From Sphingobium chungbukense (GTDB taxonomy: Bacteria; Pseudomonadota; Alphaproteobacteria; Sphingomonadales; Sphingomonadaceae): a DNA stretch of 64,000 bases. The position numbers were made by a program, and so were the translations under genes. Shown here piece after piece: positions 1 through 64,000 of the stretch (position 1 is the stretch's first letter; each line of letters opens with the position of its first letter). The notes below the pieces were generated by a model. That model made no database searches. It was given only the letters and a program-made list of their open reading frames with translations, and was not told the DNA's origin. The stretch lies in the NCBI RefSeq assembly GCF_001005725.1, contig NZ_LBIC01000003.1:186001-250000 (forward strand), given 5' to 3'.

Positions 1-103
1 TGTTGTTGAACTTGCGCCACTCGAAGGCATCCCTCGCCGCCGATGCGCGTTCGATGAAGCGTTCCGCTTCCGCAATCGCTGCGGTGAGGCTGTCGGGGTT
101 CAT
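1..103 (-). CDS. Small phage protein, 3' end outside window
   Basis: The 5' part of a leftward gene starts with ATG at 103 and runs off the left edge, giving 34 visible residues beginning MNPDSLTAAIAEAE. The visible part looks helical and is rich in Ala and Glu. It is the most distal gene of the early leftward operon in this window. No family was recognised. Confidence 0.5.
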   Translation of the reverse strand, partial: MNPDSLTAAIAEAERFIERASAARDAFEWRKFNN

Positions 104-162
104 GCTCACTGAAATTCTGTGGCCGGTCTTGTTAGGTGCCGGCCACTCCCTGTTGAAAGTGG

Positions 163-381
163 TTAGGCGACCTTCGCCTTGAACTGCTTGAGGTTGGCCC
201 GCGACCGCCGATACTTCGCGGCGTCGTCAGCGTTGGCGGCGGCTTCGATCCGCGCTGCGTCACGCTCGCGCTTGTACTTGGCGGCCAGCGTATCGAGCGC
301 CCGAACGTCCTGCTCCAAATCCACATTCGCCTTAGCCATCAGGGCCAGGGCGGCTTCGTGCTTGCGTCTCGTGATGAACAT
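163..381 (-). CDS. Small basic helical phage protein
   Basis: This 72-residue protein is rich in Ala, Lys, Arg and Glu and should form a long helix or coiled coil (about residues 12-60). It lies in the leftward early operon, 12 bp downstream of the DUF1367-like gene, with a purine-rich GGGGAGA stretch before its ATG. No enzymatic motif is visible. The function is unknown; a nucleic-acid-binding or accessory early protein is possible. Confidence 0.6.
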   Translation of the reverse strand: MFITRRKHEAALALMAKANVDLEQDVRALDTLAAKYKRERDAARIEAAANADDAAKYRRSRANLKQFKAKVA

Positions 382-393
382 GGGTTTCTCCCC

Positions 394-831
394 TCAGGCT
401 GCGTGTGCTTGTGCTTCGGAAGTCAGGGCCGTCACCTCAACGCCAAGCCATTTGCTCAGCGTCTCGAAAGCCCACTGGATAAAGTCATTGCGCTCAGGCT
501 CGCTCATTTTGGCGAAGCTGATGCTGTCGTAATTCTTGACGATTTCGCCGCTTGGCAGGACGGTCTGGCCGTATAGACCGCGCCGGTCCTTAAGGATGCG
601 ATGCAGCATCGTGTCGTCTATTGCATCGCCCTCACACAGTTCGGACAGCATGGGCGCGCATATGCCCAGCACGATCCAGTAGAGTGCGATCCGGCGATGA
701 TTTCCCTGCATCCGCGTGATCTTAACGCGGACATTCCCCTTCACTTCCGCCATGGCTTTTTCTGCCGCCGGGGACGCCGGGAACAGGCCGCCAAGGCGCG
801 GGGTGAAGATGAGCGGGGCCTGATCAGCCAT
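394..831 (-). CDS. DUF1367-like phage protein
   Basis: This 145-residue protein resembles the phage DUF1367 family: a short N-terminal strand region (PLIFTPRLGGLFPAS), then a 'NHRRIALYWIVLG' helix and a C-terminal stretch about a hypothetical-substrate-free helical region with SISFAKM. The family is common beside recombination genes of lambdoid phages and has no firmly established reaction. The start at 831 was chosen because it overlaps the stop of the upstream nuclease-like gene (824) by 8 bp; upstream in-frame sequence back to 1089 is only a shadow of that neighbour. Confidence 0.6.
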   Translation of the reverse strand: MADQAPLIFTPRLGGLFPASPAAEKAMAEVKGNVRVKITRMQGNHRRIALYWIVLGICAPMLSELCEGDAIDDTMLHRILKDRRGLYGQTVLPSGEIVKNYDSISFAKMSEPERNDFIQWAFETLSKWLGVEVTALTSEAQAHAA

Positions 832-1180
832 GGAATGACTCCCATGCGCGACGGCCGGGCCATGCCTGCCAATAGGCTTTGGACGCCTCCAGCGCGTTGA
901 TCTTGAAATTGGCTTCGAAGGTCTGCCAGCCCCAGGAATGCTGCGCGGCATGATGGGCCGAACACATAGGCACGCAGAACCTGTCCGCGACCTTGAGAGC
1001 CATCCCCTTGCCCCCGGCATAATCGACATGCGCGGCTTCAATGCGCCCGTCGCATCCACCCTTGTCCGACAACATGCAGTTGCGGCCACGGAGCCATTGC
1101 AGGAAGCTGGGAGCGCGCAGTTGGAAATCAGCTTTGTGGCTGTTTTTCTTGCGCGGGCGAAATGCGGATGCGGTCAGCAT
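824..1180 (-). CDS. DUF968/HNH-like putative nuclease
   Basis: This 118-residue protein has a Cys/His-rich core: a Cys pair near residues 35-43 (CMLSDKGGC), a 'RIEAAHVDY' histidine segment and a 'VPMCSAHHAAQH' segment. The arrangement C..C..AAH..C..HH..H is typical of the HNH/DUF968 (YbcO-like) treble-clef nucleases of phage recombination regions. It sits directly downstream of ssb and rad52-like genes, consistent with processing of recombination intermediates. Nuclease activity is inferred from family and context. Confidence 0.65.
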   Translation of the reverse strand: MLTASAFRPRKKNSHKADFQLRAPSFLQWLRGRNCMLSDKGGCDGRIEAAHVDYAGGKGMALKVADRFCVPMCSAHHAAQHSWGWQTFEANFKINALEASKAYWQAWPGRRAWESFHG

Positions 1181-1188
1181 AGCGAGCC

Positions 1189-1626
1189 TCAGAAGGGGAC
1201 GTGGTCCTGATCGCCGTAGTGGAACGACGATTCATCAGATTGATTGCCACTGTCGGAGCGACCGCCTCCCTGTGGAGCGCCGTCGAGCATGGTCAGAACT
1301 GCGCCCGGACCGCTCAGCGATACTTCGGTCGTGTATCGATCGTTACCAGATTGATCTTGCCACTTGCGGGTGCGGAGGGTGCCTTCGACATAAACTTTCG
1401 AACCCTTGCGCAGATACCGCTCAGCAACGCCAACAAGCCCATCGCCGGTAATAACCACGCTATGCCACTCGGTACGCTCTTTCCGCTCTCCGCTGGCGCG
1501 ATCCTTCCAGTTTTCAGATGTCGCGATGCGAAGGTTGGCGACCCGCCCCCCGTTCTGGAAACTCCGGATTTCCGGGTCGGCACCAAGGTTGCCAACAATT
1601 ATCACTTTGCAGACTGATCCGGCCAT
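1189..1626 (-). CDS. ssb: Single-stranded DNA-binding protein
   Basis: This 145-residue SSB has the OB-fold core (starting [15 protein letters not shown], with the typical 'WHSVVI' and '[14 protein letters not shown]' segments), a short Gly/Ser-rich linker and a C-terminal acidic tip ending DHVPF, a variant of the DDDIPF tip that recruits partner proteins. It binds ssDNA during phage replication and recombination. Its ATG overlaps the TAA of the rad52-like gene by one base, so the two are translationally coupled, as expected for an SSB/annealase pair. Confidence 0.95.
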
Positions 1627-2282
1627 TATGCAGCTTTCTTTTTGCGGTGGAGTGCGCTCATCGCTTCATCAAAGCGTGATTGCGGGATAGTTTTGAGGCT
1701 TGTGACGCCCATGAATTTGCAGAAGGCTTGAAGGTCTGCCTGCACGTCATCGGCGGCGTTCTGGAGGCGTGTTAACTGCTCCTCGGTGACAAGCTGGTCC
1801 TGCCGGGGCTGAACTGGCGCTACAGCGCCGCCAGCGGCGCTCCGCAACTGCGCCAGACCTCGCGGCGTCCACTTCTTCCAGTATTTCTTGCCGTTCCGGT
1901 CAGCGCTTTCGCATTCTGCCCAGATGGCATCCATGTCATAGAGATAGCGCCCAACGCCCCATTTCACGGCGGCGCGTTTGAAGGCGTCCGAAATGGCCCC
2001 CTTCTCGCCCTCAACATCGGTGTCGCCAGCGCCATCGCTCTTGCTAATCCAGTCATCACCGCACTTGATCGAGATGGTGCAGATCAGCCGGCCCTTGCCA
2101 GTCTCGGTATAACTGTCCGACCAACCTTCTGGGCCGCAGACTTCATCCAGACGGCGCATCACATCGCGAGCGTCGATATAGGCGAGCGCCATGGCGGCGG
2201 TGCCATCGCCCTTAAGGGTTTGCGCCCGCCAGTGGACAGCATCACCGGGGAACGGACGTGAGAGTGCATCGAACATGCTCAT
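1626..2282 (-). CDS. Rad52/22-family single-strand annealing protein
   Basis: This 218-residue protein carries the Rad52/22 double-strand-break-repair signature: an N-terminal '[22 protein letters not shown]' type segment, a central '[24 protein letters not shown]' type block (about residues 100-130) and a divergent C-terminus. Phage members anneal complementary ssDNA coated by SSB and drive homologous recombination. It is coupled to ssb downstream (1-bp overlap) and to the Gp157-like gene upstream (ATGA overlap at 2279-2282). Family assignment is firm; the activity is inferred from relatives. Confidence 0.85.
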
Positions 2283-2773
2283 TTCCGCCTCACGGTGATG
2301 CTGGTGCCGCCGTTATCCATGGTCGCCCATGAGGGCAGGCCGTCGGGGCTGTTAGGATCAATCGCCTTTAGCTTTTCGCGGTCCAGTTTCCGGTCGAACT
2401 TGCAATAAGCATCCGGCACCAGATCGATGTTTGGGAAGATAACCTTGGGGGCGACCACGCGATGGCTGATCGTCGCCTCCGGCAGCGTGAGCTTGTCGAT
2501 CCCAGCAATCTCCATCAGCGCCTTGATCATGTCCCGGCGCGTGGCAATGCGGTTCTTGGCCCGATCCTGCCGAGCCTTGCGGTCATCAATCTGCTCGGCG
2601 AGCGCGTTTACAACACCCTCGTCGTCTTCGTTCCAAGACAGGAGCTTGCCGACATACTCATGAAGATCGGTAAGCCCTTCCAGGCTATCATGCAGCAGCC
2701 GTTCGTCATCCTCGTCATCAGGCAGCATGGCCTTGACTGCGGCGATCTGCTGGACGGTGAAATTATAGCCCAT
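2279..2773 (-). CDS. Siphovirus Gp157-like protein
   Basis: This 164-residue protein has a long helical, charged middle (acidic 'DDEDDERL' and a basic 'DRKARQDRAKNRIATRRDMIKALM' type coiled coil, here abbreviated) and a C-terminal half with 'LPEATISHRVVAPKV' and 'LPDAYCKFDRKLDREKLKA'-like segments typical of the Gp157 family. Such proteins sit beside annealases and SSBs in many phages and some are linked to phage resistance, but the mechanism is not established. The start at 2773 lies 11 bp inside the upstream gene; an ATG at 2791 is an alternative. Confidence 0.75.
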   Translation of the reverse strand: MGYNFTVQQIAAVKAMLPDDEDDERLLHDSLEGLTDLHEYVGKLLSWNEDDEGVVNALAEQIDDRKARQDRAKNRIATRRDMIKALMEIAGIDKLTLPEATISHRVVAPKVIFPNIDLVPDAYCKFDRKLDREKLKAIDPNSPDGLPSWATMDNGGTSITVRRK

Positions 2774-3023
2774 TGCGTTTGCTCCGGTCATATGCCGCCC
2801 AGAAGGCATTGCGCGCACGGCGCTGGCCTTCCTCGTAGCGGAGGTCGATATCTTCGAGGGCCTGGCAGGCGTGGACATGCCACGCCGCAAAAGAGGGATA
2901 GCCACCTTTGCGAGCCAGCCATTCGGCAGCACAGGCGCGCCGCTCAATCTGATACAAGCGCTCGTCAGTGATGACGGGCTGGTCGCGCCAGTTAGGAGCG
3001 GCGAAGTCGTGAACATGTTTCAT
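2763..3023 (-). CDS. Hypothetical early phage protein
   Basis: This 86-residue protein is rich in aromatic and charged residues (begins MKHVHDFAAPNWRDQPVITD). The start at 3023 forms an ATGA overlap with the upstream stop. It shows no membrane segment or recognisable domain. It belongs to the leftward early operon. Confidence 0.65.
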   Translation of the reverse strand: MKHVHDFAAPNWRDQPVITDERLYQIERRACAAEWLARKGGYPSFAAWHVHACQALEDIDLRYEEGQRRARNAFWAAYDRSKRNGL

Positions 3024-3220
3024 GCCAGTTCCGCCCGCTCCAATTGCGCCAGCGTCACCCCATGCGGGGCAAGGATGGCATTCACGTCTGCCCGCAATTT
3101 GCAGGCCAGAGCGTGGGCGTCGTTCGCGCACTGCTGCGCATCATCGCCTCGGCGCTCAATGTCGAACTGGCGTTCTGCCGCCTTCAAGGCACAGTAGCGC
3201 GTTAGATCGGTTCCTATCAT
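3020..3220 (-). CDS. Hypothetical early phage protein
   Basis: This 66-residue, probably helical protein (begins MIGTDLTRYCALKAAERQ) overlaps both neighbours by the 4-bp ATGA arrangement, so it is translated in the same coupled series. The overlaps are the main evidence that it is real. No domain was recognised. Confidence 0.6.
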   Translation of the reverse strand: MIGTDLTRYCALKAAERQFDIERRGDDAQQCANDAHALACKLRADVNAILAPHGVTLAQLERAELA

Positions 3221-3429
3221 GGCCGTCCCTCCCGGCGCCCAAGCGCCATGAATGCGTCGATGCTCTCAGCCATCTGCGACCTGATGCGGGGTCCGAACGA
3301 GCCGCCCGGATAGGTCCGGAACGCGATGCGCTCTTGCTCGGCGCGCTCAATCTCAGCCTTGTAGGCGTAGACCTCTTCCCATGCCTTGGTGGCTGCATCG
3401 CTGATGAGAGAGCGGGGCTGATGGGTCAT
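3217..3429 (-). CDS. Hypothetical early phage protein
   Basis: This 70-residue protein (begins MTHQPRSLISDAATKAWEEV) is coupled by ATGA overlaps at both ends. It is charged and predicted soluble, with an N-terminal helical half and a C-terminal 'GRREGRP' tail. The function is unknown. Confidence 0.6.
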   Translation of the reverse strand: MTHQPRSLISDAATKAWEEVYAYKAEIERAEQERIAFRTYPGGSFGPRIRSQMAESIDAFMALGRREGRP

Positions 3430-3749
3430 TGCCCTGCCTCCAGCTTGGCGAGGGTGGCGCGCTGGTATTGCTCCTGCACAGACACGGGCGGCTCGCCGTG
3501 GATGCGGTCATGCTCCTGACGCTCAGCGGCATCAGCCAGTTCGTCATCGCTCATCGGGCGCCAGCCTTTGCCGTCACATTCCGAGCAAATCGGGCCAAAC
3601 GGCCACATGAAGCCCAGATTGTCGCACTTCGGGCATTCGATTTCTGGGGTGTCAAAAACTGTCACCCTTCCAGCCTGATAATGCTCGTCGCACGTAAACT
3701 TACTGCCGACACATCTAGGGCAATCCGCCTGCCAGTTACTCCGGGTCAT
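3426..3749 (-). CDS. Zinc-ribbon phage protein
   Basis: This 107-residue protein has three CxxC-type pairs: CPRCVGSKFTC (residues 10-20), CPKC (about 39-42) and CSECDGKGW (about 55-63). The last resembles the DnaJ CxxCxGxG zinc-finger repeat. It probably binds zinc as a double zinc ribbon. The C-terminal 45 residues are acidic and helical. It overlaps the next gene downstream (3217-3429) by 4 bp. The role is unknown; single-strand nucleic-acid or protein binding is plausible. Confidence 0.7.
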   Translation of the reverse strand: MTRSNWQADCPRCVGSKFTCDEHYQAGRVTVFDTPEIECPKCDNLGFMWPFGPICSECDGKGWRPMSDDELADAAERQEHDRIHGEPPVSVQEQYQRATLAKLEAGQ

Positions 3750-3918
3750 AATTCTGGTCCTCGTCCTCGATGGCGGTCAGTAGCGCGCACCGATAATTCA
3801 CGATGCCGTGGCGCTCTTTCATCGCCTCTGCGATCAGGTCGTAGGCTTGGCCAAAGCGGCCATCCTTCCATCCCCCAGCGCCTTCGTAAGCGGCGCGTTC
3901 TGGGATACGGTCGCCCAT
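3736..3918 (-). CDS. Hypothetical early phage protein
   Basis: This 60-residue protein (begins MGDRIPERAAYEGAGGWKDG) has a central helix 'AYDLIAEAMKERHGI'. Its ATG overlaps the stop of the 41-residue membrane protein upstream (TGATG), and its 3' end overlaps the zinc-ribbon gene by 14 bp. No domain was recognised. Confidence 0.6.
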   Translation of the reverse strand: MGDRIPERAAYEGAGGWKDGRFGQAYDLIAEAMKERHGIVNYRCALLTAIEDEDQNYDPE

Positions 3919-4043
3919 CACAACCCTCCCGCCACAATCCAAAGCGGCAGAGCCACCAGAACGAGAGCAATCGTCACCGCTTCCAGGCGGGTCAGCGTTA
4001 TGCTGTCGCGGCCATTGCGAAGGGCGTTGGTGAAGCGGGTCAT
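3918..4043 (-). CDS. Small single-pass membrane protein
   Basis: This 41-residue protein begins MTRFTNALRNGRDSIT and continues with a hydrophobic segment (about residues 22-40, EAVTIALVLVALPLWIVAGG) that can span the membrane once, with a basic N-terminus probably inside. It was found by reading the gap between two coupled genes: its stop overlaps the next ATG, and the upstream stop lies 3 bp before its own ATG. The function is unknown. Confidence 0.6.
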   Translation of the reverse strand: MTRFTNALRNGRDSITLTRLEAVTIALVLVALPLWIVAGGL

Positions 4044-4045
4044 GG

Positions 4046-4228
4046 TCAGTACCACCCCATGTCACGATCAAGCTGCTCGTGCGCTTCGTCGCGTTCCTGC
4101 TGGTAGGCATTGCGAGCCTCGCGGACACATTCGAGCGCGCCGCAGTCGTCAAGCGGTTCGGAAAAGCGATCCTTGGGACCGATGTCTGCGCCGCAGTTGA
4201 AACAGTAGTGCCTGTTAGAAGCCATCAT
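4046..4228 (-). CDS. Small Cys-rich (zinc-finger-like) protein
   Basis: This 60-residue protein has a CFNCG pair (residues 9-12) and a second pair in DDCGALEC (about 28-34), spaced like a small treble-clef or zinc-ribbon, followed by a charged helix. It lies in the early leftward operon. The function is unknown. Confidence 0.6.
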   Translation of the reverse strand: MMASNRHYCFNCGADIGPKDRFSEPLDDCGALECVREARNAYQQERDEAHEQLDRDMGWY

Positions 4229-4289
4229 ACCTGCTCCTGTGATGCTGAAATCATGGCCAGCCCGGCGCGAAACCGGGATGGAATAGATG

Positions 4290-4550
4290 TCAGGCGGCGA
4301 TCTGAGGGGTGTGGTCGATGATGCTAGCGGTCAGGGCGTCAGCCGTTGCGCGACCAGCGGCGGCAACTTCCTCAGCAACCAGCGACACGATGCGCTCGCT
4401 CATTTCCGGCGACAGGTTCAGTTCGACCTTGCCGTGCTGGCCGTGCAGTTCCATCGTGCAGCGGAAGGGCTTCGATGCGTCGGGCTTGCCATATCCAGCG
4501 CCAAAGTAGCCTTCACGGTTGATTGATACGTGGGTCACAAACATGTTCAT
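4290..4550 (-). CDS. Hypothetical early phage protein
   Basis: This 86-residue protein (begins MNMFVTHVSINREGYFGAGY) has an N-terminal beta-rich half ('CTMELHGQHGKVELNLSPEM') and a C-terminal Ala-rich helix. A purine-rich GGAGGAGAAT precedes the ATG. It is predicted cytoplasmic. The function is unknown. Confidence 0.65.
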   Translation of the reverse strand: MNMFVTHVSINREGYFGAGYGKPDASKPFRCTMELHGQHGKVELNLSPEMSERIVSLVAEEVAAAGRATADALTASIIDHTPQIAA

Positions 4551-4613
4551 TCTCCTCCTGTCGTAAATCTCATCCGCGCCCTGCCCCCGATAAGAGGCAG
4601 GACAGGGGGAGAT

Positions 4614-4856
4614 TCAGGCGGCCATGACCAGTGTGGCGGACGAAAGGCAGCGAGTGACGATCGCCGCCGCACACTCTTCGGCGCTGGGGAACTCGCAGGC
4701 AGCGTCATACCCGACCGCATCAATGCAGGCATCCAGCAGGCGATTGCTGGCCTGGATGTAGCCGCGCGGATCAGCGCAGGTTTCGAAGTTGCCCATGCGC
4801 AGGATCGAGGCATAAAGGCCGTCGATCTTTTCGAACTGCTGAAGCGTGATGCTCAC
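4614..4856 (-). CDS. Hypothetical early phage protein (GTG start)
   Basis: This 80-residue protein begins with GTG at 4856, which overlaps the TGA of the upstream 55-residue gene (GTGA); that coupling decides the start. It contains three Cys and an N-terminal 'LQQFEKIDGLYASIL' helix. No family was recognised. Confidence 0.6.
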   Translation of the reverse strand: MSITLQQFEKIDGLYASILRMGNFETCADPRGYIQASNRLLDACIDAVGYDAACEFPSAEECAAAIVTRCLSSATLVMAA

Positions 4857-5020
4857 TCGCCGCTCTCCAGTTTGCAGTCCGCATCCTCGACGGCATCCAG
4901 AGCAGCCTTGACCGCGTGGTAAATGTCGCCTTCGCTGCTATACTCATCAGCGACTTGCCAGATCAGGCCATAAGCCTGGGCAAGACGTTGATCTTTCCAT
5001 TCTTGCGCGGCGATCACCAT
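4853..5020 (-). CDS. Small hypothetical early protein
   Basis: This 55-residue acidic helical protein (begins MVIAAQEWKDQRLAQAYGLI) was read from the gap between two coupled genes. Its ATG lies inside the end of the upstream gene and its stop overlaps the downstream GTG. The function is unknown. Confidence 0.6.
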   Translation of the reverse strand: MVIAAQEWKDQRLAQAYGLIWQVADEYSSEGDIYHAVKAALDAVEDADCKLESGE

Positions 5021-5247
5021 GACATCGCCTCCTCAAGCGTTTCGCAGCGGACAAGGCCGTTGTGCGGAACAAAGGAGTAGAAGCGGCCCGTTGCAGGCTG
5101 CCAAAGGGCATACAGGTCAGGACGGTGATCGCCGGGCGTTGCAACCTTGGCGACAACCTCAAGTCCTTTGACAAAGCCAACGGACACATGATCGCCGATT
5201 TCCCAGCTTTGCTTCGCCTTGGGCCGGTATGCTGTTCCGTATGCCAT
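5014..5247 (-). CDS. First gene of the leftward early operon
   Basis: This 77-residue protein (begins MAYGTAYRPKAKQSWEIGDH) is predicted to be a small beta-rich, SH3-like protein ('GDHVSVGFVKGLEVVAKV', then 'DLYALWQPATGRFY'). It has a strong AAGGAGG ribosome site (5254-5260) and is the first gene behind the repressor-controlled leftward promoter, so it should be among the first proteins made on induction. The function is unknown. Confidence 0.65.
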   Translation of the reverse strand: MAYGTAYRPKAKQSWEIGDHVSVGFVKGLEVVAKVATPGDHRPDLYALWQPATGRFYSFVPHNGLVRCETLEEAMSW

Positions 5248-5280
5248 TCTCTTCCTCCTTCAGCTTGGCCGGTAGGAGGG

Positions 5281-5309
5281 GTTAAAGCACATCCATGTGT
5301 GCTTCGCAA
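5281..5309 (-). promoter_or_regulatory. Leftward early promoter (PL-like)
   Basis: On the minus strand, TTGCGA (5309-5304), a 17-bp spacer and TTTAAC (5286-5281) form a sigma70-type promoter ahead of the leftward operon. The spacer is filled by the operator at 5285-5304. The expected start point near 5274 leaves a leader of about 27 bases with an AAGGAGG ribosome site before the ATG at 5247. Confidence 0.7.
5285..5304. promoter_or_regulatory. Operator OL1 (AAGCACA-N6-TGTGCTT)
   Basis: A 20-bp near-perfect inverted repeat, AAGCACA TCCATG TGTGCTT, lies between -35 and -10 of the leftward promoter. It covers the last -35 base and the first two -10 bases, the same geometry as the site at 6069-6088. 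It is presumably bound by the S24-type repressor and/or the Cro-like protein. Confidence 0.75.
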
Positions 5310-5315
5310 GAGAAA

Positions 5316-5335
5316 AAGCACATGTGCATGTGCTA
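5316..5335. promoter_or_regulatory. Operator OL2
   Basis: A second copy of the operator, AAGCACA TGTGCA TGTGCTA (one mismatch in the right arm), is centred 31 bp, about three helical turns, upstream of OL1. The spacing would allow cooperative binding on one DNA face. Confidence 0.7.
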
Positions 5336-5355
5336 TTTTTAAAGGGGCGCGAGAA

Positions 5356-6045
5356 TCACACGATTCTTGGGCGATAGTCCCCTATGACGAGACCAATGAT
5401 CTCGATGCGCTCAACGTCACCGCCCGGATGATCGACATCAACTGGCGTTTGAAATTCGGGATCGTCCGATTGCGGCCAAAGCCAGCGTTTGCCGTTCCGT
5501 TCCTGGAAAAGCTTTACCGTCGCCTCGACCAGCCCGTGGGCGGAATAGCTGTAAACAATGACATGATCGCCATCACGCGGTGGCCGGGCATCGAGCATGG
5601 GCACCCAGATAACCACTGCGCCCTCTTTATATTCGCGATTCATTGAGGTTCCGCGCACTTCCAGCGCTCTGGCCCTATTCTTAAAGCGGGGCGGCACTGG
5701 CACATCAACATCGTACCAGTCGCTGCGTTCCCATTCGACCGCTTCCCTGAAATAGCCTGCCTGCACGTGTCCCATCACCCAGATCGGCGCGGGTGTCGCC
5801 GGTTCCGGGGCCTCTCCACTTATTTTCCAAGAGGGCACATTATAGACCCTAGCCAGCTTCGCATAGGTCATATGATCCAGCCCGTCGCTGTGACCGTTCA
5901 GGAAATTGTACAGCGCATTCTTGGACACGCCCGCCGCCTTCGCCCACTGCTGGACGTTGGTGCCGAAATCCTTGATCGCCTTGCGGAGAAGGTCGCGCTT
6001 CTGGTCGGGTGTCATGCCGCCGCGAATATCAGAGCGTAAGCCCAT
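5356..6045 (-). CDS. CI-type repressor, HTH plus S24 peptidase
   Basis: This 229-residue repressor has an N-terminal helix-turn-helix (about residues 30-68, 'QQWAKAAGVSKNALYNFLNG') and a C-terminal LexA/CI-like S24 peptidase domain. Ser134 (in RGTSMN) and Lys178 (in TVKLF) form the Ser-Lys dyad, and Ala96-Gly97 in HVQAGYF is the expected self-cleavage site, so induction by RecA/SOS is likely. It maintains lysogeny, probably by binding the three AAGCACA-N6-TGTGCTT sites that flank the gene. The start at 6045 excludes an upstream extension that would run through the operator; the ATG at 6015 (Met11) is an alternative. Confidence 0.9.
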   Translation of the reverse strand: MGLRSDIRGGMTPDQKRDLLRKAIKDFGTNVQQWAKAAGVSKNALYNFLNGHSDGLDHMTYAKLARVYNVPSWKISGEAPEPATPAPIWVMGHVQAGYFREAVEWERSDWYDVDVPVPPRFKNRARALEVRGTSMNREYKEGAVVIWVPMLDARPPRDGDHVIVYSYSAHGLVEATVKLFQERNGKRWLWPQSDDPEFQTPVDVDHPGGDVERIEIIGLVIGDYRPRIV

Positions 6046-6063
6046 GCTGATGTGTTTTTCGTC

Positions 6064-6092
6064 TTGAAAAGCACATCCATATGTGCTTTCTA
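6064..6092 (+). promoter_or_regulatory. Rightward early promoter (PR-like)
   Basis: TTGAAA (6064-6069), a 17-bp spacer and TTTCTA (6087-6092) form a sigma70-type promoter reading into the Cro-like gene. The operator at 6069-6088 fills the spacer exactly as in the leftward promoter. The expected start point, 6099-6100, coincides with the ATG at 6100, so the transcript may be leaderless. Confidence 0.7.
6069..6088. promoter_or_regulatory. Operator OR (AAGCACA-N6-TGTGCTT)
   Basis: This is the most symmetric of three operator copies: AAGCACA TCCATA TGTGCTT, extended by one further A/T pair on each side. It lies between the repressor and Cro-like genes, within the rightward promoter, and could also influence transcription of the repressor gene itself. 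Confidence 0.75.
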
Positions 6093-6099
6093 GCAGGGC

Positions 6100-6297
6100 A
6101 TGGTTCACGACATCATCAACCGGGTCCGCGAGACCCTGAAACAGCCGGGGATGTCCAAGCATAAGCTGGCATTGATGGCTGGATTGCACCGCAACACCTT
6201 GCGCGAAGCAGATGCGGAGGACTGGAACCCATCCGCGTCCACGTTGGCTGCCCTTGAGCCGATTATCATGTCGGCAGAACAAGGACGGGCAGCATGA
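6100..6297 (+). CDS. Cro-like helix-turn-helix protein
   Basis: This 65-residue protein contains a short HTH ('MSKHKLALMAGLHRNTLREA', residues about 18-37) and is transcribed divergently from the repressor. Size and position match Cro of lambdoid phages, a small competitor of the repressor at the same operators. There is no good ribosome site; the predicted start of transcription falls at the ATG. Its stop overlaps the next ATG (ATGA). Confidence 0.75.
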   Translation: MVHDIINRVRETLKQPGMSKHKLALMAGLHRNTLREADAEDWNPSASTLAALEPIIMSAEQGRAA

Positions 6298-6752
6298 GGA
6301 AGCTTGACGTTAGGCCGATCAAGGTTCGCCTCATGGAGCGTATCTCTGTCGAGGGTGAATGCTGGTTCTGGACCGGAACGATAAACCCGAAGGGGTACGG
6401 CTCGCTCTCGGTTCGGGGTCGGTGCAACCTGGCGCACAGGCTGTCTTACGAGGCATTTTGCGGCCCAATCGGTGACGGCCTTCAAATCGATCACCTGTGT
6501 CGCAACAGGGCTTGCATCAATCCTGACCATCTTGAAGCAGTGACCGCTTCTGAGAATTGCAAAAGGGCTGCACCGTTTCATCCTGGCAGCAGGCCTCGAA
6601 CGCACTGCCTGAGAGGTCATGAATTTGCAGGTGATAACCTTTTTGTAGGCCGTGGAGGTAAGCGATATTGCCGGGCATGCTGCCGCATACGTGAAGCTAG
6701 CCGCCGCCACTACCGCCCCACCAAGCAGCCACAGGCGGAACGGGCAGCATGA
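6294..6752 (+). CDS. HNH endonuclease
   Basis: This 152-residue protein has an HNH_3-type core: 'CWFWTG' at the N-terminus, 'HRLSYEAFCGPI', then the metal-binding 'IDHLCRNRACINPDHLEAV' with His/Asn residues, followed by a C-terminal zinc knuckle-like 'CLRGHEF' and 'YCRACCRIR'. Such proteins cut DNA and include free-standing homing endonucleases and phage HNH nucleases. It overlaps both neighbours by ATGA, so it is well integrated in the early operon. Confidence 0.85.
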   Translation: MRKLDVRPIKVRLMERISVEGECWFWTGTINPKGYGSLSVRGRCNLAHRLSYEAFCGPIGDGLQIDHLCRNRACINPDHLEAVTASENCKRAAPFHPGSRPRTHCLRGHEFAGDNLFVGRGGKRYCRACCRIREASRRHYRPTKQPQAERAA

Positions 6753-7000
6753 GGGGCGTTTGCGCTACGTGCCGCTATTTCTTTGTTCAGGATAGCAAGG
6801 CGTTCCCGGATACGGATGGCGTTTGTCGTCGGCATGCTCCGCGAGGCCCTGCCATACCTGCCGGCTCCGGATGGTCCGTTTTTCCGCCAATGATGGCTGG
6901 GCACTGGTGCGGCGAGCATCAGGCGATTCCTCTGGCGGCCATGGGCAAGCGGATGCGCGAGATGACCGCGCTCGTGGAAGCACGAAAGGCCGCAGCATGA
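6749..7000 (+). CDS. Cys-rich small phage protein
   Basis: This 83-residue protein has an N-terminal CATCRYF pair, a VCRRHAP segment and a later HWCGEH; together these could hold a metal ion. The layout resembles small phage proteins of unknown function found beside methyltransferases. It is coupled by ATGA to the methyltransferase downstream. Confidence 0.65.
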   Translation: MRGVCATCRYFFVQDSKAFPDTDGVCRRHAPRGPAIPAGSGWSVFPPMMAGHWCGEHQAIPLAAMGKRMREMTALVEARKAAA

Positions 7001-7758
7001 CCCCCACACATCAGATTGGGAGGGGCGAGAAGCTGCGCGTCCTCGACCTGTTCAGCGGCATCGGCGGTTTCAGCCTTGGCCTTGAGCGCACTGGCGGTTT
7101 CGAGACGGTCGCCTTTTGCGAGATCGAAGAATTTCCCCGCCGCGTGCTGGCGAAACACTGGCCTGAGGTGCCTTGCTATCATGACGTTCGAGAACTCACA
7201 GCCGACGCTCTGGCCCGAGACGGAATTGCCGTCGATGTCATCTGCGGAGGCTTCCCCTGCCAGGACCTGTCTGAAGCTGGACAAAGAGCGGGAATTGATG
7301 GCGAGCGCTCCGGCCTTTGGCGCGAGTTCGCCCGTCTTATTGGCGAAATTCGACCCGCATTTGCGATCGTGGAAAACGTGCCAGAACTCCTTTCTGGAGC
7401 CGGTGGAGAGTGGTTCGCCCGCGTTCTCGGTGACTTGGCCGCGCTCGGGTATGATGCGTGCTGGGACTGCGTTCAAGCTGGCGACCTTGGCGCCGCCCAT
7501 ATCCGAGATCGAGTTTGGATCACGGCTTATGTTCCCGACGCCGCGCAAGAGCGGCATATCCAATGCTGGCGGGAGCAATTCACGCAAAGCCGCGCTCCGG
7601 CGGGGGACGTATATTCCTTCTCGGACGAACCCATGCCTGCAAGAGTGGCTGATGGGGTTCCCGATCGGATGGACCGAGTTGGAGCCTGCGGAAACGCCGT
7701 AGTCCCGCAAATCCCCGAGTTGATCGGGCGGGCGATCCTCCAAAGCATGGAGGCGTAG
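6997..7758 (+). CDS. DNA (cytosine-5) methyltransferase
   Basis: This 253-residue enzyme transfers methyl groups from S-adenosylmethionine to cytosine C5. Motif I is FSGIGGF (residues 19-25), the catalytic Cys88 lies in GGFPCQDLS (motif IV), motif VI is ENV (126-128), motif VIII is HIRDRVW (about 168-174) and motif X is GNAVVPQ near residue 232. The target-recognition segment is very short, so the protein is smaller than the usual 300-400 residues. No restriction partner is present: it is probably an orphan that protects phage DNA. A second coherent frame overlaps its 3' two thirds (7181-7702). Confidence 0.88.
   Translation: MTPTHQIGRGEKLRVLDLFSGIGGFSLGLERTGGFETVAFCEIEEFPRRVLAKHWPEVPCYHDVRELTADALARDGIAVDVICGGFPCQDLSEAGQRAGIDGERSGLWREFARLIGEIRPAFAIVENVPELLSGAGGEWFARVLGDLAALGYDACWDCVQAGDLGAAHIRDRVWITAYVPDAAQERHIQCWREQFTQSRAPAGDVYSFSDEPMPARVADGVPDRMDRVGACGNAVVPQIPELIGRAILQSMEA
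7181..7702 (+). CDS. Overlapping-frame protein inside the methyltransferase gene
   Basis: In another frame of the methyltransferase gene, a reading frame of 173 residues (or 155 from an ATG at 7235) contains 'SAEASPARTC', 'LRSWKTCQNSF', 'VTWPRSGMMRAGTAFKL', 'MFPTPRKS' and a terminal 'EWLMGFPIGWTELE'. These motifs recall a widespread group of phage proteins annotated alone or as methyltransferase-associated. The 'SPART' segment is the shifted reading of the catalytic FPCQDLS codons. Translation is not proven; no good ribosome site is visible. It may be a true overlapping gene or the relic of frame usage in a larger ancestor. Confidence 0.45.
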   Translation: MTFENSQPTLWPETELPSMSSAEASPARTCLKLDKERELMASAPAFGASSPVLLAKFDPHLRSWKTCQNSFLEPVESGSPAFSVTWPRSGMMRAGTAFKLATLAPPISEIEFGSRLMFPTPRKSGISNAGGSNSRKAALRRGTYIPSRTNPCLQEWLMGFPIGWTELEPAETP

Positions 7759-7764
7759 CAGCAG

Positions 7765-8043
7765 ATGTCTCACAACCTCCCCAATAGCAACGAGACCAGC
7801 ACGGCGGACATGCTGGCCGATCTCGCGCGCGCAAAGGCGCTGTTCCAGATGCGCGCTATCGCCGCTGTCCTGGGCGCCCCAGCCATCATTCGTGACGTCG
7901 ATGGCGACGGCCTGATGCTCACGGTTGAACCGCTTCAATTCCTTCGGGTCGTCGAAGGAAGCGCGGACAGGGCTGATCCCCCTTCCGGTTCTGTCCGCGC
8001 CGTTTGTTTCGAATCCGTATCTCATGAGGGCGCTTCTGCATGA
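7765..8043 (+). CDS. Hypothetical early phage protein
   Basis: This 92-residue protein (begins MSHNLPNSNETSTADMLADL) has an N-terminal helix and a beta-strand segment 'DVDGDGLMLTVEPLQFLRVV'. It lies 6 bp after the methyltransferase and overlaps the next gene by ATGA. The function is unknown. Confidence 0.6.
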   Translation: MSHNLPNSNETSTADMLADLARAKALFQMRAIAAVLGAPAIIRDVDGDGLMLTVEPLQFLRVVEGSADRADPPSGSVRAVCFESVSHEGASA

Positions 8044-8525
8044 CTGGCACAAGCAATTCAGCGGGGATTTCCCCGAATGTTTCCCGCACTGCAATATATC
8101 GGGCGTTCGGCGCTGCGCTGCGCCTCTATGTCGGGGTCGGCAAGCGGCACCGCTACAAGGAAATCGAGCGCGGTGCGGGCGTTTCGGCGCGCATGATCGA
8201 AGCCTATCGCCATGAGCCTGAACACCATGAATGGCGCGAACCGAAAATCGAGGAAATCCTGAGTGTAGCGGGCTTCATCGGCCCTGATTTTCTCAACGAA
8301 ATCCTGCCCGAACTGATCGGCCAGGGCGTGTTCTGGGTTCCCGATGAAAGTGAGCCGCCTCCGGGTCAATTTGCTGCGGATGCGTCAGAGGACACCACCG
8401 AAATTGTGCGCCGCGCCGCAGATGGCATGTTCTGTGCCGATGATCGCAAGCACCTTGCCGCTGTCGGTCGCCGCCAGATCGAACGCGGCCAAGTCCTCGT
8501 CGCTATGGGGAGGAAGGTGGCATGA
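8040..8525 (+). CDS. Putative phage regulator with HTH-like region
   Basis: This 161-residue protein has a helix-turn-helix-like central part ('YKEIERGAGVSARMIEAYRH', about residues 40-60) followed by 'KIEEILSVAGFIGPDFLNEI' and a C-terminal helix. It could be a CII-like or replication-associated DNA-binding protein because of its place after cro. No specific family was recognised. It is coupled by ATGA to genes on both sides. Confidence 0.6.
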   Translation: MTGTSNSAGISPNVSRTAIYRAFGAALRLYVGVGKRHRYKEIERGAGVSARMIEAYRHEPEHHEWREPKIEEILSVAGFIGPDFLNEILPELIGQGVFWVPDESEPPPGQFAADASEDTTEIVRRAADGMFCADDRKHLAAVGRRQIERGQVLVAMGRKVA

Positions 8526-8677
8526 AAGCGCTCATCTTCACCCCGCGCTTCAACTGGTTCGATCTCTTCTGGATCAGCACGGCCACTGTCGTTGCGAAGG
8601 AAAGCATCGGTCTGGCCCTCCTGATCACCATCGTTGCGGCGGCGATCTCCGGCGCCATGGAAAGGAGCGTGGCATGA
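8522..8677 (+). CDS. Small membrane protein
   Basis: This 51-residue protein (begins MKALIFTPRFNWFDLFWIST) has a hydrophobic span around residues 27-45 ('SIGLALLITIVAAAISGAM'). It was read from the gap between coupled genes: ATGA overlaps occur at both ends. The function is unknown. Confidence 0.6.
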   Translation: MKALIFTPRFNWFDLFWISTATVVAKESIGLALLITIVAAAISGAMERSVA

Positions 8678-8841
8678 ACTTCCAGGACGCCCAAACCCGT
8701 GCAGCGGCGACCTATTATCGCGCCAAGGCCGACTTCGAACGGCTGGACGCCCTGTCTCGCCAACGCGCCCTCACAGAGCAGGAAAGCCGCCTGCTGGAGA
8801 GCGCCATCGATCGCATGGCTGTGTGGGGAGCGGCGGCATGA
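8674..8841 (+). CDS. Small helical early protein
   Basis: This 55-residue, Ala/Arg/Glu-rich protein (begins MNFQDAQTRAAATYYRAKAD) should be a helical hairpin or coiled coil. ATGA overlaps on both sides support translation. The function is unknown. Confidence 0.6.
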   Translation: MNFQDAQTRAAATYYRAKADFERLDALSRQRALTEQESRLLESAIDRMAVWGAAA

Positions 8842-8966
8842 TCCGCGCCATCCGCCGCTGGACTGCAAAGCGCGCCCTCGCCCGCATGTGCCGCCAGAAC
8901 ATGGCGCGCCTTCACTCAGGCCCGGCGCGCGATCGCTTCGGCCGCTTCACAAGGAAAACCGCATGA
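8838..8966 (+). CDS. Very small basic protein
   Basis: This 42-residue protein (begins MIRAIRRWTAKRALARMCRQ) has about 12 Arg/Lys residues and is likely to bind nucleic acid or be unstructured. Overlaps with both neighbours (ATGA) support it. The function is unknown. Confidence 0.55.
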   Translation: MIRAIRRWTAKRALARMCRQNMARLHSGPARDRFGRFTRKTA

Positions 8967-9217
8967 CCGTCAATGTTGCCGCCGAACAGCTAAGGCTTTT
9001 CGTGGAGCGCTATGAGAGGCTGGACGAGGAAGCCAAGGGGCTGGCCGACGATAAAAAGGATGTGCTGCTGGAGGCGAAGGCCAACGGTTTTTGCGTCAAG
9101 ACGATCCGTAAGATCATCGCCCTGCGCAAGCTGGACGCCAACACCCGTCAGGAAGCTGAGGCCCTGCTGGCCACCTATGCCGCTGCCTTGGGCATGCAGT
9201 TGGGCTTCGACATCTGA
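8963..9217 (+). CDS. GapR-like (DUF2312) nucleoid protein
   Basis: This 84-residue protein matches DUF2312/GapR: 'AAEQLRLFVERYERLDEEAK' coiled coil, 'DDKKDVLLEAKANGF', 'VKTIRKIIALRKLD' and a C-terminal 'ALLATYAAALG' helix. Chromosomal GapR of Caulobacter wraps overtwisted AT-rich DNA ahead of replication forks as a tetramer. A phage copy beside replication genes could assist fork movement or bind phage DNA. Length is typical. Confidence 0.85.
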   Translation: MTVNVAAEQLRLFVERYERLDEEAKGLADDKKDVLLEAKANGFCVKTIRKIIALRKLDANTRQEAEALLATYAAALGMQLGFDI

Positions 9218-9573
9218 TGACGAAGTATCGCGCCATCAAGACTGACTGCGACCATGGGCACACCCATGATAGCCGCAAAGAGGCTGCACGCTGCAACCAG
9301 CTTCATGACATGGAGATCGACGGCGCGATCACCGATCTACGCCAGCAGCCGTCCTTCGCCGTCAACATCGGTGACAGCTACATCTGCACCTATGTCGCGG
9401 ACTTCGAATATCGTGTGCAGGACTGCCGCATAGTCGAGGATGTGAAGGGCGTCCGTACCGCCGTTTTTCAGCTTAAGCGCAAACTGGTCGAGGCAACCCA
9501 CCCCGGCGTGGTCGTCACGATCTATCCGCCTGTGCGCCGGAAGCGGCGTAAGGCGAAGAAGGTGGCGACATGA
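9217..9573 (+). CDS. DUF1064-family putative nuclease
   Basis: This 118-residue protein shows the DUF1064 pattern: 'KYRAIKT', 'SRKEAARCNQL', 'ITDLRQQPSF', 'YVADFEY', and 'VEDVKGVRTAVFQLKRKL'. The D...E.K spacing with DVKG is that of small phage PD-(D/E)xK-like endonucleases, possibly Holliday-junction or recombination nucleases. The start overlaps the GapR stop (TGATGA). The C-terminus is strongly basic. Nuclease activity is inferred from family resemblance. Confidence 0.75.
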   Translation: MTKYRAIKTDCDHGHTHDSRKEAARCNQLHDMEIDGAITDLRQQPSFAVNIGDSYICTYVADFEYRVQDCRIVEDVKGVRTAVFQLKRKLVEATHPGVVVTIYPPVRRKRRKAKKVAT

Positions 9574-9827
9574 CCATATTCACTCTCGACCGCGCGGCAC
9601 AGGCCACCGGCATCCCCATTGCCGATCTTCGCGGCCCATCACGCACCCGGCATGTCTGCTGGACGCGCTTTGCGATTATGGAGGCCATGCGCGCTCGCGG
9701 CATGTCGACGCCCGCCATCGGTCGCCTGTTCCACCGCGATCATACCACCATCGTTTCAGGGCTGCGCCAGGCTGAAAAGCTGCGCGGTAATCCAGCATTC
9801 GAGAATATCAGGAGCGCTATAGGGTGA
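9570..9827 (+). CDS. DnaA domain-IV-like DNA-binding protein
   Basis: This 85-residue protein consists of little more than a DnaA C-terminal (domain IV) module: 'ARGMSTPAIGRLFHRDHTTIVSGLRQAE' (abbreviated here) contains the DHTT signature that reads DnaA boxes, preceded by a short helix-turn-helix. There is no AAA+ ATPase. It could bind the phage origin and recruit the host helicase with the DUF1376 protein encoded next, or block host DnaA. It overlaps both neighbours by 4 bp. Confidence 0.7.
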   Translation: MTIFTLDRAAQATGIPIADLRGPSRTRHVCWTRFAIMEAMRARGMSTPAIGRLFHRDHTTIVSGLRQAEKLRGNPAFENIRSAIG

Positions 9828-10744
9828 CTTCCCCCCTGACACAGCCGGACTGCGATTTGCAGGATTTTCCATTCATGCCGCTGCATGTTTCACGTCTGCG
9901 CGACAGTGATCTTGCCGCGACAGTAGATCCGGAGGCTGCATGGTACGCCGTCATGTTATGGGCCGCGTCTTGGCATCAAATCCCCGCTGCCAGTCTGCCC
10001 GATGACGAAATGGTACTGACACGCCTATGCGGCCTTGGTCGGGACGTAAAGACGTTCCGGAAGTGTCGAGCGGGCGCAATGCACGGTTTCATCCTGTGTA
10101 GGGATGGGCGCTGGTATCATCCTGTTGTCGCTGAACAAGCCAATGCGGCCTGGAAAGCCAAGCAGGAACAGCGCTGGCGGACGGAATGCGCCCGCATCAA
10201 GAAGCACAACCAGCGCCATGGAACAGACTTTGAATTCCCCTCTCTGGACGAATTCATTGATTCCGGTTGCCACCCTGTCCCGCTTACAATCCCATCCAAG
10301 CCCTCAGAATGTCCCCAATCCGTGTCCCAAGATTGTCCCCAGGGACACGGAGAAGATGTCCCTCAGGAAAACACATCCAAGAGACAGGGAGAGGGACAGA
10401 GACAGGGAGATATAATTATAGATGCTTACGCATCTGGGGGCAGCGCTTCCGAAATCGAGGAGGCTGATGGCGAGAACCTCAAGCCGGAGCATTTCATGGA
10501 GGCGTGGAACGAGCTTGCTGCAAGGCTTGGCCGCCCACAGGTTCGCGATCTCACCCCTGAACGCCGCCAGAAACTGAAAGCCCGGATCAACGGGCACACC
10601 ATCGAGGATTTCCAGCAAGTTCTTGGTAGCATTGAGAAATCCCCGTTCCTTCGCGGCGAACGCAACTGGCCCGGCGCAACCTTCGATTGGGTGCTGGGCA
10701 AAGGAAACTTCCAGAAAATTCTTGAAGGGAACTACAACTCATGA
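9824..10744 (+). CDS. DUF1376 phage replication protein
   Basis: This 306-residue protein has an N-terminal DUF1376 domain (about residues 15-120, 'PLHVSRLRDSDLAA' and 'AWYAVMLWAASWHQIPAASLPDDE'), a low-complexity middle rich in Gln, Gly and Ser, and a C-terminal helical domain ('PEHFMEAWNELAARLG', then 'FLRGERNWPGATFDWVL') like those of phage O-type replication proteins. It probably binds origin DNA or loads helicase. The linker is encoded by purine-rich short repeats near 10378-10410. The family is clear; the role is inferred. Confidence 0.75.
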   Translation: MTSPLTQPDCDLQDFPFMPLHVSRLRDSDLAATVDPEAAWYAVMLWAASWHQIPAASLPDDEMVLTRLCGLGRDVKTFRKCRAGAMHGFILCRDGRWYHPVVAEQANAAWKAKQEQRWRTECARIKKHNQRHGTDFEFPSLDEFIDSGCHPVPLTIPSKPSECPQSVSQDCPQGHGEDVPQENTSKRQGEGQRQGDIIIDAYASGGSASEIEEADGENLKPEHFMEAWNELAARLGRPQVRDLTPERRQKLKARINGHTIEDFQQVLGSIEKSPFLRGERNWPGATFDWVLGKGNFQKILEGNYNS

Positions 10745-10956
10745 GCGCGAACCCGCTGAAACGGCAGAGCTATTCCGCGCCTTCCGCCTCCGATGAAGAT
10801 CGGGTGAGCATCGGCCAGCGGGTGGCAGCAAACTACAACGCCCGCCTTTCCATGGAGCCTGTCGATAAGGGCATCCGCTGGATTTACGACGCGAAGGCCG
10901 ACAGCCTGAAACTGGTTCCGCTGTCCGAATATCGCGCCATGCGGGGGGGGCGCTGA
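10741..10956 (+). CDS. Hypothetical early phage protein
   Basis: This 71-residue protein (begins MSANPLKRQSYSAPSASDED) ends with a run of Gly encoded by an eight-G tract (10942-10950), a site prone to slippage. It is coupled to the DUF1376 gene by ATGA. The function is unknown. Confidence 0.6.
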   Translation: MSANPLKRQSYSAPSASDEDRVSIGQRVAANYNARLSMEPVDKGIRWIYDAKADSLKLVPLSEYRAMRGGR

Positions 10957-10957
10957 T

Positions 10958-11164
10958 GTGCCCGCCAACCCCGGCCGCAATCCGTTCGAGGGCAACGAGA
11001 ACCCGCCGCTCGTTGATGTGCGCTATCGCTGTGGTGTTGTCGCCCGCTGCGTGCGTCCAGAACAGCGCCGCTGGAAGCAATGGCCCACAGGCCCGCATGA
11101 ATGGGACATCGTTTCGTGGCAACCCGCTGTCGGCAAGGATTACGAGCTTGTCTGGCCTGCCTGA
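10958..11164 (+). CDS. Hypothetical early phage protein (GTG start)
   Basis: This 68-residue protein starts with GTG at 10958, just after the preceding stop, and contains 'DVRYRCGVVARCVRPEQ' and a C-terminal 'HEWDIVSWQPAVG' typical of small phage proteins. A competing frame from ATG 10956 to 11204 gives a low-complexity product and is considered a shadow. The function is unknown. Confidence 0.55.
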   Translation: MPANPGRNPFEGNENPPLVDVRYRCGVVARCVRPEQRRWKQWPTGPHEWDIVSWQPAVGKDYELVWPA

Positions 11165-11203
11165 CGCCCCCGCAATGTACGACGCCGCTGAAGGAGATGA
11201 GTG

Positions 11204-11644
11204 ATGGGGAATTATCTACACATCGGCCCCGTAGCCATTCGCTATGGATCGCGTAATCTGGCGAAGTGGGGATTTGAGCGCTTGCGGGTCGGCGGACTGG
11301 CTATGTGGTCGCGGTCCAATTCGGGCGATCTCATTCTGGCAAGCTATCATCCCCGGAGTTCGCTATACTGGCATTGGTCGGTCTGCATCACTAACCGGAC
11401 GCGGGGCTATCACAAGATTTTCAGCCACGCCGAACTTCGGCGCCGTGCCGAGCTTCACGCTGCGGGCAACCAGTATGTGGGTCGCCCGCGTTGGTTTCAT
11501 CGGTTCTACCAGCCAGATACGAGACGCGTCAGCCAGTGGCATGACTATGTGCGCCTGCCCTTCGGGTTTTGCCTCCTGATCAGTCGCCAGGATTATCACA
11601 AACGCCCGCAGTTCGACCGCAAGCACAAGGAGGCGGGGGAGTGA
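11204..11644 (+). CDS. Hypothetical phage protein, His/Arg/Trp-rich
   Basis: This 146-residue protein (begins MGNYLHIGPVAIRYGSRNLA) is unusually rich in Arg, His, Trp and Tyr and predicted all-beta. The ATG at 11204 has an AAGGAG ribosome site at 11191-11196; a GTG at 11201 is possible. It overlaps the next gene (GTGA). No family was recognised. Confidence 0.6.
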   Translation: MGNYLHIGPVAIRYGSRNLAKWGFERLRVGGLAMWSRSNSGDLILASYHPRSSLYWHWSVCITNRTRGYHKIFSHAELRRRAELHAAGNQYVGRPRWFHRFYQPDTRRVSQWHDYVRLPFGFCLLISRQDYHKRPQFDRKHKEAGE

Positions 11645-11862
11645 GTGTGACCGATCTGAACGTGCACCGCCAGAAGAAGCTCACCAGCTACGGCGAGCAG
11701 AACTGGATGCTGTGCCCATGCCAGCAGGATCAGGAAACGCCAGCGGGCTTCATTCCCGCTGTGATCCACGATGCTGCTGGACCGTTCATTGCCGCGCTCG
11801 TCTGCCCTGAATGTGAAAATGAGATCGCCATCAATGGCGGGCGATTGGAGACACGCCCATGA
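11641..11862 (+). CDS. Zinc-ribbon-like phage protein (GTG start)
   Basis: This 73-residue protein has CPC (about residues 28-30) and CPEC (about 58-61) pairs that could form a zinc ribbon. The GTG start overlaps the upstream TGA, and the 3' end overlaps the next gene by ATGA. The function is unknown. Confidence 0.6.
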   Translation: MSVTDLNVHRQKKLTSYGEQNWMLCPCQQDQETPAGFIPAVIHDAAGPFIAALVCPECENEIAINGGRLETRP

Positions 11863-12089
11863 CCATCCAATGCGAACCCATGCACCCAGACGAGGAAGGT
11901 TGGTCCGAATGGATACACCCGCTCCCCGGGTACCTCATGCAGTGCTGCGATTGCGGGCTGATCCATGAGATGCAGTTCGAGATCGCGGAGCCAAACGATC
12001 CGGCGCAACTCAATCCGGGCGAAGGTGAGCATGGCGTGATCATCTTTCGCGCGCGCCGGTTTGTCAGCCCATCCACAGAGGGGAGGTAG
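11859..12089 (+). CDS. Small Cys-containing phage protein
   Basis: This 76-residue protein (begins MTIQCEPMHPDEEGWSEWIH) includes 'LMQCCDCGLIHEMQF', a possible metal-binding strand, and a basic C-terminus. It is coupled to the preceding gene. The function is unknown. Confidence 0.6.
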   Translation: MTIQCEPMHPDEEGWSEWIHPLPGYLMQCCDCGLIHEMQFEIAEPNDPAQLNPGEGEHGVIIFRARRFVSPSTEGR

Positions 12090-12093
12090 GGGG

Positions 12094-12267
12094 ATGGACG
12101 CTGCAAAGGGTCGCGGCCGACCACCAGCTACTCGGGCGCGGGTCATGGGCTATGTCGAGAAGCACGGGCCATGTTCCATCATGCAGATTGTGCGTGCAAC
12201 TGGGGCTGACCGCAGGCATGTGCAGCGGATGATGCGTGCGGCAGAGAAAGCTGCTATGGCTTTATGA
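12094..12267 (+). CDS. Small winged-helix-like DNA-binding protein
   Basis: This 57-residue protein resembles a minimal winged helix: 'ATRARVMGYVEKHGPCSIMQ' followed by recognition-helix-like 'IVRATGADRRHVQRMMRAAE'. It is the last gene before the terminase block, a position often held by late-gene regulators. The start at 12094 follows GGAGGTAGGGGG. The regulatory role is inferred. Confidence 0.55.
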   Translation: MDAAKGRGRPPATRARVMGYVEKHGPCSIMQIVRATGADRRHVQRMMRAAEKAAMAL

Positions 12268-12405
12268 TGAAGTGGGTCGCGTAGCTAGACCGGGCCTGAT
12301 GGCGAAGCGCGAAGTGTAGCGGTTAAATTGCAGAGTGTTAAACTGCGCCCACTGATTTTTGCCGCATGTGCAGGGTGATTCCCATGCTGTAAATGGGTGC
12401 CCGCC

Positions 12406-12774
12406 ATGACGAACGCGGGCCGCCCCACAGATTTCACGCCGGAGCTAGGAGAGCAGATCCTTGCGCTCATGGCAGAGGGCCTTTCCCTCGCAGCGGCAGC
12501 GGCAGAACTCAACATCCATCGCCAGCGCGTCTATGAGTGGGAAGATCGACATCCCGAATTTGCGGACACTGTAAAGCTGGCACGGTCAAAGCGTCAGGCG
12601 TTTCTTGAGCGGCGGTTGCTCCGGGCCAGTGAAGGTCCGGTGGTTACATCGACCATCTTCGCGCTGAAGAATGCGGGGCAAGGCGATTGGCGCGATAAGG
12701 TCGAGACCGAGCATAGCGGCGAGATCAACCAGAAAATCACCAAGATTGAACTGGTCGGGGTCAAGCCGGAATGA
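12406..12774 (+). CDS. terS: Terminase small subunit
   Basis: This 122-residue protein has an N-terminal helix-turn-helix ('LAAAAAELNIHRQRVYEWED', about residues 25-45), then a helical oligomerisation region and a short C-terminal tail, as in phage small terminases that recognise the packaging site and regulate the large subunit. The ATG at 12406 was preferred to GTG 12397. The 138 bp upstream contain no gene and may hold the packaging site. It overlaps terL by 4 bp. Confidence 0.8.
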   Translation: MTNAGRPTDFTPELGEQILALMAEGLSLAAAAAELNIHRQRVYEWEDRHPEFADTVKLARSKRQAFLERRLLRASEGPVVTSTIFALKNAGQGDWRDKVETEHSGEINQKITKIELVGVKPE

Positions 12775-14096
12775 CCACCGCGCAAATCCAGATGCCGGCC
12801 AAGCTGGTGCCGGTCTTTTCAGGCACGGCTGACACACGCGGGGCTTATGGGGGGCGTGGCAGCGGAAAGACCCGCACCTTCGCCAAGATGACCGCCGTCC
12901 GCGCTCATATGTGGGCGAGCGCAGGCCGTGAAGGCATCATCCATTGCGGGCGCCAGTTCATGAACAGCCTGGCCGATTCCTCGATGGAGGAGATCAAGGC
13001 AGCGATCAGCGAAGAAGCGTGGCTGCGTCCTCATTTCGAGTTTGGTGAGAAGTATATCCGCACGGCTTGCGGTAGCATCTCATACGCCTTCACCGGCTTG
13101 GACCGGAACATCGACAGCATCAAGTCGAAGGCCCGCATTTTGCTTAGCTGGATCGATGAAGCCGAGCCGGTAACGGAAGAGGCGTGGGTCAAACTGATCC
13201 CGACGCTGCGCGATGAGGAAAGCGAGCTTTGGGTTACGTGGAACCCGGAGAGCAAGCGATCCGCCACGCACAAACGGTTCCGGGAGCAGGCTGGTCCGCG
13301 TGACAAGATCATTGAACTGAATTGGCGCGATAATCCCTGGTTTCCCGCCATCCTTGATCGCAAGCGCCTGGACGATCTGGAAAAGCGGCCAGACAGCTAT
13401 CGGCACATTTGGGAAGGCGATTTCGTGCAGCAGCATGAGGGCGCCTATTATGCCCGTCAGCTTGCTCTGGCCCGCCTTGATGGGCGCGTTTGCCGCGTGA
13501 ATCCAGACCCGCTCATGGCATTGTGGGCAATCTGGGACATTGGCGGTACTGGCGCGAAGGCGGACGCCACCGCAATCTGGATTGTCCAGTTCGTCGGCAA
13601 GGAAGTGTGGCTGCTGGACTATTACGAGGCTGTAGGACAACCACTCGCCTCGCACATCAATTGGCTGCGTGAGAAGGGCTACGATAAGGCCTACTGCATC
13701 CTTCCGCATGATGGCGCGGCGCATGACCGCGTTTACGACGCCACCTATGAAGGCGCGCTAAGGCAGGCCGGGTTCAACGTCCGCGTGATCCCGAACCAGG
13801 GCGCGGGCGCGGCGATGGCCCGTGTGGAAGCCGCGCGCCGCCTGTTCCCGCAGATGTGGTTCGACAGCGAGAAGTGCGCCGGGGGCATCGAGGCTATCGG
13901 CTGGTATCACGAAAAGCGTGATGAAAAGCGCACGATCGGCCTTGGTCCAAACCATGACTGGTCCAGCCATGGCGCCGACGCTTTCGGCCTGATTGCGGTG
14001 GCGCGCCCACTGATCAACCCCGCTTTCAATGACGATGACGAATGGGAGGAAGAGAGCCTCCGCCAAACTCAGAATATCGGGAGGTTCGGACTCTAA
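12771..14096 (+). CDS. terL: Terminase large subunit
   Basis: This 441-residue packaging motor has an N-terminal ATPase with Walker A GGRGSGKT (residues 27-34) and Walker B 'ILLSWIDEAE' (near residue 125, with the catalytic Glu), a coupling region 'LWVTWNPES', and a C-terminal RNase-H-like nuclease with 'WAIWDIGGTGAKADATAIW' (first acidic Asp) and a late 'HDWSSHGADAFG' acidic cluster. It cuts and translocates phage DNA into proheads. The length is typical of the PBSX/Terminase_3 group. Its TAA overlaps the portal ATG. Confidence 0.95.
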   Translation: MTTAQIQMPAKLVPVFSGTADTRGAYGGRGSGKTRTFAKMTAVRAHMWASAGREGIIHCGRQFMNSLADSSMEEIKAAISEEAWLRPHFEFGEKYIRTACGSISYAFTGLDRNIDSIKSKARILLSWIDEAEPVTEEAWVKLIPTLRDEESELWVTWNPESKRSATHKRFREQAGPRDKIIELNWRDNPWFPAILDRKRLDDLEKRPDSYRHIWEGDFVQQHEGAYYARQLALARLDGRVCRVNPDPLMALWAIWDIGGTGAKADATAIWIVQFVGKEVWLLDYYEAVGQPLASHINWLREKGYDKAYCILPHDGAAHDRVYDATYEGALRQAGFNVRVIPNQGAGAAMARVEAARRLFPQMWFDSEKCAGGIEAIGWYHEKRDEKRTIGLGPNHDWSSHGADAFGLIAVARPLINPAFNDDDEWEEESLRQTQNIGRFGL

Positions 14097-16174
14097 TGGC
14101 AACGGCACCTGACATCGTGGAAGAGGTTGAGGACGACGCCCCCGTCACCCTGACGATCCCGGTCATTCTCCAGACTGAGCGACTGATCGAAGCGCTGCCT
14201 GATGATCAGTTGAACCGCATCGGCTCGCGCTGTCTCGACGGCTTCCGCGCCGACCTACAGAGCCGCAGCCAGGGCGATGAGGGTGACTGTTGGGAGGACC
14301 GCTACAAGCGCTATCTGGACATTGCGATGCAGGTTCGTGAGCCGCGCACCATGCCATGGCCCAACGCCAGCAATATCAAGTTCCCGCTGCTGACCACTGC
14401 CGCCGTGCAATTCCAGGCCCGCGCATATCCCGCTATCGTGGACGGCTCCAATCTGGTGAAGGGCCGCGTGCTGGGCCAAGACCCGGACGGCCAGAAGCGC
14501 GCGCGCGCCGATCGCATTGGCGATCACATGACCTGGCAGTTGCTCTATGACATGCCGGGCTGGGAAGAGGCGACCGACCGTCTGCTGCTGCAACTGCCCA
14601 TCGTCGGCAGCGTGTTCCGCAAGACCTACTATGACGTGGTGCAGAAGCGGAATGTCAGCAAGACCGTCACGGCGCTGGATTTCGTCATCAACTATTGGGC
14701 GGAATCGATCGAAGCGGCCCCGCGCTACTCGGAGATCATGCGTTTCTACCCGCACGAGATCGAAGAGCGGTTCCGTTCCGGCATCTGGCGGCGTGTTCCC
14801 GTCCCTGTGTCGAATGATGCGCAGGACGACAGCGAAACGGCCCCTGTCGAGTTCCTGGAGCAGTTCTGCCTCATAGATTTGGACGAGGACGACTATCCAG
14901 AGCCCTACATCGTCACGCTGGTGCGCGACAGCGGCGCGGTGGTCCGCATCGAGCCAGCCTATGACGAGGATACGGTAACGCTCAACATGGCGACTGGCGA
15001 AGTCGTGCGGGTCGAAGCCAAGCAGTATTTCACCCAATATGGCTTCTTCCCAGCCCCCGATGGGTCGTTCTATCATATCGGATTCGGCGCGCTGTTGGAT
15101 GACATCACGGCGGCGATCGATAAGTCCTTGAACCATCTGCTTGATGCTGGCGCGCTCCAGAACGCGCAGGGCGGCTTCATCGGTGCCGGCGTCAACATTC
15201 GGTCGGGCGAACTCAAGTTCAAGCTGGGCGAGTGGAAGCGCCTCGATGTGACGGGAGGAACGCTGCGGGAAAACATCGTTCCGCTCAATCTCCCCGGCCC
15301 CTCTGCTGTGCTGTTCAACCTGCTTGAGATGTTGATCGGGGCAGCGAAGGAGATCACCTCCGTTCAGGACATCCTGACCGGGGCATCGCAAGGCGCGACC
15401 ACTCCCGCGACCACGGTTCTTGCCCAGATCGAGCAGGCGACCAAGGTCATGACAGCGATCTTCAAGCGCATCCATCGCTCGTTCGGGCAGGAATTGCGCA
15501 TCCTGTTTGGCCTGAACCGCGATTTCCTTGACGAGAATGCCTATTACGCCCTGACCGACCAACCGGGCCAGATCGGCCGCGCCGACTATCAGGACAAGGA
15601 CATCGATGTAATCCCGGTGTCCGACCCCACCATGGTCAATGACGCGCAGAGGGCGCTCAAAGCGCAGTCGTTGTTAGCGTTCAACGGCGATCCTCTGGTC
15701 AATCAGGAGGAAATCCGCCGTCGCTACTTTGAGGGCACCGGCCAGCCGAATGTTGACGCGCTGATGACGGTCCCGGCCCCGCCGCCGAACCCGGAGATCA
15801 TCGCCAAGGCAGCGGAGATGGAAAACACCCGCGACAAGACCAAGAGCGAGATCCGCAAGAACAACGCCACGGCGGCAAATGACATCCTGAACGCAGCCGA
15901 GACCGCCCAGCGCATGAACCTGCTGGACGACACGGCAACGCTCGTGGGTGCCGCCGTGCGCCTCGCCACGGACGCCGCAGACATGGAGGACAATGGTGAA
16001 CCAATTGCTCAACCCGGAAGCGCTGGAGGCGTGGAAGAACCACAACCTGACGCGGGACTTCCTCCAATATCTGAGGGACCGGCAGTCGGTGCTGATGGAG
16101 GCATGGTCGCGGGGAGTGGCGGCGAGCCAGCCGGAAGCGGTGTTCCTGGGGGAAATCCTGCACCTGTCCTGTGA
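14096..16174 (+). CDS. Portal protein
   Basis: This 692-residue protein has the size, position and composition of P22-like portal proteins: a helical N-terminus, 'MPWPNASNIKFPLLTTAA' and 'QFQARAYPAIVDGSNLVKG' segments, a wing/stem region and long C-terminal helices ('EMENTRDKTKSEIRKNNATA'), ending in a Gly/Pro/Ala-rich tail of about 60 residues. It forms the dodecameric channel for DNA. The tail is encoded where a second gene overlaps in another frame (15993 onwards). The start at 14096 overlaps terL by one base. Confidence 0.88.
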   Translation: MATAPDIVEEVEDDAPVTLTIPVILQTERLIEALPDDQLNRIGSRCLDGFRADLQSRSQGDEGDCWEDRYKRYLDIAMQVREPRTMPWPNASNIKFPLLTTAAVQFQARAYPAIVDGSNLVKGRVLGQDPDGQKRARADRIGDHMTWQLLYDMPGWEEATDRLLLQLPIVGSVFRKTYYDVVQKRNVSKTVTALDFVINYWAESIEAAPRYSEIMRFYPHEIEERFRSGIWRRVPVPVSNDAQDDSETAPVEFLEQFCLIDLDEDDYPEPYIVTLVRDSGAVVRIEPAYDEDTVTLNMATGEVVRVEAKQYFTQYGFFPAPDGSFYHIGFGALLDDITAAIDKSLNHLLDAGALQNAQGGFIGAGVNIRSGELKFKLGEWKRLDVTGGTLRENIVPLNLPGPSAVLFNLLEMLIGAAKEITSVQDILTGASQGATTPATTVLAQIEQATKVMTAIFKRIHRSFGQELRILFGLNRDFLDENAYYALTDQPGQIGRADYQDKDIDVIPVSDPTMVNDAQRALKAQSLLAFNGDPLVNQEEIRRRYFEGTGQPNVDALMTVPAPPPNPEIIAKAAEMENTRDKTKSEIRKNNATAANDILNAAETAQRMNLLDDTATLVGAAVRLATDAADMEDNGEPIAQPGSAGGVEEPQPDAGLPPISEGPAVGADGGMVAGSGGEPAGSGVPGGNPAPVL

Positions 16175-16220
16175 AGATTTGGCGCGGTTTTATGAAGTCG
16201 AGGTGAAAGATGGAAAATAA
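15993..16220 (+). CDS. Small phage protein overlapping the portal gene
   Basis: This 75-residue protein (begins MVNQLLNPEALEAWKNHNLT) is compact and helical ('DFLQYLRDRQSVLMEAWSRG', then 'CEDLARFYEVEV'), like small proteins that follow portal genes in related phages. GGAGGA lies just before its ATG. Its first 182 bp are shared, in another frame, with the low-complexity tail of the portal, which suggests this frame is the one under tighter constraint. It overlaps the GroES-like gene by 11 bp. Confidence 0.7.
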   Translation: MVNQLLNPEALEAWKNHNLTRDFLQYLRDRQSVLMEAWSRGVAASQPEAVFLGEILHLSCEDLARFYEVEVKDGK

Positions 16221-16551
16221 GAGCGGGGTCGTCCCGATGGACAAGCGGGTGCTGGTCAAGCCTGACAGCGCCGAGCGCAAGACGGCGGGCGGGATCATCA
16301 TCCCGGAGGCCAATGCCGAGCGCAAGGACATGGCCATGACCAAGGCCACCATCGTGGCTGTGGGTGAGACGGCATGGTCCGAAGCCATCCACGATGCGCG
16401 CAATTTCGGCGTGGCTTTTGAAGCGCCGGCCACCGGATCGCGCGTGATGATTGCGAAATATGGCGGCGTCGAGATCGAGGGAGCGGACGGTGAGAAATAC
16501 CGGCTGCTCAATGATGAAGACGTGATCGGCAGGCTTGAGGAGGCGGAGTGA
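16210..16551 (+). CDS. GroES-like co-chaperonin
   Basis: This 113-residue protein has the Cpn10 fold signature: 'VVPMDKRVLVKPDSAERKTA', the mobile-loop-like 'GGIIIPEA', and 'GSRVMIAKYGGVEIE' with a C-terminal 'YRLLNDEDVIG'. Phage GroES homologues such as T4 gp31 replace host GroES on GroEL to fold the coat protein. No GroEL is encoded here, so it would act on host GroEL. It sits between portal and scaffold, next to the coat genes it could serve. It is about 15-20 residues longer than host GroES. Confidence 0.85.
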   Translation: MENKSGVVPMDKRVLVKPDSAERKTAGGIIIPEANAERKDMAMTKATIVAVGETAWSEAIHDARNFGVAFEAPATGSRVMIAKYGGVEIEGADGEKYRLLNDEDVIGRLEEAE

Positions 16552-16724
16552 TGGAACAACTCACGACAAGCATTGATGGTGTTAAGAAGGCTACGGGACT
16601 CGGAATCACAAAGATTTACGAGCTCATCAATGAAGGCAAGCTTGATACCGTTAAGGTGGGGAAACGAACCTTAGTAAAGGTAAAAAGTATCTACCGACTT
16701 TTGGAGATATCCGATGCTAAGTGA
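16551..16724 (+). CDS. Excisionase-like HTH protein 1
   Basis: This 57-residue protein is a minimal MerR/excisionase (HTH_17) module: 'VKKATGLGITKIYELINEGK' followed by wing residues 'LDTVKVGKRTLVKVKSI'. Its start overlaps the GroES-like stop (TGATGG). The coding sequence is clearly richer in A/T than its neighbours. It may be a DNA-binding regulator or a moron rather than a true excisionase, as no integrase is nearby. Confidence 0.7.
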   Translation: MEQLTTSIDGVKKATGLGITKIYELINEGKLDTVKVGKRTLVKVKSIYRLLEISDAK

Positions 16725-17007
16725 TAGCAAGCTTCCTCCCTTTTGTTACAGCCTGAAGGAAACGGGCCAGCTTCTTGGCGGCTTATGTCGAGCGTCTATT
16801 TACAATGCGGTAAAGCGCGGAGATCTGGAGTTGATTAAGATCGGTGGACGTTCGGTGATAACCGCGCACTCGATCCACGCCCTGCTGAACCGAGGAAAGA
16901 AAAAGAAAGAGAGGATGCCGAGCGTTGCGCCTCTCTACATGAACTTCTCTGATGTTCACAGGCTTAAGGCCGCGATTGACCAAAACAATCAGGGGGAGCC
17001 GAAATAA
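16714..17007 (+). CDS. Excisionase-like HTH protein 2
   Basis: This 97-residue protein has a second excisionase-like HTH ('KETGQLLGGLCRASIYNAVK', then 'GDLELIKIGGRSVITAHSIH') followed by a basic KKKKE linker and a C-terminal helix. It overlaps the first HTH gene by 11 bp in another frame and the scaffold gene by one base. Both small genes interrupt the usual portal-scaffold spacing and are AT-richer than the flanks, suggesting a later insertion. Confidence 0.7.
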   Translation: MLSDSKLPPFCYSLKETGQLLGGLCRASIYNAVKRGDLELIKIGGRSVITAHSIHALLNRGKKKKERMPSVAPLYMNFSDVHRLKAAIDQNNQGEPK

Positions 17008-17825
17008 TGGCAAGCGCAGCACCCGCAGAAGCCGGAACGCCGATCCCCGGCGAAGAATTGTCCGGCAATGACGATGCAATCGACTTCGAGGCTGAAGCCT
17101 CCAAGATGGGCTGGACGCCGCTTGACCAGTTCAAGGGCGACCCGTCGCGTCATGTAGACGCGGAGACGTTCTACAAGCGCGGTCAGGAGATGATGCCCAT
17201 CCTGAAAGCGCAGAACAAGACGCTCCTGCGCCGTCTGGACGCTGCGGAGAAGGCCGCGAAACAGGCCGCTGAGTTCTTCAGCCAGGCCGAACAGCGCGCC
17301 TACCAGCGGGCATTGGCGGACATCAGGGCCGAACAGGAAGCCGCTGTTGAGGCTGGTGACGTGGAAGCCCATCGCAAGGCTTCTGAGAAGCTGGACAAGC
17401 TGGAGAAGCCGGGAACGCCGACACCGCAGGCCGAAGACAGCGAACAGCGTGCCAAGGACTTCGCGGATTGGGGCAAGGCCAATAAATGGTACGCCACCAA
17501 CCCTGTCATGCAGAACTATGCGGACAGTCAGGCGGCCATCCTCGCCAAGTCGAAGGGCGGCTTCCTTGATCGCGCCGATCTGGACGCGGTTGCCGAGAAG
17601 GTTCGCGAGGAATTTGCCGAAGCATTCCCCGATGCCTTTGCGACCGAACCGGCGCAGCGGCAGAAGCGCCCCGCAGTCGATGGCGGCGGCACTCGTCGCG
17701 GCGCCACTGGCGGCAAGACTTACAACGATCTTCCGCCCGAAGCGAAGGCAGCGTGCGACAAATGGGTGAGGCAAGGCCTCATCAAGTCCCGTGAGGACTA
17801 TGTGAAGGCGTATCAGTGGACGTAA
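17007..17825 (+). CDS. Scaffolding-like protein
   Basis: This 272-residue protein is acidic and highly helical: an N-terminal disordered segment, 'MGWTPLDQFKGDPSRHVDAE', a long coiled coil (about residues 70-150, rich in Ala, Glu, Lys and Gln) and a basic C-terminal helical tail, which in scaffolds contacts coat protein. Its place between portal and coat genes matches gp8 of P22. It would direct prohead assembly and then exit. The identification rests on position and composition. Confidence 0.65.
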   Translation: MASAAPAEAGTPIPGEELSGNDDAIDFEAEASKMGWTPLDQFKGDPSRHVDAETFYKRGQEMMPILKAQNKTLLRRLDAAEKAAKQAAEFFSQAEQRAYQRALADIRAEQEAAVEAGDVEAHRKASEKLDKLEKPGTPTPQAEDSEQRAKDFADWGKANKWYATNPVMQNYADSQAAILAKSKGGFLDRADLDAVAEKVREEFAEAFPDAFATEPAQRQKRPAVDGGGTRRGATGGKTYNDLPPEAKAACDKWVRQGLIKSREDYVKAYQWT

Positions 17826-17829
17826 CGCC

Positions 17830-17858
17830 GTGACTTTGCGGACGGAATTTGCTATATA
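17830..17858 (+). promoter_or_regulatory. Possible promoter of the HNH gene
   Basis: GTGACT (17830-17835), 17 bp and TATATA (17853-17858) form a weak sigma70-like promoter in the 97-bp gap before the homing-type endonuclease. Independent promoters are common for inserted endonuclease genes, but both hexamers match at only four of six positions. Confidence 0.3.
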
Positions 17859-17922
17859 CAACGGGCCGGAAACACTGCGTCAACAGTGCCCGGCCCTGAC
17901 CACCACGCGAAAGGACCGCGCA

Positions 17923-18468
17923 ATGGCTAAGAGCCATCTACCGCCCGCAGATTATCTGCGCAACTTGCTTCGTTATGACCCTGAAACAGGAAAGCTGCTT
18001 TGGAAGGCCAGAGCCTCTGACCGCTTCCCCAATGTGCGCCGCTGGAAGCGGTGGAACACAATGTTCGCCAATGCCCCGGCCCTATATACGCTTCATGCAA
18101 CGGGCTATTTGTCCGGTTCTATAGACGGCCGGACATGCTACGCTCACCGGGTTATATGGAAAATGGTCCATGGTGTTGATGCAGAAACTATAGACCACAT
18201 CAATGGCGACCGTACTGACAACCGATTGTCCAATTTGCGGTGTGTTAGTCAGCGCGAAAATTGCCGCAACAGTTCACGGCATAATGATAACATCTCTGGG
18301 GTGACCGGTGTTTCATTCTACCGGAATAGATGGGTGGCCACCATCTGGGATGGTGAGCGCAATATCTACTTAGGTCGCTTCAAGAATATCGAAGATGCTC
18401 GGAGCGCGCGCAAGGTGGCCGAGATCACCTATGGATTTCACCCTAATCATGGAAGGATTCGAACATGA
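17923..18468 (+). CDS. HNH/AP2 homing-type endonuclease
   Basis: This 181-residue protein has an HNH_3 core ('AHRVIWKMVHG', 'IDHINGDRTDNRLSNLRCVS', 'ENCRNSSRHNDNISGVTGVS') and a C-terminal AP2-like DNA-binding domain ('YRNRWVATIWDGERNIYLGRF', here spanning residues about 140-175). Such proteins spread by cutting allelic sites. It is AT-richer than its neighbours, has an AAAGGA ribosome site, and its stop overlaps the next structural gene by ATGA, so it sits cleanly within the morphogenesis operon. Confidence 0.85.
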   Translation: MAKSHLPPADYLRNLLRYDPETGKLLWKARASDRFPNVRRWKRWNTMFANAPALYTLHATGYLSGSIDGRTCYAHRVIWKMVHGVDAETIDHINGDRTDNRLSNLRCVSQRENCRNSSRHNDNISGVTGVSFYRNRWVATIWDGERNIYLGRFKNIEDARSARKVAEITYGFHPNHGRIRT

Positions 18469-19001
18469 GCGACGAACACACCTCTCCCGGTCCGCAGCGC
18501 GAGCGCAAACAGGCCGTACCGCTCCGCCAGACCGGCGTGGATCACAACCCTCCGCCTCCGCCCCGTGAGGTGCGCCAGCAGGCCGAAGTCACGATCGAAA
18601 CCCCCGATGGCCCGATCAAGCGCCGCCGCCGCGCATCTGTCGGTGGCCATGCTCTCAAGCTGGACGCGCCGCAACGCCCTGGATTCAAACGGCGCTGGTT
18701 CAACGATGACGGCAACCGTCTTGCGGACGCTCATGAACTCGGCTATGATCCGGTCCACGATACCAACGTTCAGTCATCCGATGTTGGCAGCGGTGTCTCC
18801 CGCCTAGTAGGAACCAAGGCGAACGGAGAACCCCTTCGAGCTTACCTCATGGAAACCCCTGATGAGCTTTATGCCGAGGGGTTGGCCGAGAAGGAAGCGC
18901 GCAACCGGCTAGTAGACGATTCAATCGCAGCCGGTCGTGACTCCACCGGCCAGATGTCATCCCACGATACATACGGCCAAGGGTCTATCCAGCGCGATTA
19001 G
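18465..19001 (+). CDS. Phage structural/assembly protein, basic and disordered
   Basis: This 178-residue protein has a Pro-rich N-terminus ('DHNPPPPPREVRQQ'), a basic 'IKRRRRASVGGHALKLDAPQ' segment and a folded C-terminal half with 'RPGFKRRWFNDDGNRLADAH'. Similar proteins occur between scaffold and coat genes of related podoviruses, where they may be minor head proteins. The function is unproven. Its start overlaps the endonuclease stop. Confidence 0.6.
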   Translation: MSDEHTSPGPQRERKQAVPLRQTGVDHNPPPPPREVRQQAEVTIETPDGPIKRRRRASVGGHALKLDAPQRPGFKRRWFNDDGNRLADAHELGYDPVHDTNVQSSDVGSGVSRLVGTKANGEPLRAYLMETPDELYAEGLAEKEARNRLVDDSIAAGRDSTGQMSSHDTYGQGSIQRD

Positions 19002-19054
19002 TCCTGGCCCGCCTGTCGGCACCAGCTACGCGCTAGAGCGTGAAGGTGCCGACA

Positions 19055-19654
19055 ATGGCAAATCCTACCACTCCCTTCGGGCTTATCCCGCGTAAGAAGC
19101 TCGATAGCGGCGTTTACAACGCGGGCATCATGGTTTTCGCAACCCCGTCCGGCAATGCCACTGCGATTGGCGTTGGCGATCTCGTCACGCTGGCGGGCAC
19201 TTCCCAGATCATCAACGGCGTCGTCTATAACGATGTCGTGCAGGGTGCGACCGGCAACGTCTTTGCGGGCGTGGTCGTTGGCTTCCTGCCGGATACGCGG
19301 GACAGCCTGCCCTATCGTGCGGCTTCGACGGTGCGCCTCGCACTGGTGAATGTCGATCCGCAGGCGGAATATGAAATCCGTCAGGTCGCGGGCGGTACGC
19401 CGCTCAACGCGAACGATGTTGGCCTCAATGCCAACGTGGTCGTGGGCAGCGTCAACACCTCCTACGGCTGGTCGGGCATGGCGCTCGACAACACGACCGA
19501 AGCCACCACGAACACGCTCGATCTCAAGATCACCGGCATGTCGTCGCGGCCCGACAACGAGGTTGGCACGTCCGTAAGCTCCGGCTCGGACAGTTCCACC
19601 TTCTTTGTGCGGATCAACCGCCATCTCTTCTCCAACCAGGTCGCGGGGGTCTGA
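19055..19654 (+). CDS. Putative head decoration/structural protein
   Basis: This 199-residue protein is beta-rich (begins MANPTTPFGLIPRKKLDSGV), Gly/Thr/Val-rich and lacks Cys. It lies directly before the coat gene with a 3-bp gap and has the look of a phage head decoration or 'structural cement' protein. The ATG at 19055, with GAAGGTG upstream, was preferred to GTG 19040. The assignment is by position and composition. Confidence 0.6.
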   Translation: MANPTTPFGLIPRKKLDSGVYNAGIMVFATPSGNATAIGVGDLVTLAGTSQIINGVVYNDVVQGATGNVFAGVVVGFLPDTRDSLPYRAASTVRLALVNVDPQAEYEIRQVAGGTPLNANDVGLNANVVVGSVNTSYGWSGMALDNTTEATTNTLDLKITGMSSRPDNEVGTSVSSGSDSSTFFVRINRHLFSNQVAGV

Positions 19655-19657
19655 GCC

Positions 19658-20566
19658 ATGACTGTGATTTCAACCGGCAATATCGCCAAGCTGCTCTGGC
19701 CCGGCCTCAACGCTCGCTGGGGCACCGCTTACAACGAGCATCCCGCCGAGTGGAAGGAACTCGTCTCCATCGAAAGCTCTTCGATGGCCTACGAGGAAGA
19801 TCAGGAGATGACCGGCTTCGGCCTGGCTCCGGTGAAGCCTCAGGGCGAATCCACCCGCTACGACAGTGCGGGACAGGGCATCACGACCCGTTACACCCAT
19901 CTGGCCTACTCCTTGGGCTTCATCATCACGCATGAGGCGCTCAAGGACAATCTGTACGAGAAGATCGGCATGCAGCGCACTGGATCGCTGGCCTTCTCTG
20001 CGCGCCAGACCAAGGAAAACGTGGTCGCGAACATCTACAACCGGGGATTCAACTCCGCCTATACCGGTGGCGACGGTCAGCCGCTCTTCTCGACGGCGCA
20101 CCCGACCATGGCCGGCAACCAGTCCAACCGGCTGGCGGTGGACGCGGACCTGTCCGAAGCGAGTCTTGAGGATCTGATTATCCAGATCGGCAAGGCGACC
20201 AACGCCAAGGGCATGAAAATCTCCATCACGCCGCGCAAGCTGATCATCCCTGTGGATCTTCAGTTCGAAGCCACCCGCATCCTGAAGTCTTCGGGCCAGA
20301 GCGACACCGCGAACAACGCGCTGAACGCCCTGAAAGCCCTCAACGCCTTCCCGGATGGCACGGCCGTGAACCACTACCTCACGGACCCGGATGCGTTCTT
20401 CATCCGCACCGATGCGCCGGAGGGCGTGAAGCTCTTCCAGCGCGAGGACATCTGGTTCGCGCAGGACGGCGACTTCGACACCGACAACCTGAAGTACAAG
20501 TTCTACGAACGGTACTCCACAGGCTGGACGGATTGGCGTGGCGCCTACGGCACCCCCGGCGCCTGA
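19658..20566 (+). CDS. Major coat protein
   Basis: This 302-residue protein is the likely major capsid protein: 'FIITHEALKDNLYEKIGMQR' and 'QPLFSTAHPTMAGNQSNRLA' recall Mu gpT/HK97-like coat proteins, with 'LIIPVDLQFEATRILKSSGQ' and a C-terminal 'WTDWRGAYGTPGA'. Codon use is strongly biased to GC-ending codons, as expected for high expression. It is followed by a strong hairpin terminator (20574-20604), consistent with higher upstream transcript levels. Confidence 0.8.
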   Translation: MTVISTGNIAKLLWPGLNARWGTAYNEHPAEWKELVSIESSSMAYEEDQEMTGFGLAPVKPQGESTRYDSAGQGITTRYTHLAYSLGFIITHEALKDNLYEKIGMQRTGSLAFSARQTKENVVANIYNRGFNSAYTGGDGQPLFSTAHPTMAGNQSNRLAVDADLSEASLEDLIIQIGKATNAKGMKISITPRKLIIPVDLQFEATRILKSSGQSDTANNALNALKALNAFPDGTAVNHYLTDPDAFFIRTDAPEGVKLFQREDIWFAQDGDFDTDNLKYKFYERYSTGWTDWRGAYGTPGA

Positions 20567-20573
20567 ACGACTT

Positions 20574-20604
20574 GGGGCGGTCGGGAAGTAGGCCGCCCCA
20601 TTTT
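20574..20604 (+). terminator. Rho-independent terminator after coat gene
   Basis: A 7-bp GC stem GGGGCGG/CCGCCCC (20574-20580 with 20593-20599) with a 12-base loop is followed by ATTTTCC. It probably attenuates rather than stops transcription, because tail genes continue on the same strand. Confidence 0.6.
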
Positions 20605-20649
20605 CCTGACGCTGGAAACAGCGTTCGCATTGAACGTCAGGAGTGAAAA

Positions 20650-21339
20650 ATGGCAGTCACCCGCCTCTCCACCGGGCTTTCGACCCGCAAGACCACTGAT
20701 CCCTTGGGTCAGTATTTCCGCCCCGATCCGACTGACGCCCATCAGTTCATGGATGATTTCGATTTCTTTGGCGCCACCAACTGGACGACAACGCTGATTG
20801 GCACCGGCACGGTCGCTCTGACCGCTGGTGACGGCGGCATTCTGCTGTTCACCACCACGGGCGCAAGTGGCGATGCTGTTTCGACGCAGAAGACCACCGA
20901 GGGCTTTTCCTTCGAGACCGGCAAGCCAGCATGGTTCAAGGTTCGCTTCAAGGTTTCGGCGCTGACCACCGTTGTGACCGTGGGCCTTCAGGTCACCGAC
21001 ACGACCCCGGAAGATGCCACGGACGGCATTTTCTTCCAGACCACGACCGCAACCGGCGCGATCACCGGCTATGTCCGCAAGAACGCCACCACGGGCAGCA
21101 CATCGGCGGCTGTCGGGACCATTGTAGCCGACACCTATACCGAACTTGGCTGGTATTGGGACGGCAAGGACACGGTGACCTTCTATCAGGATGGTGTTGC
21201 CAAGGCTTCCGTGACCGGCGTTGCGGCGAGTTATCTGCCCGACACCACGACCACCCCGTCTTTCTCTGTCCGCACCACCACCGCTGCCGCGAAGACGGCA
21301 TCGGTCGATTATATCTTCGCGTCCAAATCGCGGCGCTGA
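20650..21339 (+). CDS. Beta-rich structural protein
   Basis: This 229-residue protein is Thr/Ala/Gly-rich (about one fifth Thr) with repeated strands ('GDGGILLFTTTGASGDAVS', 'YTELGWYWDGKDTVTFYQD') compatible with a concanavalin/LamG-like jelly roll. It follows the coat gene, so a head decoration or fibre protein is plausible. The ATG has GGAGTGAAAA upstream. No family was recognised. Confidence 0.6.
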   Translation: MAVTRLSTGLSTRKTTDPLGQYFRPDPTDAHQFMDDFDFFGATNWTTTLIGTGTVALTAGDGGILLFTTTGASGDAVSTQKTTEGFSFETGKPAWFKVRFKVSALTTVVTVGLQVTDTTPEDATDGIFFQTTTATGAITGYVRKNATTGSTSAAVGTIVADTYTELGWYWDGKDTVTFYQDGVAKASVTGVAASYLPDTTTTPSFSVRTTTAAAKTASVDYIFASKSRR

Positions 21340-21371
21340 CCCTGTGAGCCGGGGGCTTGAGGAGAACTGAG

Positions 21372-21542
21372 ATGACGAATGCCAAAAAGCCGGAAGCGAC
21401 CAAGGACGTTCCCGCGTCGGATGCGCAGGAAGCCAAGGCGGCGAAGAAGACGATGACCGACAGCCAGAAGCTGAAGGCCCTTGTCGCGGCGGCCAAGGCC
21501 AATGGCTGGACGTTGCCTGCCGAAATCGAAGACGAGGAATAA
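21372..21542 (+). CDS. Small Lys/Ala-rich phage protein
   Basis: This 56-residue protein (begins MTNAKKPEATKDVPASDAQE) is Lys/Ala-rich and helical with an acidic tail. A GAGGAGAA site precedes the chosen ATG. It is 3 bp from the next structural gene. The function is unknown. Confidence 0.6.
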   Translation: MTNAKKPEATKDVPASDAQEAKAAKKTMTDSQKLKALVAAAKANGWTLPAEIEDEE

Positions 21543-21545
21543 GAC

Positions 21546-21788
21546 ATGGCGGGCCGTTCATCTGATTTTGCCCCGTATTTCGGGGCATCGGCTGTCACCG
21601 CCAATGACAGTACGGTGATTCCCACTTCGCGTGCGCTGTATGTTGGCGTCACTGGCGATGTAACGGCCCGCCTCGCCCAAGGGCAGACCGTCACCTTCAA
21701 GGCCGCGCCTGTCGGGGTTCTGCCTGTGCAGGTTGATAAGGTTCTGTCCACCGGGACCACCGCCACTAACATTCTGGCGCTATACTGA
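21546..21788 (+). CDS. Small beta-rich virion protein
   Basis: This 80-residue protein (begins MAGRSSDFAPYFGASAVTAN) resembles small beta-rich phage proteins with 'SRALYVGVTGDVTARLAQG' and 'PVQVDKVLSTGTTATNI', seen in head or spike accessories. It overlaps the next gene (TGATGA). The precise role is unknown. Confidence 0.6.
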   Translation: MAGRSSDFAPYFGASAVTANDSTVIPTSRALYVGVTGDVTARLAQGQTVTFKAAPVGVLPVQVDKVLSTGTTATNILALY

Positions 21789-22027
21789 TGAAGCGGAGCC
21801 TGACCACACGCGGCCCGAACGCGATATGCGATGCGAGTGGCTTCAAAGTGAAGCTGTCCGCGCTCGTTCGCCAATGGGACGGCGCGATGGTCGATAGGCG
21901 GTTCGTGGATCGTCGCAACCCGCAGGACTTCGTTCGCGGCGTTCCTGACAGGCAAGACCTGCCATATGCGCGGCCTGAAGCGCCTGATCAATTCATCGGA
22001 GGAATAATCCGGCCGGAGGATCTGTAA
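21788..22027 (+). CDS. Hypothetical structural-operon protein
   Basis: This 79-residue protein (begins MKRSLTTRGPNAICDASGFK) includes 'WDGAMVDRRFVDRRNPQDFV', a recurring feature of small proteins in phage head-tail regions. It shares one base with each neighbour. The function is unknown. Confidence 0.65.
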   Translation: MKRSLTTRGPNAICDASGFKVKLSALVRQWDGAMVDRRFVDRRNPQDFVRGVPDRQDLPYARPEAPDQFIGGIIRPEDL

Positions 22028-22224
22028 TGGCTCTGCCGGGTCGTGTGGAGGGCAGAAAATCGGTGGACGGGCTGGCGTATGAAATCCGGTCGGTGGACAT
22101 TGACCGCCGTACTGGAGAGCCTGTTCCAGGCGGCAAGCTGCTTCGCTCGATCCCGCTGCATGAGGCCATGGCAGACGTGAAGCTGGCGCGCACGATCAAG
22201 CAGAATGGCTGGGAATCGATATGA
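22027..22224 (+). CDS. Hypothetical structural-operon protein
   Basis: This 65-residue basic protein (begins MALPGRVEGRKSVDGLAYEI) overlaps the gp4-like gene by ATGA. No motif was recognised; position suggests a role in head completion. Confidence 0.6.
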   Translation: MALPGRVEGRKSVDGLAYEIRSVDIDRRTGEPVPGGKLLRSIPLHEAMADVKLARTIKQNGWESI

Positions 22225-22937
22225 CCGTCTCCACCATAAACACCCTGCCTCTCAGCCTGCTTGAGATCATTCAGGAGGCGTTCGATGTGATCGGCGTCGG
22301 ATCGGAAGGTGAGACAATCTCCGCCGACATGTTCAGGCGCGCGAAGAATAGTCTGAACCTCATGATCCTATCATGGAACGCGGACGAAAATCTGTGGCGC
22401 AAGGAACAGGTCACGATTACCCCGATAGCCGACACGGCGGCTTACATCTTGAATGATCCGAAGCCGATGCGGGTCACTTCGGCACGTCGCAAGCAGCTTG
22501 TGGGCGGCTATGAAACTCCGATGACACCATGGTCGAGGCAGGAATATCTCGACATGCCGAGCAAGACGACCAGCCCGTCTACGCCGGTCAACTTCTACTA
22601 TGATCCGCAACGGGATGATGGCACGCTCTATCTCTGGCCCACCCCATCATCGGCTGTTGCGCCAACGATCAGCGTTATCATTGATACACTGCGTCCCATG
22701 TTCCTGATGAATGCGGCAAACGACACGCTCGACTTCCCGCAGGAGTGGCAGCAGACGGTCGTTTACAACCTAGCTGATGTCCTCATGGACAAATACCCGG
22801 TCAACGATCCTAACGTTGCCGGCAAGATCACGGCGCGCGCTCAGATACTGTTCGGCAAGCTCAAGGCATTCGATAACGAGCCGGTATCGATCTATCTACA
22901 GCCTGACGACCGATGGGGCGACAGCCGATGGTGCTAA
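22221..22937 (+). CDS. P22 gp4-like head-closure protein
   Basis: This 238-residue protein has an N-terminal helical domain ('SLLEIIQEAFDVIGVGSEGE', 'MFRRAKNSLNLMILSWNADE') and a beta-rich C-terminal half with 'TPVNFYYDPQRDDGTLYLWP', the pattern of podoviral tail-accessory factor gp4/tail tubular A-like proteins that dock under the portal after packaging. The gene order, immediately before the gp10-like gene, supports the call. Confidence 0.75.
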   Translation: MTVSTINTLPLSLLEIIQEAFDVIGVGSEGETISADMFRRAKNSLNLMILSWNADENLWRKEQVTITPIADTAAYILNDPKPMRVTSARRKQLVGGYETPMTPWSRQEYLDMPSKTTSPSTPVNFYYDPQRDDGTLYLWPTPSSAVAPTISVIIDTLRPMFLMNAANDTLDFPQEWQQTVVYNLADVLMDKYPVNDPNVAGKITARAQILFGKLKAFDNEPVSIYLQPDDRWGDSRWC

Positions 22938-24289
22938 GGTCCATAAAGCCCGCGCTGCAATATAGCGATGGGCGCAGCAAGCCATGGTCGGGCGCAAGTC
23001 TCATCAACGCGTTTGCGGAGAAGGCGGACGGAGACAAGACTACTGACTTTGCAATCATGGCCATACCCGGCCTGACACTATTTGCTGACATCGCTAACAA
23101 GCCAGTGCGTGGACAGCATGTCATGGGCGACCTGCTCTATGTCGTCATCGGAACGCGTCTTTATGGCGTGGACCAGAACGGCTTTGCAACCGATGTGGGC
23201 GAGATTCTTGGCTCAAACACCGTCACGATGGCTGATAACGGTTTTCAACTTGCCATTTGTGCCGCGCCATATGGATATGTGCTGGCTGGCGATGTTATTG
23301 TTGAACCTGACGGCCTGCCTTTGGTTTCTGACGTTGAATATATCGACAGTTATTTCGTCTGGTCGATATATAATTCTGACCAGTGCATCTATTCGGGCAT
23401 TGCGGATGGCGTATCCTATGATGCCCTCGATGTATTCACGGCTGAAGGCTCACCGGATGGGATCGTCGGGATAATAGCTGACCATCGCGAACTGCATCTC
23501 TACGGCGAAAAGACCGTCGAAATATTCTACAATTCGGGCGGCGCGGATAATGTGTTTGAGCGCCAGGGCAATGCTTTCATCGAGCGCGGTTGCTTCGATC
23601 GTGACAGCATCGTCAAGATCGACAATAGCGTACAGTTCCTTGGGGACGACCGGGTTGTTTATCGTCTTGAGGGATACAACCCTCTCCGCATCTCCACTCA
23701 TGCGATCGAATATCGGTTGCGTAATGCCACGTGGGCACGCGCCTTCACCTACACGCAGGAAGGGCATAAATTCTATGTCCTTAACACCGACCAGGGCACA
23801 TTCGCTTATGATCTGGCCACTGGGACATGGGCAGAACGAAAGTCCTGGCAACTGGCCAACTATCGGATCGGCGGGGCTGTGTCGGCATGGGGGCAGGCGC
23901 TGCTCTCCGACGCCTACACCGGACGCATCTATCGCCCTGATCTGGATGTCTGCGATGAGAATGGTGATCCGATCGTCGTGGAAATCGGCCTGCCAACCCT
24001 GGAGGCTTCCCGCGAGCGCGTCACCATGTATGCCTTCGAAGTCTATTGCGAAACGGGCGTTGGGCTTTCGACCGGGCAAGGCTCCGATCCCCAGATCATG
24101 CTCAAATATAGCGACAATGGCGGCCGCACCTATTCGAGCGAACTGTGGCGTTCGCTCGGACAGATTGGTGAGTATCGGACGCGGGCGATCTGGCGCAATC
24201 TTGGCCAATTCAGGCAGCGCAATATTCAACTAACAATCAGTGATCCAGTTCGCCGGCTTGTGATGGGCTATTACGCCGATGTTCGCTAG
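22928..24289 (+). CDS. P22 gp10-like packaged-DNA stabilisation protein
   Basis: This 453-residue, all-beta protein resembles P22 gp10: 'SLINAFAEKADGDKTTDFAI', 'PGLTLFADIANKPVRGQHVM', beta-propeller-like repeats and 'EVYCETGVGLSTGQGSDPQI' with 'GEYRTRAIWRNLGQFRQRNI'. It forms the hub below gp4 and holds DNA in the head. The ATG at 22928 overlaps the gp4-like stop by 10 bp; ATG 22913 would add five residues. Assignment rests on sequence pattern and order. Confidence 0.78.
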   Translation: MVLRSIKPALQYSDGRSKPWSGASLINAFAEKADGDKTTDFAIMAIPGLTLFADIANKPVRGQHVMGDLLYVVIGTRLYGVDQNGFATDVGEILGSNTVTMADNGFQLAICAAPYGYVLAGDVIVEPDGLPLVSDVEYIDSYFVWSIYNSDQCIYSGIADGVSYDALDVFTAEGSPDGIVGIIADHRELHLYGEKTVEIFYNSGGADNVFERQGNAFIERGCFDRDSIVKIDNSVQFLGDDRVVYRLEGYNPLRISTHAIEYRLRNATWARAFTYTQEGHKFYVLNTDQGTFAYDLATGTWAERKSWQLANYRIGGAVSAWGQALLSDAYTGRIYRPDLDVCDENGDPIVVEIGLPTLEASRERVTMYAFEVYCETGVGLSTGQGSDPQIMLKYSDNGGRTYSSELWRSLGQIGEYRTRAIWRNLGQFRQRNIQLTISDPVRRLVMGYYADVR

Positions 24290-25508
24290 CCTCATCAACC
24301 CACCTAATGCGCCGCTTATTGATGACAGGGGGTTTATCAAGCCGGAATGGTATCGGTTTCTCCTGTCGCTGGTCAGGGCGGATGATGATTTGTCGGCGGC
24401 TGACGAAGAGATTCGCTTGCTGGCGGGTGGTGGCGACGGTGCAATCGCGGGCCATACAAGTGATGCATGGGATTTTCCCAGCATGCCGCTGGTCGAGCAA
24501 GAGGTTCCGGATCGCTTGGATGCCACCTCCCCCGTTTTGGAAGCGGGCCTTGGCATGGTCGAGCGCAATGGCAAGCTGGACTTGGCCAATACGACTGTCA
24601 CGCCTGGGAATTATGGCTCAGCGTCTCAGGTCGCAACGTTCAGCGTTGATCCACAAGGGCGGCTGACCGCTGCGGCAAATGTATCCATCGCCATCCCTGC
24701 CTCCGCCGTTTCCGGCGTGGCGCTGACAAAAACGGACGACACAAATGTTACCCTCACTCTAGGCGGATCGCCATCAACCGCGTTGGTCGCTGCAACATCC
24801 CTTACGCTAGGCTGGTCTGGAACGCTTGCCGTGGCTCGTGGGGGCACGGGCGGCGGTTCCGCATCCGGGACGCTGCTCGACAACATCAGCGGGTTTTCCT
24901 CGACCGGGCAACTGGTGAGAACCGGAGCGGGAAGTTACGCGTTCCGTACCCTCACGGCTCCAGCAGCAGGGATAACAGTTTCAAATGGGAATGGAGTTTC
25001 GGGCAATCCCACCCTTGCCCTAGCGGACGATTTGGCGGCGCTTGAGGCTCTGTCAGGCACGAACACGATCTATTACCGTTCTGGCGCCAACACATGGACG
25101 GCGGTGACTATCGGGGCGAACCTTTCCTTTTCAGGTGGGACGCTCGACGCCGCGCAAACTCTGGCAAGCGGCACATACACACCAACATTGACCAACGTAA
25201 CCAATGTGTCCGCATCCACAGCTTATCAGTGCCGCTATATGCGCGTCGGCAATGTCGTGACGGTTTCAGGGCGTGCGGACGTTGACCCGACTGCTGGAGG
25301 GTTGGTTGAGCTTGGAATCAGCCTGCCCGTCGCATCTAATTTCACAACGGTTCAGCAATGCAGCGGGACAGCGGCGAACGATCAAGTTCCGGGCCAGAGT
25401 GCGGCCTTCTATTCAGACATAACCAACGACCGCGCACGGATGATCTGGAACACCACAGACACAGCAAACCGCTCAATGTGTTTCATCTTCCAGTATGAAG
25501 TGATTTAG
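24279..25508 (+). CDS. Tail needle/fibre-like structural protein
   Basis: This 409-residue protein begins with 'NPPNAPLIDDRGFIKPEWYR', a motif of the N-termini of phage fibre proteins, followed by an acidic helix, Thr/Ser/Gly-rich beta repeats with 'ARGGTGGGSASGTLLDNISG' (a fibre repeat motif), and a C-terminal beta domain. It occupies the place of gp26 (needle) in P22 but looks more like a fibre. It overlaps the gp10-like gene by 11 bp. Confidence 0.7.
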   Translation: MFASLINPPNAPLIDDRGFIKPEWYRFLLSLVRADDDLSAADEEIRLLAGGGDGAIAGHTSDAWDFPSMPLVEQEVPDRLDATSPVLEAGLGMVERNGKLDLANTTVTPGNYGSASQVATFSVDPQGRLTAAANVSIAIPASAVSGVALTKTDDTNVTLTLGGSPSTALVAATSLTLGWSGTLAVARGGTGGGSASGTLLDNISGFSSTGQLVRTGAGSYAFRTLTAPAAGITVSNGNGVSGNPTLALADDLAALEALSGTNTIYYRSGANTWTAVTIGANLSFSGGTLDAAQTLASGTYTPTLTNVTNVSASTAYQCRYMRVGNVVTVSGRADVDPTAGGLVELGISLPVASNFTTVQQCSGTAANDQVPGQSAAFYSDITNDRARMIWNTTDTANRSMCFIFQYEVI

Positions 25509-25518
25509 GAGCAGATAA

Positions 25519-25860
25519 ATGGCGCTCACTCCCAAGCAACTCGCAGCCGGAACCCTGACAAATGCGGTGGCGACCTATTACACCACGCCAGCGGCGGCGA
25601 AGGCGCGTATCGATGCCTTTTCGGTGGTCAACTACAGCGGCGTAGCGGCGACATTCTCGATCTGGCTGGTTCCGACCGGAGGCACGGCTGACAACACGAA
25701 CCTGTTGGTAAAGGACAGGTCGGTCGCAGCCGGCGCATCAGGTCGCATCCTTGAAGCCGTCGGGCAATGGCTTGGCGGTGGCGGCACGATCCAGATGAGC
25801 GCATCCGCAACAGGGTCTATCACTGTCCTTGCATCCGGGATCGAGCAGACAGCCATCTAG
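25519..25860 (+). CDS. Small beta-rich virion protein
   Basis: This 113-residue protein (begins MALTPKQLAAGTLTNAVATY) shows alternating strands ('IDAFSVVNYSGVAATFSIWL', 'SASATGSITVLASG') typical of small phage beta-sandwich proteins near fibres. GGAGCAG lies upstream. It could be a fibre-associated adhesin or cap. The role is inferred from position. Confidence 0.6.
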   Translation: MALTPKQLAAGTLTNAVATYYTTPAAAKARIDAFSVVNYSGVAATFSIWLVPTGGTADNTNLLVKDRSVAAGASGRILEAVGQWLGGGGTIQMSASATGSITVLASGIEQTAI

Positions 25861-25982
25861 GCTTCCCCTGCCACTCTATCCCTGCTATATCGGCAATTGG
25901 AGCGCAGTCGCGTTGATGGCATGATCCGGGCCATCGTCCACCTTAGACAACGGTCATCGATGTTCGATGTGTCTGAGGTTTC

Positions 25983-26408
25983 ATGCGCGGATCGCATTTC
26001 CATAATCCCATGAACGGAATCAGGATTGGCACTCCCGCCGATGCTGGGTTCGTAAGCGCGATCATCGGGCACGATGCCTCCGATCTTATGCAACGCGTTA
26101 CGACGATCCTGACGCCACATGGGGGCTTCTTTCTGGAGCCTATCACAAGCTCCGTTCTGGAGGCTCACATGTTCTTTCGCCCTGAGGGACGCGGAAAGGA
26201 AGCCTTGGATGGAGCGCGCGCTGGACTGCGATATGCCTTTGATGTGCTGCACGCTTCCGTAGTTTTCGGGCGCATCCCTATCGAAGACCGCGCCGCAAGA
26301 CTGTTCACCCGCATCATTGGGTTTCGGTCTGATGGTGTCCGCGCACGGGAGCCAGGAGGCCCTCTTGTTGAATGGTTCGAAATGAGGAGCGATGAATGCC
26401 CAAGGTGA
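25983..26408 (+). CDS. GNAT-like phage protein (gp14 position)
   Basis: This 141-residue protein resembles a GNAT acyltransferase fold: N-terminal 'NGIRIGTPADAGFVSAIIGH', central 'GGFFLEPITSSVLEAHMFF' and 'RIPIEDRAARLFTRIIGFRS', which mimics the acetyl-CoA-loop and late helix of GNATs. P22-type phages carry a comparable GNAT-like protein (gp14) just before the ejection genes. Enzymatic activity is unproven. GAGG before ATG 25983 supports that start; Met at 26010 is an alternative. The 122-bp gap upstream has no gene. Confidence 0.55.
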   Translation: MRGSHFHNPMNGIRIGTPADAGFVSAIIGHDASDLMQRVTTILTPHGGFFLEPITSSVLEAHMFFRPEGRGKEALDGARAGLRYAFDVLHASVVFGRIPIEDRAARLFTRIIGFRSDGVRAREPGGPLVEWFEMRSDECPR

Positions 26409-26884
26409 GTGCCCAGACAGTTGTCAGATGTGCTTGCGGGGGACATGCGTTCTTGCGGATGAAACGTGGGGTCGCCTTGATAGACGTCGCAGATTCTAGC
26501 TTGCTCGCTTCAGGCGGGTGGAGTGTCAACGAGGGATATGCTCAACATAAGATCAGGGGCAAGCTTCACCGTGCCATCATTGGCGGAGATTGCGAGGCGA
26601 TAGATCATGTCAATCACGACCGCCTTGACAATCGGAGGCAGAATCTGCGCCCATCCACGCAGCAGGCCAATCAATTCAACAAGAAGCCGCAGGGGGGGCG
26701 ATCTAGGTACAAAGGTGTCACCTGGTATCCCGAACAAGGATGGGTTGCGAGAATAACTCGTGACCGGAAGCGACACTTTTTGGGAGCCTTCCCTACGGAT
26801 GAATTGGCGGCAAGAGCATATGATACTGCTGCGCGAAGACTGTTCGGTGAATTCGCCTTTCTCAACTTCAAGGAAACTTCATAA
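26396..26884 (+). CDS. HNH/AP2 homing-type endonuclease
   Basis: This 162-residue protein combines an HNH core ('LHRAIIGGDCEAIDHVNHDR', 'LDNRRQNLRPSTQQANQFNK') with a C-terminal AP2 domain ('RYKGVTWYPEQGWVARITRD', 'HFLGAFPTDELAARAYDTAA'). It overlaps the GNAT-like gene by 13 bp and the ejection gene by one base, so it is inserted seamlessly in the late operon. It is likely a free-standing homing endonuclease or HNH moron. Confidence 0.88.
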   Translation: MPKVSAQTVVRCACGGHAFLRMKRGVALIDVADSSLLASGGWSVNEGYAQHKIRGKLHRAIIGGDCEAIDHVNHDRLDNRRQNLRPSTQQANQFNKKPQGGRSRYKGVTWYPEQGWVARITRDRKRHFLGAFPTDELAARAYDTAARRLFGEFAFLNFKETS

Positions 26885-27597
26885 TGTGCCCCCCGGCAGT
26901 AGCAATTGCGGGCGCGGCGGTCGCTGGCGGCATTTCCACTGCTGTCGCAGGGTCCAAAGCCGCCAAGGCGCAAAAGCAGGGTGCGAAGGCGGCGGCTGAC
27001 GCTTCGGAGCGCGCCACGCAGCTTCAGGTCGACGAGGCTAAGCGTCAATATGACCTGACCCGCTCCGACTATGAACCATACCGCGAGACGGGCTACAAGG
27101 CACTGGATACGCTGGCTGGCCTCTATGGCGTTGGCGGCACGAAAATAGATCCTACGGCGGCGCTGGAGGCCACGCCGGGCTACAAGTTCCAGTTGGATGA
27201 GGGGTTGAAGGCTATCAACCGCAGCAACGCGGCTCGCGGCATCCTCAACAGCGGCGGCGCGGACAAGGCCCGCATGCGGTATGCTTCGGGGCTGGCGGCG
27301 TCGAACTATGACGCCTTCGCCAACCGGATTGCCGCTCTTGCGGGTGTAGGCCAGTCAGCGACCGGCCAGACAGCGGCGGCGGGACAGGCCGCATCCAACG
27401 CGATTACTTCGGCTTATGGAGTAAATGGGCAGAACCAGGCCAACGCCGCGATGGCGGCGGGCAATGCGCGCGCGTCGAGCTATGCTAATATAGGGGCGTC
27501 GATCTCAGGGGCGACCAATAACCTCGCGTCCCTCTACCTGATGAATAACGGCGGGTGGTTTAATCGGCCAACCGGCACGGCTGGGGGGAATATCTGA
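26884..27597 (+). CDS. Ejection/DNA-transfer protein (gp7-like)
   Basis: This 237-residue protein has an N-terminal glycine/alanine-rich hydrophobic helix ('VAIAGAAVAGGISTAVAGSK'), a coiled coil ('ASERATQLQVDEAKRQYDLT') and 'YEPYRETGYKALDTLAGLYG', the hallmark of podoviral internal virion proteins injected with the DNA. Its C-terminus is Ala/Asn/Gly-rich. It corresponds in order to P22 gp7. It would help form the trans-envelope channel. Confidence 0.75.
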   Translation: MCPPAVAIAGAAVAGGISTAVAGSKAAKAQKQGAKAAADASERATQLQVDEAKRQYDLTRSDYEPYRETGYKALDTLAGLYGVGGTKIDPTAALEATPGYKFQLDEGLKAINRSNAARGILNSGGADKARMRYASGLAASNYDAFANRIAALAGVGQSATGQTAAAGQAASNAITSAYGVNGQNQANAAMAAGNARASSYANIGASISGATNNLASLYLMNNGGWFNRPTGTAGGNI

Positions 27598-28613
27598 TGG
27601 CCTCCAATCCTTGGGAAATCCTTGCCCGCGCCCGTGATGAGACGAACAGCCTGCCCCAACTGTACATGCAGTTGAAGCGGCAGCGGATGAGCGATCTGAT
27701 GGCAGCTAAGACATTGGAGCTAAAAATCCGCGAACAAGATCGCGCCGACAAGAAAGAGTCCGAGTGGAATTCCCTTGTGGCCCAACTTTACCCGAAAGGA
27801 GGTGATCAGGCGTCTGGTGGAACCGGAGCGATCACGCAACCCCCTGCCTCTGCTGCTCCGGTTGCATCTCCACCCGTCGCGCCGCCCGGCACCCAGAGCA
27901 TTGCCGACAGTCTAACACCCGATCAGGACGCAGCTATCCGCCAAGGATTGGGCGAGGAGCGCTATCAGGCATGGAAGGCGCGAAATGGTGCTTCTCCTGC
28001 GCCGGAGCCGGCTGCGGTAGAGCCGCACCCACTCGACAATCATCCTCTCGATCAACCATTGCCACCCCGGACCGATGGCGCGAAGATCAATATGGACGTT
28101 CTGTCCCAGATGATTTTGCATGATCCCCAAAGGGGTTCGCAGATTCAACGCGCTATCTACGACGCCGACAAGCATCAACTGGACATGATGACCCGTCGCG
28201 GCGAGGCGATGGCTGTCGCGGCGTCGGCCCTGCGCGGCATCCCGAAAGAATTGCGTATGGCAGAGTTGCAAAGCAAGTGGGGGAATTACCTCGCTGACCG
28301 GGGCTTTCCAGCAGACCAGCTTCAGCACGCAGACCTGTCTGATCAAGGGTTGGAGACCTATTACCGGCAGGGTCGTGCGCTGGAAAAGCTGATTGCGAGC
28401 GCTGAGGATGACCGGGATTACCGTCTGCGCGTCGAGAACCAGAACGCCGATAATGCGCGGGCTGATCGCGCAGATGCGCGCGCTGATGCGAATCTTAGCC
28501 TTTCCGAACGCCGTGAAGCACGGCTAGCCGCATCCGCAGGCGCAAAAAGTTCGGCTCCGCAGTATGAGTATCGCATTGGCCCGGATGGCAAACTCCAGCG
28601 AAGGAAGAAATAA
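27597..28613 (+). CDS. Ejection protein (gp20 position)
   Basis: This 338-residue protein is helical and charged with a Pro/Ala-rich middle (about residues 75-150), a 'HPLDNHPLDQPLPP' repeat, and a C-terminal Arg/Asp/Ala coiled coil ('NADNARADRADARADANLSL'). It is flanked by gp7-like and gp16-like genes, sharing one base with each, so it should be the gp20 counterpart. Sequence alone gives no family. Confidence 0.65.
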   Translation: MASNPWEILARARDETNSLPQLYMQLKRQRMSDLMAAKTLELKIREQDRADKKESEWNSLVAQLYPKGGDQASGGTGAITQPPASAAPVASPPVAPPGTQSIADSLTPDQDAAIRQGLGEERYQAWKARNGASPAPEPAAVEPHPLDNHPLDQPLPPRTDGAKINMDVLSQMILHDPQRGSQIQRAIYDADKHQLDMMTRRGEAMAVAASALRGIPKELRMAELQSKWGNYLADRGFPADQLQHADLSDQGLETYYRQGRALEKLIASAEDDRDYRLRVENQNADNARADRADARADANLSLSERREARLAASAGAKSSAPQYEYRIGPDGKLQRRKK

Positions 28614-30991
28614 TGGCCGATGACGGTTGGGAGGACGTGACCGACCCCGCTGAGATCAAGAAGGTTCTCGGCTTAAAGGCCGCGCAATCTATGCTGGGCG
28701 GTGGCGGCAAGGGTGACGACAAAACCGCCCTCCGGGCAAACGGATTGGACGCCCTCGCCTCACAGGTTGATCGGGTTTATGACCTTTATCAGCAGAACGT
28801 TCGCGGCGGCTGGCCCAATTCTATTTCTGGGCGCGTCCCATCCACTTTGCGTCCGGAAAATAGTCAGTTTGAGAGCGCGGGAGCAGGCCTTTCAGACCAA
28901 GCACTCGCAGCATTTCGCGTGCCTGGTGTTGGCGCGCAGTCGGATCGCGAACTAGAGTCATTTATTGCCGCCAATCAGCCCCTTCCGACCGATAGCGATT
29001 TGGCAATCGAGGAAAAGCTGAGCAACATTCGCCGTCGCGTCGATGCGCAGCGCAATGCTCTGGGCATGACGCCTTGGTCGTGGAAAGGCGCTGCGGACAG
29101 TGCAGAAAAAGCGCCCCAGGACAAGCGCGAGGATGATTCTCCACCGATCATCATCCCCAAGGCTGCCGGCGAGGCAGGCAGAGATGGTGCCACCGGCCCT
29201 GGTCCCGCTGGCCCCAGCGCGCCTACAATCTCCCCTGATGGTTCCAGCGAATGGTCAACCGACGCAGACAAGGCCTTCGCGGCTGAAGCGCAGGCGGCGT
29301 TCAATGCTGGCGCTAACCGCGAGCAATTGGATGCTATAGCCGAGAAATATGGAACTCGTCCCTTCGGTCCAGAACTTGAGGGCGCGATCCGTTACCGTGA
29401 TGGCGGCGGCAAGGGCGTGAGGTTCACCGTCCCTACTTCTGGGCGGAAGGATAGTTCGTGGATCGGTGCGCTCGGCGCTACGCCATATGGCACTGCGACG
29501 GCTGAGTTTCTTAACAGTATCGTGCCGGTCGATGAAGTCGCCGGTTTAATAGGCGGTGAAGGTGCGGCGAAAAGGGCGCAAGATGCCAAAGAGGCCATGC
29601 GCGAAGCCCACCCCATTGCTTCCATCATCGGAGGCACGGCTGGTGGCCTCGCGGCGACGGTCCCGGCTGCGCGTGGCTTGCGCGCCGCCACAGGCTTGTC
29701 GATAGCTAAAAGCGCCCTTGCTGCCGACGCAGCCTATGGCGCTGCATCCGGTGCGCTGGAGAACAACGACGACCGCCTGACCGGCGCAGCCCTTGGCGGA
29801 ACACTTGGGGCGTTAGGTAATCTTGGCGGTCAGGCGGTCAACCGGGTTGTATCGCGCACCCTCTCCCCTGCGGTCGCTGGTGTGGTGAAGACGCTTACCG
29901 ACAAGGGGGTTAACCTCACTCCCGGCCAGATCGCTGGGCAGGGGGGCTGGCTAGGCCGTGTCGCCAAGGGCGTTGAAGACCGCCTTTCTGGCATTCCGCT
30001 GGCGGGCGAGTCGGTAAATACCGGACGCCGGGCTGCTATCGAGGACATGAACCGGGTGGCCATAGACGAGGCACTTGCTCCAATCGGGGCGAAGCTGCCG
30101 AAGGACGTGGCAACGGGCCATGATGCTGTGGCTTGGGGGCAGCGCGCTCTGAGCGATGCCTATGACAATGCGCTTGGGGCCATCAACGCGCTCCCCGATA
30201 ACCAACTCACACAAGACGTGTCGTCGCTATACCAGCAGTCCCGCACCCTTCCCAAAGCGCAGCGAGAGACGTTCGATGCGATTGCCATGGGTGACGTACT
30301 GCCCTTTCTCCAGAACGGCAACGGCGCATTGGCGGGGCGCGACCTTCAATCCATTAAGCGTGGACTGGATTCCAGGATTTCCAAGGCTCGTAGCAGTTCG
30401 GCCCCTGCGGATGACTTGTTGGCAGATAGGCTCGAAGAAATGCGGGCCGCATTCTTTGATTTTGCTGGTCGCGCCGATCCCGCCAATCTTTCCGCCTACA
30501 AGGCTGCGGATGATGCATATGCGAATTTCGTTGCCATAGAGCGGGCGGCGGCCAAGGGGAAAGGTGGCGTCTATTCCCCAGAGCAATTGCGCACGGCTGT
30601 CCGGCAGTCTGACCGAAGCGCCCGCAAGCGTGCTACCGCTGCTGGGGGTGCGCGCATGCAAGAGTTTTCCGACGCCGCAAGCGAAGTCCTTCCATCGAGT
30701 GTTCCCGACTCTGGAACGGCCGGACGCCTCCAGTTGGGGCAGCTATTTCTCCCCGGCGCGGCCGTAGGATTGGGCGCAGGCGCTGACTATACCGACAGCC
30801 CTACGCTGGCGACGTTGGCAGGCGGCGCAGGCGCCTTGTCCGCGATCTACAGCCGTCCGGGTCGTAAGGTGGTGCAATCAATGATGACCGAGCGCCCCCA
30901 GTCCTTCGTGAAATTGGGCGATCTTATCGGCGGTCGTCAGGCCGAGACGGGACAGACGGCGGCGCAACTGTTTCTGAAGGGATCACAATAG
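28613..30991 (+). CDS. Large ejection protein (gp16 position)
   Basis: This 792-residue protein is the largest late product. The N-terminal 250 residues are charged and partly disordered; 'HPIASIIGGTAGGLAATVPA' and 'TGLSIAKSALAADAAYGAAS' (about residues 335-390) form glycine-zipper-like membrane segments, followed by long helices and a C-terminal hydrophobic stretch. The glycine-zipper segments fit a protein that inserts in the host membrane during DNA injection, as P22 gp16. Its 3' end overlaps a gene on the other strand by 68 bp. Confidence 0.7.
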   Translation: MADDGWEDVTDPAEIKKVLGLKAAQSMLGGGGKGDDKTALRANGLDALASQVDRVYDLYQQNVRGGWPNSISGRVPSTLRPENSQFESAGAGLSDQALAAFRVPGVGAQSDRELESFIAANQPLPTDSDLAIEEKLSNIRRRVDAQRNALGMTPWSWKGAADSAEKAPQDKREDDSPPIIIPKAAGEAGRDGATGPGPAGPSAPTISPDGSSEWSTDADKAFAAEAQAAFNAGANREQLDAIAEKYGTRPFGPELEGAIRYRDGGGKGVRFTVPTSGRKDSSWIGALGATPYGTATAEFLNSIVPVDEVAGLIGGEGAAKRAQDAKEAMREAHPIASIIGGTAGGLAATVPAARGLRAATGLSIAKSALAADAAYGAASGALENNDDRLTGAALGGTLGALGNLGGQAVNRVVSRTLSPAVAGVVKTLTDKGVNLTPGQIAGQGGWLGRVAKGVEDRLSGIPLAGESVNTGRRAAIEDMNRVAIDEALAPIGAKLPKDVATGHDAVAWGQRALSDAYDNALGAINALPDNQLTQDVSSLYQQSRTLPKAQRETFDAIAMGDVLPFLQNGNGALAGRDLQSIKRGLDSRISKARSSSAPADDLLADRLEEMRAAFFDFAGRADPANLSAYKAADDAYANFVAIERAAAKGKGGVYSPEQLRTAVRQSDRSARKRATAAGGARMQEFSDAASEVLPSSVPDSGTAGRLQLGQLFLPGAAVGLGAGADYTDSPTLATLAGGAGALSAIYSRPGRKVVQSMMTERPQSFVKLGDLIGGRQAETGQTAAQLFLKGSQ

Positions 30992-31262
30992 AGGGAGGTT
31001 GCTGGGCTGGGTGTTTCAACCCAGTATCTATCGCAACAAAAAGTCCACCGCCGATTCCAAAAATCAGCGCGCTCCACATAAGCCGTAGCGACCAAATGCC
31101 GATCAGATCGACGCGGCGGTCATTCCAGTATCCCGCATTACGCACATGAGCCGGAAGGAGCGCTCGACGTTCCTTCCATTTTTCGTACCGCCCTATTAGA
31201 AAATAGATGATGGTTGAACAGAAGGCCGTCAGAACGGCTTTCTTGATATACCAGTCATCCAT
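30924..31262 (-). CDS. Membrane protein (candidate exclusion factor)
   Basis: This 112-residue protein has two hydrophobic spans ('AVLTAFCSTIIYFLIG', residues about 8-24, and 'LRLMWSALIFGIGGGLFVAI', about 59-80) separated by a basic loop, and a Pro-rich tail. It is the last gene of a leftward group topped by the Arc-like repressor and takes the place of sieA in P22. A role in superinfection exclusion or host-surface change is inferred only from place and topology. Confidence 0.6.
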   Translation of the reverse strand: MDDWYIKKAVLTAFCSTIIYFLIGRYEKWKERRALLPAHVRNAGYWNDRRVDLIGIWSLRLMWSALIFGIGGGLFVAIDTGLKHPAQQPPSIVIPSETVAPPSVPSRPDDRR

Positions 31263-31585
31263 TATCGGGCAGTCGTCTTGCAGACGTTTATGCCACCCAT
31301 ACTAGAGTTCGGCTTGCATCGATACCCGCACTCATCATCGCCCACTAAATGATCTCCATCAAGCTGACGTATTTCGTTCGTGTATCGTAGCACCATTCTA
31401 GCCGCCTCTTGGCATTTCTCTAAGCTTTCAAACGACCCAAGCGGAATGTCTGCGGCTAAGCTGTTTTGGTCTGGATAGGCCCATCCCTTCCACTCCAATT
31501 TTTCTGGCCACGCAAAAAATAAACCAATCGCCGCGCCAATAAATATAGGGAAAAGCACGGCATTTGATAAATGCTGATGCTTCAT
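31262..31585 (-). CDS. Single-pass membrane/exported protein
   Basis: This 107-residue protein has an N-terminal membrane anchor ('AVLFPIFIGAAIGLFFAW', residues about 9-26) and a soluble part with four Cys (CQEA, CGYRCK, VCKT), probably disulfide-bonded in the periplasm. It overlaps both neighbours (1 bp and ATGA). Base composition is AT-richer than the virion genes. The function is unknown. Confidence 0.6.
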   Translation of the reverse strand: MKHQHLSNAVLFPIFIGAAIGLFFAWPEKLEWKGWAYPDQNSLAADIPLGSFESLEKCQEAARMVLRYTNEIRQLDGDHLVGDDECGYRCKPNSSMGGINVCKTTAR

Positions 31586-32004
31586 TGAGCAATATATTTC
31601 ACGACCAGCATCTTAGTCTGTGTTTTACTGCCACCCATAGCGAAGAACCCCCCTAAGATCGCCCCGCTTCCGGCTCCGCCAGTAGCTCCTGCTTCGTCTT
31701 GGGCCAACACAATCACAGCATCACCACCCGCAGCCAGCACTTGCTTTGCTACCGCTGGACTTCCGATAGCATGTCCTCCGTCCCAGTTCTCATCGCGTTT
31801 ATCGCTGATAAAGCCGATCACCTGATATTTGCGTGGCGGTGTCCCCGTCGTCCACCAGTCGATATCGTTTTTCCGGAGTTTTGTGCCGCCATCGCCATTC
31901 TGAACCCTCTCAGGCCCTTCGTAGGCAGAAAACTGGATTTTAGCGCCAGCGAAAGCAGCGCTCGGCATGGATAGCAGCAATGCCGCAAGAATGATTCCCC
32001 TCAT
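31582..32004 (-). CDS. Secreted protein with signal peptide
   Basis: This 140-residue protein has a clear Sec signal peptide (MRGIILAALLLSMPSAAFAG, cleavage near residue 19) and a mature domain with 'YQVIGFISDKRDENWDGGHA' and a Gly-rich 'GATGGAGSGAILGGFFAMGG'. It would be periplasmic or outer-membrane associated. As a lysogen-expressed exported protein it is a candidate for blocking DNA entry or altering the surface. No family was recognised. Confidence 0.65.
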   Translation of the reverse strand: MRGIILAALLLSMPSAAFAGAKIQFSAYEGPERVQNGDGGTKLRKNDIDWWTTGTPPRKYQVIGFISDKRDENWDGGHAIGSPAVAKQVLAAGGDAVIVLAQDEAGATGGAGSGAILGGFFAMGGSKTQTKMLVVKYIAQ

Positions 32005-32046
32005 CCCCCTCCCCTACCTCATTGAGAGATAAGGGACAAGACAGCC

Positions 32047-32175
32047 CTATTCGGCGGGATGAACGCTCTTGTGGCGCGAATCATAGCTCCGGCGCAGCAG
32101 ATGCATCGTCAGCCATGCGCCGCCAGCAAGGCCGAAGCCTACCAGGGGGAATGCAATCTGAAACCAGTCCGCCAT
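32047..32175 (-). CDS. Tiny membrane protein
   Basis: This 42-residue protein (begins MADWFQIAFPLVGFGLAGGA) has one transmembrane helix (residues about 5-25) and a basic C-terminus. It was found in the gap between two genes of the leftward group, lying 2 bp after the upstream stop. The function is unknown. Confidence 0.55.
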   Translation of the reverse strand: MADWFQIAFPLVGFGLAGGAWLTMHLLRRSYDSRHKSVHPAE

Positions 32176-32177
32176 CT

Positions 32178-32393
32178 CTATTCCTCCGGCCGCATGTAGA
32201 ACGGCCCCGCAATCGACATGCCCAGCAACGCCAAGCCTGCCAGCATACCTCCTAATATAACGTAGGAAGTCGCTGTTGGATCACCATACCATAGGCCGAT
32301 AGCGCCAGCAAACCACGCCAGACTGGCATTGCCGCAGAAGGACGATATGGCTTTCTGGGCTTCGTTGAAGCGGACGGCATCAATGTCTTTCAT
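32178..32393 (-). CDS. Small two-span membrane protein
   Basis: This 71-residue protein has two hydrophobic helices ('ASLAWFAGAIGLWYG', about 23-37, and 'SYVILGGMLAGLALLGMSIA', about 43-62). Its start overlaps the Arc-like gene by ATGA, so it should be made together with that regulator. The function is unknown. Confidence 0.6.
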   Translation of the reverse strand: MKDIDAVRFNEAQKAISSFCGNASLAWFAGAIGLWYGDPTATSYVILGGMLAGLALLGMSIAGPFYMRPEE

Positions 32394-32734
32394 TCTGGAG
32401 CGCTATCCGCATAGGGATAGAAGCTTACCACGTCGTCCACGCACTTGACGCACCAAGGGGTTTTGGCGCTCGCCAAAGCGCGGTTCACTTCCGCGAAATA
32501 TTCGGCTCCCCCGTCGCTTTCATATGTCTGGGTGACAAGGCCACTAAGGAAAGCGGCAAGCTCATGCGCATTGATCGTTGGCTGGGGAAACTCGCGCTCC
32601 AGCACGGATGTGATGAGGGCATTCACGCTCGTTTTAGATTGGCTGGCGGCTTCAATAACCCGCTGCTTGAGGTCGGGAGGCAAACGAAGCCCGAAGGGCG
32701 CGATACGCTTTTCTGATTCACAGCAATATTCCAT
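32390..32734 (-). CDS. Arc-like ribbon-helix-helix repressor
   Basis: This 114-residue protein contains an Arc/MetJ-type ribbon-helix-helix domain (residues about 10-50): strand 'RIAPFGLRLPPDLKQRVIEA' and helices 'ASQSKTSVNALITSVLEREF'. An added C-terminal domain of about 60 residues (two Cys in CVKC) is unlike P22 Arc (53 residues). It heads the leftward membrane-protein operon and faces the ParB-domain gene, matching the mnt/arc-ant switch of P22 immI. Targets are inferred. Confidence 0.8.
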   Translation of the reverse strand: MEYCCESEKRIAPFGLRLPPDLKQRVIEAASQSKTSVNALITSVLEREFPQPTINAHELAAFLSGLVTQTYESDGGAEYFAEVNRALASAKTPWCVKCVDDVVSFYPYADSAPE

Positions 32735-32744
32735 CCATCTAGAT

Positions 32745-33380
32745 TTGATCGCCGTTGGTCAACGCCATCGGCCGGTCAATCATGAGGCTGCTCGGCGGCT
32801 GGCGGAATCAATGAAGCAGATTGGTCTTCGTCAGCCGATCACCATCCGGGTTGTTGATGATTATGTCGGCAGCGATGGTCAAAAGGCCGATGGGGTTCCG
32901 GTGCTTGTTGCGGGATACCACCGACTTGAAGCTGCTCGCATTCTTGGCTGGGAAAAAATCGACGCCATTGATGCTGATGACGACGATCTATCCGCTGAGC
33001 TTTGGGAGATAGCTGAGAACCTGCATCGCCACGATCTGTCCAAGGAACAGCGCGACGAGCATATTCGCCGCTATGCGGAATTGTTGGAGGCGAGACAGGT
33101 GACGCAAAATGCTGCACCTGTCTCCAAACTGACGGACGGGAGGAGTAAAGGCCCGCAGCACGAAAAAGGCATCCCACGCCAAATCGCTGAAGAAACAGGG
33201 TTGAGCGTCGATACGGTTCGCCGTGCGCTGAAACCTAAGCCCGTACATCATGAGCCGCCCAAAGAAGTTCATGATGTTCACGATCAAGCTCGGCGTCGGA
33301 TGATGTCGGCTTGGAATAACGCCACTGAAGAAGATCGTCAGTGGTTCCGAGATTGGATCGATAGCCCCGTAATGGGCTGA
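32745..33380 (+). CDS. ParB-domain protein (start uncertain)
   Basis: The protein of about 211 residues has a ParB/Srx-like N-terminal domain: 'VGQRHRPVNHEAARRLAESM', 'GLRQPITIRVVDD', 'VLVAGYHRLEAARILGW' (the GxHR-type box) and 'AENLHRHDLSKEQRDEHIRR', then an HTH-like 'IAEETGLSVDTVRRALK'. No ATG lies at the domain start; TTG 32745 is the most economical choice, ATG 32811 would cut into the domain, and a 5' truncation is possible. It occupies the place of ant in P22 immI. It may be a regulator or an antirepressor analogue. Confidence 0.6.
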   Translation: MIAVGQRHRPVNHEAARRLAESMKQIGLRQPITIRVVDDYVGSDGQKADGVPVLVAGYHRLEAARILGWEKIDAIDADDDDLSAELWEIAENLHRHDLSKEQRDEHIRRYAELLEARQVTQNAAPVSKLTDGRSKGPQHEKGIPRQIAEETGLSVDTVRRALKPKPVHHEPPKEVHDVHDQARRRMMSAWNNATEEDRQWFRDWIDSPVMG

Positions 33381-33395
33381 TCCAAACAAACAGAA

Positions 33396-33421
33396 CGGCG
33401 CAGGGCTGCAACCCCGCGCCG
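33396..33421 (+). terminator. GC hairpin after ParB-domain gene
   Basis: CGGCGC-A-GGG pairs with CCC-C-GCGCCG around a CTGCAA loop (33396-33421). The hairpin is strong, but no T-tract follows, so it may be a processing or pausing structure instead of an intrinsic terminator. Confidence 0.4.
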
Positions 33422-33456
33422 CTCCTAACCCCTAATGCGAAAAGGAGCTTCGCATC

Positions 33457-33753
33457 ATGGCTACTCGCCCTAATAACATTGTTGTGTTCCCGCCCCAAGT
33501 GGTTGCGGGTCAGAAAATTCGCGAAGCAGAACGGATGATCGCCAAACTGCTTGGCTATATCGAAGACGCGGCTCGATTTCCGAAAGACGGTGACCTGCAA
33601 GTCCGCGCCGCGATAGCGCCGGGCATGCTCGATATGTGGAGGGAAATCCTTGAGAAGGCAAAGCTCGAAAGCGAGTTGGCCCAAGCTGGAGATGCGCTGC
33701 TCTACAAGGGTTTGACCTATCGCGCCCAACCCAGCCAGAATGGGGCGCACTAA
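33457..33753 (+). CDS. Hypothetical phage protein
   Basis: This 98-residue protein (begins MATRPNNIVVFPPQVVAGQK) has a helical middle ('IREAERMIAKLLGYIEDAAR'). An AAAAGGAG ribosome site precedes the ATG. It overlaps the next gene by one base. The function is unknown; it lies between the immI-like locus and the tailspike. Confidence 0.6.
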   Translation: MATRPNNIVVFPPQVVAGQKIREAERMIAKLLGYIEDAARFPKDGDLQVRAAIAPGMLDMWREILEKAKLESELAQAGDALLYKGLTYRAQPSQNGAH

Positions 33754-34052
33754 TGACCGACCGTCGCTCCTTCATCACCGCTGCGCTTGCCGCGCCCATT
33801 GTTATCGCGGCGCCCGCCCTAGCTCGGCCGGCAGACCCTGTTGACCGCTATTATGCCGCAACCGACGCCGTAAACGCCAATCGCATGAGCGACGAGGACT
33901 ATACGCAAGTGATAGTCGAATTGGACCAGTGGGAGCCGTCGACGCAGCGCGACCTCCTGCGAAAGTTCATAGCTCAATATGAAGAAGGCGGAACCCCGGC
34001 GATAGAATACCGCCTGCAAATGGTCGAACAGGCCAAGCGGCTGATTTCCTGA
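33753..34052 (+). CDS. Exported protein with Tat-like signal
   Basis: This 99-residue protein begins MTDRRSFITAALAAPIVIAA, with a twin-Arg motif (DRRSFI) followed by a moderately hydrophobic segment and an AxA-type site (ALARP), fitting Tat or Sec export. The mature 70 residues are helical. A strong terminator follows. The function is unknown; an exported phage accessory is suggested. Confidence 0.6.
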   Translation: MTDRRSFITAALAAPIVIAAPALARPADPVDRYYAATDAVNANRMSDEDYTQVIVELDQWEPSTQRDLLRKFIAQYEEGGTPAIEYRLQMVEQAKRLIS

Positions 34053-34058
34053 CCTATC

Positions 34059-34087
34059 GGCGGCCTTCGGGCCGCCTTTCTTTTCTT
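34059..34087 (+). terminator. Rho-independent terminator
   Basis: A 7-bp stem GGCGGCC/GGCCGCC closed by a TTCG tetraloop (34059-34076) is followed by TTTCTTTTCTT. It ends the transcript of the two genes upstream and separates them from the tailspike genes. Confidence 0.92.
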
Positions 34088-34202
34088 CCCCTACCCCGCC
34101 AATCCTGCTATTAAACCATCAGGCAGCGCCTTTGCGCGCGCACGATCGCGGGACGTGCAGCCGAACAGACAACCGCATCCGACCGGATGAAGAGTTGTCT
34201 GC

Positions 34203-34565
34203 ATGCCCGCCATTCTCCTGCCCGAAGGCAAGCAATCCTATCAGAACGCTCTTGGCCTACCTTTGGTGGGCGGCAAGCTCTACACCTATCTGGCCGGCAC
34301 ATCGACGCCTGCCACGACATGGGCCGATCCGGCCAAGACTGTCCCCAACGCCAATCCCGTCATTCTCGACACACGCGGCGAAGCCACGATCTTCTGGGAC
34401 GGCAATTACAAGATCGTCCTGAAGGACGCTTCTGATGTCACGATCTGGACCGTCGATAATGCGACGACCGTGATCGACACCGGGGCTTTCTCCCCCACCC
34501 AACTCACCGACCTTTTCAACGCCATGCAGGCCCAAGGCCTGTTCGATGGCTTCATGGGAGTATGA
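34203..34565 (+). CDS. Tailspike head-binding/adaptor protein
   Basis: This 120-residue protein resembles the N-terminal particle-binding module of podoviral tailspikes: 'YQNALGLPLVGGKLYTYLAG', 'TPATTWADPAKTVPNANPVI', 'DTRGEATIFWDGNYKIVLKD' form short beta segments used to attach spikes to the baseplate. Here the module is a separate gene followed immediately by the spike-like gene. It may serve as an anchor. The assignment is by pattern and position. Confidence 0.7.
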   Translation: MPAILLPEGKQSYQNALGLPLVGGKLYTYLAGTSTPATTWADPAKTVPNANPVILDTRGEATIFWDGNYKIVLKDASDVTIWTVDNATTVIDTGAFSPTQLTDLFNAMQAQGLFDGFMGV

Positions 34566-34566
34566 T

Positions 34567-35913
34567 ATGAGTTTCGCGCGCCTGCTGCTCGCGTTCATGG
34601 CGCTCGCGGCTCTCCAGTCGCCCGCCTTCGCGCAGACCACCATCAACAGCCTTCCGGCCAATACCTCTCCGGCGCCGACTGATAACGTCGCCTGTATGCC
34701 TTCCGGGGCAGTCGCCGGAGGCACGAAGCGATGCACGATCGCGCAACTGTTCGGCGCATCGCATCAGGCATCAGGCGTCAATATCTATGTCGACGCGGTA
34801 GCGGGAACGGATAGCGCGACATGCGGCACCGGCACCGGTGCAGCGGCATGCCGAACCATCCCGCAGGCTTCGCGCAATCTCTGCGTCAATTACAACCATA
34901 CCGCTGTTCCGACCATTCATGGGGTCGCGGGTCAGGTTTATACGCAGGGACTCGCCTTCACCGGGGGGCTGCTTTCCACAGCACTGCCGCAATGCTCTGG
35001 CATCACCAACATCTCCTTCGACGGCCACGGCAGCACGATCAGCACGACCAACGATTGGGCTGTGAAGCTGTACTACACGCCGATCGCGGTCGAACTGCAC
35101 AACGTCACGCTTCAGGCAAGCGGTACTGTCGGCGGCCCGATCCTTGTGCGTGGTGCCGGATTCATTGGCATCAAAGAGGGTGTTACCTTGGGGGCTGCCG
35201 CGCCCGGCTTCCCGCTCATATGGGCTTATGGTGGCGCTCAGGTTGTCACCTGCCCGACGAGCCTTTGCCCTGCCAATACCGTGATCAACATCACTGGCGG
35301 CGGCCTTGCGGCTTTCCTGGCGCAGGAATCGGGCGGTATCCAGATCGAAGGCACTTCGCTCAACATCACGGGTAGCCCTACCTTTACGCTGGCCTTCGCG
35401 GCGGCCACCGATGCGGGGACGATTGCCTTCATCTCGACGCCGATCACAGGCGCCGTCACGGGCGACCAGTTCAGCATCGCCAATAACGCCTTCCTGTACA
35501 CAGGCGGTCAGACAGGCGGCTATTCAGCATGCGCTCTCACCTATCTCCCCGGCACCACATGCGGGCAGGTTTATGCCGAGGGCGCGGTCAGCCAGCCCGG
35601 CACGCCGACGCCCACCAGCGGTTGCGGGACCGGCTGCACGGTTCAGGGGCAAGAACGGGCGTTCGTGGTGATTTATGGAACTGGTCTCGGTTTTGTGAAC
35701 GGGACGACCTATGGCCCTGCCCGTATCACCTTCCGAACCCGCACGGATTACCGCGCCTGCTATGTGCAGCCGAGTGACCCAGCGATCGGCACGCCATGGG
35801 TTCTGATCGCGCCTCCCACCGGTAGCGCCAATGGTTACATGGACATCTACTGGAAGGGCAACGGCTTCGATCCGAACACCAAGGCCCTCTACATAAGCTG
35901 CAACGTGAACTGA
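34567..35913 (+). CDS. Tailspike-like beta-helix protein with signal peptide
   Basis: This 448-residue protein has a pectate-lyase-like parallel beta-helix composition: 'GTGAAACRTIPQASRNLCVN' entry turn, repeated short strands with Asn/Gly turns ('TNISFDGHGSTISTTNDWAV', 'VELHNVTLQASG'), and a C-terminal beta domain ('YMDIYWKGNGFDPNTKALYI'). Unexpectedly, it starts with a Sec-like signal peptide (MSFARLLLAFMALAALQSPA, AFAQ site near residue 23). It contains many Cys in pairs. It likely recognises or degrades surface glycans; the signal peptide is an anomaly for a virion part. Confidence 0.65.
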   Translation: MSFARLLLAFMALAALQSPAFAQTTINSLPANTSPAPTDNVACMPSGAVAGGTKRCTIAQLFGASHQASGVNIYVDAVAGTDSATCGTGTGAAACRTIPQASRNLCVNYNHTAVPTIHGVAGQVYTQGLAFTGGLLSTALPQCSGITNISFDGHGSTISTTNDWAVKLYYTPIAVELHNVTLQASGTVGGPILVRGAGFIGIKEGVTLGAAAPGFPLIWAYGGAQVVTCPTSLCPANTVINITGGGLAAFLAQESGGIQIEGTSLNITGSPTFTLAFAAATDAGTIAFISTPITGAVTGDQFSIANNAFLYTGGQTGGYSACALTYLPGTTCGQVYAEGAVSQPGTPTPTSGCGTGCTVQGQERAFVVIYGTGLGFVNGTTYGPARITFRTRTDYRACYVQPSDPAIGTPWVLIAPPTGSANGYMDIYWKGNGFDPNTKALYISCNVN

Positions 35914-35926
35914 GGCGGCATGAACC

Positions 35927-36226
35927 ATGCAGTCAGCGAGGGCGCAAGTGAATGAGATTGATTGGCTTGGCGCCAGCGGGGGGCAACTCGCGGTAGCGTT
36001 CGGCGCTGGGTGCGTGGCGACATGGGGGTTTATCCAAACCGTGCTGGTGGGGCCGCTCAAGAAGCAGATTAGGGAACTCAAGGACGAGTGCGAGAAGCGG
36101 GACGAGCGATCGGCGCAGCGCATCAACCAGCTTGAGACGCTGTTGCTGCTCCACGGACCAGGGCAGTTGCGCCAGCAGTTGCAGGCAGCGCTTTCCGAGG
36201 AGCGAGTGTTGGGTGATAAGGCATGA
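35927..36226 (+). CDS. Membrane-anchored coiled-coil protein (lysis region)
   Basis: This 99-residue protein has one hydrophobic span ('GQLAVAFGAGCVATWGFIQTVLVG', about residues 19-42, here abbreviated) followed by a charged coiled coil ('LKKQIRELKDECEKRDERSA'). It is the first gene of the lysis block and could be a holin regulator. A GTG at 35948 with GAGGG upstream may be the real start. It overlaps the endolysin by ATGA. Confidence 0.55.
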   Translation: MQSARAQVNEIDWLGASGGQLAVAFGAGCVATWGFIQTVLVGPLKKQIRELKDECEKRDERSAQRINQLETLLLLHGPGQLRQQLQAALSEERVLGDKA

Positions 36227-36819
36227 CCGACTGGAAGCCTCTCCAGCGCAATCTGGGCGTCACGGCGACCGGGATTGTGGACCGTGGCACATTGCGCGCT
36301 CTGTTTCAGCGCCTTGGGGCCGACACGGGCCGAGCGGTTGAGCTTGGCATATCGGCCAATGTCCATTTCCGCTCCTATGGCCTTCTCGACAATGGCCTTC
36401 GCCTCGCCCACTTCCTCGCTCAGGTCGCCCACGAAAGCGGCGGCTTCCGGTACATGGAAGAGATATGGGGTCCGACTGAGGCGCAGAAGCGCTATGAGGG
36501 CCGTAAGGACCTTGGAAATACCGTAAAAGGCGATGGCTCCCTGTTCCGGGGGCGCGGGCCTATCCAGATCACCGGCAGGGCCAATTACGAGGAATATGGC
36601 AACGCCATCGGCCTGTGGCTGACCGACAAGCCCACCTTGGCCGCCATCCCTGCTATCGGCCTGCACATCGCCTGCGAGTATTGGAAGCGCAAGGGGCTGA
36701 ACGCTTGGGCCGATGCGGATGACGCCCTGACGATCACCAAGAAGATCAACGGCGGGGTGAACGGACTTGCTGACCGACAGTCGCGGCTTGCCATCATCAA
36801 GGGGGTCATCGGGATATGA
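36223..36819 (+). CDS. Endolysin, glycoside hydrolase family 19
   Basis: This 198-residue enzyme matches the GH19 chitinase/endolysin fold: 'LAHFLAQVAHESGGFRYMEE' contains the catalytic Glu, and 'GDGSLFRGRGPIQITGRANY' is the family signature, with 'WKRKGLNAWADADD' later. It cleaves peptidoglycan glycan strands. There is no signal peptide, so release depends on the holin. Nearby holin and spanin genes complete the lysis cassette. Confidence 0.92.
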   Translation: MTDWKPLQRNLGVTATGIVDRGTLRALFQRLGADTGRAVELGISANVHFRSYGLLDNGLRLAHFLAQVAHESGGFRYMEEIWGPTEAQKRYEGRKDLGNTVKGDGSLFRGRGPIQITGRANYEEYGNAIGLWLTDKPTLAAIPAIGLHIACEYWKRKGLNAWADADDALTITKKINGGVNGLADRQSRLAIIKGVIGI

Positions 36820-37013
36820 CCGCCAAAGACCTCCCCCGCGTCATCATCACCGCCGTGATCATGACCTATTTCGGATACGCGCTGATCAACCACTGGTCCG
36901 AAGGGCTGGAGGAAACGCTCAAGAATGTCGTCATGCTCGCGGTCGGCTTCTGGCTGGGGTCGTCCAAGGGCAGTTCCGACAAGGCCGCTACTATCGAGAG
37001 GATCAGCCAGTGA
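36816..37013 (+). CDS. Holin candidate
   Basis: This 65-residue protein has two hydrophobic spans ('VIITAVIMTYFGYALI', about 9-24, and 'NVVMLAVGFWLGSS', about 37-50) and a charged C-terminus, as in class II holins. It lies between endolysin and spanin genes with 4-bp overlaps on both sides. Holin function is inferred from topology and position. Confidence 0.7.
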   Translation: MTAKDLPRVIITAVIMTYFGYALINHWSEGLEETLKNVVMLAVGFWLGSSKGSSDKAATIERISQ

Positions 37014-37516
37014 ACCTCCCCGCCTTCTCGATCGCGTTCCTGCGCGGCAACTGGAAGCTGCTGCTAGGTGCGGGAATCGTCCTGCTGCTGATCGTCCAGA
37101 CTTTCCGCCTCCAGAACACACAGGCCGCGCTGGAGGCGGAAAGAGCGGGGCGAACCGCTGACCGCAGTGAATACCGCCGCGCGCAGGCCGAAGCAACGGC
37201 CAACGCCATCGCGGACGCTCGAAAGAAGGAAGCCGAAGATGCCAAGAAAGCCGACGCGGCTGATGCCCGCTATGCTGATCTGTCTCAGCAGTATCGCGCT
37301 GCCGTCCTGCGCTACGGCGCCGCTCAAAGTGCAGCCCGACAAACCGATCTGCCCGTCCCCTCCGCAAGCCCCGCGAGCAGCGACCGACCCGGTGGACCTA
37401 CCATCGTTCCTCAAGGATCGATCCTGATTCCTCAGGAAGACGCGCTCATATGCGCGAATAACACAGCCCGCCTGGAAGCCGTCAGGGAATGGACGCTCAC
37501 CCTCGATCCCAATTAA
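37010..37516 (+). CDS. Rz-like inner-membrane spanin (GTG start)
   Basis: This 168-residue protein has an N-terminal membrane anchor ('WKLLLGAGIVLLLIVQTF', residues about 14-31) and a periplasmic coiled coil ('AALEAERAGRTADRSEYRRA'). The GTG start overlaps the holin stop (GTGA). A second frame encodes the Rz1-like lipoprotein inside. Together they would fuse inner and outer membranes at lysis. Confidence 0.8.
   Translation: MNLPAFSIAFLRGNWKLLLGAGIVLLLIVQTFRLQNTQAALEAERAGRTADRSEYRRAQAEATANAIADARKKEAEDAKKADAADARYADLSQQYRAAVLRYGAAQSAARQTDLPVPSASPASSDRPGGPTIVPQGSILIPQEDALICANNTARLEAVREWTLTLDPN
37239..37427 (+). CDS. Rz1-like outer-membrane spanin lipoprotein
   Basis: This 62-residue protein lies wholly inside the Rz gene in another frame. 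It starts MPRKPTRLMPAMLICLSSIA and has a lipobox-like LPSC (cleavage before the first Cys after the hydrophobic segment), followed by a short Pro-rich mature part ('KPICPSPPQAPRAATDPVDL'), the classic Rz1 design. An AAGGA ribosome site lies at 37226-37230, 8 bp before its ATG, which decides this start. Confidence 0.8.
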   Translation: MPRKPTRLMPAMLICLSSIALPSCATAPLKVQPDKPICPSPPQAPRAATDPVDLPSFLKDRS

Positions 37517-37697
37517 CCTTCATGCCCGCCAGCATCTGCGCCTGATGGTGAAACCCGCCCTCTAGCAGTGCATCGACGACCTCCTGAACCTCCTGAGGAT
37601 GCATGGGGTCTCCGCGCTCTATCTGCTGCACGATGGCCTGATACTGCTGCATGGCCGGGTGACCGTTGTAGCGGGCGATGTCGACGAAGCTATGCAT
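37497..37697 (-). CDS. Small hypothetical phage protein
   Basis: This 66-residue protein (begins MHSFVDIARYNGHPAMQQYQ) is helical and rich in Gln/His. It faces the spanin gene and overlaps it by 20 bp. It may be expressed in the lysogen. No domain was recognised. Confidence 0.5.
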   Translation of the reverse strand: MHSFVDIARYNGHPAMQQYQAIVQQIERGDPMHPQEVQEVVDALLEGGFHHQAQMLAGMKVNWDRG

Positions 37698-37737
37698 GCT
37701 TCATGTTCGCGTATTGTTCGCGATTCGGTCAAGGGGT

Positions 37738-37814
37738 GACGCGGCGGCGTCGGAATCGAACCAGCGACTTCCTCTAGCGAGGCTGCTTTACCCATTAAGC
37801 TAGCTCGCCGCGTC
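37738..37814 (-). tRNA. Degenerate tRNA-like element
   Basis: The minus strand has a textbook D-arm (TAGCTTAATGGGTAAAGC) and T-arm (GGTTCGATTCC) closed by GACGCGGCG/CGCCGCGTC (37806-37814 with 37738-37746). The interval between D- and T-stems is only 19 bases instead of 23, the acceptor is over-long and no proper anticodon loop with U33 can be drawn. It is thus a decayed tRNA, a phage tRNA-like remnant or an attachment-site relic, not a working tRNA. Confidence 0.4.
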
Positions 37815-37930
37815 TTCCCCCTTATACCACAACCGCGACTCGGCGGAATAGGCCATGGACATTTTTACCCATATCCCCCTAAATCACCGCATATACGAGA
37901 GAGGCCGCGTAAATCCCCTCCTCGCGGGAT

Positions 37931-37970
37931 GGCCCGCTGATCGCTTAATGCTGATCGCGGGCCTTTTCAT
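37931..37970 (+). terminator. Terminator at end of lysis operon
   Basis: GGCCCGC (37931-37937) pairs with GCGGGCC (37957-37963), extended by GATC/GATC, and is followed by TTTTCATTTC on the plus strand. It would end rightward late transcripts. It overlaps the 3' end of the leftward gene at 37945. Confidence 0.7.
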
Positions 37971-38226
37971 TTCTGCGATCTAGGCTTTCCAATGTGACGA
38001 GTTCAAACACTGGCGCACTACGTAAGTCATATTCATCAACCTTGATAGGGATGCCGTATAATGGCCTATCTTCGAATGAAATTCCGCGAGCATCGATTTG
38101 TTTAGCGCGCTCATCTGCCATGAGAGAATAAAGCGCAGCACGATTAATGCGCCAATGTAGCATCTTCTCTTTCGCGGCAAAGGCTCTATAGCAAGCTTCA
38201 CCAATTTCATCCCATAATTTCGTCAT
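37945..38226 (-). CDS. Hypothetical phage-accessory protein
   Basis: This 93-residue protein (begins MTKLWDEIGEACYRAFAAKE) is charged and AT-richer than its surroundings. GGAGGAG precedes the chosen ATG at 38226. It is the last gene of a leftward group in the right end of the prophage. The function is unknown. Confidence 0.6.
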   Translation of the reverse strand: MTKLWDEIGEACYRAFAAKEKMLHWRINRAALYSLMADERAKQIDARGISFEDRPLYGIPIKVDEYDLRSAPVFELVTLESLDRRNEKARDQH

Positions 38227-38233
38227 ATCATTA

Positions 38234-38332
38234 TCACTCCTCCAGATGCAGCCCAATTGAAATATCATGCGCTATCCCCATAGTGGCAAGCATGAGAAGG
38301 CCGCCTAGGAGGAAGCGGGTGGGGGCGGTCAT
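38234..38332 (-). CDS. Tiny membrane or leader peptide
   Basis: This 32-residue protein (begins MTAPTRFLLGGLLMLATMGI) has a single hydrophobic stretch. Its ATG overlaps the upstream stop (ATGA). It was read from the gap between two genes. The function is unknown. Confidence 0.5.
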   Translation of the reverse strand: MTAPTRFLLGGLLMLATMGIAHDISIGLHLEE

Positions 38333-38649
38333 GGCTGTTGATCTATAAGGGCGGTGATGGCGCTCTCTAGGGCATCGTCATAGCAAGCTATGCAATCTTC
38401 CCATCCATAGCGTTCATGCGCACACTTCACTTCTGGGGCATTATACCCCCGCGCAATAGCTTCGCGCATAGCAGCCGCCGCTTCCCTAAGCCCAGCTTGG
38501 CGACCGGCTTCCCTCATGCGGGCGAAGGCTTGGACAAGAGGATCAGCGTCCATATGGCCATGCCGAACAAGACTGCCCCAGCGCCCATTGTGCGGCGAGC
38601 TATCCGCAGCCGCCTCCCGCACATCCTGATCCACCTTACCGTCCATCAT
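38329..38649 (-). CDS. Hypothetical phage-accessory protein
   Basis: This 106-residue protein (starting MMDGKVDQDVREAAADS) has an Ala-rich helix ('REAGRQAGLREAAAAMREAI') and a C-terminal 'CAHERYGWEDCIACYDDALE' with three Cys. Similar Ala-rich small proteins are common in alphaproteobacterial phages. The start at 38649 gives a short overlap with the upstream gene. The function is unknown. Confidence 0.6.
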   Translation of the reverse strand: MMDGKVDQDVREAAADSSPHNGRWGSLVRHGHMDADPLVQAFARMREAGRQAGLREAAAAMREAIARGYNAPEVKCAHERYGWEDCIACYDDALESAITALIDQQP

Positions 38650-38866
38650 GAGGGCCTTTCTGGGATAGGCGCGCCGTTTCAAGATCCTTGTGACGATGGA
38701 AGGCCGTTCTCAAGCGCTCAAAGGTCCAGGCGATTTCTTCCCACTGGCTGTCGGAAAGATAATCATCCGCTTTCCGGCATTCCTTGGTATGCTCATTAAG
38801 GCACTCGCGCACCCATACATAGGCGGCATTTTCTGCCTCCATCTCAGGCGTAGGCTGCTGTCTCAT
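38636..38866 (-). CDS. Hypothetical phage-accessory protein
   Basis: This 76-residue protein (begins MRQQPTPEMEAENAAYVWVR) is acidic and helical and is coupled by ATGA to the gene upstream. The function is unknown. Confidence 0.55.
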   Translation of the reverse strand: MRQQPTPEMEAENAAYVWVRECLNEHTKECRKADDYLSDSQWEEIAWTFERLRTAFHRHKDLETARLSQKGPHDGR

Positions 38867-39384
38867 TTTTCCTCCCCCTCAAGGTGGGCGCGGGCTTTTA
38901 ATGCGGCGGCGCAGAGGGCGAGCGGTAATGAAGTGGACGATGCCCATGCCGTCCGTTTTATGGCGTGGTTTGTCAATGTGGCTTCATCGTAGCCGTTGGC
39001 GTTCATCAGGGTATATTCCCACCCTTCCGGCACCAACTGCATCGCCGCGTCGAGGGACCGCAGATAATTTGGCGGCTGCACACACTTCGGTTCAGGCAGA
39101 AGGTCATGCAGGGCGTTGTTGGTCACTGCCGCCTCTGGCGTTTCCAAATCCGTCAGCCCTTCGACAATCTCAGCCAGCTTCATCATCTCAGACATGGGGG
39201 TGATCCTGTGGGGGTGGGGGACCGAGCCGCGACGGATGCGATCGATCTGCGCGATTTGGTTCGCCTTGGTGCTGGGCTTGTTTTGTTCATGGAAGTAGAC
39301 GCATGGGCCGGGGAAGCAGGTATCCTTGCCGGTCACGCGCTCGCACTTCATGCAAGCAGGGGCGAGAGGCTTCCAGTCAGCCAT
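38863..39384 (-). CDS. Phage-type hypothetical protein, two parts
   Basis: This 173-residue protein has an N-terminal Cys segment ('CMKCERVTGKDTCFPGPCVY') and, after a linker, a C-terminal domain 'NYLRSLDAAMQLVPEGWEYT ... LPLALCAAALKARA' that recurs as a separate small protein in many phages. It may be a fusion of two phage proteins, since a Met at about residue 64 could start the second part alone. No activity is known. Its presence argues that the prophage extends to about 39.5 kb. Confidence 0.65.
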   Translation of the reverse strand: MADWKPLAPACMKCERVTGKDTCFPGPCVYFHEQNKPSTKANQIAQIDRIRRGSVPHPHRITPMSEMMKLAEIVEGLTDLETPEAAVTNNALHDLLPEPKCVQPPNYLRSLDAAMQLVPEGWEYTLMNANGYDEATLTNHAIKRTAWASSTSLPLALCAAALKARAHLEGEEK

Positions 39385-39523
39385 GCGCCGCCTCCCGATT
39401 CGCGAAGGACGCCGCCCCGGCACAACCGCTGTACCGGATTTGTACGAACGACCGTCGCAAAAGTGCGTTTGTTCCCGCACTGTTCCGCAATTTGGAGATT
39501 GGCCTATACCGGCCTTCCGCCAT
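39377..39523 (-). CDS. Possible small basic protein near the right end
   Basis: A 48-residue reading frame (begins MAEGRYRPISKLRNSAGTNA) has an AAGGGG ribosome site 4 bp before its ATG and overlaps the next leftward gene. The product is basic with no recognised motif. It is close to the tRNA and could be a chance reading frame. Confidence 0.35.
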   Translation of the reverse strand: MAEGRYRPISKLRNSAGTNALLRRSFVQIRYSGCAGAASFANREAAHG

Positions 39524-39550
39524 TAATCCCCTTGAAAATAAGGAGAAAAA

Positions 39551-39625
39551 TGGTGGGCGCGACAGGGATTGAACCTGTGACCCCACCCGTGTGAAGGGTG
39601 TGCTCTACCGCTGAGCTACGCGCCC
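39551..39625 (-). tRNA. tRNA-Val (CAC)
   Basis: On the minus strand, acceptor GGGCGCG pairs with CGCGCCC, followed by A and encoded CCA (39553-39551). The D-arm is GCTCAGCGGTAGAGC, the anticodon arm is CACCC-TTCACAC-GGGTG with anticodon CAC (Val, codon GUG), and the T-arm has GGTTCAATCC. All arms pair fully. Its 3' end faces the prophage, so it is the likely right attachment site. Confidence 0.95.
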
Positions 39626-39700
39626 CCTGTAAGGAGGAGGCGGCCATTGGCATCCACCGCGCGCCCTGTCAAGCGCCCCGCCAACCTAATTTCCGAAAAT

Positions 39701-39729
39701 GGACTTATTCGCGTCAAGCGCGTTATAAT
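39701..39729 (+). promoter_or_regulatory. Promoter of entericidin gene
   Basis: A perfect TATAAT (39724-39729) lies 31 bp before the entericidin ATG. The -35 position at 17-bp spacing (GGACTT, 39701-39706) is weak. An AAAGGAG ribosome site follows at 39743-39749. Confidence 0.5.
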
Positions 39730-39759
39730 CGATACGCTATCAAAAGGAGTGCATATCCC

Positions 39760-39888
39760 ATGCGTCAAACCGTCGCCCTTGTCATTGCAGGGCTGCTTCT
39801 TTCATCGCTCGCAGCCTGCAACACCGTGAAAGGTGCCGGCCGGGACATCGAATCCGTCGGCCGCGCCGGAGAAAAAGCGATCAACTGA
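39760..39888 (+). CDS. ecnB: Entericidin-like lipoprotein
   Basis: This 42-residue protein has a signal peptide with lipobox LAAC (cleavage before Cys at about residue 20) and the mature motif 'CNTVKGAGRDIESVGRAGEK', the signature of entericidin EcnA/EcnB small lipoproteins linked to stress and stationary phase. It lies in the envelope after lipid modification. The start has AAAGGAG upstream. Confidence 0.9.
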   Translation: MRQTVALVIAGLLLSSLAACNTVKGAGRDIESVGRAGEKAIN

Positions 39889-39906
39889 TCGGGTATGATG
39901 ACCGGA

Positions 39907-40113
39907 TCATTGTAGGATGCGGCTGGTGACGCCGGCCGCATTCTTCTCCAAACTCACGCCGTCGCAATCCGGTTCGCCGCAATCGCAGGCGGCAATGGTG
40001 TAGCGCACACCGCACATGACCAGCCCCTCCTGGTCGAAGGAATAGTTGGATATTCCGGCACGCTCGACCTTTTCCTGCGCCCTGGCTCTCAATAGCCGGT
40101 CTACGAGGGTCAT
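39907..40113 (-). CDS. Conserved hypothetical protein, Cys pair
   Basis: This 68-residue protein (begins MTLVDRLLRARAQEKVERAG) contains 'YTIAACDCGEPDCDGVSLEK' with three clustered Cys that could bind a metal. It lies between the entericidin and hslV genes, on the opposite strand to both. No known family is certain. Confidence 0.55.
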   Translation of the reverse strand: MTLVDRLLRARAQEKVERAGISNYSFDQEGLVMCGVRYTIAACDCGEPDCDGVSLEKNAAGVTSRILQ

Positions 40114-40248
40114 GCTCTTACCTCTCTGCAACATGCGTGAATGATTGTTGCTGCGTTGCACAATGTCAATCGAGGCAAGTTGGTTCCTGAACGAATTGAA
40201 ATAAATCTGTCCAGAAAATGACACGATCCGGCGCTTAAGAGCATGGTG

Positions 40249-40277
40249 CTTGCACGCTGCTTTCATCGCTCCCATAT
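40249..40277 (+). promoter_or_regulatory. Heat-shock (sigma32-type) promoter of hslVU
   Basis: CTTGCAC (40249-40255), a 14-bp spacer and TCCCATAT (40270-40277) closely match the sigma32 consensus CTTGAAA-N11-16-CCCCATNT. The expected start of transcription (about 40284) is next to the hslV ATG at 40286, so the mRNA may be leaderless. Confidence 0.65.
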
Positions 40278-40285
40278 GCCGGGCC

Positions 40286-40864
40286 ATGAACGACCAACGC
40301 TCCCATTCCATGCCGGTCTGGCATGGCACGACCATCATGTCGGTACGCAAGAACGGAAAGGTGATCGTGGCCGGTGACGGCCAGGTCTCCATGGGCCAGA
40401 CGGTGATGAAGCCCAATGCCCGCAAGGTCCGCCGCCTCCATGACGGCTCCGTCATCGGCGGTTTCGCGGGTGCCACGGCAGACGCCTTCACCCTGTTCGA
40501 AAGGCTGGAGGCCAAGCTGGAACGGCATAATGGCCAGCTCATGCGTGCCGCCGTCGAACTTGCCAAGGACTGGCGGACCGACAAATATCTCCGCAATCTC
40601 GAAGCCATGATGATCGTCGCGGACAAGGAAGTGACGCTGATCCTGACCGGCAATGGCGATGTGCTGGAACCGGTCGCCCACCCCCAGGGCACCGTCGCAG
40701 CCATCGGTTCGGGCGGCAATTTCGCCCTCGCCGCCGCCCGTGCGCTGGTGGAATATGAGGAAGATGCCGAGACGCTCGCCCGCAAGGCGATGAAGGTGGC
40801 GGCGGAAATCTGCGTCTACACCAACGACCAGCTCGTCGTGGAAGAGCTGGAAAGCGTGAACTGA
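40286..40864 (+). CDS. hslV: ATP-dependent protease subunit HslV
   Basis: This 192-residue peptidase is the proteolytic ring of the HslUV (ClpYQ) complex. After removal of about 14 N-terminal residues, Thr15 (in HGTTIMSV) becomes the catalytic N-terminal nucleophile. '[20 protein letters not shown]' and '[17 protein letters not shown]' are family signatures. It degrades misfolded proteins in the cytoplasm. It is followed 29 bp later by hslU. ATG 40310 (MPVWHG) is an alternative start. Confidence 0.95.
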
Positions 40865-40893
40865 ACCCTTTTTCCGGAAATTTGCCGAACATC

Positions 40894-42195
40894 ATGAACG
40901 ACAACCTGACCCCCAAAGCCATTGTCGCCGCGCTGGACGCGCACATCATCGGCCAGGCGGACGCCAAGCGCGCCGTCGCCGTGGCGTTGCGCAACCGCTG
41001 GCGCCGCCAACGCCTCTCCGCCGACCTGCGTGACGAGGTGACGCCCAAGAACATCCTGATGATCGGCCCCACGGGCTGCGGCAAGACGGAGATCAGCCGC
41101 CGCCTTGCCAAGCTGGCCGATGCGCCCTTCGTGAAGGTGGAAGCGACCAAGTTCACCGAAGTCGGCTATGTCGGCCGCGACGTGGAGCAGATCGTCCGCG
41201 ATCTGGTCGAGGAAGCGGTGCGCCTGGAACGCGACCGCCGCCGGGAAGCCGTGCGCGAAGCCGCCTCCGAGGCCGCCATGGCCCGCCTGCTCGACGCGCT
41301 GACCGGCAAGGAAGCGAGCGAGGCCACCCGCCTCTCCTTCCGCCAGCGGATCGAGAACAACCAGATGAACGATGTCGAGGTTGAGGTGGAAGTGACCGAC
41401 AGTCCCTCCATGCCGATGGAAATCCCCGGCATGGGTGGCCAGATCGGCATGATCAACCTCAGCGACATGATGTCCAAGGCGTTCGGCCAGCAACAGAAGA
41501 AGCGGCGCAAGCTGCGCGTCGCCGAAGCCTGGGACAAGCTGGTCGAGGAGGAACAGGACAAAAGGCTGGACCAGGACGACGTCGCCCGCGTCGCCATCAC
41601 CAGCGCCGAGCAGAACGGCATCGTCTTCCTCGACGAGATCGACAAGATCGCCGTCAGCGACGTGCGTGGCGGATCGGTCAGCCGTGAAGGCGTGCAGCGC
41701 GACCTGTTGCCGCTGATCGAGGGTACGACGGTCTCGACCAAATATGGCCCGCTCAAGACCGACCATATCCTGTTCATAGCCTCGGGCGCCTTCCATGTGG
41801 CGAAGCCCAGCGACCTGCTGCCGGAGCTGCAAGGCCGCCTGCCGATCCGCGTCGAACTGAAGGCGCTGACCGAGGATGACTTCGTGTCGATCCTCTCCGA
41901 CACCAAGGCGAGCCTTGTCGCGCAATATCGCGCGCTGCTGGCGACCGAGGGCGTCACCATCGACCTGACGTCCGACGGCATCCGCGCGGTGGCGAAGATC
42001 GCGGCCGAGGTGAACAGCGAGGTCGAGAATATCGGCGCCCGCCGGCTTCAGACCGTGATGGAAAAGCTGCTGGAGGATGTGAGCTTCGACGCCGAAGACC
42101 GCCAGGGCGAAACGCTGGTGGTCGACGCAGCCTATGTCGAGAAGCAGCTTGCCGTAGTGGCGCGCAACACCGACCTCAGCAAATATGTGCTGTAA
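40894..42195 (+). CDS. hslU: ATP-dependent protease ATPase subunit HslU
   Basis: This 433-residue AAA+ unfoldase feeds substrates to HslV. Walker A is GPTGCGKT (about residues 57-64), Walker B is '[12 protein letters not shown]', the I-domain is the charged middle (about residues 110-240) and the C-terminus 'TDLSKYVL' matches the tail that docks into HslV. The ATG at 40894 gives the standard '[20 protein letters not shown]' start. It is co-transcribed with hslV. Confidence 0.97.
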
Positions 42196-42207
42196 ACAGT
42201 TTTAACT

Positions 42208-42256
42208 CCCCTCCCGCAAGCGGGAGGGGCCGGGGGTGGGCGCGAGCGCAGCGAGC
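42208..42256. repeat. Palindromic repeat, copy A
   Basis: A 10-bp perfect stem CCCCTCCCGC-AA-GCGGGAGGGG (42208-42229) continues into CCGGGGGTGGGCGCGAGCG and AGCGAGC. The same 48-bp unit recurs at 63390-63437 with one mismatch in 48. It lies between convergent hslU and proS. Confidence 0.8.
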
Positions 42257-42307
42257 CTCCTGTCGGAGGTCCCGCTGCTTATCTCTCTCCGGCGGAACAA
42301 AAAATGA

Positions 42308-43879
42308 TCAGTAGCTCCGCCCGACCAGCACCCGCTCTACCGCCTTCTCACCGGTGAACACGCAAACTCCATCAGCCGCGTCCGCATCGGACGGAATATT
42401 GCGCAGCGTCAGCTTCTCGCCCTTCAACCACTCGACCACCTTGTCGAGCGCAGTCCCCGTCGGCTTGCCCCACTGCACCAGCGCCCAGCCCGGCTTCTTG
42501 CTTGCGCCAAAATAGGCCTTGAGCCCGTCCAGCGAGGTGATCGACTTGTCGATATTCCCCAACAGCCGCGCCTGCGCATCCGCAAACAATGCCTGCTGGA
42601 TCTCCTCCAGCATCCCCGTGGCCGCACCAAGGAAGTCCCCCTTCGCCACGATCTGGCTGTCGAGCTTGCCATCCTCGCGATAGAGCCGGTCGCGGCGGAT
42701 GACGGACACATTGCCGCCCGCCACATCGCGTCCGCCAACCTCGATCACGATCGGCGCGCCCTTCTTCACCCAGCCCCAACGCTTGTTGGCAGCCTTGGCC
42801 GGGCGACGATCCAGCAACGCGCGAACCGGCTCGCGGAACACGTCCAGCTTGTTCAACTCCGTCACCAGATCACCGCAATAAGCCAGGATCGCCGCATCCT
42901 CGTCATTGTCGCGCAGCATCGGCACGACGACGACTTGATAGGGCGCCACACGCGGCGGCACGCGCAGACCGTCATCATCGCCATGCACCATGATCAGGCC
43001 GCCGATCATCCGCGTCGACACGCCCCAGCTCGTCGTCTGCGCCAGTTCCTGCTGCCCTTCGGCATTCTGGAACTTGATATTCTGCGCCTGCGAGAAGGTC
43101 GTGCCCAGGAAGTGCGAAGTCCCCGCCTGCAACGCCTTGCCATCCTGCATCATCGCCTCGATGGAATAGGTCGCGACCGCTCCGGGAAAGCGCTCATTCT
43201 CCGGCTTCTCGCCCGCGATGACGGGAAGCGCCACGCACTCCTCGGCAAAGCTGCGATAGACTTCCAGCATCTTCATCGTCTCTTCCATCGCCTCATCGAC
43301 GGTGGCGTGCGCCGTATGCCCCTCCTGCCAGAGGAACTCGGCGGTGCGCAGGAACATGCGGGTCCGCATTTCCCAACGGACGACATTGGCCCACTGGTTG
43401 ATCAGTACCGGCAGGTCGCGCCAGCTCTGCACCCAGCGGGAGAAAGCCGCGCCGATCACCGTTTCCGAAGTCGGGCGAACCACCAGCGGTTCCTCCAGCT
43501 TCGCCTCGGGATCGGGCACCAGCCGCCCATCCTTCTGGATCAGCCGATGATGGGTGACGACCGCCATTTCCTTGGCGAAGCCGTCGACATGCTCGGCTTC
43601 CTTCTCGAAATAGCTAAGCGGGATGAACAGCGGGAAATAGCAATTCTCGTGGCCGGTCGCCTTGATGCGCTCGTCCAGCAGTTTCTGCATGCGTTCCCAG
43701 ATGCCATAACCCCATGGCCGGATGACCATGCAGCCCCGCACGCCGCTTTCCTCGGCCATGTCGGCCTCGGAAATGACGGCCTGATACCAGGCGGCGAAAT
43801 CCTGTTCGCGGGTAACGGAAAGGGCGTGCTTCACGGGATCGACCTTAAAATTTCGAATGGATGGCGCGCCATAGGCCAA
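42308..43879 (-). CDS. proS: Prolyl-tRNA synthetase (eukaryote/archaea-like type)
   Basis: This 523-residue class II synthetase charges tRNA-Pro. It has the short form lacking the editing insertion of E. coli ProS: motif 2-type 'NVVRWEMRTRMFLRTAEFLW', motif 3-type 'TSWGVSTRMIGGLIMVHGDD' with GLR, an anticodon-binding domain ('APYQVVVVPMLRDNDEDAAI') and the C-terminal extension ending in Tyr. It faces the end of hslU. Confidence 0.95.
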   Translation of the reverse strand: MAYGAPSIRNFKVDPVKHALSVTREQDFAAWYQAVISEADMAEESGVRGCMVIRPWGYGIWERMQKLLDERIKATGHENCYFPLFIPLSYFEKEAEHVDGFAKEMAVVTHHRLIQKDGRLVPDPEAKLEEPLVVRPTSETVIGAAFSRWVQSWRDLPVLINQWANVVRWEMRTRMFLRTAEFLWQEGHTAHATVDEAMEETMKMLEVYRSFAEECVALPVIAGEKPENERFPGAVATYSIEAMMQDGKALQAGTSHFLGTTFSQAQNIKFQNAEGQQELAQTTSWGVSTRMIGGLIMVHGDDDGLRVPPRVAPYQVVVVPMLRDNDEDAAILAYCGDLVTELNKLDVFREPVRALLDRRPAKAANKRWGWVKKGAPIVIEVGGRDVAGGNVSVIRRDRLYREDGKLDSQIVAKGDFLGAATGMLEEIQQALFADAQARLLGNIDKSITSLDGLKAYFGASKKPGWALVQWGKPTGTALDKVVEWLKGEKLTLRNIPSDADAADGVCVFTGEKAVERVLVGRSY

Positions 43880-43923
43880 GCGCGCCCTCCCTGTCGACTC
43901 CCAAGGATAGCCGGAAGCGCGGC

Positions 43924-44505
43924 TTAGCTCAGCTTGTCGATCTTCGCGTTGAGCGCGGCAAGCTGCGCCTTCAACTCAGCAATCTCGTCATCCTTGGCCT
44001 CTTCGGAAGCGGACGACGGCGTGGGCGTGGGCGTGGGTGCGGCCATTCCCGGCATGCCCGTTCCAAAGGCGCTCGCCGCCGCCTCGAACATCTGCATGTT
44101 GCGCTTGGCGATCTCGGCCAGCGGGCCTCCGCCGAAGGCTCCCTTCATGGCTTCCTGGAACTGCTGCTGGTTCTTGCGGAACGCATCCATCGACGCTTCC
44201 AGATATTGCGGCACCATGGACTGCATGGAATCGCCGTACATGGCGATCAGCTGGCGCAGGAAGTTGACGGGCAGCATGTTCTTGCCGCGCTGCTCCTCCT
44301 CCATGATGATTTGCGTCAGGACATTATGCGTGATGTCCTCTCCGGTCTTCGCATCGACGACAACGAACTCCCGCCCCTCGCGAGTCATCTGCGACAAAAG
44401 ATCCAGCGTGATGTAGCTCGACGTTTCTGTGTTATAGAGCCGCCTGTTAGCGTACTTCTTGATAACGACCGGTTCGGATTCGTTCGCGGTCTTAGATTTG
44501 GCCAT
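43924..44505 (-). CDS. phaR: Polyhydroxyalkanoate synthesis repressor PhaR
   Basis: This 193-residue regulator has the PhaR N-terminal DNA-binding domain ('VIKKYANRRLYNTETSSYIT', residues about 13-32), the PHB accumulation domain ('QIIMEEEQRGKNMLPVNFLR', about 75-115), and a Pro/Thr linker with a C-terminal coiled coil. It senses PHB granules and represses phasin and synthase genes. Its start codon shares the palindrome CATG with the opposite phaC-like gene. Confidence 0.93.
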   Translation of the reverse strand: MAKSKTANESEPVVIKKYANRRLYNTETSSYITLDLLSQMTREGREFVVVDAKTGEDITHNVLTQIIMEEEQRGKNMLPVNFLRQLIAMYGDSMQSMVPQYLEASMDAFRKNQQQFQEAMKGAFGGGPLAEIAKRNMQMFEAAASAFGTGMPGMAAPTPTPTPSSASEEAKDDEIAELKAQLAALNAKIDKLS

Positions 44506-45592
44506 GGATACCTCTCCCACACCTGCATTTTCCGCATTAGCACAGCAATATGCCGCGTCGCAACATGGGCCGCGGCCCTTACCCCTTTTTCTCAATATTT
44601 TATGGCGAGAAACGCAGGGCGATCCCGAACTGCGAAAGCGCGCTTTCCAGGGTTTGCGGAAATATCAAGAGGCTAGGCGTCCCGTGCGCGCCCCAGCCCC
44701 GCCCGCTTTCGCATCCGCGGGCAGCGCGAAACTGATCCGATATGGCACGGAAAACGGGCGGGCGCCGGTGGTGTTCGTGCCCTCGCTGATCAACCCGCCG
44801 CATGTGCTGGACCTGTCGCCCGGCCGGTCCATGCTGCGCCATATGAGTGCAGCAGGGCACGACGCCTATCTGGTGGATTGGGGCACCCCGGCACAGGATG
44901 ATGGTACGCTGGGCCTGGACCGCCACGTGACGGAGCGGCTGTTGCCGATGCTGGACCGGTTGCCGCGCGATCCGATCCTGGTGGGCTATTGCCTGGGCGG
45001 AAATCTGGTGATCGGCGCTGCAACATTGCGGAATGCCAGGGCCGTTTCGACCATCGCCGCCCCCTGGAATTTCGAAGGCATCCCGCCTGCGGACCGCGAG
45101 CATATCGGTGCCCTGTGGCGCGGAGCGAAACCCATGTGCCAGCGCCTGGGCTATGTTCCGATGGAGGTACTGCAATCGGGCTTCTGGGCCATGGACCCGC
45201 ATCGGACCATCCGCAAATATGCGGCCTTTGCCGAAATGGCCGCCGGATCAGACGAGGAGCACGCCTTCATGGCGGTTGAGGATTGGGCCAATGGCGGTCC
45301 TCCGCTCAGCTATGCGGCGGGGTGCGACCTGTTCGAAAAATTCTATGCTGCAAATGCGAGTGGACGGGGGCAATGGCGCATTGGCGACCGGTCGATCGAT
45401 CCCGCCGGCCTGACTTGTCCAACGCTCTCAATCCGTTCCGCGAGCGATCGCATCGTGCCGGCGCAAGCCGCGCCGGAAATGGCGGAAGCACGGACATTGT
45501 CGCTCGGTCATGTCGGCATGATCGTCGGCGGAAACGCGCCACAGCAACTGTGGCACCCCCTGTCCCAATGGCTTTCCAGCCACGACGGATGA
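44504..45592 (+). CDS. Short PhaC-like polyhydroxyalkanoate synthase/hydrolase
   Basis: This 362-residue alpha/beta hydrolase has the PHA-synthase lipase-like box GYCLGG with Cys163, a 'SASDRIVP' Asp and 'LGHVGMIVG' His as catalytic triad. Its length matches class III PhaC (about 355) rather than class I (about 590), but no PhaE partner is visible. It probably polymerises 3-hydroxyacyl-CoA or is a related depolymerase-like enzyme. Start codon ATG 44504 is inside the CATG shared with phaR. Confidence 0.75.
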   Translation: MDTSPTPAFSALAQQYAASQHGPRPLPLFLNILWRETQGDPELRKRAFQGLRKYQEARRPVRAPAPPAFASAGSAKLIRYGTENGRAPVVFVPSLINPPHVLDLSPGRSMLRHMSAAGHDAYLVDWGTPAQDDGTLGLDRHVTERLLPMLDRLPRDPILVGYCLGGNLVIGAATLRNARAVSTIAAPWNFEGIPPADREHIGALWRGAKPMCQRLGYVPMEVLQSGFWAMDPHRTIRKYAAFAEMAAGSDEEHAFMAVEDWANGGPPLSYAAGCDLFEKFYAANASGRGQWRIGDRSIDPAGLTCPTLSIRSASDRIVPAQAAPEMAEARTLSLGHVGMIVGGNAPQQLWHPLSQWLSSHDG

Positions 45593-45640
45593 TGATATGT
45601 GCGGCTGCGAAAACAACCACTGGAATTGAGGATCAAGGCT

Positions 45641-46813
45641 TTGTCAGACATCGTCATCACCGCCGCCAAGCGTACTGCCGTCGGCAGCTTCCTGGGCGCA
45701 TTCGGGTCCACTCCGGCCCATGAACTTGGTCGCACGGCGATCGTCGCCGCTCTCGCCCAGGCCGGCGTCGCGCCCGAGGAAGTGGACGAGGTCATTCTGG
45801 GCCAGGTGCTTGCCGCTGGCCAGGGTCAGAACCCCGCGCGTCAGGCCGCCGTCAATGCGGGCATCCCGGTCGAGCGCACCGCCATCGGCCTCAACCAGCT
45901 TTGCGGCTCGGGCCTGCGGGCCGTGGCTCTGGCGGCACAGGCGATTCGTGCCGGTGACGCGCGCATCATGGTCGCGGGCGGCCAGGAAAGCATGTCGCTG
46001 GCGCCCCATGCCCAGTTTTTGCGCAGCGGCACCAAAATGGGTGCGGTCTCGCTGGTGGACACGATGATCCATGACGGCCTGACCGACGCCTTCAACAATT
46101 ATCACATGGGCATCACCGCCGAAAATCTGGCCGAAAAATACCAGATCAGCCGCGAAGCGCAGGACGAGTTCGCCGTCGCCAGCCAGAACAAGGCCGAAGC
46201 GGCGCGCGCGTCGGGCCGGTTCCAGGACGAAATCGTCCCCGTCACGATCAAGGGCCGCAAGGGCGACACGATCGTCGACACCGACGAATATATCCGCGCC
46301 GGCGCCACGATCGAGGCGATGCAGGGCCTGCGCCCGGCCTTCAAGAAGGACGGCACCGTCACCGCGGCGAATGCCAGCGGCGTGAATGACGGCGCGGCCG
46401 CGCTGGTGGTGATGACCGCTGACGAAGCCGCGAAGCGCAATGCCGCGATACTCGGCCGTATCGCCGGATTCGCGACCTGCGGCGTCGATCCGTCGATCAT
46501 GGGCATCGGCCCCGCTCCGGCGACCCGCAATGCGCTGGCCAAGGCAGGCTGGACGCTGGCCGACCTCGACCTGATCGAGGCCAATGAAGCCTTCGCCGCT
46601 CAGGCGCTGGCCGTCGGCCAGGAATTGGGCTGGGATCCGTCGAAGGTCAATGTGAACGGCGGCGCGATCGCGATCGGCCACCCGATCGGCGCTTCGGGCG
46701 CTCGCGTGCTGACCACCCTGCTCTACGAAATGCAGAAGCGCGACGCCAAAAAGGGCCTCGCCACGCTTTGCATCGGCGGCGGCATGGGCGTTGCCATGTG
46801 CATCGAACGCTAG
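45641..46813 (+). CDS. phaA: Acetyl-CoA acetyltransferase (beta-ketothiolase)
   Basis: This 390-residue thiolase condenses two acetyl-CoA to acetoacetyl-CoA for PHB, or works in reverse. Catalytic residues are Cys88 (LCGSGLR), His347 ([10 protein letters not shown]) and Cys377 (CIGGGMG). No ATG lies near the family start; TTG 45641 with GAGGA 9 bp upstream gives the standard '[20 protein letters not shown]' N-terminus. It lies 48 bp after the phaC-like gene and is probably co-transcribed. Confidence 0.93.
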
Positions 46814-46915
46814 AGCATCGTGCAGAAAAGTGGGCACCGGTTTTCTGCTTAAAACGATGCGACAACAAAAGCTTAGAGCACGCGGCCTGCGTCAGATTTA
46901 ACGCAGCACGCTCCA
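46813..46915. repeat. Intergenic palindromic element with GGCACCGGTTTTC core
   Basis: Nested inverted repeats GCATCGT...ACGATGC (46815-46821 with 46854-46860) and GCAGAAAA/TTTTCTGC (46822-46829 with 46841-46848) surround GTGGGCACCGG. The GTGG-ACCGGTTTTC core resembles a dispersed intergenic element known from alphaproteobacteria. A second part with AGAGCACGCGG...GCAGCACGCTC follows to about 46915. Confidence 0.55.
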
Positions 46916-46933
46916 AGCGAAGATTCGACCATT

Positions 46934-46977
46934 AAAAAAAGGCCGCCGATCCATCCAAGGATCGGCGGCCTTTTTTT
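46934..46977. terminator. Bidirectional terminator between phaA and alr
   Basis: A perfect 12-bp stem GGCCGCCGATCC/GGATCGGCGGCC with loop ATCCAA (46941-46970) has A-tract before and T-tract after, so it ends transcription on both strands of the convergent phaA and alr genes. Confidence 0.95.
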
Positions 46978-46980
46978 GGT

Positions 46981-48027
46981 TCAGTGCCAGATCCGGTCGA
47001 ACCGCGCGCCCAATCCCGTCAGCAACTCATATTGCGACAGCCCCGAAATCGCGGCGGCTTCCTCCAAAGCATAATCGACGGTCAGCCAATCTCCCTCCGC
47101 CACTTCGGGCAGGCCAGAAACGTCCACCGCCGTCAGGTCCATCGACACCCGCCCGACCACCGGCAGGATCATATCCCCCACCCGCATCGACCCACGCCCG
47201 GAAAATCCCCGCAAATAGCCGTCGGCATAGCCCAGGTTCAGCACGGCGATCTCCATATCCGCGCTGGCGACATGGGTGGCATTATAGCCGATCGCATCGC
47301 CCGCCAGAACGCGGCGGCGTTGCAGGACCTGCGCTTGCGGAACCACGACCTGCCGGATGTGCCCCGCCGCCTCCCGGCGCGGGATGCCACCATAAAGGGC
47401 TATGCCCGGCCGGGTCATGTCGAAGGCATAGGCATGCCCCAGACAGATACCGGCGCTGTTCGCCAGGCTGTAACGCGCCGCCGCCACGCCGTTTCGCAGC
47501 CCGGAAAAGCGCGCAAGCTGACTCCGGCTGAGCGGCGCATCCTCATCGGCCGACGCCAGATGACTGAGCAATGTCACGATTTCAAGCCCCGCCACCTGCG
47601 CTCCGACATCGCCGCGCCAGTCGAGCCCCAGCCGGTTCATCCCCGTATCGACCATGACGTCGCAGGCCCCGCCACCGGCGCCTTTCCATCGCGCGACCTG
47701 GCTTTCCGTGCACAGGACCGGCCGGGCACGCGAGTGCAGCGCCACCGCCATATCCTCCGCGCGCACGCCATGCAGCACCGACAGCGACACGCCCACATCG
47801 AGCAACGGCTCCAGAGCCATGGCCTCAGCCCAGTTGGACACGAAGAAGTCACGGCAGCCCGCTCCCAGCAACCGCCGCATCACCTCCGCAGCGCCCAGCC
47901 CATAGCCATTGGCCTTGATCGCCGCGCCGCAGGCAGCCGCGCCGCCTTGCCCCTTCAACCAATGCCAGTTGGACAGCAGCGCGTCTCCATCCAGACGCAG
48001 ACGCAACGGGGCCGAAAAATCAGTCAT
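46981..48027 (-). CDS. alr: Alanine racemase
   Basis: This 348-residue enzyme interconverts L- and D-alanine for peptidoglycan. The PLP Lys38 lies in AIKANGYGLG, the second base Tyr is in GYNAT, and 'SVDLTAVDV'-type metal/phosphate region appears as 'GRVSMDLTAVDVSGLPEVAE'. The length is slightly below the usual 360-380. The ATG at 48027 was chosen from the family start; a longer in-frame extension to 48057 is possible. Confidence 0.93.
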   Translation of the reverse strand: MTDFSAPLRLRLDGDALLSNWHWLKGQGGAAACGAAIKANGYGLGAAEVMRRLLGAGCRDFFVSNWAEAMALEPLLDVGVSLSVLHGVRAEDMAVALHSRARPVLCTESQVARWKGAGGGACDVMVDTGMNRLGLDWRGDVGAQVAGLEIVTLLSHLASADEDAPLSRSQLARFSGLRNGVAAARYSLANSAGICLGHAYAFDMTRPGIALYGGIPRREAAGHIRQVVVPQAQVLQRRRVLAGDAIGYNATHVASADMEIAVLNLGYADGYLRGFSGRGSMRVGDMILPVVGRVSMDLTAVDVSGLPEVAEGDWLTVDYALEEAAAISGLSQYELLTGLGARFDRIWH

Positions 48028-48067
48028 GCCCCAGCGGATAGCGCCCCACGGCGCCATCGTCGAGGCA

Positions 48068-49660
48068 TCATGCCTCCAGCTTCGCGCCGCGCGTCTCGGG
48101 CAGGGCGACAAGGCAGGTCAGCAACGCCGCCGCCACCACGGCGAGCGTGTACCACAGCCCCGCATAGGGATCGCCCGTCCTAGCCACGATATATTGGCTG
48201 ACCAAAGGCAGGAAACCGCCAAAATAGCCGGTCCCGATATGATAGGGGATCGACAGCGAGCTATAACGTATCCGCGCCGGAAAATATTCCGAAAGCAGCG
48301 CAGCCACCGGCCCATAGGTCGCCCCGGACAGCGTCCAGAGCAGCAGCAAGGCCAGGAACAGCAGCATCGCGCGCGGCCAGTCCGGCGTCACCGTCCCCGA
48401 ATCATAACCCGCCGCCCTCAGCGCCGCGTCCAGCCCCCCGGCGCTCAGATCGCCGACCACCTTGCCGCCGATGCTGACCGATGGCGCGGCAGCCTCCCTC
48501 TTCTCATAAGCGATGCCGCGCTTGGAAAAATGGTCGAGCAGCTTGCCGCAGGCGGTCGGCTGGACCTTGGCGAAGGGGTGGAAGCTGCAATCGGGACCGC
48601 TCACGACCACGGGCGCTCGCTCCGCCGCGCGATAGAGAGCCGGATTGGCCGTGCTCCCCATGAACTGGTACAGCGGCATGAGCAGCAGGAGCACCAGCGC
48701 ATAGCCGATGACAATCGGCTTCTTCCGCCCGACCCGGTCCGACAGCCAGCCGAAGAAAATGAAGGACGCGATCCCCGCAAAGGCGCTGCCGCCCACCAGC
48801 AACTGCGCCATGCCGGGCGAGACATGCAGGCCGCTTTGCAGGAAATAGAGCGCCTGGAACATCGCCGTATAGGCAATGACGGTAAAGCCCGCTGCAATGC
48901 CGATCATCGCCACCAGCATCCGCCGCTTGTTGCCGGGATAGGTGAAGGCCTCCTTCAGCGGATTGCGCGATTGTCCGCCCGCCGCCTTCATTGCGGTAAA
49001 GACCGGGCTTTCGCGCAACATCAGCCGCATCCAGAGCGAAATCGCCAGCAACGCCAGGGAGAAGATGAAGGGCAGGCGCCAGCCCCACGCCTCCCATGCC
49101 CCCTTGCCCACGATCGATTGCGTGCCCACGACGACGATCAGGGACAGGATGAAGCCGCCGATCACGCCCGCCTGGATGAAACTGGTGTAGAACCCCCTTT
49201 TCCCGGCAGGCGCATGTTCCGCGACATAGATGGCCGCGCCGCCATATTCGCCGCCCAGCGCCAGCCCCTGCGCGATCCGCAGCAGGATGAGGATGACCGG
49301 CGCCGCCACCCCGATGCTGGCGGCCGAAGGGGTCAGTCCCACACCCGCCGTCGCCGCGCCCATCAGGACGATGGTGGCCAGAAACGTGTATTTGCGGCCC
49401 CATCTGTCGCCGAGATAGCCGAACAATGCCGCGCCCAAGGGCCTGAACCCGAAACCGATGGCAAAGCCCGCCAGCGAATAGAGCAGCTCGACGGTCGGAT
49501 TGTCGGTCGGGAAGAAGGTTCGCCCGATGATCGGAGCGAGCACGCCGTAGATATAGAAATCATACCATTCGAACACGGTGCCAAGAGCGGACGCGGTGAT
49601 GACCAGCCGGTCCCGCTTCGCATCCATCACATAGTCGCCACCGACCGTCCCCTCGCTCAT
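48068..49660 (-). CDS. MFS transporter, MHS (metabolite:H+ symporter) type
   Basis: This 530-residue permease has 12 membrane segments and MFS motifs ('GYLGDRWGRKYTF' between TM2 and TM3, 'GWLSDRVGRKKPI' between TM8 and TM9). 'FEWYDFYIYGVLAPIIG' is typical of the MHS group (KgtP, ProP, ShiA). A hydrophilic insertion of about 90 residues with two Cys (CSFHPF, ACGKLLD) lies between TM9 and TM10, longer than in most relatives. The substrate is unknown; an organic acid or osmolyte is likely. Confidence 0.85.
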   Translation of the reverse strand: MSEGTVGGDYVMDAKRDRLVITASALGTVFEWYDFYIYGVLAPIIGRTFFPTDNPTVELLYSLAGFAIGFGFRPLGAALFGYLGDRWGRKYTFLATIVLMGAATAGVGLTPSAASIGVAAPVILILLRIAQGLALGGEYGGAAIYVAEHAPAGKRGFYTSFIQAGVIGGFILSLIVVVGTQSIVGKGAWEAWGWRLPFIFSLALLAISLWMRLMLRESPVFTAMKAAGGQSRNPLKEAFTYPGNKRRMLVAMIGIAAGFTVIAYTAMFQALYFLQSGLHVSPGMAQLLVGGSAFAGIASFIFFGWLSDRVGRKKPIVIGYALVLLLLMPLYQFMGSTANPALYRAAERAPVVVSGPDCSFHPFAKVQPTACGKLLDHFSKRGIAYEKREAAAPSVSIGGKVVGDLSAGGLDAALRAAGYDSGTVTPDWPRAMLLFLALLLLWTLSGATYGPVAALLSEYFPARIRYSSLSIPYHIGTGYFGGFLPLVSQYIVARTGDPYAGLWYTLAVVAAALLTCLVALPETRGAKLEA

Positions 49661-49916
49661 TCCACCCCCTGCCCGTGCGCCTCGTCCGGAGCCGTTCTAA
49701 TGAAGTGCCCCGATCCGGCAAGCGGCATGACCGCAGCGATCGATATGGGTGAAATCGGACTTTCCCTCTCCCAACGGGAGAGGGAGCGGAAGGATGAGGG
49801 CGAAAGGTGGTGTAAAGGGCCGCTCTCCCCTTCCCACTCGGCCGCAGCCAAGCGGACCCCTTCCTCCCCCTCTGGGAGAGGAGATATGTCCATTCCTGCC
49901 CAACAACGCCAACTGC
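49661..49916. repeat. 256-bp gap with REP-like palindromes
   Basis: No gene is seen here. Two palindromes stand out: CCCTCTCCC-AAC-GGGAGAGGG at 49764-49784 and an imperfect CCTCCCCC-TCT-GGGAGAGG at about 49863-49881. They belong to the CTCCC(G)...(C)GGGAG family found between core genes. Confidence 0.65.
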
Positions 49917-50288
49917 TCAAAACAGCCGCGATCCATTCGGCACCGCCTTGTCCGGCGCAAACAGCATCACCGCGCCCGCCTCATCCGCGAACCCCAGCGT
50001 CAGCACTTCGGACAGAAATTTCCCGATCTGGCGCGGCGGAAAATTGACGACGGCAGCCACCTGCCGTCCAGGCAGATCCCCCAGCGCATAATTTTCGGTG
50101 ATCTGCGCGCTGGATTTCTTCTGGCCGATCCCCGGCCCGAAATCGATCAGCAGCTTGTAGGCCGGCTTGCGCGCCTCCGGATAGGCTTCCGCCGACAGGA
50201 TCGTGCCGACGCGGATATCGACCTTCAGGAAATCGTCGAAGCCAATGGCCTCGCCGGCAGGCGAGCTGGGGTCATGATCCAGATGCAT
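49917..50288 (-). CDS. csaA: CsaA-like tRNA-binding protein
   Basis: This 123-residue protein has the EMAP-II/tRNA-binding OB fold: 'FLKVDIRVGTILSAEAYPEA', 'AYKLLIDFGPGIGQKKSSAQ' and 'VVNFPPRQIGKFLSEVLTLG'. CsaA proteins bind tRNA and show chaperone activity linked to export. Length is typical (about 110-125). Confidence 0.93.
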   Translation of the reverse strand: MHLDHDPSSPAGEAIGFDDFLKVDIRVGTILSAEAYPEARKPAYKLLIDFGPGIGQKKSSAQITENYALGDLPGRQVAAVVNFPPRQIGKFLSEVLTLGFADEAGAVMLFAPDKAVPNGSRLF

Positions 50289-50363
50289 GCCCCATCACAG
50301 CATGTCCGCCGCGCAAGGAAAAGGCCTTATCCCTTCTCCTTGCACAGCGGCCTCGCGTCCGAT

Positions 50364-52349
<1,986 letters not shown>

Positions 52350-52377
52350 TATCTGTCCTTGCCCCAGTCCTATTCCT

Positions 52378-52426
52378 CTCGCCCTTTGGGCGAGTTGCCG
52401 AAGACCCGCTCTCCCTGTCGGGAGAG
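52378..52426. repeat. Two REP-like palindromes between bioB and pccA
   Basis: CTCGCCC-TTT-GGGCGAG (52378-52394) and CTCTCCC-TGTC-GGGAGAG (52409-52426) lie in the 101-bp spacer. They could protect or attenuate the operon mRNA and belong to the same palindrome family as other copies. Confidence 0.65.
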
Positions 52427-52450
52427 ATAGGTCGCCAGCGTGCGTGTAAA

Positions 52451-53449
52451 TTACTCCGCCGCCTCCAGATGCCCATGCGGCTGCGCCATCATCGGCGCCA
52501 GCCCGAGCTTGGAAAGCAGCGCGCTATCCTTGTCATCCCCGGCATTGGCCGCCGTCAGCAGCTTGTCGCCGGTGAAGATGCTGTTCGCCCCCGCCATGAA
52601 GCAGAGCGCCTGACAGGCCTCGCTCATGCTCTCGCGTCCGGCGGACAGCCGCACCATCGAGCGCGGCATGACGATCCGCGCCACGGCAACGGTGCGGACG
52701 AACTCCACCTCGTCGATCTTGGCGAGCGGCGTATCCTTCAACATATCGCCCAGCACGGTCCCGGCCACCGGCACCAGCGCGTTGATCGGCACGCTTTCCG
52801 GATGCGGCATGGTGCCCAGCGCGTGAAGAAAGCCGATGCGGTCGCTCCGCGTCTCACCCATGCCGACGATCCCGCCGCAACACACATTGATGCCCGCGTC
52901 CCGGACATTTTCCAGCGTCTCGATCCGGTCCTCAAAGGTCCGGGTGGTGATGACGTTGGCGTAATTTTCCGGCGAGGTATCGATATTGTGGTTGTAATAA
53001 TCCAGCCCCGCGTCCGCGAGCTGCTTCGCCTGATCGGCCGACAGCATGCCCAGCGTCATGCAGGTTTCCATACCCATCTGGCGCACGCCCTTCACCATCT
53101 CGATGAGCTTGGGCATGTCCCGTTCCTTGGGATTCCGCCACGCCGCGCCCATGCAGAAACGGCCCGAACCATGGTCCTTCGCCTGCGCCGCCGCCTGAAG
53201 CACGGCCTGCACGTCCATCAGCTTGGTGGCCTTCAGGCCGCTTTCCGCCTCGGTCGACTGGCTGCAATAGCCGCAATCCTCCGGGCAGCCGCCCGTCTTG
53301 ATCGACAGCAGCGTGGAAAGCTGCACTTCATTGCGCGGAAAGTTCGCACGATGGATCGACTGCGCCTCGAACATCAGGTCGTTGAAGGGCAGGTCGAACA
53401 GCGCGGCGATCTCGTCGCGGGTCCAGTCAGTGCGAGGCGTAACGGTCAT
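52451..53449 (-). CDS. bioB: Biotin synthase
   Basis: This 332-residue radical SAM enzyme inserts sulfur into dethiobiotin. The cluster-binding motif is CxxxCxxC with Cys55, Cys59 and Cys62 ([12 protein letters not shown]), and '[11 protein letters not shown]', '[11 protein letters not shown]' and '[20 protein letters not shown]' are family signatures for the second cluster. Its ATG overlaps the scpA stop (TAATG). The placement between mutase and biotin-dependent carboxylase genes is functionally coherent. Confidence 0.97.
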
Positions 53450-55602
53450 TATGCGGCTTCCTCCAGCCCCGCCGGGGGCATGTTGTGGCCGAGGAGGCGC
53501 AGCACATCGGCGGCGCATTCCACGACGTTGGAGCCCGGTCCATAAATCCCTTGAACGCCCGCGTCACGGAGGAAGTCATAATCCTGCGGCGGGATGACCC
53601 CGCCCGCGATCACCTTGATGTCGTTGCGGCCCTTTTCCCGAAGCTGCCGGATGAGGTCGGGGATCAGCGTCTTGTGCCCGGCGGCAAGCGACGAAGCGCC
53701 CACCACGTCCACGCCGCTCTCCAACGCCAGCACCACGGTTTCGTCGGGCGTCTGGAACAGCGGCCCCGACACGATGTCGAACCCCATGTCCCCAAAAGCC
53801 GACGCGATCACGTTGGCGCCCCGGTCATGACCGTCCTGCCCCATCTTGGCGATGAGGATTTTCGGCTTGCGACCGAGGCGCCGCTCGACGGCCTGCACCC
53901 CGTCAAGAACCTGTTTCCACCGGCTGTCCTGCGCATAAGGCTTGCCATAGACGCCCTTCACCGGCGTCGGCTGCGTGCCGTAGCGGTTGAAGCTGTCCTC
54001 CATGGCGGCCGAAATTTCGCCCAGCGTGGCACGCGCCCGCGCCGCTTCGACCGCATGGGCAAGAAGGTTGTTCTCGATCGACTGATCGCCCGCAGCCGCC
54101 TGACGCAACGATTCCAGCGCGGCCTGACACGCTTCCTCGTCACGCTCGGCCTTGACCCGGTTGATGCGGGCGATCTGCGCCTCGCGAACCTTGGTGTTGT
54201 CGACTTCCAGCGTCTCCAGCAGGTCTTCGTTCGCCAGGCGATATTTGTTGACGCCGACGATGACGTCCTCGCCCCGGTCGACGCGGGCCTGACGGGCGGC
54301 GGCGGCGGTTTCGATCATCGCCTTGGGCCAGCCTGCGCCCACGGCCTTCGCCATACCGCCTTCGGCCTCGACGCGGTCGATGATCTCCTGCGCGGCGTCG
54401 ACCAACTGCTGGGTCAAAGCCTCGATATAATAGCTACCGCCCAGCGGATCGACGACATTGCACATGCCGGTCTCTTCCTGGATGACGATCTGCGTGTTGC
54501 GCGCGATACGGGCGGAGAAGTCCGTCGGCAGCGCGATCGCCTCGTCCAGCGCGTTGGTATGCAGCGACTGCGTGCCGCCCAGCATCGCCGCCATCGCCTC
54601 GATGGTGGTGCGCATGACGTTGTTATAGGGGTCCTGCTCGGTCAGCGACACGCCCGACGTCTGGCAGTGGGTGCGCAACATCTTGGAGCGTTCGTCCTTC
54701 GCGCCGAGCTTCGTCATGACGCGATGCCACAGCACACGAGCGGCGCGCAGCTTGGCGATCTCCATGAAGAAGTTCATGCCAATCGCGAAGAAGAAGCTGA
54801 GCCGCCCGGCGAACTTGTCGATATCGAGGCCCGAAGCCACCCCGTAGCGCACATATTCCGCGCCGTCCGCAATGGTGAAGGCCAGTTCCTGCACCTGCGT
54901 CGCCCCGGCCTCCTGCATATGATAGCCGGAGATGGAGATGCTGTTGAACTTGGGCATCTCCCGGCTGGTATAGCCGAAAATGTCCGAGATGATCCGCATG
55001 CTGGGTTCGGGCGGGTAGATATAGGTGTTGCGGACCATGAACTCCTTCAGAATGTCGTTCTGAATGGTCCCGTCGAGCAGCTTGCGCTCGACCCCTTGCT
55101 CCTCGCCCGCGACGATGAAGAAGGCCAGGATCGGGATCACCGCGCCGTTCATGGTCATGGAAACGGACATCTGGTCGAGCGGAATGCCGTCGAACAGGAT
55201 CTTCATGTCCTCGATCGTGTCGATCGCGACGCCTGCCTTGCCGACGTCACCGACGACGCGGGGATGATCGCTGTCATAGCCGCGATGGGTGGCAAGGTCG
55301 AAAGCGACGCTGAGGCCCTTCTGCCCTGCGGCAAGGTTGCGGCGATAGAAGGCGTTGGATTCCTCGGCGGTCGAGAAGCCCGCATATTGCCGGATGGTCC
55401 AGGGGCGCCCCGCATACATGGAGGCACGCACGCCACGCGTGAACGGCGCGAAGCCGGGCAGGCCCGGATCGACGGTCACGTCCTCCGCCGTGTAGAGCGG
55501 TTTCACCGTGATCCCCTCCGGGGTTTCCCAGTTGAGATCCTTGCCCTTCACTTCCTTGGCGGAGGCGGCGGCCCACTGATCCAGCGTCGGCTTCTCGGTC
55601 AT
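53449..55602 (-). CDS. scpA: Methylmalonyl-CoA mutase
   Basis: This 717-residue enzyme converts methylmalonyl-CoA to succinyl-CoA with adenosylcobalamin. The N-terminal TIM barrel has '[20 protein letters not shown]' and '[20 protein letters not shown]'; the C-terminal cobalamin domain has DGHDRG with His592 as lower axial ligand. It is a single-subunit mutase of the MutB/ScpA type. It lies in one leftward block with mce, bioB and both pcc genes. Confidence 0.96.
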
Positions 55603-55770
55603 CTTTCCTACCCTTATTCCTCTCCCGCAGGCGGGAGAGGATACGCAGGCTTGGCGGCTTGTCCGCCTAGCCGAAGTTGGAGTGGGCTGTTCCGGCCCAC
55701 CCCGCTGCGACTAGGGCCTGCTGCGCAGCCCCAAGTCTCGCTGCCCCTCCCGCATGCGGGAGGGGTGGTG
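55603..55770. repeat. Gap with paired REP-like palindromes
   Basis: The 168 bp between mce and scpA hold two palindromes: CCTCTCCCGC-AG-GCGGGAGAGG (55619-55640) and CCCCTCCCGC-AT-GCGGGAGGGG (55744-55765), plus weaker hairpins between. No gene is seen. Confidence 0.75.
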
Positions 55771-56211
55771 TTAATGTGCGCCCTCTTTCGGCGTCTCCAT
55801 GATCTCCGTCAGCACCCCGTTCATATCCTTGGGATGGACGAAGAAGATCAGCGTCCCATGCGCCCCGATGCGCGGCTCGCCCAGCACCTTCTTGCCGAGC
55901 CCCTCGAACCAGGCCTTGGCTTCATGGATGTCCGGCACTTCATAGCACATATGATGTTGCCCACCGGCCGGGTTCTTGGCGATGAAACCGTGAATGGGCG
56001 AGTTTTCGCCCAGCGGCTCGATCAGTTCGATCTGCGTACCGTTGGTGCCATTCTCGCCGGGCGTGTCGACGAAGCACACCTTCACCCCCTGCGCGGGCAA
56101 GTCGAAGGGCTCGTGCGTCAAAGTCGCGCCCATGACGTCGCGATAATAGGCCAGCGAAGCCTCCAGCGAAGGCGTCGCCACGCCGATATGGTTCAAGCGA
56201 CCGAGTTTCAT
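55771..56211 (-). CDS. mce: Methylmalonyl-CoA epimerase
   Basis: This 146-residue glyoxalase-fold enzyme inverts methylmalonyl-CoA between carboxylase and mutase. The metal ligands fit 'LNHIGVATPSLEASLAYYRD' (His), 'GTQIELIEPLGENSPI' (Glu), 'GGQHHMCYEVPDI' (His) and 'EIMET' (Glu). Length is typical. It completes the propionyl-CoA pathway in this cluster. Confidence 0.95.
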   Translation of the reverse strand: MKLGRLNHIGVATPSLEASLAYYRDVMGATLTHEPFDLPAQGVKVCFVDTPGENGTNGTQIELIEPLGENSPIHGFIAKNPAGGQHHMCYEVPDIHEAKAWFEGLGKKVLGEPRIGAHGTLIFFVHPKDMNGVLTEIMETPKEGAH

Positions 56212-56227
56212 ACTACTTCACCATTCT

Positions 56228-56308
56228 CGTCACCCCAGCGAAAGCTGGGGTCTCATGCCCCAAAAGCTCCATCTGGCCGCCTGAGATCCCAGCCTTCGCT
56301 GGGATGAC
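56228..56308. repeat. Composite inverted repeat between pccB and mce
   Basis: Two hairpins, CCCCAGC-GAAA-GCTGGGG (56233-56250) and TCCCAGC-CTTC-GCTGGGA (56287-56304), are arranged as an outer inverted pair CGTCA...TGACG with TCTCA/TGAGA inside. This BIME-like unit is a common dispersed intergenic repeat style in sphingomonads. Confidence 0.7.
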
Positions 56309-56319
56309 GGCCCGGGCCG

Positions 56320-57852
56320 TCACAACGGAATATTGTCGTGCTTCTTCCAGGGGTTCTCCAGCGCCTTGTTGCGCAACTTGCGCAGGCCAAGGGCGATCCG
56401 CTTGCGGGTCGAATGCGGCTGGATCACCTCGTCGATGAAGCCCTTGCTCGCCGCCACGAACGGGTTGGCGAAGCGGTCTTCATATTCCCTGGTCTTTTCC
56501 GCGATCTCCTCCGGCGTCTTGCCGCGGAAGATGATCTCCACCGCGCCCTTGGCGCCCATCACCGCGATCTCGGCCGTCGGCCACGCATAGTTGAGGTCAC
56601 CGCGCAGATGCTTGGACGCCATCACGTCATAGGCGCCGCCATAGGCCTTGCGGGTGATGACGGTGATCTTCGGCACGGTCGCCTCGGCATAAGCGAACAG
56701 CAGTTTCGCGCCATGCTTGATGATGCCCGAATGTTCCTGCGCTGTCCCCGGCAGGAAGCCCGGCACGTCGACGAAGGTGACGATGGGGATTTCGAACGCA
56801 TCGCAGAAACGCACGAACCGCCCGGCCTTCTTGGACGAATTGATGTCCAGCACGCCCGCCAGCACCATCGGCTGGTTGGCGATGATCCCGACGGTCTTGC
56901 CCTCGACACGCCCGAAACCGCAGATGATGTTGCCCGCATGGGCCGGCTGCACTTCGAAGAAGTCGCCCTCGTCCACCACCTTGCGGATCAGCTCATGCAT
57001 GTCATAGGGCTGGTTGGCATTGGCTGGGATCAGCGTATCCAGGCTCTCCTCGATGCGATCCCACGCATCGGCGCTCGGCCGTTCGGGCACCGGCTCCTTG
57101 TTGGAAGCGGGCAGGAAGTCCACGAAATCGCGCACCGCCAGCAGCGCCTCAATGTCGTTCTCGAACGCCACGTCGGCCACGCCCGACTTGGTGGTGTGGG
57201 TGACGGCGCCGCCCAGTTCCTCCTGCGTCACGACCTCATTGGTGACAGTCTTCACCACGTCCGGCCCGGTCACGAACATGAAGCTCGAATCCTTCACCAT
57301 GAAGATGAAGTCGGTCATGGCGGGCGAGTAGACCGCACCACCCGCGCACGGCCCCATGATCACGCTGATCTGCGGCACCACGCCCGACGCCAGCACGTTG
57401 CGCTGGAAAATCTCCGCATAGCCGCCCAGCGAGGCCACGCCTTCCTGGATGCGCGCGCCGCCCGAGTCATTCAGGCCGATGACCGGCGCGCCGACCTTCA
57501 TGGCGATGTCCATGATCTTGCAGATCTTCATCGCGTGCCGCTCGGACACCGCGCCGCCGTAAACGGTGAAGTCCTGCGAAAAGACATAGACCAGCCGGCC
57601 GTTGATCGTGCCCGATCCGGTCACGACGCCGTCGCCGGGGATATGCTGCTCGTCCATGCCGAAGTCGATGCAATTATGCTCGACATACATGTCCAGCTCT
57701 TCGAAGCTGTCCTCGTCCAGCAGCACTTCCAGCCGCTCGCGGGCCGTCAGCTTGCCCTTGGCATGCTGGGCGTCGATGCGGCGCTGGCCGCCGCCCAGCC
57801 GCGCGGCATCGCGCTTGGCTTCGAGCTGTTCAATGATGGCGAGCTTCGACAT
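56320..57852 (-). CDS. pccB: Propionyl-CoA carboxylase beta subunit
   Basis: This 510-residue carboxyltransferase has the two crotonase-like halves of the family: '[20 protein letters not shown]' and '[20 protein letters not shown]' in the N-terminal half, '[20 protein letters not shown]' and '[20 protein letters not shown]' in the C-terminal half. It transfers the carboxyl group from biotin to propionyl-CoA. It is the first gene of the leftward block and faces its probable regulator. Confidence 0.96.
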
Positions 57853-57936
57853 ATAAGACTTCTCTCCGGCTTGTCGCGGACTCCTGCGCCCGCCCTTTCC
57901 AACCTTTTCGCATTTTCGCAAATGCGATTTTGCCAA

Positions 57937-57959
57937 TTTGCAAATCGCGATTTTGCAAA
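57937..57959. promoter_or_regulatory. Two TTTGCAAA boxes (RamB-type operator)
   Basis: Two perfect TTTGCAAA palindromes lie at 57937-57944 and 57952-57959, 15 bp apart, in the 120-bp gap between pccB and its divergent regulator; a degenerate TTCGCAAA lies at 57915-57922. The octamer is the core of sites bound by RamB/ScfR-type regulators, the family encoded next door. Confidence 0.65.
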
Positions 57960-57972
57960 TTATGGACAAATC

Positions 57973-59388
57973 ATGGCTCGCGGCAATCGAATCTTTGCAG
58001 GACCCCGCTTGCGGCAACTCCGTCTGGACCATCGCATGGATCAGGCGACCATGGCACAGGCGCTTGGGATTTCCGTATCCTATCTCAGCCAGATGGAAAA
58101 TGACGATCGCCCCCTCACCGCCAAGGTGAAGGCCGCGCTCGCCAGTGCCTTTCCCACCGACTGGGCCAGTTTCGACAGTCGTGAGGACGAACAGTTGCTG
58201 GGCGCCTTCACCTTCGCGCTCGCCCATCCCGAACTTCCCGGCGTCCCGATGGAGCCGGAACGGATCGAAAAGCTGCACCTGCAATTCCCCGAATTCGCGG
58301 CGCGCTATGTCGATCTCTACAACGCCCATATGCGCGCCAACGAACGCATCAACATGATAGAGGAGGCGATCGCCAACGATCATGCGGTCCAGGCCCGCCT
58401 CCCCTGGGAAGCCGCGCGCGACTGGTTCCATGAGGCCGGCAATTACGTCCACAGCCTCGATTGCCTGGCCGAGGACATGGCCGCCAGCTTCACCGCCGGG
58501 CAGGTTCTGGACGAAGGCATGCTGGTCGAAGCGCTCGCGCGCCGCCACGGCATCGAAACGCTGATCGCGGAGACGCCCGATTCCGCGCTCCGATCCTATA
58601 CCAGCGTGGAGAAGCGGCTGTTCATCAACGCCGCCCTGCCGACGGAGAGCCGCAAATTCATGCTCGCGCATCAGCTCATGATGCTGGAGGGGCAGGCCGT
58701 CATCGCCGACGTGGTGAACAAGGCCGCCCTGCCGGTCCTGGGGGCCGATCGCCTGCTCGCCATCGGCCTCGGCAATTATGCGGCGGGCGCGCTGCTGATG
58801 CCCTACGCCCAGTTCCGCGAAGTCGCCCGCGAGGTCCGCCATGACATCGACCGCCTCGCCCGCCGCTTCGGGGTGAGTTTCGAACAGGCCTGCCATCGCC
58901 TCTCGACCCTCCAGCGGCCGGGGCTGCGCGGCATTCCCTTCTTCTTCTGCCGCGTCGACATGGCCGGCAACATCACCAAAAGGCACAGCGCGACCCGCCT
59001 GCAATTCGCCCGCTTCGGCGGTGCCTGCCCTTTGTGGAACGTCCACGAAGCCGTCGCCATCCCCGACCGGATCAACGTCCAGCTCGGCGAAACGCCGGAC
59101 GGCGTACGCTATGTCTCCATGGCGAAGGGTCTCGTCAAACCGCTGGGCAGCTACAGCCGCACCCCGCGCCGTTTCGCGGTGGTGCTGGGCTGCGAGATCG
59201 CCCATGCGGCCAATTTCGTCTATGCCGACGGCCTGCAGCTCGAGGTGGAGGGCGCCGCCACCCCGATCGGCATCACCTGCCGCCTCTGTTCCCGGCAAAG
59301 CTGTGATCAGCGCGCCTTCCCACCCGCCGACCGCCCGATCCACGTCGATCCCGACAACCGGCAGATCGTGCCCTACTGGATCGGTTAG
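57973..59388 (+). CDS. RamB/ScfR-like short-chain acyl regulator
   Basis: This 471-residue regulator has an N-terminal XRE helix-turn-helix ('[20 protein letters not shown]', about residues 22-42), a central helical domain, an IrrE/ImmA-type peptidase-like segment ('[20 protein letters not shown]' without a clear HExxH) and a C-terminal DUF2083-type zinc-ligand region ('[12 protein letters not shown]'). Relatives control acetate, propionate and glyoxylate genes in response to acyl-CoA. It is divergent to pccB with TTTGCAAA boxes between. The start at 57973 follows directly after the boxes. Confidence 0.85.
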
Positions 59389-60281
59389 CCGGGCAATTCC
59401 AGTGCCTCGTCCAGAAAGTCGAGAAAGGCCCGCACCCGTGCGGCCAGCCGGTCCTGCGCGGAATAAAGCGCGTGGATATCCTCGCCGTCCCCCGTGCTGA
59501 AATCGCCCAGTACCTCCACCAGCCTCCCTTCCCGCACATCGCGCGCGACATGAAAGCGCCCGTGTCGCGCGATACCGCCTCCCGCGATCGCCATCTGCCG
59601 CACGACCTCGCCCGAATTGCCGAAAAACCGCCCCTGAACCGGGCGCTGCACGACCCGCCCACCGATCCAGAAGGGCCAGCTGTCCACCGACCGGCGAAAG
59701 CTGAATTGCAGGCAGTCATGCCCATCCAGTTCCTCCGGCGTGCGCGGCGTTCCCCGCGCGGCGAGATAGGCGGGACTGGCGACCAGAAGCATGCGGCTAT
59801 GCCCCAGCTTCTTCGCTCGCAATCGCGTATCCCGCAAAGGTCCGATGCGAATGGCGATATCGGCCCGTTCCTCCACCAGATCGACCACCGCATCCGACAA
59901 GGCCAGATCGACCGCCACGGCCGGATGGCGCCCCAGGAAATCGGGCAGGATCGGCAGGAGGCACTCCGTACCGAAGGAGACGGACGCATTGACCCGCAAA
60001 AGCCCGCGCGGTCCCTGCTCCTGCTGCCCCAACCCCGCTTCGACGTCGGCCATCTCCGTCATCAGCGCCATCATCCGGTCGCGATAGGATGCCCCCTCCA
60101 GGGTCAACGCCAGTGACCGCGTGGTCCGCCGCAACAATGTGACGCCAAGACGCTGCTCCAGCCGCCCGATGCTCCGGCTCACGGCGGATGGCGTCAGCCT
60201 CAGCGTCTTGGCGGCCGCTGCGAAGCTGCCTTCCCGCGCGACGGCCAGAAATGTCTCGATATCCCCAAAGCGGTTGTCCAT
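59385..60281 (-). CDS. LysR-family transcriptional regulator
   Basis: This 298-residue protein has the LysR N-terminal winged helix ('[20 protein letters not shown]', residues about 20-39) and a periplasmic-binding-like effector domain ('[20 protein letters not shown]'). It is divergent from the SDR gene, which it probably controls. Its 3' end overlaps the RamB-like gene by 4 bp on the other strand. The effector is unknown. Confidence 0.92.
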
Positions 60282-60300
60282 CTTTCATCCATGATTTAAA

Positions 60301-60317
60301 ATCACTTCTATAGTGAT
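60301..60317. promoter_or_regulatory. Candidate LysR-type operator
   Basis: The inverted repeat ATCACT-TCTAT-AGTGAT lies in the 105-bp gap between the LysR gene and the SDR gene. It has the interrupted-dyad form (ATC-N11-GAT) usual for LysR sites that control a divergent target. Confidence 0.55.
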
Positions 60318-60386
60318 AGATGTCATTCTAATCATCAATGGCAGCGTTTCTTATTCTTGCACTCGTTCACGGAAAAGGAGTGCCCC

Positions 60387-61172
60387 ATGGATCTGAAACT
60401 CGCCGGAAAGACCGCCCTCGTCACTGGATCGACGGCCGGCATCGGCTTCGCCATCGCCAAACGTCTCGCAGAAGAAGGCGTGGAGGTCGTCATCACCGGC
60501 CGCAACCAGGCGAAGCTGGACGAGGCCGCTGCCCAGATCGCGCCGGTCGGCAAGGTTCGCCCGATCCTGGCCGATCCCGCAACCGCCGACGGAGCGGCCG
60601 CATTGATAGCCGCCGCGCCCGACATCGACATTCTCGTCAACAATCTGGGCATATACGAAGCTAGGTCCTTCACCGAAATCTCGGACGAGGATTGGCATCA
60701 TTTCTTCGAGGTCAACGTCGTCAGCGGCGCGCGCCTCGCCCGCCATTATTTCCCCCGCATGATCGAACGGAATTGGGGCCGCATCATCTTCATCGCCAGC
60801 GAAAGCGCCCTGCTGCCGCCTGGCGAGATGATCCACTACGGCATGACCAAGACCGCCCAGCTCGCCATCGCCCGCGGCCTTGCCGAACAGACGCGCGGCA
60901 CGGGCGTCACGGTCAATTCCGTCCTGCCCGGCCCCACCCGGTCGGAAGGGATCGTCGACTTCATCCGTTCGGTCGTGGAAAACAAGGACGCACCCGAGGC
61001 CGAGCGCGAGGCGGAATTCTTTGATAAACTGCGCCCCCTCTCCCTCATCCGCCGCCTGATCGAGGCCGACGAGATCGGATCGATGGTCGCCTATCTCGCC
61101 AGCCCGCTCGCCGCCGTCACCAATGGCGCCGCGATCCGGACGGAAGGAGGGATCATACCCACCATCGCCTGA
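60387..61172 (+). CDS. Short-chain dehydrogenase/reductase
   Basis: This 261-residue classical SDR has the NAD(P) motif TGSTAGIG (residues about 14-21), NNLG, and the catalytic Ser-Tyr-Lys set with 'ASESALL' and 'YGMTK'. 'GRNQAKL' after the second strand suggests NADP preference. The ATG at 60387 has AAAGGAG upstream. It lies divergent to the LysR regulator. The substrate is unknown. Confidence 0.9.
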   Translation: MDLKLAGKTALVTGSTAGIGFAIAKRLAEEGVEVVITGRNQAKLDEAAAQIAPVGKVRPILADPATADGAAALIAAAPDIDILVNNLGIYEARSFTEISDEDWHHFFEVNVVSGARLARHYFPRMIERNWGRIIFIASESALLPPGEMIHYGMTKTAQLAIARGLAEQTRGTGVTVNSVLPGPTRSEGIVDFIRSVVENKDAPEAEREAEFFDKLRPLSLIRRLIEADEIGSMVAYLASPLAAVTNGAAIRTEGGIIPTIA

Positions 61173-61257
61173 GATTCCGGCATCCGAAGCTCCGTGCAAT
61201 CCTGCTTGCGGGAACTGGCCCTGTCGCTCGTCTGTCCCTCCGGTTAAGGAAAGATAG

Positions 61258-61968
61258 ATGAGCGATACGGACATTCTGACGGACACGCCACTGGGCCGCG
61301 CACTGGATGACAGCGGTTATGCCCGACTGTCCGGCACCCTTCTGTTCGACCAACTTGCCATCCCGGCCGCCGATTGGGAGGCGTTCGCCCAAAGCTGGGA
61401 TCATCTTGGTCCGGATCTCTATATGGCCGATGGCGGTCGTTATCGCCGCCGCCGCCATGCCATCCTTGGCCTCGAGAACGGCAGCTTCAGCCGCAAGCCC
61501 CATCAGCCGCATTTTCAGAGCCGGGACTATAATCCCCTGAATGGCGATGTGCAGCGCTGGTTCGATCCCGTCGATCAAGCCACCATCGACAATGTCATGA
61601 TGCGGTCGATCCTCGCCTTCTGCGCCCGCAATTTTCCCCTGATCGGACGGCAGCATGTTGAACTCCACCAGTTCCGCATCGAAGCGCGCGCCGGCGAACT
61701 CGGCCGCCCGACGCCCGAAGGCATGCATCGCGACGGGGTGGACTGGGTCTTCGTGATGCTGGTCGAGCGCCGCAATGTCCGTGAAGGCGTCACCCGCATC
61801 GGCACGCCCGATGGCAAGGAGCTTGGCGAATTCACCCTCGCCCGCCCCGGCGACGCCGTGCTCGTCGACGACCATCGGATCATGCATGGCGTCACCGAAA
61901 TCCACCCGGTGGACCCGGCGCAACCCGCCTGGCGCGACGCTCTGGTCGTCACCTTCGCCGCGGAATAG
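61258..61968 (+). CDS. 2OG-Fe(II) dioxygenase family protein
   Basis: This 236-residue protein matches the 2OG-Fe_Oxy_2 group, which includes amino-acid hydroxylases and the biofilm protein BsmA: 'ELGRPTPEGMHRDGVDWVFV' provides His and Asp ligands, 'DDHRIMHGVTEIHPV' the second His, and 'WRDALVVTF' the Arg that binds 2-oxoglutarate. It probably hydroxylates a free amino acid or small metabolite. It faces the end of gor. Confidence 0.8.
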   Translation: MSDTDILTDTPLGRALDDSGYARLSGTLLFDQLAIPAADWEAFAQSWDHLGPDLYMADGGRYRRRRHAILGLENGSFSRKPHQPHFQSRDYNPLNGDVQRWFDPVDQATIDNVMMRSILAFCARNFPLIGRQHVELHQFRIEARAGELGRPTPEGMHRDGVDWVFVMLVERRNVREGVTRIGTPDGKELGEFTLARPGDAVLVDDHRIMHGVTEIHPVDPAQPAWRDALVVTFAAE

Positions 61969-61971
61969 GAC

Positions 61972-63318
61972 CTATTTCAGCAGCACCAGTTCCTCAGCCA
62001 TGCTGGGGTGCAGGGCGACCGTGTCGTCAAATTCCTGCTTGGTGAGACCCGCCTTCACCGCAATCGCCGCCGCCTGCAAGATTTCGGGCGCATCCGGCCC
62101 GATCATGTGCAGTCCGACCACGCGATTGGTCGTGGCATCCACCACCATCTTGTAAAGCGCTCGCTCATCCCGCCCGGCCAGCACATTCTTCATCGGCCGG
62201 AAATCGGACGTATAGACCTTGACCGTCCCATATTTGTTCTTGGCCTGCGCCTCGGTCAGCCCCACGCCCGCCAGCGGCGGATGGCTGAACACGGCGGAGG
62301 GCACGCAATCATAGTCGACCGTGCGCGGATTATCCCCGAACACCGTGTCCGCAAAGGCATGGCCCTCGCGGATCGCCACCGGCGTCAACTGCATCCGGTC
62401 CGTGACGTCGCCCACGGCATAGATGCTCTCGCAGCTCGTGCGGCTATGGTCGTCGACCTTGATCGCGCCCTTGTCGTTCAGCTCCACCCCGGCATTTTCC
62501 AGCCCCAGCCCGTCGACATCCGGCTTGCGCCCGGTCGCGAACACCAGCAGGTCGCAGGCGATCGGATCGCCGCTCTTGAAACGGACGCAGAGCGTGCCGT
62601 CCTCATTCTTCTCGATCTTCTCCATCTCCGCATTGAAGCGGAAATTGATCCCCTTCATCGTCGATATCTGGAGCAGCCGGTCGCGTATCTGCTCGTCATA
62701 GCCGCGCAGCAGCGTATTGGACCGGTTCACGATCGTCACATGGCTGCCGAACTGGTGGAAGATGCCGGCAAATTCATTGGCGATATAGCCGCCGCCGACG
62801 ATCACGATCCGCTTGGGGCATTCCTCCAGATGGAAGACCTCATTGGAGGTGACGCCATGTTCCGCGCCCTCGATCTCCGGCACGATCGGCCAGGCGCCGG
62901 TCGAAACGAGGATATATTTCGCGCTGACCTCCCGCCCGTTGGCCAGCTTCACGCTATGCGGCCCGGTGATCGTCGCGCGTTCGGGGATCAACTCGACCTT
63001 ATGGCTGTCGAGCGTATTCTTGTAGAGTCCCTCCAGCCGGTCCACATCGGCCAGCACATTGTCGCGCAGCGTCGTCCATTCAAAGTCGCAATCCGGCACA
63101 TTCCAGCCGAAACGCCGCGCATCCTTCAAATCCTCGGCAAAATGCGCGCCATAGATGAGCAGCTTCTTGGGCACGCAGCCGCGAATGACGCAGGTGCCGC
63201 CGACGCGATATTCCTCGGCCACCGCGACCTTCGCGCCATGCGCCGCCGCGACGCGGGAAGCCCGCACGCCTCCCGATCCCGCACCGATGACGAACAGGTC
63301 GAAGTCGTAGTCGCTCAT
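61972..63318 (-). CDS. gor: Glutathione-disulfide reductase
   Basis: This 448-residue flavoenzyme reduces GSSG with NADPH. FAD motif GAGSGGVRAS, redox-active Cys43 and Cys48 in GGTCVIRGCVPKK, NAD(P) motif 'IVGGGYIANEFAGIFHQFGS' and C-terminal 'ALHPSMAEELVLLK' with the catalytic His-Glu pair are all present. It is a cytoplasmic homodimer for redox homeostasis. Confidence 0.96.
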   Translation of the reverse strand: MSDYDFDLFVIGAGSGGVRASRVAAAHGAKVAVAEEYRVGGTCVIRGCVPKKLLIYGAHFAEDLKDARRFGWNVPDCDFEWTTLRDNVLADVDRLEGLYKNTLDSHKVELIPERATITGPHSVKLANGREVSAKYILVSTGAWPIVPEIEGAEHGVTSNEVFHLEECPKRIVIVGGGYIANEFAGIFHQFGSHVTIVNRSNTLLRGYDEQIRDRLLQISTMKGINFRFNAEMEKIEKNEDGTLCVRFKSGDPIACDLLVFATGRKPDVDGLGLENAGVELNDKGAIKVDDHSRTSCESIYAVGDVTDRMQLTPVAIREGHAFADTVFGDNPRTVDYDCVPSAVFSHPPLAGVGLTEAQAKNKYGTVKVYTSDFRPMKNVLAGRDERALYKMVVDATTNRVVGLHMIGPDAPEILQAAAIAVKAGLTKQEFDDTVALHPSMAEELVLLK

Positions 63319-63389
63319 TCATGCCTCCGCAGGGTTGCGCCCGCATATGGAGCGTCCCCGGCAGAGTTACAAATGAGAATCGTGTGCCT

Positions 63390-63437
63390 CCCTCCCGCAA
63401 GCGGGAGGGGCCGGGGGTGGGCGCGAGCGAAGCGAGC
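63390..63437. repeat. Palindromic repeat, copy B
   Basis: This 48-bp unit repeats the one at 42208-42256 with a single difference and begins with the stem CCCTCCCGC-AA-GCGGGAGGG. It lies in the 157-bp gap between pgi and gor, which otherwise shows no gene. Confidence 0.8.
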
Positions 63438-63475
63438 TTTGCGCAACCCCTCCACCTCCAAAAGAGGCTAATCCG

Positions 63476-64000
63476 TCAAACCCCACCCAGGGCCAGATCG
63501 ATCAACGCCATCGTCGACGGGTCGAAACCCTTCGGCCCCTCCGCCTCGATGGACCGCGCAATCTCCTTGCCCAGCTCGACGCCGAACTGGTCGAAGGGAT
63601 TGATCCCCATCAGCACCGCATTGGCAAAGGTCCGATGCTCGTAGAAGGCGATCAGCGCGCCCAGGGCCTCCGGCGTCACATCATCCAGCAGGATCGTGGT
63701 CGAAGGCCGGTTGCCGTGATAGGCTCGCGCCGGATCGGCCGCATTGTCCTTGCCGCGCATCAACGCTGCCCCCTGCGCGAAGCAGTTCACCAGCAAAGCG
63801 CGATGATGCGCCGGATCGAGCGCATGGCCCGGCTCGATCGAGGCGATGAATTCCACCGGCGTCAGGATCGTCCCCTGATGCAGCAACTGGAACACCGCAT
63901 GCTGCGCGTCGGTGCCCACGCCACCCCAGGTGATCGGCGCCGTCGGCCCATCGACCGGCGTCCCATCCCGCGTCACGCTCTTGCCGTTGCTCTCCATCTC
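63476..64000 (-). CDS. pgi: Glucose-6-phosphate isomerase, C-terminal part
   Basis: The visible 175 codons form the C-terminus of phosphoglucose isomerase; the start lies beyond the right edge. 'PITWGGVGTDAQHAVFQLLH' is the PGI signature with the catalytic His, and 'NPFDQFGVELGKEIA' near the end carries the catalytic Lys helix. It interconverts glucose-6-P and fructose-6-P. The frame is open to the window edge. Confidence 0.95.
   Translation of the reverse strand, partial: EMESNGKSVTRDGTPVDGPTAPITWGGVGTDAQHAVFQLLHQGTILTPVEFIASIEPGHALDPAHHRALLVNCFAQGAALMRGKDNAADPARAYHGNRPSTTILLDDVTPEALGALIAFYEHRTFANAVLMGINPFDQFGVELGKEIARSIEAEGPKGFDPSTMALIDLALGGV

What the first reader, a model, noticed from the sequence alone, without database searches (positions are those of the whole stretch)
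30924..33380. immI-like switch locus with new contents between ejection and tailspike genes
P22 has sieA-mnt-arc-ant between gene 16 and the tailspike. At the same place this prophage has five small membrane or exported proteins on the minus strand, topped by an Arc-like repressor with an added C-terminal domain, and a divergent ParB-domain gene. The membrane genes are coupled to the repressor gene (ATGA), so they should be expressed in the lysogen. They are candidates for superinfection exclusion, and the ParB-domain protein is a candidate antirepressor. GGTCAA half-sites (32757, 32774, inverted at 32745) lie just upstream of or in the start of the ParB gene.
Basis: partly seen in the sequence, partly recalled or inferred. 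Interest (0 to 1): 0.72.

Follow-up and report, generated by a model that had tools for sequence, protein, structure and literature searches.

The report
Broken P22-type phage immunity switch
A prophage, likely of Sphingobium, carries at the place of phage P22's second immunity switch a repressor gene joined start-to-start to an unrelated ParB-domain gene with none of the control DNA seen in its relatives, so the switch is likely disabled, while small membrane genes coupled to the repressor are predicted to block related phages.

Summary
The layout is real, and its place is that of P22 immI (the 'ant moron'). Of six other records with the same upstream gene, four (L026, L028, L045, L067) carry there a ribbon-helix-helix repressor divergent from an antirepressor (Rha, KilAC or BRO type), with small leftward cargo genes. 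The switch itself reads differently. The ParB-domain gene's relatives mostly sit among early phage genes (markers in 10 of 15 loci); none of the 15 shows a tested repressor or antirepressor marker. Its homology starts at codon 2, directly abutting codon 2 of the repressor. Both ancestral start codons and all intergenic control DNA are missing; three relatives have 82-98 bp there with repeats. Neither window start has a clear Shine-Dalgarno sequence. The GGTCAA 'half-sites' are ParB codons and not enriched. Best reading: a derived, likely non-functional immI, with repressor and coupled membrane genes kept and arc-ant replaced by a displaced ParB gene. Overlap of a repressor stop with the start of a small membrane or exported gene recurs in four of seven repressor genes compared, not in P22 mnt. 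Exclusion remains inferred. New variant of a known kind.

The parts
28613..30991 (+). gene in the position of P22 gene 16 (last ejection-region gene); left border of the island
   Evidence: follows 26884-27597, which hits phrog_598 'DNA ejection' (1.8e-30), with 27597-28613 between; no PHROG hit of its own; homologues border the same site in L026, L027, L028, L045, L067
30924..31262 (-). cargo gene, 112 aa, two hydrophobic segments; 3' end overlaps the gp16-position gene
   Evidence: weak similarity to the 95-aa gene at the same place in L026 (30% over 74, E 0.012-0.015 among 12 cargo proteins)
31262..31585 (-). cargo gene, 107 aa, N-terminal hydrophobic segment
   Evidence: homologue coupled to a Mnt-type gene in L067 (30% over 77, 2.9e-5)
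31582..32004 (-). cargo gene, 140 aa, predicted exported protein
   Evidence: 16 relatives at 57-68%; more distant relatives lie directly downstream of a cI-type HTH gene in L102 and L105
32047..32175 (-). cargo gene, 42 aa, one weak hydrophobic segment
   Evidence: similar to the 43-aa gene in the same island of L028 (40% over 35, 1e-4 among 12 cargo proteins)
32178..32393 (-). cargo gene, 71 aa, hydrophobic segments; start overlaps the repressor stop (ATGA)
   Evidence: cluster representative P0015 is 97% identical over 90%
32390..32734 (-). Mnt-family RHH repressor, 114 aa, with C-terminal domain; first codons and start lie on the ParB side of the junction
32720..32721 (.). junction: codon 2 of the repressor gene (reverse strand) abuts codon 2 of the ParB gene
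   Evidence: alignments to L026 mnt, to repressor relatives and to ParB relatives; same sequence in the IMG/VR copy L004
32721..33380 (+). ParB-domain gene, codon 2 to stop, in the antirepressor slot; no start codon at the aligned position
33392..33425 (.). conserved hairpin between the slot gene and 33457
   Evidence: stem found by the scan in window and L026; the sequence also aligns with L041
33457..33753 (+). 98-aa gene that follows the antirepressor in L026 (61%) and L041 (71%)
33753..34052 (+). 99-aa predicted exported gene; homologues in L028, L041 and L045, one called by eye in L067
34203..35913 (+). small protein plus presumed tail gene (34203-34565, 34546-35913); right border
   Evidence: 34203-34565 hits phrog_26190 of unknown function, 6.9e-13; 34546-35913 no hit; tail role by position

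Best explanation
This locus is the immI-type ('ant moron') island of a prophage with P22-like gene order, in which a ParB-domain gene whose relatives mostly sit among early phage genes occupies the antirepressor's slot and abuts the Mnt-family repressor gene codon 2 to codon 2, so the divergent switch is likely disabled while the repressor-coupled membrane genes are predicted to remain as lysogen-expressed exclusion cargo. Shown by the sequence and calls: the island's place, the repressor's family, the exchanged cargo, the junction, and the absence of both ancestral start codons and of any intergenic control DNA. Inferred: an ancestor carried repressor | operators | antirepressor as L045 and L026 do; a recombination or deletion removed operators, arc and ant and left the ParB frame in their place. 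The repressor would use a new start that comes from the first ParB codons, and ParB is likely poorly translated or silent. The leftward operon, if still transcribed, would make the membrane and exported proteins together with the repressor, and these would hinder DNA entry by related phages as P22 SieA does.
For: Site: P22 order gene 16, sieA(-), orf59a(-), mnt(-) | arc(+), ant(+), gene 9. Of six other records with a clear homologue of the gp16-position gene, four (L026, L028, L045, L067) have an RHH repressor divergent from an antirepressor there, three of them with an Arc-like gene too; in L027 no repressor or antirepressor was found and L003 has one minus-strand gene. Antirepressors: L026 Rha and phrog_63 'anti-repressor Ant' 1.2e-28; L028 KilAC 1.4e-26 plus Rha; L045 69% to L026 Ant over 98 residues; L067 BRO-like by eye only. 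Repressor: 13 relatives, 10 with M[STE]ES at the ancestral start. ParB: in six of six close relatives (five distinct sequences) an ATG lies one codon before the residue aligned with 32721; 0 of 15 related loci carry the tested RHH, antirepressor, 33457 or 33753 markers, and 10 of 15 carry early-gene markers. L003 has both a gp16-position homologue (about 5.7-7.9 kb) and ParB (30.6 kb), far apart. No clear Shine-Dalgarno at either window start, unlike L026 mnt, arc, ant and L041 arc, bro. A TTG 32745 start would remove the first predicted strand (residues 2-6). The upstream extension from ATG 32613 does not look coding (-0.158, against +0.16 for another frame). GC is lower in the island (0.53-0.56) than in late genes (0.586) or host DNA (0.636).
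Against: The ParB frame is intact over 219 codons with coding-like codon use (0.212, although one antisense frame scores 0.224), so it has not visibly decayed; a weak or unusual start cannot be excluded. L028's repressor start and close ParB relatives also lack an obvious Shine-Dalgarno, so its absence is weak evidence. The promoter scan finds nothing in intact L026 either, so it is insensitive here. The junction is known from one strain: the IMG/VR copy is identical over 14,640 bases and probably the same assembly. No cargo protein resembles SieA. Five of 15 ParB loci show no early-gene marker. The closest repressor relatives could not be seen in genomic context.
Confidence: 0.7

Rival explanations
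1. A working remodelled switch: ParB has taken over the antirepressor role and the RHH protein controls it through sites inside the overlapping 5' ends.
For: ParB sits in the antirepressor slot, its stop ten bases before the conserved sequence that follows the slot gene in L026 and L041; the frame is intact and coding-like; the repressor has an in-frame ATG again.
Against: No ancestral start, no operator-like site of either relative type above chance, GGTCAA not enriched, no tested repressor or antirepressor marker in any of 15 related ParB loci. In 397 family genomes the next best ParB match scores 85 bits against the window's 273, and of the 20 loci beside the window's own one (L090) has an RHH marker.
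Confidence: 0.12
2. The whole island is decaying: neither arm is expressed and the cargo is passive.
For: Loss of the region that holds Pmnt in P22; no clear Shine-Dalgarno for the repressor. Degraded or reduced islands are published for P22-like phages (HK620, Scho1, ST64T, phage L; PMC2629481, PMC8022706).
Against: All six leftward frames are intact and overlapping or closely packed; relatives of the 140-aa and 107-aa proteins are conserved.
Confidence: 0.2
3. The junction is an assembly error and the strain has a normal intergenic region.
For: Only one strain and probably one assembly carry it.
Against: Contig of 650,774 bases without N in the window; both sides join at meaningful codons and the right border aligns with two relatives.
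Confidence: 0.06

Closest known systems
P22 immI region (sieA, mnt, arc, sar, ant)
   Same: Place between the ejection genes and the tail gene; leftward RHH repressor followed by leftward membrane cargo; a rightward gene in the antirepressor slot.
   Different: No arc, ant or operators found; ParB gene in the slot; cargo of five small proteins without SieA similarity, the first overlapping the repressor stop; P22 mnt is not coupled.
'Ant morons' of P22-like phages (Villafane 2008, PMC2629481), including reduced ones (ST64T, phage L, Scho1, HK620)
   Same: A variable island at the same site; some keep only mnt plus an unknown gene or carry damaged arc or ant.
   Different: No ParB gene is named for them in section 15, which was read whole; the figure itself is not held.
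P22 SieA superinfection exclusion (PMC10883804)
   Same: Prophage membrane protein encoded next to gene 16 at this island.
   Different: SieA has 162-164 aa and three predicted membrane segments (abstract and passages); no blastp match to the cargo here at E 0.05.
Phage ParB-domain proteins of early regions (phrog_3264; L003, L005-L018)
   Same: The window gene is homologous over its whole length to the close relatives, up to 59% identity.
   Different: Relatives have their own ATG and no tested immI marker in their loci.

Membership tests
P22 immI / ant moron | lies between the last ejection gene and the tail gene | tested here: met
   28613-30991 and 34203-35913 flank it; the gp16-position gene borders the same island in four relatives; tail role by position only
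P22 immI / ant moron | leftward Mnt-type RHH repressor | tested here: met
   phrog_795, whose label is the product name that P22's record gives mnt, 7.8e-6; phrog_228 7.3e-6; relative in Mnt position in L045
P22 immI / ant moron | divergent arc gene | tested here: not met
   RHH markers hit only the repressor gene in window 31221-34772 (locus L080)
P22 immI / ant moron | antirepressor (Ant, Rha, KilAC or BRO) gene | tested here: not met
   slot gene is ParB_N plus HTH; three antirepressor markers do not hit window 31221-34772
P22 immI / ant moron | operators and promoters between mnt and arc/ant | tested here: not met
   no intergenic DNA; L026-type operator 6 sites with up to 2 mismatches against 9.3 expected, L045-type 1 against 1.0, none in the locus
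SieA superinfection exclusion proteins | sequence similarity to SieA | tested here: not met
   no blastp match at E 0.05; no Pfam match above cut-off and no PHROG match below E 0.08 for the five cargo proteins
SieA-like function | blocks DNA entry of related phages from the lysogen | not testable with these tools
   needs infection assays
phage ParB-domain proteins of early regions | ParB_N domain followed by HTH, homology over the whole length | tested here: met
   (Pfam ParB_N 26.1 bits against a cut-off of 26.3)
P22-like virion genes | P22-type neck and ejection genes in order | tested here: inconclusive
   phrog_578 'head closure Hc3' 2.2e-114 and phrog_598 'DNA ejection' 1.8e-30 met; no PHROG hit for 27597-28613, 28613-30991 or 34546-35913

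The most novel reading that the evidence does not exclude
The start-to-start fusion is a new minimal genetic switch: repressor and ParB genes share their first codons in opposite directions, so the only control DNA lies inside the genes. The RHH protein binding there would silence ParB, while ParB, read from an unusual start, would turn off the repressor and its coupled membrane exclusion operon. ParB would thus serve as a new class of antirepressor.
Probability: 0.08. Interest if true: 0.75.

Novelty: new variant of a known kind. Interest (0 to 1): 0.45.

Why it matters
immI is a textbook switch known to me mainly from enterobacterial phages. Repressor | antirepressor cassettes at the same site in same-genus and same-family prophages, with exchanged cargo, extend it to what is likely Sphingobium and kin. 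In four of the seven repressor genes compared, the stop overlaps the start of a small membrane or exported gene, so repressor and cargo would be made together in the lysogen; that makes a set of unknown small proteins testable as exclusion factors. The window shows how such an island can be rebuilt through one junction that leaves out both start codons and the operators.

Tried and rejected
GGTCAA half-sites as operators: rejected, they are coding and not enriched. Operators of the L026 type (CTTCCAATGG) or L045 type (ACCAC-N-GTGGT) in the window: not above chance. ParB read from ATG 32613: judged unlikely, its extra part is not coding-like. A ParB copy left in the window's early region: tblastn with eight relatives finds only 32721-33389 below E 0.1. 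A solved-structure match for the window repressor by sequence: none up to E 10; Foldseek puts P22 Arc first but not significantly (E 0.49). Arc-type hits in other genomes (16 of 396 genomes including the own one): of 15 regions fetched, L067 and L069 are immI-like by markers and frames, L065 and L066 look like other elements, and the remaining 11 had the marker search only. Short partial matches of the gp16-position gene in L029, L030 and L031 had the marker search only. L040 (G024) has a 33457 relative in what looks like another integrated element and was set aside. Promoter scans: one plus-strand site in the window, at chance level, and none in L026, so uninformative. The idea that the coupling is general was weakened on recount: L026's second RHH (9-base gap), L045 and L069 are not coupled. 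Papers on ParB and antirepressors (listing): passages of PMC10432266 concern partition genes near other modules and do not make ParB an antirepressor.
Full report
1. What is there. Searches confirm six leftward genes from 32734 down to 30924 and a rightward ParB-domain frame to 33380, between a gene in the position of P22 gene 16 (28613-30991) and presumed tail genes (34203-35913). The top leftward gene is an RHH protein with an added C-terminal part (model mean pLDDT 74, pTM 0.42, two helices and a beta hairpin after the RHH part). The window is G000:C3:186001-250000.

2. The site is immI. In P22 gene 16 is followed by sieA, orf59a and mnt leftward and by arc and ant rightward, then gene 9. 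I looked at six other records with a clear homologue of 28613-30991. L026 (G051): a leftward membrane gene and RHH, an HNH gene, then membrane gene, Mnt-type RHH | Arc, Rha-type antirepressor, a short frame, and the 33457 homologue. L028 (G044): three leftward membrane genes and an RHH | Rha-KilAC antirepressor, then a 33753 homologue; no Arc seen. L045 (IMG/VR contig): a leftward gene and an RHH that is 43% identical to the window's, including its C-terminal domain | Arc-like, antirepressor, 33753 homologue. L067 (another genus of the family): leftward genes including a relative of the window's 107-aa protein, Mnt-type | Arc-like, a 33753-like gene by eye, a BRO-like gene by eye. L027 has leftward small genes, and no repressor or antirepressor was found. 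L003, a complete phage, has one leftward gene. So four of six have repressor | antirepressor. Two further records have the cassette without a gp16-position match: L041 (Arc-like, BRO-N, then 33457 and 33753 homologues) and L069.

3. The repressor is of the Mnt kind by position and family. It has 13 relatives, 10 of which show M[STE]ES at the start of the shared part, one of them inside a longer predicted frame; P0008 and P0011 differ and P0012 is truncated. L045's control region has three ACCACGGTGGT sites, sharing the core CCACGGTGG with the annotated P22 mnt operator. L026's has two 17-base repeats with a dyad, and L028's has two 12-base repeats.

4. The junction. Against L026 mnt and the relatives, the window follows the repressor gene back to its second codon and then becomes the ParB gene's second codon. 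In six of six close ParB relatives (L003, L005-L009; L006 and L007 are identical) an ATG lies one codon before the residue aligned with 32721. The window therefore lacks both ancestral start codons and all DNA between the genes; that space is 82 bp in L026, 87 in L028 and 98 in L045. The repressor's ATG at 32734 lies on the ParB side. Ten bases separate the ParB stop from the conserved sequence that precedes 33457 in L026 and L041, so the ParB frame fits the antirepressor slot closely.

5. ParB is likely a displaced early gene. It has 15 related loci (L003, L005-L018); two pairs, L006/L007 and L010/L011, are identical in ParB. Early-gene markers of the window (cI, ssb, erf, replication gene, methylase, HNH and neighbours) hit 10 of the 15; L016 shows only a terminase, and L013, L014, L017 and L018 none. 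None of the 15 carries the tested RHH, antirepressor, 33457 or 33753 markers. Four weaker phage records were not examined. In 397 genomes of the family, 20 including the own one have a match to the ParB profile at 1e-10; the window's scores 273 bits, the next 85, and a few others span most of the profile at 47-69 bits. Of the 20 other loci fetched there, one, L090, has an RHH relative of L028 nearby.

6. Can ParB be made? TTG 32745 has no clear Shine-Dalgarno and would remove the first strand of the model. ATG 32613 would add 36 codons that do not look coding. ATG 32811 would remove the invariant arginine 17. The frame is nevertheless intact. I take ParB as likely silent or weak, not proven dead.

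7. Cargo. No cargo protein has a curated family hit above cut-off or SieA similarity. Small leftward genes recur in the relatives, with weak homologues of the 112-, 107- and 42-aa proteins in L026, L067 and L028. The repressor stop overlaps the next start in the window, L026 mnt and L028 (ATGA) and in L067 (TGATG), but not in L045, L026's second RHH, L069 or P22 mnt: four of seven repressor genes outside P22. Relatives of the 140-aa exported protein were found in five other places: directly after a cI-type HTH gene in L102 and L105; in short contigs L103 and L104, without such a gene in the part listed; and in G082 (L108) in what looks like chromosomal DNA. This fits lysogen expression but does not show exclusion. 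[quoted passage not shown] it is the model for the inference.

8. Literature. The island at this site is published as the 'ant moron', with ten types in sixteen P22-like genomes and several reduced or damaged ones (PMC2629481, section 15 read whole). Phage L keeps a poor mnt homologue and lacks sieA, arc and ant (PMC8022706, abstract and passages). Deleting immI from P22 lowers lysogeny (PMC11016777, passages). In the held library 'Sphingobium' with 'prophage' and 'P22-like' finds one soil metagenome paper (listing only), and 'ant moron' finds only the 2008 paper. I saw no description of this locus in the listings of searches; most subscription papers are not in that library.

9. Verdict. Right place, right kind of island, exchanged cargo: supported. 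Working ParB-antirepressor switch with GGTCAA operators: not supported. New variant of a known kind; interest moderate.

Noticed in passing
window 33392-33456; L026 15240-15302; L041 (reverse) about 10724-10778: Conserved hairpin just before gene 33457; its 3' arm (GCTCC) can also pair with that gene's Shine-Dalgarno (GGAGC) in window and L026, which suggests regulated translation.
   Followed up: partly
L045 (reverse strand) 8343-8402: Three ACCACGGTGGT sites before an Arc-like gene, sharing CCACGGTGG with the P22 mnt operator although the repressor is only distantly related.
   Followed up: partly
L026 11915-15599: Two repressor cassettes in tandem at one site, with an HNH gene between them.
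   Followed up: partly
L102, L105: Relatives of the 140-aa exported cargo protein lie directly downstream of cI-type repressor genes, so the family may be a general lysogen-expressed gene.
   Followed up: partly
L041 (G022:C1), reverse strand 10014-11380: Arc-like, BRO-N, 33457 and 33753 homologues together after genes unlike the P22-type ejection genes: the cassette seems to move between phage types.
   Followed up: partly
L003 (PP496355.1): Recorded as a Microcystis phage, but several genes resemble those of this Sphingobium-type prophage; the host label may be doubtful.
   Followed up: no
L008 7971-9410; window 6294-7758: In L008 the ParB gene directly precedes the DNA methyltransferase gene; in the window the methyltransferase is preceded by an HNH-like frame.
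   Followed up: no
window 39551-39625: tRNA-Val at the likely right end of the prophage; the fetched IMG/VR copy (L004) ends at 39384.
   Followed up: no
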